Below, piece by piece: positions 1 through 38,938 of a stretch of DNA of 38,938 bases. How positions within the stretch are numbered: the stretch's first letter is position 1; the number at the start of each line of letters is the position of its first letter. The position numbers and the translations under genes are program-made. Origin of the DNA: Actinomycetota bacterium (GTDB lineage: Bacteria; Actinomycetota; AC-67); contig JAIVGO010000016.1 in the NCBI GenBank assembly GCA_020201525.1, positions 1-38,938 on the forward strand. Reading direction: 5' to 3'. The notes beneath the pieces are model-generated. The model made no database searches. It had not been told where the DNA came from and was given only the letters and a program-made list of their open reading frames with translations.

Positions 1-966
1 GACGGGTACCGCTAGATAGCTGCGCAAAGGAAGAGTGCCCTCGGGGTTGCCGTATTGGGGCTCCGTCGTTCCGTACCGAGCATCCTGCGTAACGTCGTCC
101 AGTCGCACGATCGCATCCCCGGAGAGGGTCGAGGCCAACAGCGGCGAGTTGCGAGGCACGGGGAAGCGTTCGAACGCTTTGCGAGGCGCTCCGGATCCGA
201 CGTCACGCCCCGGCGGCCCGGCCGTGCCGTCATCGACGTTGAAGAAGAACGCTCCGAACTCCGCCCCCGTGAGCTCGGTAGCCGCGTCCGTCGCACGTTG
301 CACGACGTTTCCCACATCCAAGTCCGTGGTTAAGGTCCGTCCGATATCGTTGAGCGTCTGCACCACACGCGCCTCGCGGCGCGCGCGACGTTCGGCACGT
401 CCGCGCTCGGCGAGGTTCGTCTCGTTGAGCCGCCAGTACGTGAGGAGTGTCACGCTGATACCGGCGATGAAGAAAGAGTGGACTGCCGCCCAGCGCCACG
501 GGTGTGCGATCGCGGCGGGGTGGTTGTAGACCGACCGGGGATCGATCGCGCCCGCTACGCCGTGATGAACCAGGACGTAGACGATAGATAGGAGAAAAGG
601 CGCCCAGTCGTGGTACATGGCAACGACGGCGACCATGACGAAGAAGTGAAAGTGCATCTCGATCACGCCGCCGGAGAGATGCACGAGGACGGCCGACGAC
701 GTAAGCAGTCCCATAGCCGCGGCCAGCGTCCGGATCCGGCGAGGCAGAGCGCTGAAAGTGGCCGCAGCCGCCGCCGCCGTCACGAAGAGACTCTCGAATG
801 CCGCGTGGCCGGGCCCGAACCCACGGATGACGGCGAAGACCGGTATCCCGGCCGCGTGTAGCCACAGCAGGACCAGAATCCCCCGGTGTCGGCGCCGCCA
901 TTGGTCGTCGGGAAGGCCGGCGCCGCGCGGCAAGAATCGTCGACGTGCCGTGGTTGACTCAGCCAT
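1..966 (-). CDS. Membrane sensor protein with GAF domain (3' end beyond window)
   Basis: Partial gene reading out of the left edge: 322 codons are present and the stop lies outside. After a basic N-terminus there are about six hydrophobic segments between residues 27 and 180. One contains the histidine-rich stretch MHFHFFVMVAVVAMYHDW, followed by YVLVHHG and a DPRSVYNHP loop. A polar, Arg/Glu-rich linker (about 180-210) leads into a GAF domain (VVQTLNDIGRTL..., then AEFGAFFFNV and PLRSYLAVPV at the edge). Membrane regions of this type are known in front of GAF plus histidine-kinase, GGDEF or PP2C output domains; the output domain is not visible, so the signalling class is unknown. ATG at 966 is taken as the start; an in-frame ATG at 978 would add four residues. 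Neither has a convincing ribosome site. The gene is divergent from the AbiEi-like gene. Confidence 0.8.
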   Translation of the reverse strand, partial: MAESTTARRRFLPRGAGLPDDQWRRRHRGILVLLWLHAAGIPVFAVIRGFGPGHAAFESLFVTAAAAAATFSALPRRIRTLAAAMGLLTSSAVLVHLSGGVIEMHFHFFVMVAVVAMYHDWAPFLLSIVYVLVHHGVAGAIDPRSVYNHPAAIAHPWRWAAVHSFFIAGISVTLLTYWRLNETNLAERGRAERRARREARVVQTLNDIGRTLTTDLDVGNVVQRATDAATELTGAEFGAFFFNVDDGTAGPPGRDVGSGAPRKAFERFPVPRNSPLLASTLSGDAIVRLDDVTQDARYGTTEPQYGNPEGTLPLRSYLAVPV

Positions 967-978
967 TAAATCAGCCAT

Positions 979-1312
979 TAAAGGAGTCTGCCGGATCGAA
1001 GAAGCGATCAGGTGCAGGAGAACAAGGACCCATCCGCAGCGCAGCGACGGAGGTCCCCTCATCCCAAGGAAGAGAATGCCCGACCATGCGAAATCTTCCT
1101 CCGCTCATTCCCAGGAACGACGTCTCATAATCTTATCAACGCGTTCCGGGCGAGGAAATAGGGGACTCCCTGCCGGGACCCGTCACAGCAGCGCGATGTA
1201 GGCGGGGCGGGTGGATCAGGAGTCTGTGACGTACAGAGGACCGCACGCGCGGCGCATTTCCCGTTTCACTCATTCTGGCCTTCGGCTGCCGGCGGCGGTA
1301 ATTCATGCGGAC
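979..1312. other. Intergenic region between divergent genes
   Basis: This is the shared upstream region of the sensor gene (minus) and the AbiEi-like gene (plus). Open frames crossing it are arginine-rich and start or stop arbitrarily, so I take them as non-coding. No clear -35/-10 pair, terminator or structured RNA was recognised. The right end holds the first copy of the direct repeat that brackets the downstream gene. Confidence 0.5.
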
Positions 1313-1349
1313 ATGCGGAGTCTCTCAGACACTTATTTGCCACATGAAT
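1302..1349 (+). repeat. 48-bp direct repeat, copy 1
   Basis: Aligned without gaps to positions 2253-2300, 39 of 48 positions are identical, including an 11-base run at the left and a 13-base run (GAGTCTCTCAGAC) in the middle. The core GTCT-CTC-AGAC is a small inverted repeat. This copy overlaps the preferred ATG (1313) of the AbiEi-like gene. Role unknown: operator, REP-like element, or remnant of a tandem duplication. Confidence 0.75.
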
Positions 1350-2248
1350 CCGTCGATCTGGCCATCGCAAGGCTTGCCGCGCGCCAGCATTCGACGTTTT
1401 CGCGCGAGCAGGTGTTCGCGTGCGGCGGGACGCCCACCGTGATTCGCAACCGTCTGCGACGCGGTCTGTGGATCCGCGTTCAGCCCGGCGTGTACAGGCT
1501 CGCCGGCGCCGCCGTGTCGTGGCGTCAATTTGCGGCCGCCGCGCTCCTTGCGTTCGGCGACACGGCGGCACTCTGCCGCCACAGTGCGGCCGCGGTCCTC
1601 GAACTTCCCGATTTCCGGCCCCTGCCGGTGGAGATTGTCGTGCCGCGCGGCCGGCGGAAGCGGCTTCACGGCGTGCGCGTGCACGAGTCGAGCGATCTCA
1701 TGGACATCATCGTGTTGCACGGTTTCAGGATGACCAACGCAACGCGCACCTTGATCGACGTCACTGGATCGATCCCGCCTCTAAAGCTCGAAATCGCGAC
1801 GGACGACGCGCTGCGGCGCCGGCTGACGTCTCTGAAGCGGTTGCGTCGGCGGCTGGACGCCCTCGGTGGAAGCGGGCGTCCCGGCACTCGAACATTGCGC
1901 GGCGTTCTCGATGAGCGAAACGCCACCGGCATTCCACAAAGCCCGCTCGAGACCCGGACGCTTGCAACGATCCGCGCCGCCGGCATCGCGCTTCCTATCT
2001 GTCAGTACGAGGTGCAACACAACGGGACTCTTCTTGCGGTGCTCGACTTTGCCTGGCCGAGCCGAATGGTCGCCGTCGAGGCAGATGGCTACGCAGTTCA
2101 CTCCGACAAGCGGAGCTTTGAAAACGACCGACGGCGGCATCGAATCCTGACGGCTCTTGGATGGCGTGTCGTGTCCGTAACATCGAAGGACCTCGACATG
2201 AGCCAAGGAAGCGTGGCGGCGCAAATCGGCGACCTATTGGCACCCTAA
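1313..2248 (+). CDS. AbiEi-like winged-helix protein with C-terminal DUF559 nuclease-like domain
   Basis: A 311-aa protein. The N-terminal half (from SVDLAIARLAARQ, through SREQVFACGG and a GLWIRVQPGVYRLAG wing) matches the AbiEi-type antitoxin/regulator layout, in which a winged helix is followed by a domain with the VEIVVPRGRRKRLHGVRVHES-type region. The C-terminal part has the DUF559/Vsr-like PD-(D/E)XK pattern: VLDFAWPSR, VAVEADG, H, NDRRRHRIL, LGWRVVSVT. Family members with both parts are common, often in several copies, in actinobacterial genomes. No AbiEii nucleotidyltransferase toxin is next to it, so a working type IV toxin-antitoxin pair is not supported. The frame stays open back to a GTG at 1211, but the conserved domain begins soon after ATG 1313, which lies inside the direct repeat. 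Function is inferred from architecture only. Confidence 0.75.
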   Translation: MRSLSDTYLPHESVDLAIARLAARQHSTFSREQVFACGGTPTVIRNRLRRGLWIRVQPGVYRLAGAAVSWRQFAAAALLAFGDTAALCRHSAAAVLELPDFRPLPVEIVVPRGRRKRLHGVRVHESSDLMDIIVLHGFRMTNATRTLIDVTGSIPPLKLEIATDDALRRRLTSLKRLRRRLDALGGSGRPGTRTLRGVLDERNATGIPQSPLETRTLATIRAAGIALPICQYEVQHNGTLLAVLDFAWPSRMVAVEADGYAVHSDKRSFENDRRRHRILTALGWRVVSVTSKDLDMSQGSVAAQIGDLLAP

Positions 2249-2252
2249 CGCC

Positions 2253-2300
2253 TTCATGCGGACGCAGAGAGTCTCTCAGACCCTTTTTTGCCGCACGAAT
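2253..2300 (+). repeat. 48-bp direct repeat, copy 2
   Basis: Second copy of the element at 1302-1349, beginning 5 bp after the stop of the AbiEi-like gene and in the same orientation, so the two copies bracket the gene at a period of 951 bp. Read in the same relative frame, copy 1 encodes SLSDTYLPHE and copy 2 SLSDPFLPHE. This would fit the start of a lost tandem gene copy as well as a non-coding element. Confidence 0.75.
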
Positions 2301-2333
2301 TCCCGCCCCGCGCGCCGCGTTCGTGATTCCGTT

Positions 2334-3215
2334 CTAGGATTCTGCGTACGCCTTTTGTAACGCCGCGATGTCGAATTTCTTCATCTTCAGGAACGCCTCG
2401 GTCACGCGCGCAGTTTGCTCCTTGGTTCCGTTGCGCATCATCTCGTCCATGGCAGACGGCACCACTTGCCACGAGAGGCCGTAGCGGTCCTTGAGCCATC
2501 CGCACTGCTCGGCTTCGGGAATCGCGGACAAGCTTTCCCAATAGCGATCGATCTCGTCTTGCGTGTCGCAGCTCACCATGAACGAGATGGCCTCGTTGAA
2601 GGAAAAGTCGTGGTTGCGCGCGCTGTCCATCGCGGCGAATTGCTGCCGCGCGAGCGCGAAACTGGCGTACTTGACTGTTCCTTCGCGGTCGGTTTCCTCA
2701 TCCTTGTTGTAGCGTAGGACGTCGCCGCGATCGGAGTTTGGGAAGATCGACGCGTAAAAGCCGATCGCCTCTTCTGCTTTGCCGCACACGTCACCCACGA
2801 ACATCAGCGTAGGCGTAATGCGCTGATCCACTTCACCCCCCGCAAGCATAAGCTGCCACGAGAGCCCGTACCGATCTTGCGTCCATCCGTAGCGCTTGCT
2901 GAACGGGTATGAGTCGAGCGGCATGAGCGCGGTACCACCTTGTGACAGCGTCCCCCAGAGCGCGTCGACTTCGTCCTCGTCTACGCAGTGGACAATGAAG
3001 GACACGGACGGGTTGAACGTGAACAGGGGCCCCGCGCTGATCGCCATGAACGGCTGACCGAACAATTCGAAAGAGGCGATGTCGGTGTCACCCGAGGGCG
3101 TATCGTAGATCGTGTTCACATCGATGAGTTTCGAGTCGGGAAACGACGACGCGTAGAACTCCGCCGCTTCGACGGCCTGCGTGTCGTACCAGAGATGTGG
3201 CCTGATCTTGTGCAC
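2334..3215 (-). CDS. Two-domain VOC (PhnB-like) protein
   Basis: A 293-aa protein made of two tandem vicinal-oxygen-chelate domains of the PhnB / 3-demethylubiquinone-9 methyltransferase-like type. Domain 1 (about 1-135) has IRPHLWYDTQAVEAAEFYAS, FELFGQPFMAISAGP and KRYGWTQDRYGLSWQL. Domain 2 (about 140-290) repeats the plan with EEAIGFYASIFPNS, FMVSCDTQDEIDRYWE and CGWLKDRYGLSWQVVP. Despite the Pfam-style name this group is not shown to methylate ubiquinone; members are usually of unknown activity, perhaps antibiotic- or metabolite-binding. The start is a GTG at 3215 with GGGAGAG just upstream. It is co-directional with the decayed HxlR gene about 90 bp upstream. Confidence 0.88.
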   Translation of the reverse strand: MHKIRPHLWYDTQAVEAAEFYASSFPDSKLIDVNTIYDTPSGDTDIASFELFGQPFMAISAGPLFTFNPSVSFIVHCVDEDEVDALWGTLSQGGTALMPLDSYPFSKRYGWTQDRYGLSWQLMLAGGEVDQRITPTLMFVGDVCGKAEEAIGFYASIFPNSDRGDVLRYNKDEETDREGTVKYASFALARQQFAAMDSARNHDFSFNEAISFMVSCDTQDEIDRYWESLSAIPEAEQCGWLKDRYGLSWQVVPSAMDEMMRNGTKEQTARVTEAFLKMKKFDIAALQKAYAES

Positions 3216-3306
3216 GGAGAATCTCTCCCTCTTACTCAGTTGGCCCCAACATGCGACGTTCAGTGGTGCGGCGATACCAGCGAACGGAGGCTCTCAACAT
3301 CACCGG

Positions 3307-3991
3307 CTAACGATTCGCGACCGCTCGCTGGACCTTTGCGAACGGGCTCGTTCCGCCGAGGCCGCGAAACGCGCGCACGAGCTTCGGCGTTCCTTCGATC
3401 TCAATCGTTTGATCTCGGAGGCAGGCAGCGAGCGAAGCTTCTCCTGCGTGCCATCGCCCGAGCGATTCCGTGCGACCACGCACGACGAGGTCCTCGTCGA
3501 AACCCGGATGCTTCCGGCACAGCTCGGCTTCCGGCTGCTGGATGAGCCACCAAAACTTCTGCCGTTTGTGGTCGAGCAAGTCGATTCGCACGACGAGGCG
3601 CTCGCTTTCGAGGCGAGTGACGTCGAAGAATTGCGCGATCGCTCACAGGAGGACTCCCTGATCGAGCTCCTTCGGTGCGATGTCGAGCCACCGAGCTCCC
3701 CACGTTCCCAATGCGTCGCACACCGCCTGAAGCTAGCGGCCGGACTCGGTGAGGCTGTATTCGTAGCCGCGCCCCTTCTTCGCCGCCGTCCTTCGCAGGA
3801 GGCCTTTTATTTTCGAGGCCTCGCAGGCGCGAGGTCAGCAGGCTCCGGGGGATGCCCGGCGTGCCTTCGAGGATCTGGTTGAAGGTGTGACACCCGATGA
3901 GGAGGTTGCGAATGATGAGCGGCGTCCACCGCTCGGCGAAAATCTCCGACCCGCGGGCGACCGGACAGAATTGCTGCATATACGTTTTCAT
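3307..3991 (-). pseudogene. HxlR-family regulator, decayed (frameshift plus two nonsense codons)
   Basis: The N-terminus (from ATG 3991) is a normal HxlR/DUF24 winged helix: MKTYMQQFCPVARGSEIF, ERWTPLIIRNLL, FNQILEGTPGIPRSLLTSRL. The frame breaks at the A/T-rich run 3804-3813, where the family's LEIKGLL needs one base fewer. In the second frame homology continues (KGLLRRTAAKKGRGYEYSLT) but meets TAG at 3733-3735 and TGA at 3643-3645, the latter where a Trp is expected in LLWAIAQFFD. It then runs to the natural stop with an SCP2-like tail (RQKFWWLIQQPEAELCRKHP). Three independent lesions argue for true decay rather than one sequencing error. The gene lies divergent from a SAM methyltransferase, which is also broken. 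HxlR proteins usually control a neighbouring gene. Confidence 0.85.
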
Positions 3992-4096
3992 GGGCCGAGT
4001 CTCGCATCTTCTCGCAGGATTGTGAAGTCCATTTTTTGGTCTTGAATGACGCCGCGACCGACGCGATGCTGTGGGCCGCCAACGGAGGGGAAGAAG

Positions 4097-4905
4097 ATGG
4101 GGACACCCGAAGAAGGTCTCGCCTGGCAGACCGCGGTTTGGGCCGAGATCTCGGACGTGTACTTGCGCGAGATCGACTCGCGATTCGCGCCGGTAGTCAA
4201 AAGCACAGTGAAGCGCGCTGAGCTGCGTCCCGATGATGTGGTCCTCGACATTGGCACGGGTACGGGCTCAGTTGCTCTTCATGCCGCTGCGTTGGTCGGA
4301 CCGAGCGGATCGGTTACCGGAATCGACATCAGCGCGGACATGCTCGAGCTTGCACGCGGTCGCGCGCGCGATGCCGGCACAGATAACGTCACGTTCCTCG
4401 AGGGCGGCGCCGAACGAATTCCCGCGAGCGATTCTGAATTCGATGCGATCTGTTCAAGTCTTTGTTTTCAGTACGTGATCGACAGGGTTGCGGCTGCTAC
4501 GGAGTGCTCGCGAGTTCTGAAGAGCGGCGGTCGCTTCGTTGCCGCGGTCTGGGGAGGACCGGACGCCTGTGACATCGTTCGATTCCAAGCGACGGCTGGA
4601 CGGTTCGCCCCGGCCCCGCCGGTGACCGGAGTTGGACCGGGTGCCCTCGGGGATGCGACAGACTTCGTCGCGCAACTAGATAGTGCCGGGATCGCCGGGC
4701 GCGTGGAAGCAGAGACGACGCCCTTCGAAAATTCCCGAATTTCGATGTCGCGTGGGAGGTGCTCGCGGGTGTCACGACGGCGTCGCTGCCGCGAGAGCGC
4801 GTCGAAGAAGCGAAGGCCGCCGTTCGTGACGCGATGTGGCAGGATCCCGAATCGCGGCGCACGTTCGTCAACAAGACGCAGTTCATTGTGGGCACGAAGC
4901 GGTAG
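4097..4905 (+). pseudogene. SAM-dependent methyltransferase, frameshifted near the 3' end
   Basis: Class I methyltransferase of the UbiE/Methyltransf_11 type, about 269 aa if repaired. Motif I is VVLDIGTGTGSVALHAA, the acidic end of strand 2 is VTGIDISADMLELAR, and motif IV-like FDAICSSLCFQYV and SRVLKSGGRFVAAVWGG follow. After ETTPFEN the frame breaks at the A4 run 4728-4731. The next frame continues with FPNFDVAWEVLAGVTT and ends in TQFIVGTKR at a stop at 4903-4905, as expected for this family. The distance 4097-4905 is one base short of a whole number of codons, so adding one A would restore the gene. ATG 4097 follows GGAGGGG. Substrate unknown. The lesion may be a homopolymer sequencing error or a real mutation. 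Confidence 0.8.
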
Positions 4906-5001
4906 CAGACTGATACCTGCGTCCGTCGGCGCCCCGGAGCCTGCGTTGGGCGGATGACTCGTGGAACGTCTCTCTCCATCCGTCCGGCGTGGACGACGAG
5001 C

Positions 5002-7767
5002 TCATGTCGACGAGATGCCGCGCGCCAGCTCGACGGCTTCCGACAGCGGCAGGTCGCAACCGGACGATCGTAAGCGTGCGAGCGTCGTTCCGCTGAGTTG
5101 CCGGTCGAGAGTCGAGACGGTGCGCCGATGCAGTGCGAGCTCGTATGGCTTCATCTTCGCGCCCATCGCTTCGAGCAAGCGTTCGGCCGCGCCGAGCAAC
5201 ATCGCTCCCTCTTTCGCTTGGTCGCCGTGCGCGGCGAGCGCAGCGAACGCGATGAAGCACCACGCGGTGTCCTCTCTATCGTCGAGTCGGACGCCGCTTT
5301 CCAAACTATCGACCAGCAGAGCGCGCGCTTCATCGTGCCGGCCCGTCTCCAACATCGCTGCGGCGAGATTGAAGAGAGAGCGGACGACGTTGGTCTCGTC
5401 GCCGAGCCGTCGCAGTAACGCCAAACTTTCGGTGAAGTGTGACGCCGCCGTCTCCCAATCGCGCTGTGTGAGACCCACGTCGCCCCGGTTGTTGAGCGAC
5501 AGCGCGAGGATTCGCGCATTGTCGAGATCGCGCGCAAGTGCGACCGCCTTGTCGAGAACCTCCGCAGCAGCAGTGTCTTCTTCCATGCCGATGAGTATCG
5601 CCCCGAGGTTGCTGAGGGATCGCGCCACGCCGTGGCGGTCGCCGGCTTGCTCGTACAACGCGAGCCCCTCCTCGCACAGCTCGCGAGCTCGTCGCCAATC
5701 TCCCTGCAACACGCAGATGGCAGACGCGGCGCGACACGCCTTCGCGCGTAATGCGGGAGCCTCGCCGACTCCGTGCGCAAGCGCCTCATCGAGGCGCGCA
5801 CGTCCTTCCGCGAGATAGGCGCGCACGTACCGGAACCGGCCGATCGCAGCAGCCAGACGAAGCTCGAGCTTCGGCTCGCCGGCGCTCGCGAGCCAACGCT
5901 CGGCAGCTCTGATCTCGTCGTGCTCCGCGTCGAGCCGCGCCAGCCACGATGCCTGCTCGGGTCCGCCGAGATGAAGCTCGCCGGCTTCCGCCACGTCGAT
6001 CACGTAGAGCGCGTGCCTTCGGCGAACCGCTTGCTCCTCGCCGCTCGACGCGAGTTGCTCGACGGCGAACTCCCGCACCATGTCGAGCATCGCGAGCCGA
6101 TCCCCGGGACGTTTCTGAACGAGGCTGTCATCGACCAATGCAGACAGCTGCTCCAAACCGGCGCCGCAGACGGCTTCGGCGGCTTCGAGCGTCCACGCAC
6201 CCGTGAACACGCCGAGCCGCGCGAAAGCGATTCGCTCACTCGAATCCAGCAAGTCCACGCTCCAGGCGATGGCATTTCGAAGCGTGTGTTGCCGCGCGGG
6301 CAAATCGTGCGGACCGCCCACCAATAGTGCGAGGCGGCTTTCGAGTCGTTCACGCAAGGCGCTCGGACTCAACATGTTCGTTCGCGCAGCGGCGAGCTCG
6401 ATCGCGAGCGGCAGCCCGTCGAGGCGGCGGCATATGTCGCGCACGTGGCGCTCGTTCTCGTCGCCGAGAGTGAACGAGGGATCCAGTGCGCGAGCACGCT
6501 CGACGAACAGCTCGACGGCGTGATCTTCGGCCAGCGGCCCGATCGGGAAGACGTGTTCGCCGGTCACGTGCAGCACACGGCGACTGGTGACGACGAGCTT
6601 CAGCCTGGGTGCTTGCGCCGCAATGCGCACAAACGCCGGCGCTGCCGTCGTGAGGTGTTCTGCGTTGTCGATCACGAGGAGGAGCTCGAGCGGACGGACG
6701 GCAGCGATGAGCGTCTCCAGCGGATCTTGGTGTGGCACCTCTTTGATTCCTAAAGCGCGCGTCAACTCGGCGATAACGAGAGACGAATCGCGGATTGGTG
6801 CAAGATCTACGAGCGCGGCTCCGTTCGCAAAGGTGGGAGCTGATCCTCGCGCGAGCTCGAGAGCGAGCCGCGTTTTTCCGCTACCTCCTGCGCCGGTGAG
6901 CACGAGCAACCGCACGTCGCTGCGCCCCAAAAGAGCGAAAAGCTGAGACAGCTCCACGTCGCGTCCGAGCAACCGGTTCGCCGGCGCGGGCAAACGGATC
7001 CCCGCAGGCCGCTCGGCCCGCTCGGTGAGCAAGGAGGGATCTTGCCGAAGGATCAGTTGCTCGAGCTCGCGCAAATCAGGTCCCGGGTCGAGCCCGAGCT
7101 CATCACGCATGAGTGCTCGGAACGCTTGATACGCGTCGAGCGCGTCGGATTGCCGGCCGCTGCGATACAGCGCCAACATCAGGTGACGTAGTAGACGTTC
7201 GCGCAAGGGATGTTCGGCCGTGACTGCGTGCAGCTCCGCGAGCATCTCGTCGTGGTGGCCGAGCCGCAACCGTGCTTCGACGTGCTCTTCGAGCGCGACC
7301 AGGCGCAACTCTTCGAGGCTGTCGGCCTCGGTGCGCGCGAAGTCCTCGTACGCGAAGTCGGCGTATGCGTGGCCGCGCCAGAGGGCGAGCGCCCGGCCGA
7401 GAAGCGACGTGGCGAGCGCGGCATTTCCGTCCGCGAGCGCGGCGCGACCGTCGGCAAGGAATTGCTCGAAACGTACCGAGTCGAGCGCCTCGCGTTCGAG
7501 CTCGAGCGCGTACCCGGCGGGCCCGGTCACGATCTGCGCTCCCGGCGGCATCATCTTCCGCAGTTTCGAAACGTAGACCTGCAAAAGCTTGCGAGCCGAG
7601 GTGGGCGGCCTCTCTCCCCATATCGCGTCGATGAGCTGGTCCGGAGACACGTGACGCCCGGCCGCGACGGCCAGTGCCGCTAGCAGCCGGCGCTCCTTTT
7701 GCGCGGCGACCACGACCGGCCCGTCATCGGTCCATACCTCCAGCGGACCAAGCACTCGCAACTCCAT
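5002..7767 (-). CDS. AfsR/SARP-type regulator (wHTH-BTAD-NTPase-TPR)
   Basis: A large transcriptional activator of about 921 aa. The order is an OmpR-like winged helix (1-95, MELRVLGPLEVW...QLIDAIWGERPPTSARKLLQVYVSKLR), a bacterial transcriptional activation domain (about 100-245), and a STAND-type NTPase with P-loop LTGAGGSGKTRLALELA and Walker B-like LLLVIDNAEHL. A C-terminal TPR region follows (YEQAGDRHGVARSLSNLGAI, NNRGDVGLTQRDWETAASHF). Such proteins often control secondary metabolism or stress genes, with ATP binding as a switch. Three in-frame ATGs lie at the 5' end; I take 7767, where the family's usual MELRVLG begins, though 7776 is possible. It is divergent from a small protein gene starting 68 bp away, a likely partner or target. 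Confidence 0.92.
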   Translation of the reverse strand: MELRVLGPLEVWTDDGPVVVAAQKERRLLAALAVAAGRHVSPDQLIDAIWGERPPTSARKLLQVYVSKLRKMMPPGAQIVTGPAGYALELEREALDSVRFEQFLADGRAALADGNAALATSLLGRALALWRGHAYADFAYEDFARTEADSLEELRLVALEEHVEARLRLGHHDEMLAELHAVTAEHPLRERLLRHLMLALYRSGRQSDALDAYQAFRALMRDELGLDPGPDLRELEQLILRQDPSLLTERAERPAGIRLPAPANRLLGRDVELSQLFALLGRSDVRLLVLTGAGGSGKTRLALELARGSAPTFANGAALVDLAPIRDSSLVIAELTRALGIKEVPHQDPLETLIAAVRPLELLLVIDNAEHLTTAAPAFVRIAAQAPRLKLVVTSRRVLHVTGEHVFPIGPLAEDHAVELFVERARALDPSFTLGDENERHVRDICRRLDGLPLAIELAAARTNMLSPSALRERLESRLALLVGGPHDLPARQHTLRNAIAWSVDLLDSSERIAFARLGVFTGAWTLEAAEAVCGAGLEQLSALVDDSLVQKRPGDRLAMLDMVREFAVEQLASSGEEQAVRRRHALYVIDVAEAGELHLGGPEQASWLARLDAEHDEIRAAERWLASAGEPKLELRLAAAIGRFRYVRAYLAEGRARLDEALAHGVGEAPALRAKACRAASAICVLQGDWRRARELCEEGLALYEQAGDRHGVARSLSNLGAILIGMEEDTAAAEVLDKAVALARDLDNARILALSLNNRGDVGLTQRDWETAASHFTESLALLRRLGDETNVVRSLFNLAAAMLETGRHDEARALLVDSLESGVRLDDREDTAWCFIAFAALAAHGDQAKEGAMLLGAAERLLEAMGAKMKPYELALHRRTVSTLDRQLSGTTLARLRSSGCDLPLSEAVELARGISST

Positions 7768-7835
7768 GGCCATCATCTTGCTGCATATCAGGCCGCTATA
7801 CCGAGACTAAAGCGGCAGCCCCGAGCATCGTCCGC

Positions 7836-8141
7836 ATGACATTCACAGTGATTTACGACGTCGCGGCGAGCTGGGAGCGTTATGCGCCTGTCGCCGCCGC
7901 CGTATCGGAACCCTGCCCGCCCGGGCTTGTCGTGCTCACCGCCGGGCCGACAGACGAAGGGGTTCGGATCATCAGCATCTGGGAGGACGAGGTTTCTTGG
8001 CGACGGTTTCAACTCCAGCGCCTCTGGCCCGCCGTCGCCGAGTTGCTGGGCCCACCGGCGCCGCCGCCGGTGGAGCGGTATCTCCGGTCCGCGTTGTTCG
8101 CGCCGGGGGAACTGACGGATGCCGTCGGCGGCTGGTGCTGA
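7836..8141 (+). CDS. Small hypothetical protein, possibly an ABM-like alpha/beta barrel
   Basis: A 101-aa protein beginning MTFTVIYDVAASWERY, with APVAAAVSEPCPPGLVVLTA and EGVRIISIWEDEVSWRRFQ. Alternating short strands and helices with an 'IWEDEVSWRRF' element resemble dimeric alpha/beta-barrel (antibiotic-biosynthesis-monooxygenase-like) small proteins, but no catalytic residue is recognisable. It starts 68 bp from the divergent AfsR-type regulator, a pairing that suggests regulation by it. The reading frame is open further upstream, but ATG 7836 is the first start that does not run into the regulator. Function unknown. Confidence 0.65.
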   Translation: MTFTVIYDVAASWERYAPVAAAVSEPCPPGLVVLTAGPTDEGVRIISIWEDEVSWRRFQLQRLWPAVAELLGPPAPPPVERYLRSALFAPGELTDAVGGWC

Positions 8142-8232
8142 AACCGTCCGTCACGCAGTCGTCGCGATTTAGGGGATCAAGCGCGTTTCCCTCCTTTCTC
8201 TCGGTGTGCCCCAGCGGGAGGGGTGCGCGAAA

Positions 8233-8252
8233 GGAACACCGACACGGTGTCC
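8233..8252 (-). terminator. Possible intrinsic terminator of katG
   Basis: Between the convergent small gene and katG there is ACACCG-ACA-CGGTGT (8236-8250), extended by GG/CC around a one-base bulge. On the minus strand it lies about 20 bases after the katG stop and is followed by CCTTTC, a short T tract. The stem is good but the T run is weak. Confidence 0.45.
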
Positions 8253-8271
8253 TGACAAAAGGGAACCTTGA

Positions 8272-10521
<2,250 letters not shown>

Positions 10522-10595
10522 CTATGGATCCACGGTTGTATCGCTCATTGGCGTCCAGGCGCCTCGCCGCATTCTAAGCCGTTGAGTCGCACCCC

Positions 10596-10660
10596 TTGAC
10601 GCCGCTCACTTCCCCGTGTTAGTCATATGTCTAAGTCAAAAGACTAAACACGAAAGGAGG
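10596..10660 (+). promoter_or_regulatory. Probable promoter and TetR operator before the cupin gene
   Basis: TTGACG at 10596-10601 could be a -35 box. At the expected -10 distance lies TTAGTC (10619-10624), mirrored by GACTAA (10642-10647) across 17 bases. Inside is a second, shorter symmetry, AGTC-AAAA-GACT. This AT-richer palindrome stands out from its GC-rich surroundings and overlaps the likely promoter, as expected for binding of the TetR protein encoded in the same operon. The cupin ribosome site AAGGAGG follows at 10654-10660. The TetR link is inference. Confidence 0.5.
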
Positions 10661-10664
10661 AGCG

Positions 10665-11033
10665 ATGCACGAGACGATCCCGACGATGCCGCTGGAGATG
10701 AAAGCAGGCGCCATCGAGGCTCGAGGCGCCGACTGGGACGGCATCACCGTTCGGTCTCTGGATCTTCCGTCGGGCGTGGACTTCACGCCGTTGTTCGCTG
10801 GTTTGCCGGGAGATCTCTGCGATTGCCCGCATTGGGGGTACGTCCTTCGGGGCTCCATGCACATCCGGTATGCGGATGGCACCGAAGAAGTGACGAGTGG
10901 AGGTGAGCTCTACTATTGGCCGGGAGGACACACGGGGTGGACCGGCCCCGACGGCGCGACCTTCCTGGAGTTCAGCCCGACGAAGGAGATCGCACCAGTG
11001 CTTGCGCATCTCGCCGCCAAGATGGGGACCTAG
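10665..11033 (+). CDS. Small cupin-domain protein
   Basis: A 122-aa single-domain cupin. The first cupin motif is visible as CDCPHWGYVLRGSMHIRY and the second as SGGELYYWPGGHTGW, forming a small beta-barrel. The putative metal ligands are His in PHWG, residues near it, and His in GGHTGW, so a metal-dependent or binding role is possible. Proteins of this size occur as polyketide-like cyclase or dioxygenase partners or as ligand-binding proteins; the substrate cannot be told. ATG 10665 follows a strong AAGGAGG. It is first in an apparent operon with the TetR gene and the hydrolase-glycosyltransferase fusion. Confidence 0.85.
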   Translation: MHETIPTMPLEMKAGAIEARGADWDGITVRSLDLPSGVDFTPLFAGLPGDLCDCPHWGYVLRGSMHIRYADGTEEVTSGGELYYWPGGHTGWTGPDGATFLEFSPTKEIAPVLAHLAAKMGT

Positions 11034-11142
11034 CGAACGTGGAAAATGGAACGGACGGGGATTCCGCGGCCGCGGAAGGAATGGGGAGCCCATCGCGAAG
11101 CTGACAGAACCAATCGAGCGCCCGGATCCCAGAGATGCATTG

Positions 11143-11739
11143 ATGGACGCGGCCGAACGGCTGCTCGTGGACGTCGGCTACGCGAGTATCACGACTCGAC
11201 GACTCGCGGAAGAAGCCGAGCTGAACCATGGGCTCGTCCATTATTACTTCGGGTCGATGGAGAACGTGCTTGCGGCGACACTCGACCGCTTCACGGAGCG
11301 CTTGGTCGAGCGTCAACGCGCCATGTATTCGGCCCCCGGGCCTTTCATCGAGAAATGGCGGACGGCGATGAGCTTGATGGATGTCGATCAGGAGTCGGGA
11401 TACCAGAAAGTCTGGCTCGAGCTCCACGCGCTGGCGTGGAATGATCCTGCACTGCGCGAACGTGTCGCGCGGGTGACCGCAGAGTGGCGCGCCGTGATCC
11501 GTTCGGCGCTGGAGGAGGCGGCGCGCGAGTACGGCCGGGATCCTCGAAAGGTTCCGATCACTGCGTTAACGGCTCTCGTCGAGACGTTCTCGTTGGGAAC
11601 GATGGTCGAGCGACACGCTGGGGTAACGGAAGGACATCGCGAGCTGCTCGATGAGATCGAACGATTCCTTTTGTCGCTCGAGAAGGGAAAAGGTGATGCG
11701 CGCCCGGCAACCGGACGAAAGCGGGACCGTCGAACGTAA
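11143..11739 (+). CDS. TetR-family transcriptional regulator (start uncertain)
   Basis: A TetR/AcrR regulator of about 198 aa from ATG 11143. The N-terminal helix-turn-helix is clear (AAERLLVDVGYASITTRRLAEEAELNHGLVHYYFGSMENVLAATLDRF). The C-terminal ligand domain is helical (WLELHALAWNDPALRERVAR, ALTALVETFSLGTMVERH). Homology extends upstream into ERPDPRDAL, yet the frame offers no ATG or GTG there: a TTG at 11140, a CTG at 11101 and a TTG at 11002 are the only choices. An ATG at 11082 behind GGAAGGA lies in another frame that stops at once. Either a rare start or a small indel is involved. Its last 44 bases overlap the next gene, which implies coupling. It probably represses its own operon through the palindrome at 10619-10647. 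Confidence 0.82.
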   Translation: MDAAERLLVDVGYASITTRRLAEEAELNHGLVHYYFGSMENVLAATLDRFTERLVERQRAMYSAPGPFIEKWRTAMSLMDVDQESGYQKVWLELHALAWNDPALRERVARVTAEWRAVIRSALEEAAREYGRDPRKVPITALTALVETFSLGTMVERHAGVTEGHRELLDEIERFLLSLEKGKGDARPATGRKRDRRT

Positions 11740-13789
11740 CGGCGTAAAGACTTACTACGAGGTCTTTGGCCGCGGAGAGCGAACGATCCTTTTCCTCCCG
11801 ACGTGGGCGCTCGTCCACTCGCGTTATTGGAAGCTGCAGGTACCGTATTTCTCGCGCTATGCGAGGGTGATCACGTTCGACCCGCGCGGTCACCAGCCGT
11901 CCGACAGCCCGGCCGGTCCCGAGGCATACGCGCCGGCGGAGTACGCTGCCGACGCGCTCGCTGTCATCGACAAAGTCGGTGTCGAGCGAGCGACCGTGGT
12001 CGGTCTCTCGAATGGTGCGAAGACTGCGCTCGTGCTCGCGGCCGATCATGCGGACCGGATCGACGCGGTCGTTTTCAACTGCCCTTCGCTGGCGATAGGC
12101 GAAGCGATTCCGGGACGGGACTACGACTTCCTCGCGGAGATCGACACCGACGAGGGATGGGCGAAGTTCAATAAGCAGTATTGGCTACGCGACTTCGAGC
12201 GCTTCTTGGAGTTCTTCATGACGCTGAACTTCAACCAGCCGCACTCCTCCAAACCCTTCGAGGACGCGATGGAGTGGGCGCGCGAAACCACACCTGAAGT
12301 GCTCGCCGACACCTTCCTCGGTGGATTGATCGGGATGGACGAACAATCGGTTCGAGATCTTTGCGCGCGCGTTCGGTGTCCCGTTCTCGTCATCCAGGGA
12401 CAGGACGATCAGATCGTCGGCCCGGGTCGCGGGATCGCATTGGCCGGGGCCACCGGTGGCGAGCTTGCGCTGCTGCAGGGAGCCGGTCACAGCCCGCACA
12501 CGCGCGACCCGGTCAAGTTCAATCTGCTCGTTCGAGATTTCCTCGGGCTCCGACCACTCGCGACGACCTACACACGGTGGAACCGCCGCCGCCGGCGCGC
12601 GCTGTTCGTCTCGTCGCCGATCGGCCTCGGACACGCCTTGCGCGACATTGCCATCGCCGACGAGCTTCGGAAAGTGCGGCCGGATCTCGATATCGAGTGG
12701 CTCGCTCAGTCTCCGGTCACTCGTGCGCTCACCGATCGCGGGGAGCAGATCCATCCGGCCTCGGTGCAACTCGCGAGCGAAGTCGCGCACATCGACGCGG
12801 AGTCGCACGAGCACGACCTCCACGTCTTCCAGGCGTGGCGCCGGATGGACGAGATCATGCTCGCCAACTTCATGCTCTTCAACGATTTGATGGAGCAAGA
12901 AGCATTCGACCTCGTCATCGGCGACGAAGCGTGGGACCTGGACCACTTCTGGCACGAGAATCCGGAGTTGAAGCGCGCGCCGTTCGTGTGGATGACCGAT
13001 TTCGTCGGGTGGATCCCGATGCCTTCCGGTGGCCATCATGAGGCGTGGCTCGCCGCCGACTACAACGCGGAGATGATCGAGCACATCGAGCGCTTCCCGC
13101 GTTTGCGTGATCGCTCGATCTTCGTCGGCAATCCCGACGACATCGTTCCCGATTCATTCGGGCTCGATCTTCCCTTGATCAGAGGGTGGACCGAGGAGCA
13201 CTTCGAATTCAGCGGATACATCACCGGTTTCGACCCGACGGAGACGGAGGATCGCGGGGCGCTTCGGGAACGACTCGGCTACGCCCCCGGCGAGAAGGTC
13301 TGCATCGTCACCGTTGGTGGATCGGGAGCTGGAGCATCGCTTCTTCGTCGCGTTGTCGCCTCCTATCCCGAAGCGAAGCGTCGCGTGCCGGAGCTGCGGA
13401 TGGTGGTCGTCGCGGGACCGCGGATCGATCCCCAGTCGCTGCCGCGCGTCGAAGGGCTCGAGGTCCACGCGTACGTCCCCGGGTTGTACCGGCATCTTGC
13501 GGCGTGCGACGTCGCCGTTGTCCAAGGCGGACTGACCACGTGCATGGAGCTCACCGCGAACCGGCGCCCGTTCCTCTACTTCCCTTTGCAGAATCACTTC
13601 GAGCAGAATTTCCACGTACCGCACCGTCTGGGTCGCTACGGAGCCGGACGTCGAATGGAGTACGCGTCTTCTCCGCCGGAGATCATCGCCGAAGCGATCG
13701 CGCGCGAGCTTGCCCGCGAGGTCACGTACCGCCCCGTGGAAACCGGCGGTGCCGCGAGCGCCGCGGCATTGATCGCCGAATCTTTGTGA
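11696..13789 (+). CDS. Fused alpha/beta hydrolase - GT-B glycosyltransferase
   Basis: A 697-aa two-enzyme fusion. Residues 1-285 are an alpha/beta hydrolase: oxyanion region LFLPTWALVHSRYW, nucleophile Ser105 in VVGLSNGAKT, acid Asp237/238 in VIQGQDDQI, and His265 in GAGHSPHTR. From about residue 300 a GT-B fold of the MurG/UGT type begins (RALFVSSPIGLGHALRDIAI). Its donor site lies near the C-terminus (HAYVPGLYRHLAACDVAVVQGG, TTCMELTANRRPFLYFP, NHFEQNF). The two parts are joined by an Arg-rich linker (WNRRRRRALF). A hydrolase fused to a glycosyltransferase could deacylate and glycosylate one small molecule, or activate and detoxify it. ATG 11696 has GAAGGGAAAAGG upstream and lies inside the TetR gene. 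Substrate unknown; no signal peptide. Confidence 0.9.
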   Translation: MRARQPDESGTVERNGVKTYYEVFGRGERTILFLPTWALVHSRYWKLQVPYFSRYARVITFDPRGHQPSDSPAGPEAYAPAEYAADALAVIDKVGVERATVVGLSNGAKTALVLAADHADRIDAVVFNCPSLAIGEAIPGRDYDFLAEIDTDEGWAKFNKQYWLRDFERFLEFFMTLNFNQPHSSKPFEDAMEWARETTPEVLADTFLGGLIGMDEQSVRDLCARVRCPVLVIQGQDDQIVGPGRGIALAGATGGELALLQGAGHSPHTRDPVKFNLLVRDFLGLRPLATTYTRWNRRRRRALFVSSPIGLGHALRDIAIADELRKVRPDLDIEWLAQSPVTRALTDRGEQIHPASVQLASEVAHIDAESHEHDLHVFQAWRRMDEIMLANFMLFNDLMEQEAFDLVIGDEAWDLDHFWHENPELKRAPFVWMTDFVGWIPMPSGGHHEAWLAADYNAEMIEHIERFPRLRDRSIFVGNPDDIVPDSFGLDLPLIRGWTEEHFEFSGYITGFDPTETEDRGALRERLGYAPGEKVCIVTVGGSGAGASLLRRVVASYPEAKRRVPELRMVVVAGPRIDPQSLPRVEGLEVHAYVPGLYRHLAACDVAVVQGGLTTCMELTANRRPFLYFPLQNHFEQNFHVPHRLGRYGAGRRMEYASSPPEIIAEAIARELAREVTYRPVETGGAASAAALIAESL

Positions 13790-13902
13790 CAACACGTTCG
13801 ACCAGAGGTTGCTTGCCGGACATCACGACGGAAGGGTCGATGAGATCGCCCACCGGCCCCGAACCGCGACGACTTAGAAGCCGGTCCCGTACGCCGCCGG
13901 TA

Positions 13903-16900
13903 TCAGCAGAGGTAGCTCGTCACACTAAGCGATGAGTTCGAGATCCATGTCGTGAGTGACGTGTTGTCGCAGTTGATGTAATTGCTCTTGCAACACGCGA
14001 ATCCGAGCGACCAGCCGCCGAAACGCGAGTCCGCCCAGAAATTGGACCCCATCGTCTGCTGGATCCCGCTCCCCGCAGCGGTATCACGTGACTTGACGGT
14101 TCCGCTGGCGCGGTAGTGGCACGCGCCGGTGTCGGAGGATTGCGGCGAGGTTGCGCACCCGGGCGACGAGTGGTCGGTCGTGTTCTCGTAGATATAGCCG
14201 TTCAGCGAACCGCTCGTTCCGGTATCCAGCTCGAAAAGACGGACGCGGAGGTTTGTGATCTGGGTGTACTTCGTCGCAGTGCTCGGCGAACACGTCGCGT
14301 TGTTGGGACGCTGGCAGTCGAAGACGTTCATCGTCATCGGCTCACTTGCGGCAATCCGCTGTGAACCCCCGTTCGGCGCGTAGCGCCGGTTGCCCGCCGT
14401 CGCACCGGTGCACACGCCGTCGGAGGCGCTGCACACCTCGAAGTGCGCCGGCAACGGAGAGCTGATGTCGGTGTGCAAGTTCCACCGATCGCCGGAGTTG
14501 GTATCCATCGTCAGGCTGGTCGTCGGCTGTGACGCGTCCCAAATCATTTTCGTCCCGGTGGGGATATCGAACTGCTGGATGCTGAGTCCCGGCACGAGAC
14601 GGTCAATCGTTCCGCGCAGGTACGCCACTCGATTTGCCACCGCGTCGAGTTGCTCGGTATCGAATTTGAAGATTCGCCCGCCGATGCTGTCGATGGAGAA
14701 GTTCGGCGACTTCGCCGACGCCGAGCGCAACCCGGTGATGCGCGCGAAGGATACGTAGCGGTCTGAGAGATCTTCGAGCAGCAGCCCGTCGTATGCGGGG
14801 TCGATCTGATCGTCGGGCCCGCTGGTCAGCTGGAATTGCACGAGCCCGACGGTTCCGCCGTGCGCGTCGAGCGTGACGGTGCCGTCGGTTGCGAACGACG
14901 TGTCGATCGCGAGGGGCAGCGATTGCAGGAGAACGTGCGCCGCGGTTGCGCGGCCGGCGAGCCCGTCCGGGTTGCTTGCGTCGAACGCAACCGAGCTCAC
15001 CGGTGCCGAAGCCGAATACGAGAAGGAGGTCACGCTCGCCAGCGAGATGTTGAACATGGGCGCCAGCGTGTTGATGTCGGCAGTGAGCGTCGCGAGCCCG
15101 GCACCGCTCGCCGCCGGCTCGCTGATGTTCATCACGAACTCGCGTCCTCCGTTGGTCGCGAGCTTCAGCGTGGGCAACGCTCCCCGGCCGATCGTGGCCG
15201 ACTCGAGGCCGCTCAAGCGTGCGAAGATCACATAACGGTCGGGAAGATTTTCGACCAGGACGCCATCCTTGGCTGCATCGATCGAGTCGTCGGGACCACT
15301 CGTCAGTTGCACCTGGAACATTCCAAGCGTTCCGCCGTGCGCGTCTAGGGAGAGGCTTCCGTCGGATGCAAGCGTGGCGTCGAATGCCGACGGCAAGCTC
15401 TGGATGACGACGTGGGCGGCGGTTGCGCGCGACGACAACAGACCGCCCGTGTCGCTGAGGTCGAGCGTGATAGAGCCGACGGCTGCCGAAGCCGTGTACG
15501 TCACATTGGTCGCGCTCGCAAAAGAAAGGTCGATGCTCGCCGGCAGGCTGGTGATCGTGGCGAGGGCCGTCGCGCTTCCCGTTCCGCTGGGTGACGGCGC
15601 CTGAATGTTCGCGACGAACGTGCGCCCGCCGGTCGTCTGCAGCGACAAGGAGGGAAGGGTTCCCTGCCCGATCGTTGCTTTCTGGAGACCGGTCAGACGG
15701 GCGAAGACCACGAACCGATCGGCTAGGTCTTCGAGGAGCACGCCGTCTTTCGAGGGCTCGATCTGATCATCCGCTCCGCTCGTAAGCTGTGCTTGGAAGA
15801 GGCCGACCGTTCCGCCGTGCGCGTCGAGCGTTGCGCTCCCGTCCGTGCCAAGGGTCGCGTCGAATGCAAGCGGTAGGTTCTGGATGAGGACGTGCGCGTT
15901 CGTCGCCCGGCCGGAGAGTCCATCCGGATCAAATGCGTCCAGCGTGATCGAAGAAACGGGTGCCGACGCCGAATACGTGAAGCCGGTCGCGCTCGAGAAG
16001 GCCATGTCGAGATTCGCCGGAACATTATCGACGGTCGCAAGCGCGGTAGCCGTTCCGTTTCCGTTTGCCGAAGGAACGCGGATGTCGGCGACGAACGGAC
16101 GGCCTCCCGTCGTCGACAACGAGATCGACGGGAGCGTCCCGGCGCCGATCGTCGCCACCTTCACCCCGGTGATGCGCCCGAACGCCACGAAACGATCGGA
16201 GAGATCCTTCACGAGGATTCCGTCGTGCGCGGGATCGATGCGCTCGTCGGGCCCGCTCGTAAGCTGCGCCTCGAACAGCCCGAGCGTGCCGCCGTGCGCG
16301 TCGAACGAGAGCGATTGCTGAGTGCCCGAAAACGTCAGATCGACGGCGGCCGGAATGTCATTCAGCAGCACGTGCAGCGCAGTGGCCCGGCTTCCGGCGA
16401 AGCCTGCCGGATCCGTAGCGTCGAGCGTTGCGCTGCCAATACCGGCCGCGCCCGAGTACGACACCGTCTGCTGCGTCGTCGACGCGGCGAACCGGAACGT
16501 CGCGGGCAGGTCGTTGATGTGCGCGTCGGTAACCGCCGAGCCGTTGCCGATCAAGACGTGAAATGGCCCCGGCGCCATGGTCGCCGCAACGAGGAATGGG
16601 TCGCCGGAGTCGATCTCCGCCGGTGATGCGAGCCCGAGGAGCTGAAACGACAACGAGCTCGCGTCGCCGTTCCGGTCGGCGAAGAGATACGCCGGATCGC
16701 TGCGGAACGCGGGCGTGCGTCCGGTGCCGAGGCCCACCTTCGTCAACCCGATCGGCGAGCTCGTGTCGAGCGCGGCGTGCGTGGGCGAGTCCTGCGTCAG
16801 GCTCATGCTCGTCGGCACGTCTTGAAATCTCAAGTACGTGCTCTGGGAGACGGCGGCGCCGTTCGTCTCTCGCCCGTTCACCTCGATGGCGCTCACGCGC

Positions 16901-17742
16901 GCAGCGGCCGAGTAGGTCCACGATTGCGAACCCGTCTGCGGCGTGCCGGCGAGTGTTAGGGACATCGTCGCCGGCACCTTGTCGACGGTCGCGTCCAGAT
17001 GCCGGGCTCGAGCACCTTGCACGTCGTCCATGACGATTGTCGCCGTCGTTGCGACGTTGCTCGAGAGGTCAGCCCTTTGCTGGCTAAGTGTTGGCGCCGA
17101 CGCCGAAGAGCTGCTCAGGAAACCGAGGTGAGCGACCGTCGGAACGGGCGCATAGGAAACACGTGCAGTAATGGGATCAAGGTGCGCGCCGTTCTGATCC
17201 GGAGTGTATGCCTCCCCTGTGATGGAGATCGAGGAACCCGGCGCGGCCGTTTGCAGATCGAGCGAGAAGGTCGTGAGCCGGTCGGCGCCTCCGAGTATCG
17301 CGGTCGCGGAATAGCTCATCGGCGCCGTGCTCGACAGGGCGTCGTAACCGAACGCGAACCGGACTGGTGACGACGTCCTCTGGATAAACCGGTAAGCCGG
17401 CGGCTTGCGGACGTCGGGCAGATCGGCGACGACGGCAAGCGGTAACGGGCTCGGCGCGCCGGGAAGCGTCATGACGCTGAGTGTCGCGCGCCCGATGTCG
17501 GTCGAAAGTTGCACGAGGATGTCGGCGCCACCGACGCCGGTGAGCGCGGAATGGTCGGCGTCGACGAGCGCCGGAATACCGGAATACGTCTGCTGGTCCG
17601 TCGTGATGATCTGTCCTGCCGGGTTCTTGTACGACGCGTGCAGCGTGTAGGCAACCGGGTCGGTGGGGGCGGCGTGCGCGGCCGGGCTCGCCAGCAGCAG
17701 CGCCACGCCCGGGAGCGTCAACTTCCACGGGATCCGTCTCAT
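13903..17742 (-). CDS. Secreted repeat protein A (four approximately 160-aa units, ten-Cys C-terminal domain)
   Basis: A 1279-aa secreted protein of no family known to me. The signal peptide is residues 1-24 (AAHA|A). Residues 27-470 form an N-domain shared with protein B (DPVAYTLHASYKNP, ADILVQLSTDIGRATLSV, FAFGYDALSSTAP). Four copies of an approximately 160-aa unit follow, marked by LDAHGGT-GLFQ-QLTSGPDD and DRxVxFARxTGL, with the marker Asp at 481, 640, 800 and 959. The C-terminal domain (about 1040-1279) has ten cysteines (1104, 1111, 1143, 1151, 1196, 1208, 1250, 1251, 1258, 1279), all matched in B. There is no LPxTG motif, membrane anchor or catalytic motif. Composition (Ser, Thr, Ala, Asp, Gly) suggests beta-rich solenoid or Ig-like units. 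It is the last gene of the operon, and GGAG lies 8 bases before ATG 17742. Confidence 0.9.
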   Translation of the reverse strand: MRRIPWKLTLPGVALLLASPAAHAAPTDPVAYTLHASYKNPAGQIITTDQQTYSGIPALVDADHSALTGVGGADILVQLSTDIGRATLSVMTLPGAPSPLPLAVVADLPDVRKPPAYRFIQRTSSPVRFAFGYDALSSTAPMSYSATAILGGADRLTTFSLDLQTAAPGSSISITGEAYTPDQNGAHLDPITARVSYAPVPTVAHLGFLSSSSASAPTLSQQRADLSSNVATTATIVMDDVQGARARHLDATVDKVPATMSLTLAGTPQTGSQSWTYSAAARVSAIEVNGRETNGAAVSQSTYLRFQDVPTSMSLTQDSPTHAALDTSSPIGLTKVGLGTGRTPAFRSDPAYLFADRNGDASSLSFQLLGLASPAEIDSGDPFLVAATMAPGPFHVLIGNGSAVTDAHINDLPATFRFAASTTQQTVSYSGAAGIGSATLDATDPAGFAGSRATALHVLLNDIPAAVDLTFSGTQQSLSFDAHGGTLGLFEAQLTSGPDERIDPAHDGILVKDLSDRFVAFGRITGVKVATIGAGTLPSISLSTTGGRPFVADIRVPSANGNGTATALATVDNVPANLDMAFSSATGFTYSASAPVSSITLDAFDPDGLSGRATNAHVLIQNLPLAFDATLGTDGSATLDAHGGTVGLFQAQLTSGADDQIEPSKDGVLLEDLADRFVVFARLTGLQKATIGQGTLPSLSLQTTGGRTFVANIQAPSPSGTGSATALATITSLPASIDLSFASATNVTYTASAAVGSITLDLSDTGGLLSSRATAAHVVIQSLPSAFDATLASDGSLSLDAHGGTLGMFQVQLTSGPDDSIDAAKDGVLVENLPDRYVIFARLSGLESATIGRGALPTLKLATNGGREFVMNISEPAASGAGLATLTADINTLAPMFNISLASVTSFSYSASAPVSSVAFDASNPDGLAGRATAAHVLLQSLPLAIDTSFATDGTVTLDAHGGTVGLVQFQLTSGPDDQIDPAYDGLLLEDLSDRYVSFARITGLRSASAKSPNFSIDSIGGRIFKFDTEQLDAVANRVAYLRGTIDRLVPGLSIQQFDIPTGTKMIWDASQPTTSLTMDTNSGDRWNLHTDISSPLPAHFEVCSASDGVCTGATAGNRRYAPNGGSQRIAASEPMTMNVFDCQRPNNATCSPSTATKYTQITNLRVRLFELDTGTSGSLNGYIYENTTDHSSPGCATSPQSSDTGACHYRASGTVKSRDTAAGSGIQQTMGSNFWADSRFGGWSLGFACCKSNYINCDNTSLTTWISNSSLSVTSYLC

Positions 17743-17826
17743 TGCGGCTTCTCCGGTGCACAGAGGACGCTCCGCCCCTTCGGTGACTGTTGCCGGCCGA
17801 AGGGAGGAGCCATCATCCGGCCCTTC

Positions 17827-18825
17827 TTACGGTGATCCTGCATGGCTGAGCGTGTACGCCGAACCGTCCGCCAGCACGACGTTCGCCGCGAAATTCCGCG
17901 TAGCGGTGTCGAAAACACCGTTCAGCGTCAGGTCGGCGTCCTGGTAGCTGATGGAGATCACGGTGTCGCCGCACCCGGTGATGTCGCACTGCGACGAAGG
18001 CGGGCTCGGCGCAGCCGGCACGTCCGGCGGCACGTTGACTACCGGCACCGGGTTCGGGGTCAAGCATCCCTGCGGCCCGTTCTCGAGGACGTACGGCAAG
18101 AAGTTCGCGCCGGTCGGGTCGGTGCAGACACCACTCACCGCCGGCGGGTTCGGAGGGTTCGGTGTGCACGTCGCCGGGTCCACGGCGGGATCGCACGGCC
18201 CCGACGGAGCGCTCGGGGCGTTGGGCACGCCTTGGAAGCTCATGTTCGCGTCGCTCTTGATGCCGCTGTCGAACGCGCCGATAAGGACCTCGAAGTTCTT
18301 CAAGAACGGGTTGATCTTGATTGTCCCCGCGCCGTTATCGCCTACGAAGTCGATCCAGTTTTTGAGACTGACCTGGATGTCGGAAAGCGTGGAGTTAACG
18401 CTCCCGTAGCAGAAGCCACCGGCGAGGGTGGCGCGGCGATCGGTGGCGGTGCTCTTAACGTGAAAGAATCCGTCCAGGGGTTCGTTGCGCGAGTCCCACG
18501 TCGTGCTCCAGCCGCCGTCGCCCGTGTGGGTTTGGGAGAAGACCACCACGGAGTCACGGTCCCGCGTAACCGTGATGGTTGAGCTCGCCTTCGGCGCACC
18601 GAGATATTGCTGCAAGGGAGCGCAGGTGGCATCGGATTGGCCGCCCCGGTTCTCGTTGATGAAAACCACCCCGCTAACGGTCGCGCCGTTCGACGGCGTG
18701 GTGATCGCGGCGTGCGCGGGCATGACCGCGATGGTCGCCGCCACGATCGCCACGAGCACGACGATGCCGGCGCTCACACGCAGCACGAACTTTCTTCTCC
18801 GATCGAGCGATGATCTCCCGCTCAT
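17827..18825 (-). CDS. Secreted 332-aa protein with Cys/Pro linker and a C-terminal module shared with the Ig-repeat protein
   Basis: The basic N-terminus and hydrophobic segment (SAGIVVLVAIVAATIAVMPAHA|A, residues about 18-39) form a signal peptide or anchor. Residues 40-190 look like an Ig-like fold with cysteines (ATVSGVVFINENRGG, FSQTHTGDGGWSTTWDSRNE, GFFHVKSTATDRR). A Pro/Cys-rich stretch follows (SGPCDPAVDPATCTPNPPNP). The last 45 residues (SISYQDADLTLNGVFD..., ending AYTLSHAGSP) resemble the end of the Ig-repeat protein at 25.2-25.4 kb. No enzyme motif is seen. ATG 18825 follows GGGGGAG. It lies 30 bp after the 293-aa gene and 84 bp before protein A, so it belongs to the same transcription unit. 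Function unknown. Confidence 0.85.
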   Translation of the reverse strand: MSGRSSLDRRRKFVLRVSAGIVVLVAIVAATIAVMPAHAAITTPSNGATVSGVVFINENRGGQSDATCAPLQQYLGAPKASSTITVTRDRDSVVVFSQTHTGDGGWSTTWDSRNEPLDGFFHVKSTATDRRATLAGGFCYGSVNSTLSDIQVSLKNWIDFVGDNGAGTIKINPFLKNFEVLIGAFDSGIKSDANMSFQGVPNAPSAPSGPCDPAVDPATCTPNPPNPPAVSGVCTDPTGANFLPYVLENGPQGCLTPNPVPVVNVPPDVPAAPSPPSSQCDITGCGDTVISISYQDADLTLNGVFDTATRNFAANVVLADGSAYTLSHAGSP

Positions 18826-18855
18826 GTGCTGCTCCCCCTTGTGCTGTTTGTGGAA

Positions 18856-19737
18856 TTACGGAACGTCCAGGAAACCGACGTTGGCCCCCAAGACTGGATG
18901 GTTGTCGAAGATCGCTGCGTCTGCGCCGCCGTAGAGGTATCCGCCGCCAAAACCGAAGCAGTAGCCGAGGAAGCAGAACGAAGTCGTGATGTTGGCGTAT
19001 TGATAGACGTGGCCGAGGAAGTCGAGCGACGTGTCCGACGGCAACCCGATCCACTGGAACGGCAGAGGGGGTGTCGGTGGCACTGGCGAAGGTAGTGACG
19101 GCAGGAGCGAATACGGGACGGGAAGGTACGGGCCGCTCGAGCCGGTGTCGACGTTCGATCCGAGAAAGTAGAAGCCGGCGGCGTGAAATCCGGTCCAGCC
19201 GCCGCCACTGATGTGATAGAGAGGTCCGCCGACGTCGTAGGCGACCAACGGGAAGCCACCCGATGTCGCGCATGTGACGGGGTCGCCGCCGAGCGCCGTG
19301 CACAGCGCCGCATCCGCCGGCTCGACCGGCGGGGTCTCCGGGACCACCGTCGACTTCTTAACGGTGTAACCGACCGTCGTATCAGTTCCGGCGTAGAGCC
19401 AAACGTGGAAGATGTCTCCGACCTCGTACTCAGGTGTGCCCTGCGGGCCCTTCTCTTTCGACCCCGACGCCGGAATCCGCGAAAGTGCGGATTCGATTGC
19501 GTCGCGGAACCGCATCGATCTGGTGGACACTGTGCCGTCGGAGCCGATCGTTTGGAGCTTTGCCGTGGCGTTGAAGAAGCGGTAGGGGCTTATCCCGTAC
19601 GACTTTGCGAGCGAGATCGTTCGCTGACGCAACACGTCAGCCATCGTCTTCGGACGCGGCGCTGCGTGCGCGCCCATGGTCGAGAATGCCAGCGCCGCGA
19701 GCGTAGCCGCCACCAGAAGCCGCTTGGTCCGGGTCAT
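18856..19737 (-). CDS. Secreted Gly-rich hypothetical protein (293 aa)
   Basis: The signal peptide is residues 1-25 (LLVAATLAALAFSTMGAHA|A). A charged helical segment follows (MADVLRQRTISLAKSYGISP and SMRFRDAIESALSRIP), then a region with EYEVGDIFHVWLYAGTDTTVGYTVKK. After a Pro-rich bridge (LPSLPSPVPPTPPLPFQWIG) the C-terminal part is rich in Gly, Tyr and Phe with a Cys pair (SFCFLGYCFGFGGGYLYGG). No family is recognised. The sticky aromatic/Gly end could support self-assembly or burial against a partner; that is inference. The ribosome site is GGGAGAGGGG before ATG 19737. It sits 43 bp after repeat protein B and 30 bp before the 332-aa gene, inside the secreted-protein operon. Confidence 0.82.
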   Translation of the reverse strand: MTRTKRLLVAATLAALAFSTMGAHAAPRPKTMADVLRQRTISLAKSYGISPYRFFNATAKLQTIGSDGTVSTRSMRFRDAIESALSRIPASGSKEKGPQGTPEYEVGDIFHVWLYAGTDTTVGYTVKKSTVVPETPPVEPADAALCTALGGDPVTCATSGGFPLVAYDVGGPLYHISGGGWTGFHAAGFYFLGSNVDTGSSGPYLPVPYSLLPSLPSPVPPTPPLPFQWIGLPSDTSLDFLGHVYQYANITTSFCFLGYCFGFGGGYLYGGADAAIFDNHPVLGANVGFLDVP

Positions 19738-19780
19738 GCCGTTCCCCTCTCCCTAGTTGTCTGCAGCGCTCGCAAACCGA

Positions 19781-22700
19781 TCAGCAAATGAACCCGCTCA
19801 CTCCGATCTTGATGTTGAGGAGCCAGACGTTGAGCGAGGCGCTGTCGCAGTTGATGTAGTTCTTCTTGCAGCACGAGAAGATGTACACGGTCCAACCGCC
19901 TTGGCGCTGGTCGGCCCAGAAGCTTCCGTTGCCGAACGTCTGCTCGATCCCGGTGCCGGCGCTCGTGTCGCGTTGCTTGATCGAGCCGCCGAGGATCCGG
20001 TTGTGGCACGCGCCGGAGTCGGCGGCTTGCGGACTCGCCGCGCAGCCGTTCGTACCATGCTCCGAGGTGTTCTCCCAGATCATGCCGGCGGAGTCGCTTC
20101 CCGCGTTCTCCTGCTCGAAGAACTTGACCCGCCAGTTGGAGATCTGGAAGTACTTCGTACCACTCGACGTGTCGATGCAGGTTGCGTTCAACGGTCGCTG
20201 GCAGTCGAAGACGTTGATCGTGACGTTCTCCGACGCATGGACCGAGGTGCTGGACGGGCCCGAGGTTTGCGAGCGAGTGTCGCTTGCCGGGCGGTTGGAG
20301 CACGCGAACGTGTTACCCGACGAGCAGATGTCGAGGTGCACCGGAAGCGGTGCAATGCCGGTGTGAATGTTCCAGCGGTCGCCGGAGTTGGAGTCCATCG
20401 ACAGGCTGTTCGTGCGCACGTCGGCGTTGTAGGTCGTCACCGACTTCGTTCCGCCGGGCACCGCGACGTCGGCCAGCGACACGTTGATGTGCCGCACCAA
20501 GCGATCGAGCGTGATCCGCAAGTACTCAGTCTTGCCGGATGTGTTGAGCTGTTCGGTCTCGACCTTCAGCACTCTGCCGGCGTCGCTGTCGATCGCGAGG
20601 TTCGGCGCCTTCGCAGACGCGGTGTACAGGCCGGTGGTGCGGAAGAAAGCCTCGTACCGGTCCGCGAGGTCCAGGAGCATGATCCCGTCCTGCGCGTCGG
20701 AGATGTACGTGGTGTGATCGTCGACACAGGTCGAGGGTCCCCCGGAACAGCTCGCGATGAGGAATTCGATCTGCCCGATCTTCTCGCCGTGCGCGTCCAG
20801 TGTGACGGTGCCGTCGGTCGCGAACGAAACGTCGAAGCCGTGCGGCAGCGAGGTGAAGCTCGCGTTCAGGTGCTTCGTCTTCGTGACCCACGCTCCGCCG
20901 CCGGCGACGCCGTCGGGGTCGAACGAGTCCAGGGTGATCGAGCCCACCGGGTCCGACGCTGTGTAGTTGAAGTTCGTCGAGCTCGTGAACTTGATCGACA
21001 GGCTGGCGGGGAGCACGTTGATGTCCGCAGTGGTCGAGGCGCGCCCCGTCGGCTTGTCCTGCTCGAGATCCACGACGAACTCCCGCCCGCCGGTCGTGTT
21101 CAGGGTCAGCGCCGGTGGCGGCCCTTGGTCCACGACAACTTTCCTGAGGCCGGTGACACGCGTGAAGACGACGTACTTATCGGTCAAGTCCTCGACGAGG
21201 ATGCCGTCCTTCCCGGGGTCGATCTGGTCGTCGGGACCGCTCGTGAGCTGAACTTGGAAAAGCCCGAGGGTGGAGCCGCCGGCGTCTATCGTGGCTGCCG
21301 TGCCTCCCCGACCGAACGACAGGCTCAGCGAGGTCGGAATCGACTCGAGCCGCAAGTGCGCCGTCGTCGCCCGTCCGGAAATCCCGTCCGGGTCGAAGGC
21401 GTCGAGGGTCGCGAGGTCCATCACGTCGGACCCGGTGTAGGTGACGGTCCCGGCGGCGGCGTTGAAGTGGATCTCGATGCTGGGGACGAGGTGGTCGAGC
21501 GTGGCGTCCAGCGTGGCCTCGTGGTTGTTTGAGTTGAGCGTGTCGAAGCTGACCTTGAACACACGCCCCGCGGCGGTGTCCAGGCGAAGGCCGAGGTCGT
21601 CGCCGGAGGTGGCAACGACTTTCTTCAAACCCGTGATTCGCGAAAAGACCACGTATTTGTCGGCGAGGTCCTCGACGAGCACGCCGTCGTACGCTTCGTC
21701 GATCCGGTCGTCCGGCCCGCTGGTGAGCTGTAGCTCGATGAGGCCCAGCGTCTGGCCCTTGGCGTCCAATGAGACCGAAGAGCTGCTGCCGCCGAAGGCG
21801 AGATCCAGCGTCGTTGGGATGTCCTGCATGAGCAGGTGCATGTCGGTCGCCCGGCCGGAGACGCCGGCGGGGTTGTGCTGGTCGAGCGTGAGCTTCCCCA
21901 TCACGGCCGACCCCTCGTAGCTGATCGTTCCCGCCGAGGGCGAGCCGGAGATCTTCACGGTGTGCGGGAGGTTGAGGAACCACCCCTCCGTCGTGGCGGC
22001 GCCGTCCACCTGGAGCAAGTGGAACGGCCCCGACTTCAACGTTGCGCCGATCACGAACGGATCGCCGGAGCCGACTTCGGCGGACTCGAGCTGCTTGACC
22101 TGGAAGGCAAGGGATTCCACGGTTCCGTCGTTGAAGGCGTAGAGATACTGGTCGTCGCCGAGGAACTTCGGGGCGCCCCCTTTCGCCAGCCCGGCGCGAA
22201 CGACGCCGATTGCGGAGTCGCTCTGGAAGGTCGAGTGCGTCGGAGAATCCTGCACGAGCGTCGCCGTGAGCGACATGTCTTGCAGCTCGAGGATGGACTG
22301 GTTCAGGACCGTGCTCGTCCGGGTCTCGGTTTCCTTGATCAGGATCTCGTCCACACGATCACTCGCGCGGTAATTCCAAGTTTGCTGACCGGTTGCCGCG
22401 ACGCCCGTCAGGACGAGCGACATCGTGTTCGGAATCTTGTCCACCGTGGCGTCGACGCGGTTTTCATGCGTTCCTTGGATATCTTCGATGACGACGACGC
22501 CGGTCGTCGGGATGTCGCTGGCGAGGTCGATGCTCGCCTGGCCGGCGCCGATGCCCGGTCCGATGTCCGAGCCGCTCAGGATGCCGAAGTGTCCGACGGC
22601 GGGGACGGGCGTGAAGTCGATTCGCGCTTGAATGGGATCGATGTGCTCACCGTTGTCGCCGAGCGTGTACACGGATCCAGTTACGCCGAGCGTGTCGCCG

Positions 22701-23194
22701 GGCACGACCGTGTGCAGGTCCATCGAGAAGCTCGTGACCCGATCGGCGCCGGCAATCGCGAGCGTCGCGTCGTACACCTGCGGCGCGGTGGAATTGAGAG
22801 CGTCGTATCCGAACGCGACGCGCAACTTGTCGTCGGGCGGCCCGAGCAGCGGAAGCGGGATGTCCTTGCGTGGATCTTGCAGGATCGCCTCGACCGACAA
22901 AGGAAAGTCCTCGAGCGAGTCGGGCAGCTTGGAGACGCGCAGGGTGGCCCGGCCGGCGTCGATCGTCATTTGGACGAGGATGTCCGGCACGGAATCGCCG
23001 GTCATGTCGACGAGCTCCGGCTTGACCTCCAGTGAATCGACCGTCACTTCGTGAAGCTGGGCCTGCGGATCCTTGTAAACCGCGTGGATCTTGTACGCGA
23101 TCGGGTCGGTGACATCGGATGCGCTCGCCGACGACAGTGTGAGGATCGCTATGCCCGGCAGGAGCAAGAGCCCCAATCTCATTCGCTTCGTCAC
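19781..23194 (-). CDS. Secreted repeat protein B (three approximately 160-aa units, ten-Cys C-terminal domain)
   Basis: An 1137-aa paralogue of protein A. The signal peptide is residues 1-25 (LLLLPGIAILTLSSASA|S). The N-domain includes LVDMTGDSVPDILVQMTID (61-79), which resembles the calcium-binding loop of VCBS/FG-GAP repeats; the loop is degenerate in A. Three units follow, with marker Asp at 477, 637 and 800 (QLTSGPDDRID, DGVLVEDLADKYVVFSRITGL). The third carries an insertion with Cys816 and Cys823 that A lacks. The C-terminal domain has ten cysteines (957, 965, 998, 1006, 1051, 1063, 1108, 1109, 1116, 1137) spaced almost exactly as in A, the last being the final residue. The start is a GTG at 23194 behind AGGGAGG. 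It lies 31 bp after the NHL gene. No enzyme motif; function unknown. Confidence 0.9.
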   Translation of the reverse strand: MTKRMRLGLLLLPGIAILTLSSASASDVTDPIAYKIHAVYKDPQAQLHEVTVDSLEVKPELVDMTGDSVPDILVQMTIDAGRATLRVSKLPDSLEDFPLSVEAILQDPRKDIPLPLLGPPDDKLRVAFGYDALNSTAPQVYDATLAIAGADRVTSFSMDLHTVVPGDTLGVTGSVYTLGDNGEHIDPIQARIDFTPVPAVGHFGILSGSDIGPGIGAGQASIDLASDIPTTGVVVIEDIQGTHENRVDATVDKIPNTMSLVLTGVAATGQQTWNYRASDRVDEILIKETETRTSTVLNQSILELQDMSLTATLVQDSPTHSTFQSDSAIGVVRAGLAKGGAPKFLGDDQYLYAFNDGTVESLAFQVKQLESAEVGSGDPFVIGATLKSGPFHLLQVDGAATTEGWFLNLPHTVKISGSPSAGTISYEGSAVMGKLTLDQHNPAGVSGRATDMHLLMQDIPTTLDLAFGGSSSSVSLDAKGQTLGLIELQLTSGPDDRIDEAYDGVLVEDLADKYVVFSRITGLKKVVATSGDDLGLRLDTAAGRVFKVSFDTLNSNNHEATLDATLDHLVPSIEIHFNAAAGTVTYTGSDVMDLATLDAFDPDGISGRATTAHLRLESIPTSLSLSFGRGGTAATIDAGGSTLGLFQVQLTSGPDDQIDPGKDGILVEDLTDKYVVFTRVTGLRKVVVDQGPPPALTLNTTGGREFVVDLEQDKPTGRASTTADINVLPASLSIKFTSSTNFNYTASDPVGSITLDSFDPDGVAGGGAWVTKTKHLNASFTSLPHGFDVSFATDGTVTLDAHGEKIGQIEFLIASCSGGPSTCVDDHTTYISDAQDGIMLLDLADRYEAFFRTTGLYTASAKAPNLAIDSDAGRVLKVETEQLNTSGKTEYLRITLDRLVRHINVSLADVAVPGGTKSVTTYNADVRTNSLSMDSNSGDRWNIHTGIAPLPVHLDICSSGNTFACSNRPASDTRSQTSGPSSTSVHASENVTINVFDCQRPLNATCIDTSSGTKYFQISNWRVKFFEQENAGSDSAGMIWENTSEHGTNGCAASPQAADSGACHNRILGGSIKQRDTSAGTGIEQTFGNGSFWADQRQGGWTVYIFSCCKKNYINCDSASLNVWLLNIKIGVSGFIC

Positions 23195-23225
23195 TTTCGG
23201 CCTCCCTGTGTCGGTGCTCGCAAGG

Positions 23226-25091
23226 TCAAATGGTTGCTCGGTACGCTTCTGGTTGTGTCGGCAGGCAGCTGGCCTCCGGGTCGTTCAAGTCGCACGGCGG
23301 CGGCGGCAGGCAGCTTCCCGGATCACTTGGGTCGCACGGCGGTTCGGTAGGCGGCATGCAGCTCGCCGGGTCGCTCACGTCGCACGGCGGGGGCGGCGGC
23401 TGTCCCAGACAGCTCGCCGGGTCGCTCACGTCGCACGGCGGCGACGGTGCTCCACAACTCTGCGGGTCGCTCACGTCGCACGGCGGCTGCGGTGGCGCGG
23501 GGAGGCACGCAAGGGGATCCGACGAGCACTGGATCCCCGGCTGCGCCTGCGCCGCCGGGGCGAATGACTGCGTGCGGTTTCCAGTCTTCTCGGCGACCCA
23601 GATCGTCCCCGGCTTGCTGCTCCCGGGCTTCATGATTGCGATCCCTGCGGGGGCCTGCATGCTTCCCGCGGCCGTTCCGGAGCTTCCCCACGCCTCGATG
23701 AACGCGCCGTTTCGTGCGAAACGCTGGATGCGGTTGTTCCCCGTGTCCGATACGAAGACGCCGAGCGCGTTGGCGGCGACTCCGCTGGGGGCGCTCGTGC
23801 ATCCGTTCGCCGTTCCGGCTCCGCCCCAAGCGCCGGCGAGCTCTCCGGTCAACGTGAACTTCTGGATCCGGTTATTGCCGGTGTCGGCTACGTAGAGATA
23901 CCCGCCGTGGTACGCGACGCCCGTCGGCCCGGACAATTGACCGGGATCGTGGCCGGAGGTGCCGATGACGGCGACGGACGCGCCGGCGGGCGTCACGATT
24001 TGAATCCTGTCGTTCTCGGAATCCGCGACGACGAGCTGGTAGTCGGCAGACCCTGTGCCGGTGGGGATGACTGCCATCCCACGCGGGGACGAGAACTGTC
24101 CGGGCGCGCTGCCCCCAGTGCCGAACTTGCCTCCGAAGAAACCGCTGACGCCGAAATACTGGATCCTGTTGTTTCCGCTGTCCGCGACGTAGATCGTGAA
24201 GCCGTTCGGCGAAACAGCGACCCCGGACGGCGAGGAGAACTGGCCATCACCGGAACCGAGCGATCCCCACTTCGACAATGGAAAGCCGCCGGCGGGATCG
24301 AGGCGCAGGACCCGGTTGTTACCGGTGTCCGCGACGACGACGTCGTTCTGATTGTCGATTGCCACCGCGGTCGGCCCGCCCAGCGAGGTGTTGCTCGGCG
24401 TGAGCGGCACACCGGGGCCGTATCCTGCTGCGGCTGCCGGCGGCAGAGCGTCCTGATACACCGGGCGCCGCGCCCCCTCGGTTTTCGGAGCCAGCGGCGT
24501 ACACGGCATCTGCGGCGCGGCCGGAATGGTGCTCGGTATCGGCGGAACCCCATCGGCGACCGGTTGAACCGTCACACTTATGACGAGGTCGTGCGAATCC
24601 ATCCATGCCAGGTCTTCTGCGAGCGGAGCGAAGTGCTCGTCGAAGGTCTGCGGGTACGTCCCAAGCATCGGTGCGGTGAGCGTGACGAGGAACACGCCGT
24701 ACGTGCTTGGTGCGACGGCCGGTGTTTCCATGCTCACGCGCCGGCCGTCGATCCACGCGGGGTCGGATGCCGCGGCGAAAGCGCTGACGCGGTCGCGAGG
24801 ATTCACCGTCGCGAGCCGAACTGGGTGGCCGTCGCTCGAGGTGCCATCGGAAAACCACGTCGCGGCGCCGACGTTCTTGAGTACGACGGCAACCGTCGTC
24901 TTTTCGCCGGGGTGCAGCGTGGCCGGGATGGGATTGTTCTTCGTTGTGAGCGACCAGTCGTAATCGGCGGCGTGCGCGCTCATCGGGGCAGCCGCCGAAG
25001 CGAGGCAGAGGGCAATCAACAGATGCCGCACGGGCCGCCGGAAGCAGCGCGCGTGACGCGCGCTGCTCGCGGCTGCCTTGTGCCCTCTCAC
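23226..25091 (-). CDS. Secreted NHL beta-propeller protein with Cys/Pro repeat tail
   Basis: About 621 aa. After a signal peptide (HLLIALCLASAAAPMSAHA|A) comes an Ig-like domain of the NBR1-like kind seen on bacterial surface proteins (VLKNVGAATWFSDG, LATVNPRDRVSAF, FAPLAEDLAWMDS). Six NHL-type blades follow (VVVADTGNNRVLRL, IYVADSGNNRIQYF, LVVADSENDRIQIV, LYVADTGNNRIQKF, VFVSDTGNNRIQRF, IWVAEKTGNRTQSF). The tail is a tandem of PPCDVSDPxSC-type units of 14-17 residues. NHL propellers usually bind proteins, carbohydrates or RNA. I choose the GTG at 25091, which has AGGAG five bases upstream overlapping the stop of the preceding gene, over a GTG at 25109 with no such site. The 8-bp gap implies translational coupling. 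Confidence 0.9.
   Translation of the reverse strand: MRGHKAAASSARHARCFRRPVRHLLIALCLASAAAPMSAHAADYDWSLTTKNNPIPATLHPGEKTTVAVVLKNVGAATWFSDGTSSDGHPVRLATVNPRDRVSAFAAASDPAWIDGRRVSMETPAVAPSTYGVFLVTLTAPMLGTYPQTFDEHFAPLAEDLAWMDSHDLVISVTVQPVADGVPPIPSTIPAAPQMPCTPLAPKTEGARRPVYQDALPPAAAAGYGPGVPLTPSNTSLGGPTAVAIDNQNDVVVADTGNNRVLRLDPAGGFPLSKWGSLGSGDGQFSSPSGVAVSPNGFTIYVADSGNNRIQYFGVSGFFGGKFGTGGSAPGQFSSPRGMAVIPTGTGSADYQLVVADSENDRIQIVTPAGASVAVIGTSGHDPGQLSGPTGVAYHGGYLYVADTGNNRIQKFTLTGELAGAWGGAGTANGCTSAPSGVAANALGVFVSDTGNNRIQRFARNGAFIEAWGSSGTAAGSMQAPAGIAIMKPGSSKPGTIWVAEKTGNRTQSFAPAAQAQPGIQCSSDPLACLPAPPQPPCDVSDPQSCGAPSPPCDVSDPASCLGQPPPPPCDVSDPASCMPPTEPPCDPSDPGSCLPPPPCDLNDPEASCLPTQPEAYRATI
23289..23486 (-). repeat. 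Coding tandem repeat for the Cys/Pro tail (PPCD units)
   Basis: The 12-mer GTCGCACGGCGG recurs at 23289, 23331, 23379, 23430 and 23475. The spacings (42, 48, 51 and 45 bp) are all multiples of three, so the repeat is constrained as protein. Each unit encodes roughly PPCDVSDPxSC plus a Pro-rich spacer. DNA identity is highest among the three central units, which suggests recent unit duplication. Confidence 0.85.
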
Positions 25092-25099
25092 TGCCGCTC

Positions 25100-27941
25100 C
25101 TATGGACACACCGGATCACCGATCGGGTTCGGCGCGCAGCTCGGAACGGCGGGCTCCGGGGTCGGAGGCAGGCTCGGCGAAGGCGTTTCGGATGGCAGCA
25201 CGTTCGGCAAGCAGCCCTGCGGAACGTCGCACGGGGGCTCCGGGAGCGCAGGCGTGTGCCGAAGGGCGTAGGTCCCCGACGCTGTTGCGACGGTTGCCGC
25301 GAAGGATCCGGAGTCGAGATCGAACACGCCGACGACCGTCAGCGAGCCGTCGTTATATGCGATGAGGACGCTCGACCCCAGGACGAGCATGTTCGCGTCG
25401 TCGATGGTGCCCGACGAGTCGGAGCCGTCGCCGCTCTTGAACGCGAACTGCTTCGTGCTCGTGTCGATGAAGATCGAGCCTGCTTGGTCGTCGTCGACGA
25501 AGGCGTACTCCCAACCGATCGTGAAGCTCGTCGAGTCACCGCTCGCGCCGTAGAAGCCGTCGTCTGCGAATGACGCAGCCGCTGTGTAGTCCCCTGAGTT
25601 CTGGTCCAGCGGCGCCGTCACTGAAGCCTTTCCGTCGGGACTGGTGGTGGGATCCGGATCGCCCGCGAAGGAGCCAAGCGTGAAGTGGACCGGCTTGCCC
25701 GCGAGCGGCGCGCCCGAAAGCGTGTCGGTCAATGTCGCCGACATCGTGGCGGTGCCCCCGTGATCGCCACTCGTGTCGCCGTCGTATGTGAGCGTGGTCG
25801 GGCGCTTGCGAGTCGTGAAGCCGTCGGAGCCGGCGGACGGCTCGTAGTAGTCGTTACCGGTGAATAGAGCGGCTGCGGTATAGGCGCCGGGCGCGTCGTC
25901 CAGTGTCACCGTCGTAGATACCGTCCCGTCCGAGTCGCTCGCCTCAGGTGGTATCACCGCGCTCCCCAGGGAAAGGCCCACATCAACGCCTTCGATGGCG
26001 GCGCCGCTGTCCGTGTCTGTGATCCTCGCGGAGAGGGCAGCATCGTTCTTCCAGAAGCCTTCGGTGTCGCCGGTGTAGCTGAGGGTGGTCGCGCGCTTGA
26101 GGATCGTGAATCCCGCCGCGTCCGAGCTCGAGTCGTACAGGGCATCTCCGGCCGATGCGGATACCGTGTAGTCGGCGGGAACGTCGCCGAGCAGCAGCGG
26201 AGCGGCGGCGATGCCGAGTGCGTCGGTCGTGGTCGTCGCGCTTCCGCTCCCGAGCGTGAAGGTAACGCTCGCGCCCGCGGCCGGCAGACCCTTGCGCACA
26301 TCGGTCACCGACGCTCGGAGGTTCGCGAGATCGTTCCACTTCCCCGACGCGTCACCCAGGTACACGGTCGACGTGGGGCGCTTGTGAATGGTGAACGGGG
26401 CGCTGCCCGATCTGTCGGCAAACCCGTCCTCGCCCGCATAGCTCGCGGAAACGGTGTAGTTGCCGGGGGTGTCGGACAGGTCGATGGTCGTGGCTGCGAG
26501 ACCGTTCTCGTCGGTCGTTGCCGTTGCCGACTGCGATCCCAGCGTGAAAGTCACCGTCCTGGCTTGGAGCGGCACGCCGTGAGACGTGTCGGTCAGGGTC
26601 GCAGAAACCGCTGCGGTTTCGAGCCCGAAGCCTTCGGTGTCGCCGGAGTATTCGATGGAGGTCTGCGCATCGAGCTTGACGGTGAAGTCTTGGGACGCCG
26701 AGTTGCCGGCGTTGTCGGTCGCCGAAACCGAGACGGTGTGCTCGCCGGGATCCGTGACGTCGGTTGCCGAACCGCACGAGATCGGGTTGCCGTCGAGGGT
26801 GCAGGACTTTGTAGCGATGCCGCTGGTGGCGTCGGCGGCGTCGGGGGAGACACTCAGCGTCCCACGGCACCACCCATTGTCGCCGGGCAGCGAGCATGAC
26901 TCGTTCGCCCCCAAGCTCGGTGCGGTCGTGTCGACCTTGATCGCGCCCGAGACCGGCGCAGAGGCGTTGTTGGTCCAGTCGGTCGCGCTCGCCGCCACCG
27001 CAAAGGTTCCGTCGCCCGTCGTGACCGGAATGGGGGCACCGGACGTGTACGTCCCCGAGGCGCCGCCCGTCACGTTGTAAGTGCGCGACTTGACCCCGAT
27101 GCCTTGGGCGTTGCCCGAGCCGTCGTTGTTGTCGGTGATGGTCACGGTGTTGGTGGCCGAAAGACACCAGCCGTTGGTCCCGGCGACGTTGCACGCCGGC
27201 ACGACCGAGCTCACGACCGGCGCGACGACGTCCTTGTAGCGGATGCCGATGTTCTGCGGTGGGGTGCCGGTGGTCTTGAACAGTTGCAACCCGGATGTGG
27301 TTGTCGGCCTCGAAGAGCGCGTATTCGAAGTTGTAGCAGGTCGCGCTCAAGCTGCCGGCGTGGTTGACGGAGCTGAACTGGATGCGCATCACGCGGTTCG
27401 GCGAGGTCCCCGTCGTCTGGGTGTAGACGCCGGTGGCGCTGTTGCTGGCGCAGGTCAGGGAGTTGTGCCGGGAGGGGTCCATGTCGTTCCACATCGCGGC
27501 CACCATGGCGTTGGGCACGCCGGTGTTGGGCAAGTCCGCGCCGTAGCAGGTCGTGCACGGCCCGGCCAAGAAGGTGATGAACCCGTTTGAGCTCATGTAC
27601 ACCGTCGGATTCGAGGAGTCCCCGGCGATGCCGTTGGTCGAGATGCCCGAGGACCAGTGAAACGGCCAGTTCGGCTGCCCGGCGGCGGGGCCGAGGGGAA
27701 TGGTCACGTCGTCGCTGACGCTGAGCTTGCACGGTGCGCCGCAGGTACCACGGATGTCGACGTTCCCGCTCGTGCCGATGCCGTCGTTGACGTTGATCCC
27801 TGCGGCATCGGTGGAGTTGAAGGCGTTCGCCGGCTGGACGGCAAGCAGCGCCAGGCCCAACGCCAGGCACAGGAGCTTTGCAACGCCGCGCTTTCTTGTC
27901 GCAGCGTGAACAGACGAACGAGATGCCCGAAAGATCTGCAT
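25100..27941 (-). pseudogene. Secreted Ig-repeat surface protein, interrupted by a single-base frameshift
   Basis: About 946 aa if repaired. The signal peptide ends VQPANA|F. The N-domain (about 35-215) resembles nidogen-like extracellular modules (NGFITFLAGPCTTC, VAAMWNDMDP, ATCYNFEYALFEADNHIR). The frame breaks at the CCC run 27290-27292; removing one base joins NHIR to LQLFKTTGTPPQNIGIRYKD. Two Cys-containing segments follow (CNVAGTNGWC and CSLPGDNGWC), then four Ig-like units of about 95 aa, of which the last three begin KRPTSTVYLGD, KRATTLSYTGD and KRPTTLTYDGD. The end module (VLIAYNDGSLTVVGVFD) resembles that of the 332-aa protein, and a Pro/Cys tail closes it. The length is one base over a codon multiple. 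ATG 27941 follows GGAGG. It is the first gene of the operon. Both halves keep normal codon use, so the lesion is either recent or a sequence error. Confidence 0.8.
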
Positions 27942-28062
27942 TTGATGACCTCCGCCCCGATCTTGCGATCTCAGCTCTGTGTGGAATGCGCGAAAAAAAC
28001 AGGCTCACCCAGTCGTTTCCGATCCCCCTTGGCCCCCGAAAAAGCACGTATCGTATTCCGAC

Positions 28063-29490
28063 CTATCGTACGTTTTGCTCCGGCATTCTCCCTACGGACG
28101 TTCTGTCGGGACTTGCAGGCCGCAGACTCGACAGGATGTCCATTGGGGCCTCTACGGGTACCCGCGCCTCGCGGCCGGAGCCGAGTTGCCCACCCGGAAG
28201 GACGGCTCGCGTCCGCAATCCCAGCTCAAGCAGGAGCACGTCGTTCCTGCTTCGAAGGCTGCGCGCCGTGAGCTCTTCAATGCGCTCGAGGCGCGCGGTC
28301 AGAGTGTGCCGGTGCACGAACAGGCGTTTCGCGGTGGCGATGAGGTTGCCGCGCTCCTCGAAGAGGGCGGTCAACGTCGCGAGAAGCTGTGTTCCCTGAT
28401 CGGCATCGTTTCTAGCGAGCGGCTCGATCATGGCGCGATAGAGGTCAGCCGACAAAGAAGTGTCGTGCATGAGCAACAGCGCCGGCAACAAATCGGTGAA
28501 CGACGCGATCCGTGGAGAGGATGTCATCGCGCGCGCCGCGTCGAGGGCCCGCATCGCTTGACGGTAGCTCACAGCGATGCCCGCTATCCCGCTTTCGATG
28601 CGACCCAGTGCGCCTTGCGCGTCTACGCCACCGGGAAGCGCGGCGTGGGCGAGTCCCGATTCGATCGCTGCGACCAGGCTCGCCTCCGTGGTGGGACCTG
28701 TGACGACGAAAAGGGCGATGACAACGAGCCCACGAGCGTCGATGATGGAGCGGGTGTGCTCGGCGTTGATGGTTCTGAGCGCGTCGATCACTGCCGCCGC
28801 ATGTGAGACACGAGACGAATCGCCGCGGGGAGATGTCGTGATGACTGCAACGGCATGCATGGAGCCGAGGCGGTACCCGATTCGCTCCGCACGTTCACGC
28901 AGCGGTTCACCGCCGGCGATCGGTCCCGACAGAAGCTCGTTGAAGACGTCACGGCGCACGCGTTCCTCCGTCGCGGCCGTTTCGCGCTCGGCTTCGAGGA
29001 ATGCCTGGGTGACCGCGCCGGAGATCTGCGCGGTGATGCCGAGGATCGCGACGCTGACCGACGCGACGATCTCGGTTGTCGTGGCAGAATCTTCATTCGA
29101 AGCGTTTAGGGCGTCGATGATGTATTGCCATGCGACCCGAGTGCCGATTTGGTACGCGCGCAGCAGCGCGTGCAACGGAAAGCCTTGCGCCGCTCGAAGG
29201 CGGCCGAGCTCGCGCAGAACCGCGAGCGCTTGATCGTCGAGCGGAGCGCCGTCGGCGACGGCATGCAGGATCACTTGAACGTTCATGCGGGTGATGTTCC
29301 GGACCTCCGCGAGAGCCGAAGGGTTGTCGAGGGAGGCGTAGGCCTCGATCTCCTTGAGGTAACCGGCGAGCATCGCGTCGGTCAGCTCTTCGATGCGAGC
29401 CTCGACCACGGAAGCGATCCGGGCACGCGCGGTCGCGATGCCGTCGCCGGTTGCAAGACCGGCAGTCTCCAACTCTGCGTTGGTCGGCAC
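28063..29490 (-). CDS. PucR/CdaR-type transcriptional regulator
   Basis: A 475-aa regulator. The N-terminal half is helical and of the RsbRD/PucR-N kind (EALTDAMLAGYL-like region, LGRLRAAQGFPLHALLRAYQIG). A central degenerate GGDEF-like part (about 200-330) follows. The C-terminal HTH_30 domain is clear (TLTALFEERGNLIATAKRLFVHRHTLTARLERIEELT). About 45 residues after the usual end (from AVLPGGQLG) are not conserved and may be a recent extension. PucR proteins typically sense small molecules and activate adjacent catabolic or surface genes. GTG 29490 lies behind GAGGAGA. It stands 121 bp upstream of the six-gene secreted operon on the same strand, and 108 bp after the secreted hydrolase gene, so control of either is plausible but inferred. 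Confidence 0.9.
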   Translation of the reverse strand: MPTNAELETAGLATGDGIATARARIASVVEARIEELTDAMLAGYLKEIEAYASLDNPSALAEVRNITRMNVQVILHAVADGAPLDDQALAVLRELGRLRAAQGFPLHALLRAYQIGTRVAWQYIIDALNASNEDSATTTEIVASVSVAILGITAQISGAVTQAFLEAERETAATEERVRRDVFNELLSGPIAGGEPLRERAERIGYRLGSMHAVAVITTSPRGDSSRVSHAAAVIDALRTINAEHTRSIIDARGLVVIALFVVTGPTTEASLVAAIESGLAHAALPGGVDAQGALGRIESGIAGIAVSYRQAMRALDAARAMTSSPRIASFTDLLPALLLMHDTSLSADLYRAMIEPLARNDADQGTQLLATLTALFEERGNLIATAKRLFVHRHTLTARLERIEELTARSLRSRNDVLLLELGLRTRAVLPGGQLGSGREARVPVEAPMDILSSLRPASPDRTSVGRMPEQNVR

Positions 29491-29558
29491 TCCGGTCTCC
29501 TCACCCAGGTCGGTCCAACCAGACCAGGCTAGAGGGATTCGCCGGAAGGGGCCGTTTC

Positions 29559-29574
29559 TCCTCTATCGAGAGGA
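29559..29574. promoter_or_regulatory. Perfect 6-bp inverted repeat upstream of the PucR-type gene
   Basis: TCCTCT-ATCG-AGAGGA lies in the 108-bp gap between the secreted hydrolase stop and the PucR-type GTG. No T run follows on the minus strand, so it is a poor terminator; an operator for the regulator itself is an alternative. Only the symmetry is observed. Confidence 0.35.
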
Positions 29575-29598
29575 TTTTCCTGGGTAAATGCGGAAGTC

Positions 29599-31968
29599 TC
29601 AGCCAATGAAGATCGACGAGGTCCCAGGAGCAAGCGACAGTGACAAGACCCCTCCGGAAAGGGCCGGCGAAGCGGCGACGCCGTTGACCATCACCGCCGG
29701 AACTGACGGCCACGCTCCGGCCAGCTTGAGCGTAACGGCGTGGTCGAAGGTCACCGTGCCTGCCATCGTGCTCGCCGTGTCGAGACCCATGCGGCCGGTG
29801 TCGAGCTGCACGGACACGGCGCCGGCGAGGGTCACGACGAAACCGTTCGAAAGTGCCGGTGCGGCAAGGGGATTCGCCGTCCACGCCAGACCGCTCATCG
29901 CGTAGGGGCCGCTTTGGCCGGGCGCGGCCGGACCGCCTGCTTCCGGCACGGCGAGCGCCGACGGATCTGCTTTCGCGAGGGTGCGTCCGTCGAACGACGC
30001 CCGGCCGTTCGCCATGTCGGCCGGCACCAGGCCGCTCATCCAATACGCGTGGTCGAAGTCGAAGTTCAATCCCGTCGTCGGTGTGAGGTATTGCGAAGGG
30101 CCCTTCTCGACCGATTGCTCGAACGGCATGTCGCGTATGTAGCTGACGCGAGCCGGATTCGGATCCCGCGCAAACTGCCGGAAGTACCGGGTGCCCTCCA
30201 TCCACTCGTCGACGACCGGTGGTGTGTAATGCTCGTAGGTCGGGAACAGATAGAGCCGGTAGCGATATCGCAACTCCGCAAGCCGTTCGGCTTGCATGAT
30301 CGAGCCGCCGACGGGAACGAGCTCGTCTGCTCCTCCGGCGTAGATGGCGATCGGCACGTTCCGAAGATTCTCGAGCAGCTTTCGCGTGTGCTGCACGCGT
30401 GGGTTGCTGTCGTTCGCCCATTCATAGCAAAAGCTGTATTCGTCGTAGCGGTAGCCGTCGCAGCCGGAGAAGTCGACTCCGGTCCACGCTCCTTGCGTAA
30501 CGGGTGGTGACACCGGAAACGACGCAGCGAACCGGTCGGGGTACAAGATCGGAAGAAGGTACGACGCCCAACCACCCATCGAGTGCCCAGATATGTACAC
30601 GCGATCGACGTCGACGTTGAACGTAGACGTTACGTCGTTCCACACTTCCCCGAAATCGGCCATCCCCTTACCGAGGTACCACGTCGACGTTCCGCGTCCA
30701 CGAGGCGAGACCACGATCCCGCCGAGCCCATCACCCATGTCGCGCATGAAACGCGGAATCGTCGTTGCCGCCGAGTGCGCTTTTCCGCCGCGCCAGTGGA
30801 ACCAGAACGTCAACGGAACAGCGGGAACGTTTGCGCCGTATCCCGCCGGCAGGTACACACCATACGGCTGAAAGATTCCCTCACTGCCGCCTTCCGCAGA
30901 GATCGTTGCCGCCGACGTGAAGATCCGTTCGAAGTAGCCGGGGCCGGGAACGAACGTGTCGCTGGCGGCGGTGATCAGCTTCGCCACGTCGACGCTCGTG
31001 AAGAACGGATCAATCGTCTTCGCGTACAGTGAAAGTGCTTGCTGCTCGTCGAACCACGTGCGGACTGGTTCGGCGAAGCGAAAGGCGACGTTGGCAATGT
31101 TGGCATTCAGTCCAGACAGGGTCCTGAAAGCTTTCGTCCCCCCGTCGTAATTTCCAGCGGCCACCGCGATCGATAGCGTTCCGTCTGCGCGTTCGACGAG
31201 CGCGCGAGGAATCGCCGCTTCGACGATGTTCGTGTAACCGTCTGCGTTGACGGCGACTGCGACGGGAGTTTCGGCGGTTGTCGCCAGGTCGATTGCCCGG
31301 CCGCCGCCCTGCGCCATGAGCACGGCGACGTCACCTTTCGTCGTGCCGATTCCGGAATTGAACGGGACCGAGCGCGACACCGATCCGGCGGTCGTGTCGG
31401 CAAGCAGCAGCACGGCTGTGTCGGTGGCCGCGGTCATTGCGGACGTTCGCGCAAGCACGTAAACCGTGTCGTCGTCGGCGGCCACCCGGACTTCGACGAA
31501 GTCGGCTTTCGACTGCAGGCCGGCATCGCCGTATTGCTCGTCGACTGGATACGGGTTAGGCGCCCCGAATTCGCCGGGTGCGTCGGCTTGCAGCAGAGGC
31601 TCGACGCGATACGTCTGCGGGACGGCATCCATGACGGGTCCCACCGTGGCCACGCGGTCCGCGTCGGCACCATCGTCGGCGCCGTACGAATCGAAGAGAT
31701 GGTCTGCGTAGATGAACTCGCCGTTCGAATAGGCGGACGTGCCGGCGAAGCCCGTGCTCGCTCCCGTCCAGTCGGTGATCGCGCCGTCGACGACGTGCGC
31801 GTGGGCGGTTCCCGCCGGCGCCGGCTCCGTGTGCCAGGTGCCCGGCGAGGTCGCCGAGTGCAACACCGGCAGGAGCTCGAGGACGTCCGTCGGGGACGCC
31901 GGTGCGCGAGCAGGCGCGCCGCCCAACAGGCCGGCGGCCACCACGAACCAGATCCAAGTCTTTCGCAT
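29599..31968 (-). CDS. Secreted alpha/beta hydrolase with N-terminal CBM9/DOMON-like module
   Basis: About 789 aa. The start is taken at ATG 31968 (AAAGGTG just upstream), which places a signal peptide at the N-terminus (WIWFVVAAGLLGGAPARA); the frame is open to 32052 but would bury it. Residues 55-300 (VDGAITDWTG, GEFIYADHLFDSYGADDGAD, TVYVLARTSAMT) look like a CBM9/DOMON-type beta-sandwich, often sugar- or haem-binding. The catalytic domain (about 360-640) has the nucleophile Ser463 in YISGHSMGGWASY and resembles secreted esterase, PHB-depolymerase or prolyl-oligopeptidase enzymes, with AGGADELVPVGGS as the acid region and TYEHYTPP as the likely His region. A beta-rich tail follows. It probably attacks an extracellular ester or peptide; the substrate is not identifiable. 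Confidence 0.85.
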   Translation of the reverse strand: MRKTWIWFVVAAGLLGGAPARAPASPTDVLELLPVLHSATSPGTWHTEPAPAGTAHAHVVDGAITDWTGASTGFAGTSAYSNGEFIYADHLFDSYGADDGADADRVATVGPVMDAVPQTYRVEPLLQADAPGEFGAPNPYPVDEQYGDAGLQSKADFVEVRVAADDDTVYVLARTSAMTAATDTAVLLLADTTAGSVSRSVPFNSGIGTTKGDVAVLMAQGGGRAIDLATTAETPVAVAVNADGYTNIVEAAIPRALVERADGTLSIAVAAGNYDGGTKAFRTLSGLNANIANVAFRFAEPVRTWFDEQQALSLYAKTIDPFFTSVDVAKLITAASDTFVPGPGYFERIFTSAATISAEGGSEGIFQPYGVYLPAGYGANVPAVPLTFWFHWRGGKAHSAATTIPRFMRDMGDGLGGIVVSPRGRGTSTWYLGKGMADFGEVWNDVTSTFNVDVDRVYISGHSMGGWASYLLPILYPDRFAASFPVSPPVTQGAWTGVDFSGCDGYRYDEYSFCYEWANDSNPRVQHTRKLLENLRNVPIAIYAGGADELVPVGGSIMQAERLAELRYRYRLYLFPTYEHYTPPVVDEWMEGTRYFRQFARDPNPARVSYIRDMPFEQSVEKGPSQYLTPTTGLNFDFDHAYWMSGLVPADMANGRASFDGRTLAKADPSALAVPEAGGPAAPGQSGPYAMSGLAWTANPLAAPALSNGFVVTLAGAVSVQLDTGRMGLDTASTMAGTVTFDHAVTLKLAGAWPSVPAVMVNGVAASPALSGGVLSLSLAPGTSSIFIG

Positions 31969-32052
31969 TTTCACCTTTGCGCGCTTGCGTCGAGTGCCCG
32001 TGAAGTCATGAACGTCTTCGCTGGGCGCGCGCCAGAGTCCTTCCTTCATCAT

Positions 32053-32494
32053 GTATCCACACTGTCCCTTTCATCGGGCCTGGATTGTTCACGATGTCCG
32101 GTGGGGATCCGGAAAAAGGAGTTTCCGGTGCCGTCACGCTGACGGGAGCCCGTCCTTCCCGTCCTCGTTTTCCGGCTGGTCCGGGGGCGGATGCACCGGC
32201 ATAGAAACGTGCGCCGTAACGATGAACTGGAGCACGCCCTCACGGCCGTTTTCTCGTAGGTAGAGACGCGCACCGCTCGCGGAGCAGACGTGCCGGCCTC
32301 AATCCGCCTCTAGCTTGGCAGAGTCGTTCCTTCACGGCCGGCGTTATTACCTCACGTGATGCGAACTCCGGCCATCGGAAGAATTACCTATGCCCGGGCG
32401 GACGGAGGTTCAACATTCCTGCGGATGTATGCGACGCCCCCCGCGCCTACTGTTCGGCATACAGCGCGCGCACACTTCGACAGGAGGAGCAGAC
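32053..32494. other. Intergenic region before the SnoaL-like gene
   Basis: A 442-bp gap between the divergent hydrolase and SnoaL-like genes. On the minus strand, a frame without any start codon at its beginning runs from about 32299 to a TGA at 32134-32136. It encodes LYLRENGREGVLQFIVTAHV and then a Pro/Asp-rich end, so it could be a 3' remnant of a lost gene, but the signal is short. The right end carries the ribosome site of the next gene. No promoter or RNA fold was recognised with confidence. Confidence 0.4.
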
Positions 32495-32887
32495 ATGAGT
32501 GAGCATCCGAACGTGACCGTCATCAACTCGATGACGCGGGCTGCAATTGAAGGCGACGTGAATACGCTCGCCGGGTATTTCACCGAGGACTTGGTCTTTC
32601 ACGTCCGTGGGACGCTCCCGGGCGTGGGCGACCACCGGGGTGTTTCCGGGTTTCTCGGCGTGATCGGCAACATCATGGAACTGACCGAGGGCGACGTGAA
32701 GCTCGACCAGCTCTTCGCCATCGGCGAGGGAAACTGGGCTGCAGAGTGGGAGCGCGCAACCCTCGGCCGGAAGGGAAAGACGCTCGAGCAGTACAACTCC
32801 TTTGTGTATCGATTCGAAGACGCCAGGATCGCTGAGATGTGGATGATCGGCGCGGGTACCCCGGGCAGCGAGTCGTTCTTCGACTGA
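32495..32887 (+). CDS. SnoaL/NTF2-like protein
   Basis: A 130-aa protein with the NTF2-like cone fold typical of SnoaL-like and ketosteroid-isomerase-like proteins: an N-terminal helix pair (VINSMTRAAIEGDVNTLAGYFTEDLVFHV), then alternating strands (GVSGFLGVIGNIMEL, NWAAEWERATLGRKG, YNSFVYRFEDARIAEMWMIG). Such proteins act as small isomerases, cyclases or binding proteins. The Asp and His in EDLVFHV sit where catalytic residues often occur, but the substrate is unknown. ATG 32495 follows GGAGGAG. It lies 68 bp before a LuxR-family regulator on the same strand, so the pair may be co-transcribed. Confidence 0.88.
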   Translation: MSEHPNVTVINSMTRAAIEGDVNTLAGYFTEDLVFHVRGTLPGVGDHRGVSGFLGVIGNIMELTEGDVKLDQLFAIGEGNWAAEWERATLGRKGKTLEQYNSFVYRFEDARIAEMWMIGAGTPGSESFFD

Positions 32888-32955
32888 GCACGCGAGCGGT
32901 GCGAGCCGGCGCCGCCCGCCCCACACGGAACGCCGTCTATGCAAGACTGGCCTGC

Positions 32956-34345
32956 ATGCCGGCGAGTGTTGTTGAGGGGCGGGCGGCGTTCGAGCGCCGG
33001 GACTGGCAAGACGCTTACGCCGAGCTCTCCGCCGCGGATACGGCCATGCTGGAGCTCGACGATCTCGAACGGCTGGCGACGGCCGCCTACTTGGTTGGGC
33101 GATCGTCGGAGAGCGCCGATTGCTGGGAGCGCGCTCATCACCAATGGATCGGGCACGGCGACAACGCCCGCGCGGCCAGGTGCGCATTCTGGCTTCGGCC
33201 AAGGTCGCTGTCTCGTATTCATGGGGCAATTCGCTGAGGGCATCTCGTTCCTCGACGAAGCGATGGTGTCCGTCGGTGCTCGAGAGGTTTCGCCCATCGC
33301 CGTCGGCGATGCGTATTGCACGGTCATTGACGGGTGTCAGGAACTATTCGACATCGCCAGAGTTCGGGAGTGGACGACGGCTCTCAGCTCCTGGTGCGAC
33401 GCTCAGCCGCAACTCGTGCTGTATCACGGCCGCTGTTTGGTGCACCGGGCCGAGATACTCGCGATGCACGGCGAATGGCCGTCGGCACTCGTTGAGCTCG
33501 ATCGCGCGCTCGAACGTATAGCCAATCCAATCGATGCAGGAGCGCTTGGGGCCGCCTTTTACTTGCGCGCCGAGCTCTTTCGCTTGCGCGGCGAGCACGA
33601 CGAAGCAGCGGACCAATACCGCCAAGCGAATGAACGCGGTCGTGAGCCGCAGCCGGGCCTCGCGCTGATGCGGCTGGCGCAGGGACGGACCGACGCCGCG
33701 GTCGCATCCATACGCCGCGTGCTGGACGAGGCGCAGGACCCAATTTCGCGGTCGCGGGTGCTCGGAGCCTACGTCGAAATCGTCTTGGCAACCGGCGACA
33801 CACCGGGTGCTCTAAAAGCGGCGGAGGAGCTCGAGGGATTCGCAGCGGAGCTCGGCATGCCCATGCTCAGCGCTATGGCGGCGACGGCTACCGGTCGCGT
33901 GCAATTGACCGCCGGTGAGCCGAGGGACGCGCTTTCTACGTTGCGGCGAGCATGGCGAGGGTGGCATAGCCTCGATATACCATTCGAAGCAGCACGCGTC
34001 CGCCTCCTCATTGCGCAAGCGTGTCGGGCGCTTGGCGACGGCGAGTCTGCCGACATGGAGCTCGATGCGGCTCGCACCGTCTTTGATCAGCTCGGTGCCG
34101 TCCCCGACCGCGGCCTGTTGGAATCGCCCACAGAGCCGGCTGATGCGACGGGACTCAGCACGCGCGAGCTAGAGGTGCTTCGTCTTCTCGCCACCGGAGC
34201 GACGAACCGATCCATCGCCGGGGACTTGATGATCAGCGAGAAGACGGTCGCCAGCCACCTGAGTCACATCTTTACCAAGCTACAGTTGGAGTCCCGGGCA
34301 GCGGCGACGGCGTATGCGTACGAACATGGTCTGATGAAACGGTGA
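32956..34345 (+). pseudogene. LuxR-family TPR regulator with out-of-frame internal deletion
   Basis: The first 80 codons (VVEGRAAFERRDWQDAYAEL, ATAAYLVGRSSESADCWERA, ARAARCAFWL) belong to the TPR-containing LuxR regulators common in actinobacteria. At about 33187-33200 the text jumps, in a new frame, to GFGQGRCLVFMGQFAEGISFLDEAM and runs normally to the LuxR helix-turn-helix (LSTRELEVLRLLATGATNRSIAGDLMISEKTVASHLSHIFTKL). Compared with the family as I know it, the stretch between FWL and GQGR (roughly 70-90 residues, about two TPRs) is missing, and its loss shifted the frame. This is larger than a homopolymer error. The DNA-binding half stays intact and could be made from an internal start. 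The ATG at 32956 has no strong ribosome site. Confidence 0.78.
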
Positions 34346-34402
34346 GGGCCCCGTCATGCGACCGAGACCGCTCGGTGCAGAAATTGGCATCAGGGGAGCG
34401 CG

Positions 34403-37291
34403 CTATTCCGTAGCGACCTCACCGAACAGGTCGAAGTTTGGCAGCGTAATTCCCGCTTGTTCGAGCATGCGCCAGAGATGTTGGAGAAGCGCGGTGTCGG
34501 GCTGCGGAACGACGCCGCGCACGTATGGAACGATTTCTTCCCGCGCACCGACGAGCGCACCTTCGTATTGGATGAGTGGCTTGAAGCGCCATCCTTCGTA
34601 GAGCGCCTTTTGATCGAAGACGTGGGGGTTTCCGTCATTGACGGCCGCCTCCTTATCGTCACCGGCTTGGCTTGCCACGAGCGTCGCCAAATCGATCATG
34701 CCGCTTTGCCCGGGCGGTACGACGTTGTACGTCCGGAAGGCGGAGCCAACGCCGAAATCGTGGAGCTGGTTGAAGCTGCCGCGATTCATGCGCTCGACCG
34801 TGACGTTCGGCGCCGCGCCTTGTGCCGACATCGTGCTGACGATCACCGGTTCGCGCCAGGCTGATTGGTCCGACAACCCGAAACGCGATGTCAACGCCGA
34901 AACGGTTTGCGCCAGCGTGGACACCAATAACTCCGCGCACGACACTGGCGCACAGTAATCGCGCGAGGGCGCGAACGTCGTGGCCGGCTCTGCACCGTCA
35001 AGCTCCGGCGCATGCGTGAGGATGTGATACAGCACGCTGTCGGGCGTTTGATAGCTGCCGTGGTCGTCCTCGTTGCTGCCGTCGATGAACGGCGGGAAGT
35101 CCATGTTGCGGTTGTAGGGATTGACATCGTCGAGAAGCGTTTCCTGAAGTCGCTGCCGCCAGGCGCGATAAATCGCGATCCCCGGCGCGCGGTAGCTTTC
35201 GTCCGAACCGTTGCGGAGGAGCGGCGCACCGCCGTCGCTCCACTGTTTCATGTTCAGGAATGCCCGGTATTCGGGCGAGTCAGGCGCCGTTCCTTCGACC
35301 TCGAGAGCCTTCGCCAGGAACGGCAGGACCGTCGAGACATGCACATCGCTCGTCGCAGCCTTGCGAATTATTCCGTTGATCGACGTTACGCATCCAAGGG
35401 GGTCGGTACCTACTTCGTAGTCGTCGTTCGCAAAGCACGCCGCAGACGTCGTCGGATCCGTGTCGCTTTCGTTGAGCGTGACCTTCGTTCCCGCCGCGAT
35501 CAGCCGGTCGACTTCGCGAGAGATTCCTTCCATCCGGTGGCGAGGTCCCCACATCTCACGGAGCTCTCCGATGCCGGCCCACCCCTTGATCGGTTTGTTA
35601 TTCCAGTTGGCGAAGTAGCCTTGCGTAGGGTTCACGATCGTCGCGGCCTTCTTGCCGTCCGTCGTCAGTATGGCGGAGTTGGCGATGTAGTTTTTGCCGT
35701 CGAGTCCGGTGCGCCATTCGTAGCCCACACCCGGAAGCGGCAGTCGCGGATCGGTGTTGTTCGGACGCAGTGGTGTCAGCCCGCGATGGAAGTACGCAAT
35801 GTCCCCACTCGTCGAGGCATAGTTGAAGTTGAACGTAAACGGAAAACCGTCGAGAGCCTCCTCGACGCTGTCCGGACCGGTCAGCTTTGTCTTGCGGCCG
35901 AGGCTCAGCCACGTCACGGCTCCCTTCAAGTCCTGCAGCCAATGCGCCTTCCGGTGGCTGAACGCCACGAGGTTTTCCCGATCGATGAAGAACACGGGAC
36001 CGTGAATCGTGCGGCAGAGGTCTTGTACGACCGGCCGGACCGGCGGTTTCGATCGAGCGGGATCTTCGGTCGAGATACCCGGTGAGTCGGGCGGGCTGGT
36101 CGGGTTCATTCGCACGAGGAACGTCTCAGTGCGGCAATCCATGTCGCGCCAGTTTCCCGGCGTGCCGTACTGGCGCAGGTTGTCGGGGTTCAAGCGCTCG
36201 ACATACGTGTCGATCTGGTCGTCGATTCCCGACGTGACCGTGTATGACAGCGTCGACGTACGGCCCATGATGTTTCCCGGGCCGAGCGGCACGTTGACGC
36301 CTGCGGAGTCATAGTTCGGTGTGTGCAACCCCGATTCCCAAAAGAAGCTCGGCGTCGAATAGCCGACTTGCGGGCCGCCGCCGAGCATCGGGTGTCCCGT
36401 GGACGTGTGGCTGCCCGACACGACGAGCGCATTGGAATGGCCGGGCGCGAACAGACCCCCGATTCCCAGCCGGTTGCCGACGGTGTCGATCGCAGCCTCT
36501 TCGGCGTGCTGCGCATCGGCCGCTTTGCAGATCGCGGACTTGATGCTGGGATCGTGCAGCAGTGCCATCTGCCCGGCGTTGAAACGACTAATTGAGTTCG
36601 GCCACACCGCTTCCCCTTCGGTGATCGTTGCCGGAGCGTCGGGATCGTCGATCCAATACAAGTCATCGAAGATGCCTTCGGCCTGCGGTTCGCCGTGCCG
36701 CGCGGTGAGTCCCGACAACAAACACGCGTTCTCAACCTCGTGGCCGCCTTCTGCGCCGAAGATGCTCAAGCCCACCGCGGCGAAGGCGATCGAGTCGGTT
36801 ACCGACCACGGCTCCGGCAGCGTCCCGAGGGCGAGGTACTCCGACGGGAGTTTCCGAATCGGGTCGGCAAGATCCTGGGTGATGCGCAGGTTCACGCCGT
36901 CGACGAACGCGCGGAACTGGGCCGCGGAAGCGGGATCGGTGCTTTCCAGCTCAGCAAACATGTCGGCGCGTTCGGGCTCGGTATACAGCTCGCGACGGAT
37001 GGCAATGTCGAATTCCGCGGCCGTTGCGCCGAGCGCCGAGCCGTCGCCGATCAGCTCCGCCAAGCGGCCCTTCCCCGCGCGCCGCAAGATCTCCATTTGA
37101 AAGAGGCGGTCTTCGGCCATGGTGTAGCCGGAGGCGAAGGCGCCTTTGAGGTCGTCATTGGAAAAGATGTGGGGCACGCCGTAGGAATCGCGAAGAATCC
37201 TCACCGATTCAGGAACGGCTTGCGCTACAGCCGAAAGGGCGGCCGAGACGACTGCGAGGCAGGCAACGAGAACGAGCGCTTTTTTTGTCAT
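34403..37291 (-). CDS. Secreted penicillin-acylase-family Ntn hydrolase
   Basis: A 962-aa member of the penicillin amidase (S45) family. ATG 37291 (GAAAGG upstream) starts a signal peptide (ALVLVACLAVVSAALSAVAQA|V). The alpha-chain begins with the usual VRILRDSYGVPHIFSNDD and GYTMAEDRLFQMEILRRAGKGRLAEL. The self-processing site is Ser286 in APGHSNALVVSGSHT, where the Ser becomes the N-terminal nucleophile; GHPMLGGGPQVGY and PSFFWESGLH follow. Members cleave amide bonds of acyl-homoserine lactones, beta-lactams or other N-acyl compounds, so acylated signal turnover or nutrient use are options. It is larger than the typical 750-850 aa, with the extra length in the beta-chain. It is exported and probably acts outside the cytoplasm. 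Confidence 0.92.
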   Translation of the reverse strand: MTKKALVLVACLAVVSAALSAVAQAVPESVRILRDSYGVPHIFSNDDLKGAFASGYTMAEDRLFQMEILRRAGKGRLAELIGDGSALGATAAEFDIAIRRELYTEPERADMFAELESTDPASAAQFRAFVDGVNLRITQDLADPIRKLPSEYLALGTLPEPWSVTDSIAFAAVGLSIFGAEGGHEVENACLLSGLTARHGEPQAEGIFDDLYWIDDPDAPATITEGEAVWPNSISRFNAGQMALLHDPSIKSAICKAADAQHAEEAAIDTVGNRLGIGGLFAPGHSNALVVSGSHTSTGHPMLGGGPQVGYSTPSFFWESGLHTPNYDSAGVNVPLGPGNIMGRTSTLSYTVTSGIDDQIDTYVERLNPDNLRQYGTPGNWRDMDCRTETFLVRMNPTSPPDSPGISTEDPARSKPPVRPVVQDLCRTIHGPVFFIDRENLVAFSHRKAHWLQDLKGAVTWLSLGRKTKLTGPDSVEEALDGFPFTFNFNYASTSGDIAYFHRGLTPLRPNNTDPRLPLPGVGYEWRTGLDGKNYIANSAILTTDGKKAATIVNPTQGYFANWNNKPIKGWAGIGELREMWGPRHRMEGISREVDRLIAAGTKVTLNESDTDPTTSAACFANDDYEVGTDPLGCVTSINGIIRKAATSDVHVSTVLPFLAKALEVEGTAPDSPEYRAFLNMKQWSDGGAPLLRNGSDESYRAPGIAIYRAWRQRLQETLLDDVNPYNRNMDFPPFIDGSNEDDHGSYQTPDSVLYHILTHAPELDGAEPATTFAPSRDYCAPVSCAELLVSTLAQTVSALTSRFGLSDQSAWREPVIVSTMSAQGAAPNVTVERMNRGSFNQLHDFGVGSAFRTYNVVPPGQSGMIDLATLVASQAGDDKEAAVNDGNPHVFDQKALYEGWRFKPLIQYEGALVGAREEIVPYVRGVVPQPDTALLQHLWRMLEQAGITLPNFDLFGEVATE

Positions 37292-37488
37292 GGCTAGCCT
37301 TTCGGGGCCAAGCCGCCGGATTCCTGCCCATCCATGCCCCAAGAGATTTCACGCTAACGCCGGTCCGATCGCGGAGAATGCCACCGCGAACGCACGTTCT
37401 GCGCGAAGATCTTGCGCTCTCTCGTACTCGGAAAAGGAGCCCGGCGGTCGAATGTCGAAGGCTCTCCTACTCGGACTCGGGAGGAAGA

Positions 37489-37830
37489 TCAGTCGCCGAG
37501 GTGCTCCTTGGCGACGCGCTTCGGCACAACCATCCGCCACGCATCGAGAACGATTTCCCGCATCTCGACGTCGTCGATGGCAGCGAGACGAGCGACAACC
37601 CAGTTGTACCGCATGTCGGAAAGTTGGGGCATGGAGAACTTGCCGGGTTCGGATGCGACGAGGGCCTCGCGCTCCTCTTTGGGAAATGCGAACCCCATCG
37701 TTTGTTCGTCACGCGAAAAAGCGAGGTACACGAGGCTTCCAACCCGAAACTTGACACGATCATGAATCAGCACCTCGTAGCTGCGGGGCAGCGTACGAGC
37801 CAGCGTGCGCACGTCTTCGATCGTCGTCAT
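37489..37830 (-). CDS. MmcQ/YjbR-family protein
   Basis: A 113-aa protein of the YjbR/MmcQ (CyaY-like fold) family: IEDVRTLARTLPRSYEVLIHDRVKFRVGSLVYLAFS, then TMGFAFPKEEREALVASEP, MRYNWVVARLAAID and the C-terminal helix EIVLDAWRMVVPKRVAKEHL. The family is often labelled DNA-binding, but its biochemical role is not established. ATG 37830 has no obvious Shine-Dalgarno sequence. It is transcribed toward the acylase gene, with 197 bp between them. Confidence 0.9.
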   Translation of the reverse strand: MTTIEDVRTLARTLPRSYEVLIHDRVKFRVGSLVYLAFSRDEQTMGFAFPKEEREALVASEPGKFSMPQLSDMRYNWVVARLAAIDDVEMREIVLDAWRMVVPKRVAKEHLGD

Positions 37831-38053
37831 ATCGGCGGGTTATTGTCGCGCGGAAAAAGACGTTGCGTCGTCTATCGCTTCGAGGTACGCTTCTTCAAAT
37901 CCGATCGACACGGAAGGGGTGATGTTCATGACCACTGCGCCTGCGAACACGCCCCGCTGCGCTGCCTGAGCTAACCGGCGCGCCTCTTTCTTTTCTCGGC
38001 GTTCGTGCCGCGGGGCTCCTTTCGCTCCCATCCGAAAACAAAGGAGACCTGCA
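37831..38053. other. Divergent upstream region of the YjbR and RIO kinase genes
   Basis: A 223-bp region with no full gene. A 15-codon frame (ATG 37922, ending TGA 37969, behind GGAAGGGG) would give MFMTTAPANTPRCAA and could be a leader peptide, but this is weak. The RIO kinase ribosome site AAAGGAG is near 38039-38046. Confidence 0.3.
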
Positions 38054-38899
38054 TTGACTCGCTTACGACCACAGGTGCGAGCGATTTCGCCCGCGCTCAT
38101 ACTGGAAGATTTCATCGACGATGAAGAAATCGGCCTTCTGAAGTCTGGGAAGGAAGCAGACGTGTATCTCGTACGGCGGCGCGCGGCCGCCCGCTCATGC
38201 CTGCTCGCAGCCAAGCGGTACGTGGACCCGGACGAACGCGCGTTCAAGAGCAACGCGCGGTATTTTGCCCACGAGCGAGGCGACGGCTTCGTTCGCGACG
38301 GGGGAGATCGCCGACGGGCTGTGGCCGGGCGCAACACGCAAAAGGCAATCGATCAACGATCACGGCACGGTCGCGCCGTGATTCACGATCGGTGGATCGA
38401 CAACGAATGGAACGTGCTCGGCACTCTGTGGCGGGCAGGAGTCAATGTGCCCTATCCCGTCGAACGCCTGCAGGATGGAATCCTCATGGAGTACGTCGGC
38501 GACGAGGAGCAGGCTGCTCCGCGACTCGCGAACGCGCGCGTCGAGCGCGCACAGCTGCGTGGGTTGTTCGATCAGTTGCGCGAAAACCTCAAGGGATTCG
38601 CACGATCGGGCCTCGTGCACGCCGACCTCTCGCCGTACAACGTGTTGCTGTGGGACGAGTTGTTGTGGATCATCGACGTCCCACAAGCCGTGCCGTATCT
38701 GGAAAACCTCGACGCGACGGAGTTTCTCCATCGCGATGTCACGAACATGTGCACCTGGTTCAATCGTAAAGGTCTCGCGTGCGACGCCGAGGATCTCTTC
38801 GCGACGCTGTTGAGCGAGCAGTTCGACTACCGGATGGAGGACCGGTTCCACGCAAAGGGATTAGGATCTACTCACGTCCGGAGTTGCCCAAATTGGTGA
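38054..38899 (+). CDS. RIO-type serine protein kinase
   Basis: A 281-aa atypical kinase of the RIO1 family. The nucleotide-binding start is GLLKSGKEADVYLVRRR (a P-loop-like GKEADVY), with Lys in LLAAKRYV. The catalytic loop is LVHADLSPYNVLLW (Asp, Asn), and the metal-binding Asp is in WIIDVPQAVPYLEN. The ending EFLHRDVTNMCTWFNRKG is typical of bacterial and archaeal RIO proteins. A basic segment (residues about 70-115) has more Arg and Gly than usual. RIO kinases work in ribosome maturation in archaea and eukaryotes; their bacterial role is little known. The start is TTG 38054, eight bases after AAAGGAG. After EDRFHAKG the last residues (LGSTHVRSCPNW) look unrelated, so the true C-terminus may be altered. 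Confidence 0.9.
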   Translation: MTRLRPQVRAISPALILEDFIDDEEIGLLKSGKEADVYLVRRRAAARSCLLAAKRYVDPDERAFKSNARYFAHERGDGFVRDGGDRRRAVAGRNTQKAIDQRSRHGRAVIHDRWIDNEWNVLGTLWRAGVNVPYPVERLQDGILMEYVGDEEQAAPRLANARVERAQLRGLFDQLRENLKGFARSGLVHADLSPYNVLLWDELLWIIDVPQAVPYLENLDATEFLHRDVTNMCTWFNRKGLACDAEDLFATLLSEQFDYRMEDRFHAKGLGSTHVRSCPNW

Positions 38900-38938
38900 C
38901 GTTCGTCGCTCCGATGCAAGGCGAAGCAAGGGGCATAC

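Follow-up and report, generated by a model that had tools for sequence, protein, structure and literature searches.

We report a putative operon of exported proteins that is conserved in a narrow lineage of Actinomycetota and has no described counterpart in the libraries searched. Two of its products, A and B, belong to an undescribed family of all-beta repeat proteins, which is present in few Actinomycetota and mostly solitary outside the family of the host genome. What is new here is this family of repeats, together with its partners; a proven system it is not yet. The operon lies in a stretch of 38,938 nucleotides that was analyzed as a whole (hereafter, the window) and represents an entire contig of a 3.7-Mb genome (95% complete, 4.5% contamination). 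It consists of six neighboring minus-strand coding regions, namely, five intact open reading frames and one broken gene (gene 1), with a gene for a PucR-type regulator located directly upstream. The features, from high to low coordinates, are as follows.

28063..29490, minus strand: PucR-type regulator, with GGDEF-like and HTH_30 domains (Pfam HTH_30, 1.8e-16; GGDEF_2, 5.4e-13)
27941 (start) to 25100 (end), minus strand: gene 1 overall, split by a frameshift
27285..27941, minus strand: N-terminal piece of gene 1, ahead of the frameshift, with a signal peptide and a Cys-containing N-domain
27277..27293, minus strand: approximate place of the frameshift splitting gene 1, marked by a frame change and a shift of the GC-rich codon position
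25100..27289, minus strand: C-terminal piece of gene 1, in the other frame, with Ig-like repeats, a conserved C-domain and a Pro/Cys tail (Pfam Big_3_5, 4.7e-10)
23226..25091, minus strand: NHL protein (start GTG at 25091), with a signal peptide, an N-terminal Ig/NBR1-FW-like domain, an NHL propeller (NHL, 1.2e-32) and a Pro/Cys tail
24552..24968, minus strand: N-terminal domain within the NHL protein, with slight resemblance to NBR1-FW (weak matches to PF16158 and PDB 5n5p)
19781..23194, minus strand: repeat protein B, 1137 aa, with an N-terminal beta domain, repeats of about 160 aa and a Cys-rich C-domain ending in Cys
20900..22072, minus strand: modelled repeat region of B, all-beta (pLDDT 80, pTM 0.75)
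18856..19737, minus strand: P3, secreted, 293 aa, no known domain, with relatives only in genomes G002 and G121
17827..18825, minus strand: P2, secreted, 332 aa, with an N-domain, a Pro/Cys insert and a C-domain shared with gene 1
13903..17742, minus strand: repeat protein A, 1279 aa, a paralogue of B (42-45% identity) with 5 profile repeats
14503..16422, minus strand: four clear 160-aa repeats of A, starting at residues 441, 602, 761 and 921

The order along the minus strand is gene 1, NHL, B, P3, P2 and A. A sequence-only reading of this DNA had described six adjacent minus-strand genes with gaps of 8, 31, 43, 30 and 84 bp, and the coordinates of the open reading frames bore out both the adjacency and the gaps. 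However, the six are not all whole genes: gene 1 is not one intact open reading frame, and the GC-rich codon position changes phase near 27,285, where its frame switches, reflecting either a genuine lesion or a mistake in the assembly. By inspection, the N-terminus of all six proteins is charged and hydrophobic and leads into an A-x-A-like site, in keeping with the signal peptides noted earlier. As had also been noted, they lack an anchor; neither an LPxTG-like sorting signal followed by a C-terminal membrane stretch, as in sortase-assembled pili and adhesins, nor any second membrane-like stretch was found in the six. The PucR regulator, overlooked in the sequence-only reading, is the first gene of the conserved block (see below). 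Promoter and terminator scans were uninformative in this genome, which is high in GC.

The proposed sharing of modules among the six proteins was confirmed for the paralogous A and B, for the N-domain of P2, for a C-terminal domain common to gene 1 and P2, which has no Pfam name, and for a Pro/Cys linker. The P2 N-domain recurs in the P2 protein of G002, a genome of a second genus in the same family, as well as at the N-terminus of the G002 gene-1 protein. The linker (C-D-x-x-D-P-x-x-C) is present in two window proteins, NHL and P2, and in two of G002, the gene-1 product and NHL.

The window genome encodes eight WhiB proteins, and no Omp85 protein was found in it, which fits a host belonging to the Actinomycetota, with a single membrane and no outer membrane. 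In such a single-membraned host, exported proteins would reach the wall, the cell surface or the medium, and not a periplasm of the kind that an outer membrane encloses. The relative JACQXY01 is named as Acidobacteria in GenBank, which suggested a Gram-negative setting; for the window genome, this is contradicted by the same eight WhiB genes and missing Omp85. The contigs JACQXY010000071.1 and JACQXY010000019.1 (L027 and L028, from G002) were deposited as 'Acidobacteria bacterium isolate NC_groundwater_1527', yet they are grouped in the family of the window genome. The Acidobacteria label conflicts with this placement and may be wrong.

Whether the genes stay together outside the window was answered differently within and beyond the family. 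In G002, a single strand carries, in order, genes for PucR, an Ig-like protein, an NHL protein, an A/B protein, a subtilase that also has Ig-like domains, P3 and P2, the shared genes being 37-56% identical to those of the window. When the window genes were searched against the G002 contig (tblastn), matches were restricted to the PucR-to-A block, and none of the flanking window genes had one. The PucR regulators, found at the same position, are 54-56% identical, and the C-terminal piece of gene 1 is 41% identical to the G002 gene-1 protein over about 600 aa. The G002 subtilase (G002:C53, L024:2058-4052; Peptidase_S8, 1e-47) is encoded between A/B and P3, and its C-terminal Ig-like domain matches gene 1. 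The earlier statement that none of the proteins is an enzyme thus stands for the six window proteins, for which Pfam and NCBIfam yielded only NHL and Ig-like matches, but fails for the conserved locus. Furthermore, another contig of the window's own genome, C204, carries a paralogous trio of genes, separated by gaps of about 15 bases, for a cadherin/Ig-like protein, an NHL protein and a 2041-aa A/B protein, without P2 and P3; assembly contamination has to be kept in mind for C204, although its GC content (63%) is close to that of the window (64%). Orthologues of the NHL protein were found both in G002 and on C204. Identity between paired genes of the window row and the related loci is about 31-56%, varying with gene and method; linkage has thus survived much divergence. 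It is this recurrence in diverged loci, rather than the short gaps alone, that excludes chance linkage. By contrast, A/B genes outside the family are mostly solitary, and the most complete relative within it (G001, 97%) has neither A/B nor P3 nor the NHL N-domain. The A/B and NHL similarity comparisons were not congruent, and the trio has thus not descended as a single unit throughout. Two side observations concern the same genomes: a divergent exported protein of an unnamed family starts beside the paralogous trio (G000:C204, L026:16300-17907), and a further G002 contig (G002:C73, L025:7443-11902) carries two short tandem A/B-family proteins with no NHL or Ig neighbors.

An iterated profile of the A/B repeat recovered 103 copies of about 160 aa each in 19 proteins, with 1-13 copies per protein. 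A profile of A/B matched 4 of the 397 genomes of the phylum, and 8 of 297 in the class of G121, where the A/B genes are solitary with unrelated neighbors. In seven A/B-bearing genomes of that class, a search (without a positive control) did not find the NHL N-domain. Taken together with the solitary A/B genes, this result indicates that A/B proteins can work alone. No convincing chain was matched by A/B sequences in the PDB, and a single-sequence scan of the genome contigs with B gave no matches. Weak Pfam matches to A/B (DUF5975, SprB, RCC reductase) were below the cut-off and inconsistent among family members, and were rejected. A phage or plasmid origin was likewise rejected: no match was found among plasmids or viral contigs, and PHROGs matched only the NHL repeats.

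A full-length model of B was all-beta, of low confidence (mean pLDDT 54.8). The better model, that of the repeat region, had no PDB match below E 0.01 by Foldseek. OspA variants recurred weakly in the Foldseek list of the better model, and MORN-repeat proteins in that of the viral library. Such extended beta-hairpin meanders, low in the lists as they are, are consistent with an extended antiparallel meander in A/B, but no E value was better than 0.05 and TM stayed under 0.25, and we claim no relation. The A/B strands are clearly amphipathic (2.97 versus 1.98 +/- 0.26 in shuffles, with 0/2000 as high), a pattern equally expected of sandwich, paired-sheet and groove folds.

Convincing relatives of P3 were confined to the window genome, G002 and G121, all 3 of which also carry A/B, compared with the 4 of 397 and 8 of 297 genomes that carry A/B in general. 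In G121, a distant genome of another lineage, a single exported protein of 477 aa combines a P2-like with a P3-like half (L070:2517-3950; G121:C1, about 2759517-2760950), matching G002 P3 at 2e-22 and window P2 at 3e-13; a 2806-aa A/B protein is encoded about 28 kb away. Fusion of neighboring genes is classic evidence for contact or a shared role of their products. Because P2 and P3 are fused in one G121 gene, the fusion points to a putative P2-P3 complex.

The remaining two proteins have recognizable relatives. The NHL repeats of the window protein scored 110.7 bits against a curated cut-off of 20 (Pfam PF01436), and its PDB matches are NHL propellers (6d69, 1q7f and the PknD sensor 1rwi; E values down to 3.8e-55). 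Unlike these known propellers, the window protein is exported, has an FW/Ig-like domain ahead of the propeller and a Pro/Cys tail behind it, and is encoded in an operon with A/B. The Ig-like repeats of gene 1 exceed the Pfam cut-off for Big_3_5 (PF16640), as in other Ig-like surface proteins, from which gene 1 differs in having no anchor and in possessing the C-domain in common with P2. A NIDO domain was considered for gene 1 and dismissed, given an E value of 0.21 for the N-terminal piece and no match after reading through the frameshift. The claim that no described system has this set of parts was upheld in the libraries searched, which yielded no match to any described family of pili, S-layers, adhesins or lipid-transfer proteins. 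In particular, Pfam gave no match to SLH or known S-layer domains for the window row or the G002 locus. An anti-phage defence system was rejected as well, PADLOC giving only a weak NHL-type match (E 0.0014). We found no paper on secreted NHL and Ig-like proteins in Thermoleophilia.

What the operon builds can be read in several ways. Our tentative first choice is that of a regulator-linked operon whose exported proteins assemble, outside the membrane of a monoderm actinobacterium, into a surface layer or fibre; the adhesive matrix, fibre or scaffold put forward earlier is plausible. PucR would control the expression of the row, A and B would form extended beta rods of adjustable length, and the Ig-like gene-1 protein would provide another rod. 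The binding or adaptor piece would be the NHL propeller protein, which has the FW-like domain, and P2 and P3 would make a sub-complex. We infer assembly through disulfides or non-covalent contacts, and disulfides along with contacts of the shared linkers would hold the parts together. In favor of this reading are the G002 row with its unmatched flanks and its PucR at the same position, the C204 trio, the G121 fusion, the presence of A/B in every genome with a convincing P3, the monoderm host, the all-beta amphipathic repeats, the shared modules and the missing anchors. Against it stand the solitary A/B genes, the seven A/B-bearing genomes in which the NHL N-domain was not found, the subtilase of G002, the gaps in G001, the non-congruent A/B and NHL comparisons and the frameshift of gene 1 as sequenced. 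The main rival, which we regard as doubtful, is that the genes are co-induced in an operon, whereas the proteins act separately as secreted binders without a common structure. The stand-alone A/B relatives in the class of G121 speak for separate action, as do the NHL N-domain not found there (in the search without a positive control), the C204 trio devoid of P2 and P3, and the non-congruent A/B and NHL similarities. However, gene order has been kept across diverged loci, and domains and Pro/Cys linkers are shared between different proteins, both of which argue for a common structure; so does the natural gene fusion in G121, which supports a probable P2-P3 contact. A surface scaffold for a substrate or for partner enzymes, cellulosome-like or glycan-binding, with the NHL protein and its FW-like domain binding the ligand, appears unlikely. 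It is suggested by the subtilase in the G002 row and by matches of the NHL N-domain to a putative cellulosomal scaffoldin domain (PDB 5n5p, profile match, E 0.023) and to the Ig-like domain of NBR1 (N_BRCA1_IG, PF16158; E 0.0075 in 1 of 3 orthologues, none for the window copy). Both of these matches are weak, however, and neither a glycosidase in the conserved block nor, by Pfam, any cohesin, dockerin or carbohydrate-binding module in the window row or the G002 locus was found.

We also considered for A and B a role as secreted, one-sided beta sheets cradling lipid or another hydrophobic cargo, in the manner of the repeating-beta-groove lipid-transfer proteins. In the latter, units that each comprise a crossing loop and five antiparallel strands bent into a U follow one another head to tail (PMC9719229). 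Like these bridge-like proteins (VPS13, ATG2, BLTP1, TamB and AsmA), A and B are long all-beta repeat proteins of similar length, with repeats of about 160 aa and strands having one aliphatic and one polar face; unlike them, A and B are exported without an N-terminal anchor, and there is no sequence relation. Groove proteins of this class are hydrophobic on the concave side and polar on the convex one; in the amphipathic A/B strands, either face may be the concave one. The full-length model of B matched LPD-3/BLTP1 (9cap_A, E 4.9e-7, prob 0.97), but the match came from the weaker model and had a TM of 0.10 and an rmsd of 24.9, and it was lost with the better model, for which no lipid-transfer protein was present among the 50 listed Foldseek matches. 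Profile comparison (hhalign) of A/B with E. coli TamB, YhdP, AsmA, YdbH and LptD gave probabilities of 0.1-0.8% (TamB, 0.7%), which is noise level, near those of reversed and unrelated controls; nor did A/B have a Pfam match to the AsmA, TamB, YhdP, YdbH or chorein-N families. Moreover, the host has no outer membrane to bridge to. The lipid-cradling reading, attractive at first, is therefore retained only as an improbable rival. Its most elaborate form, in which A and B would be secreted beta-groove rods of adjustable length with one aliphatic face, serving a single-membrane bacterium as extracellular carriers or binders of lipids or other hydrophobic compounds, with the NHL protein as adaptor, the P2-P3 pair as a further part and PucR in control, is very improbable.

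To our knowledge, large exported repeat proteins of uncultured Actinomycetota have been little studied. The defined A/B family, its conserved partner set and the P2-P3 fusion offer concrete, testable interactions, together with a regulator, for a putative surface structure that is unnamed in the libraries searched.

Three other genes of the window deserve mention. Just upstream of the PucR gene and outside the conserved block, a secreted protein of the Peptidase_S9/esterase type is encoded on the minus strand (29599-32052). On the plus strand, a single open reading frame (11651-13789) joins an alpha/beta hydrolase (PF00561, 3.9e-22) to the C-domain of a GT28-type glycosyltransferase (PF04101, 5.5e-8), an unusual fusion, and another (1211-2248) encodes a protein in which a DUF559/MTES_1575 nuclease-like domain comes after one of the AbiEi_4 type.

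What the first reader, a model, noticed from the sequence alone, without database searches (positions are those of the whole stretch)
13903..23194. Paralogues A and B differ by one whole approximately 160-aa repeat unit
The unit's marker Asp (in LDAHGGT or its equivalent) falls at residues 481, 640, 800 and 959 in A and at 477, 637 and 800 in B. The spacing is therefore 159-163 residues, with four units in A and three in B, while the N- and C-domains match. This is unit-wise gain or loss between two genes of one operon, and suggests a length-tunable rod. Each unit has a conserved acidic loop (TSGPDDxIDPxxDG) that might bind calcium.
Basis: seen in the sequence. Interest (0 to 1): 0.7.

Follow-up and report, generated by a model that had tools for sequence, protein, structure and literature searches.

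The report
Secreted proteins with variable repeat number
Two neighbouring genes make exported proteins that share the same ends but carry four and three copies of an uncatalogued beta-strand repeat, and relatives carry from none to about thirteen, so protein length has changed by whole units over a long time.

Summary
Marker Asp residues lie exactly where stated (A 481/640/800/959; B 477/637/800), and a profile built only from other loci finds the same 4 and 3 units (best of 1000 shuffled sequences 5.6 bits, real units 101-161). The extra unit of A is homologous to the rest and of the middle, B2-like type. The event is old: units are 52-66% identical in DNA and fourfold sites are near chance. 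A third paralogue in the same genome has 9 canonical units; a sister genome has 3, 2 and 0; nine further proteins in the phylum have 2 to 13 and a tenth only partial units. No Pfam, NCBIfam, PDB-sequence or convincing fold match was found. The calcium-loop idea is weak: 7 of 19 units keep all the acids. Rod shape is unproven and present-day tuning unlikely. Best reading: an undescribed all-beta repeat forming the middle of exported proteins, three of whose genes adjoin an NHL-propeller gene; function (spacer or scaffold) is inferred.

The parts
13903..17742 (-). Gene A, exported repeat protein, 1279 aa, four canonical units
19781..23194 (-). Gene B, exported repeat protein, 1137 aa, three canonical units
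16042..16512 (-). A unit 1
15565..16035 (-). A unit 2
15085..15555 (-). A unit 3 (with A2 the closest pair in A, 63% aa identity)
14608..15078 (-). A unit 4 (counterpart of B unit 3)
16546..16929 (-). Divergent unit 0 of A (aa 272-399)
   Evidence: E 3e-11
21506..21976 (-). B unit 1
21026..21496 (-). B unit 2
20501..21007 (-). B unit 3, with a two-Cys insertion in place of the acidic loop
22016..22393 (-). Divergent unit 0 of B (aa 268-393)
   Evidence: E 8e-7
16930..17742 (-). N-terminal domain of A with signal-peptide-like start
   Evidence: signal peptide judged by eye
22394..23194 (-). N-terminal domain of B with signal-peptide-like start
   Evidence: signal peptide judged by eye
13903..14607 (-). 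C-terminal part of A: partial unit plus Cys-containing domain ending in Cys
19781..20500 (-). C-terminal part of B: Cys-containing domain ending in Cys
23226..25109 (-). NHL beta-propeller protein just upstream of B
   Evidence: PF01436, E 1.2e-32; homologues next to C and D
25100..27289 (-). Ig-like (Big_3_5) protein, probably frameshifted at its 5' end
18856..19737 (-). Exported protein P0004, conserved in the homologous cluster
   Evidence: 31%, E 3e-22
17827..18825 (-). Exported protein P0003, conserved in the homologous cluster
   Evidence: 33%, E 4e-14

Best explanation
A and B belong to an undescribed family of exported proteins in which a tandem array of about 150-165-residue all-beta units sits between a conserved N-terminal domain and a conserved Cys-containing C-terminal domain. 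SHOWN: unit homology, 4 versus 3 canonical units, 0 to 13 units among relatives, and that the extra unit of A is of the middle type. PREDICTED: each unit is twelve strands with no helix. INFERRED: array length changed by in-frame duplication and deletion of whole units long ago and was then fixed, so that different paralogues are spacers or scaffolds of different length, exported with an NHL propeller and an Ig-like protein to form a surface or matrix assembly.
For: Marker spacing exact. Leave-out profiles find 4 and 3 units, shuffles 5.6 bits at best. Third paralogue C in the same genome (2041 aa, 9 canonical units) beside its own NHL gene; homologue D (3 units) beside an NHL gene. Tandem pair E (2 units) and F (no unit) with matching ends. 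Unit counts 2-13 in nine more proteins. Same 12-strand pattern twice in the two-unit model, mean pLDDT 82.6, pTM 0.78. Back-segment tree: A4 with B3 98/96, A1-A3 together 98/97 with B2 next to them 89/84. Saturated fourfold sites: A2-A3 27 of 61, chance 0.37. Gene order Big-like, NHL, unit protein, P0004, P0003 shared with another genus.
Against: No rod shape or partner contact was shown; the full-length model failed (mean pLDDT 42.5). No sortase motif at the C-terminus and no strongly hydrophobic stretch outside the N-terminal region, so anchoring is unknown. NHL adjacency holds for B, C and D only; the motif scan found none in the E/F locus, and in the ten distant loci only one single match each in two. 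Strand faces are amphipathic, which also suits a lipid-binding groove. Whole-unit and front-segment trees are poorly resolved.
Confidence: 0.5

Rival explanations
1. The units form a continuous hydrophobic groove like the AsmA/TamB beta-taco, and the array carries lipids or other hydrophobic matter; unit number then sets the reach of the conduit.
For: All-beta repeat whose strands mostly have one hydrophobic and one polar face; weak structural rows include LptG/LptF-type and LolA chains; the TamB beta-taco fragment spans residues 975-1139, about the size of one unit (PMC11014939, passages seen).
Against: No Pfam match to such families; Foldseek best E 0.11 and no Z of 5 or more; no obvious membrane anchor beyond the signal-like start.
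Confidence: 0.12
2. Ligand-binding array: each unit binds sugar or calcium through the TSGPDDxIDP loop, and unit number sets avidity.
For: The loop is among the longest strand-free stretches of the model (residues 88-98 and 248-258), and six of the seven A/B units carry the acids.
Against: All acids are kept in 7 of 19 units only, distant units lack them, and B3 replaces the loop.
Confidence: 0.15
3. Freely tunable length: repeat number still changes between strains by recombination, as in Periscope Proteins.
For: Wide range of unit numbers, 0-13; F looks like E with the array deleted.
Against: DNA identity between units is 52-66% and fourfold sites are near chance, far below the highly similar repeats that the Periscope paper describes.
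Confidence: 0.06

Closest known systems
Periscope Proteins (SasG, Rib, Sgo_0707 SHIRT arrays; PMC8201768, passages read)
   Same: Exported proteins with a tandem array of folded repeats whose number differs while the ends are conserved.
   Different: Those have highly similar DNA repeats and vary between strains; here the A/B units are 37-63% identical in protein and 52-66% in DNA, no LPXTG near the C-terminus, and variation is between paralogues and genera.
AsmA-like / TamB beta-taco, repeating beta-groove proteins (PMC11014939, passages read)
   Same: All-beta repeats with amphipathic strands and similar unit size.
   Different: No sequence match, no significant fold match, exported without an evident membrane anchor.
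OspA-type single-layer beta-sheet
   Same: Top (but weak) structural rows: Foldseek E 0.11, VIA Z 4.4 at rmsd 8.1 over 163 residues.
   Different: Scores are within background; strands here are amphipathic rather than polar on both faces (the OspA feature is recalled).
Bacterial Ig-like repeat proteins (Big_3_5)
   Same: Tandem beta domains in an exported protein; one such gene lies in the same cluster.
   Different: A and B match no Ig-like model; the unit is about twice as long.

Membership tests
Periscope Proteins | Tandem array of folded domains in an exported protein | tested here: met
   (fold predicted; export by signal-like start judged by eye)
Periscope Proteins | Long, highly similar DNA repeats | tested here: not met
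   52-66% DNA identity among the seven A/B units; definition from passages
Periscope Proteins | Repeat number differs between strains | not testable with these tools
   one genome per species is held
Periscope Proteins | C-terminal LPXTG wall anchor (as in Sgo_0707) | tested here: not met
   no match in A-D; matches in other members lie far from the C-terminus
AsmA/TamB repeating beta-groove | Match to an AsmA/TamB-type sequence family | tested here: not met
   no such Pfam match at E 1 for A and B or E 0.5 for six relatives
AsmA/TamB repeating beta-groove | Continuous hydrophobic groove along the array | not testable with these tools
   coordinates of the model are not available; strand amphipathicity only
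AsmA/TamB repeating beta-groove | Fold match to the solved beta-taco | tested here: inconclusive
   not among the listed rows
OspA-type single-layer sheet | Significant structural match | tested here: inconclusive
   best E 0.11, Z 4.4
Bacterial Ig-like repeats | Pfam Ig-like match in the units | tested here: not met
   only sub-threshold SprB (A) and DUF5975 (B)
Calcium-binding acidic-loop repeats | Acidic loop conserved in each unit | tested here: not met
   7 of 19 units keep all acids; absent in distant units

The most novel reading that the evidence does not exclude
The unit is a new beta fold: a repeat that stacks into an open, amphipathic sheet of up to about 150 strands, secreted as a hydrophobic groove or conduit whose reach is set by unit number, in a group of bacteria for which I know of no bridge-like lipid carrier of this kind.
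Probability: 0.1. Interest if true: 0.7.

Novelty: new member of a known kind. Interest (0 to 1): 0.38.

Why it matters
It defines a domain family that is absent from the family libraries searched and gives a ready series (0, 2, 3, 4, 9 and more units between related ends) with which to ask what array length does in an exported protein. The general phenomenon, gain and loss of tandem units, is well known.

Tried and rejected
Calcium-loop unit signature: rejected as a family feature. Recent duplication or assembly collapse: units within A are only 58-66% identical in DNA, so collapse is unlikely. Gene conversion between A4 and B3 (27 of 41 fourfold sites alike; windows at A949-1069 23 of 35) is a mild excess among many windows and was not pursued. 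Mosaic origin of D3 and C8 (front like internal C units, back like terminal units): trees lean that way (front pair C8+D3 86/86; back split of the internal units from all others 100/100) but AU tests give p 0.29, 0.35 and 0.14, so it stays a suggestion. Internal half-unit repeat: hhalign E 2.9e-4 but probability only 41% over 31 columns. Full-length model of B: unusable. PDB-sequence hit 1sgv (a tRNA pseudouridine synthase, E 1.5e-4) with the wide alignment was judged a chance match because the narrower alignment gave none; it was not examined residue by residue. Viral-structure search: best E 0.14. Plasmid, phage and viral-contig searches: no relatives. Absent rows for TamB or AsmA in the fold lists prove nothing. 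A literature search with six terms around NHL, tandem repeats and these taxa (listing only) gave nothing on this family; that is not proof of absence.

Full report
WHAT IS THERE. Genes A (window:13903-17742, minus) and B (window:19781-23194, minus) encode 1279 and 1137 aa. A profile made only from units of paralogue C and homologue D finds four units in A (127-149 bits) and three in B (101-161 bits); the best score among 1000 shuffled versions is 5.6 bits. The ends match: 48% identity over 1108 aligned pairs. Both proteins also have a divergent unit before the array (A 272-399, E 3e-11; B 268-393, E 8e-7) and there are weak partial matches after it in A, C and D, so the full totals are 5 and 4.

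WHICH UNIT IS EXTRA. A2 and A3 are the most alike units of A (63% protein, 66% DNA). By segment, A3's best match within A is A2 in all three; A2's best is A3 in the front, A3 tied with A4 in the middle, and A1 in the back (66 versus 59%). In the back-segment tree A4 pairs with B3 (98/96), A1-A3 form one group (98/97) and B2 stands next to it (89/84); the whole-unit and front-segment trees are poorly resolved. So the last units correspond and the surplus unit of A is of the middle type; gain in A is favoured over loss in B but not proven. Fourfold sites are near chance for most pairs (A2-A3 27 of 61, chance 0.37; the exception is A4-B3, 27 of 41), so the event is ancient.

THE WIDER FAMILY. The same genome has a third paralogue C on another contig (L015:5216-11341, 2041 aa, nine canonical units plus one divergent). 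The sister genome G002, whose contig is on record as Acidobacteria bacterium NC_groundwater_1527, has D (1188 aa, three units) and a tandem pair E (910 aa, two units) and F (547 aa, none); F matches both ends of E at about 60% and lacks what lies between. Searches found units in 2 of 5 genomes of the family, 4 of 396 genomes drawn from the phylum with each of two profiles, 6 of 101 relatives of G120 and 2 of 101 relatives of G288; these sets overlap. Counted with the wide profile (at least 100 of 152 positions, divergent units included), the 16 proteins examined have: G120 13, G423 11 and 9, G436 10, C 10, A 5, B 4, D 4, G414 4, G429 4, G461 4 and 3, E 2, G288 2, a third G461 protein 0 full and 3 partial, F 0. 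The wide profile was itself built from units of most of these proteins.

STRUCTURE. AlphaFold2 on A2-A3 with 10 rows gave mean pLDDT 82.6 and pTM 0.78: twelve strands per unit, the same pattern twice, no helix. Most strands have one hydrophobic and one polar face. Foldseek found nothing under E 0.1 in the PDB and the best VIA row has Z 4.4 (OspA variant, rmsd 8.1 over 163), with porins and an LptG-like chain at 4.0-4.1; this is background. Viral structures: none. No coordinates were available, so shape was not measured. The whole-protein model failed.

CONTEXT. Gaps between the Big-like, NHL, B, P0004, P0003 and A genes are -10, 31, 43, 30 and 84 bases on one strand, so co-transcription is likely but inferred. 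The order Big-like, NHL, unit protein, P0004-like, P0003-like is repeated in G002 with a subtilase-like gene inserted (the subtilase is named from its sequence by recall, not by a search); C also follows an NHL gene. An NHL motif scan of 15 sources found clusters beside B, C and D only (D's locus was scanned twice, as L016 and L018). Whether D's cluster also ended in an A-like gene cannot be told, as its contig ends there.

CALCIUM AND TUNING. All acidic positions of the loop are kept in 7 of 19 units (A1-A4, B1, B2, D3); C3-C6 and distant units lack most or all of them. Known variable-length proteins depend on highly similar DNA repeats (PMC8201768, passages); these units do not qualify.

VERDICT. 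Observation right, extended from 4 versus 3 to a 0-13 series; interpretation half right. The repeat is undescribed in the libraries searched, while the phenomenon is a familiar one.

Noticed in passing
window:25100-27941 (minus): The Ig-like (Big_3_5) gene seems split by a frameshift near 27289: a signal-peptide-bearing start lies in one frame (27941 down) and the repeats in another.
   Followed up: partly
window:17827-18825 and 25100-27289: P0003 and the Big_3_5 protein share a short C-terminal motif (46% over 39 residues, E 6e-5), perhaps a common sorting or docking tag.
   Followed up: no
window:23226-25109, 25100-27289, 17827-18825; L016:9167-11983: Proline-rich tails with repeated CDPxDPxxC-like Cys pairs in several proteins of the cluster.
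   Followed up: no
A about 56-76, B about 58-75; also C-F and distant members: N-terminal domains share a VDxDxxxxxD-like stretch followed by I/V/L, which resembles a calcium-type loop (resemblance recalled, not tested).
   Followed up: no
L017:5443-8175 and 8259-9902: Tandem paralogues E and F: F keeps both ends and lacks the array; the junction seems to join DSAG of the first unit to the like position of the last partial unit, as an in-register deletion would (read by eye).
   Followed up: partly
window:11651-13789 (plus): One ORF matches alpha/beta hydrolase (residues 45-283) and glycosyltransferase family 28 C-terminal domain (552-694), an unusual fusion.
   Followed up: no
window:34403-37342 (minus): Penicillin-amidase family protein (E 7.9e-100).
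   Followed up: no
window:13500-28200: Terminator-like sites are fewer than in shuffles (1 against mean 9.4, sd 3.7).
   Followed up: no
window:23226-25109: The NHL protein matches the scytonemin protein ScyF model (E 1.6e-45) but far below its cut-off (156 against 350 bits).
   Followed up: no
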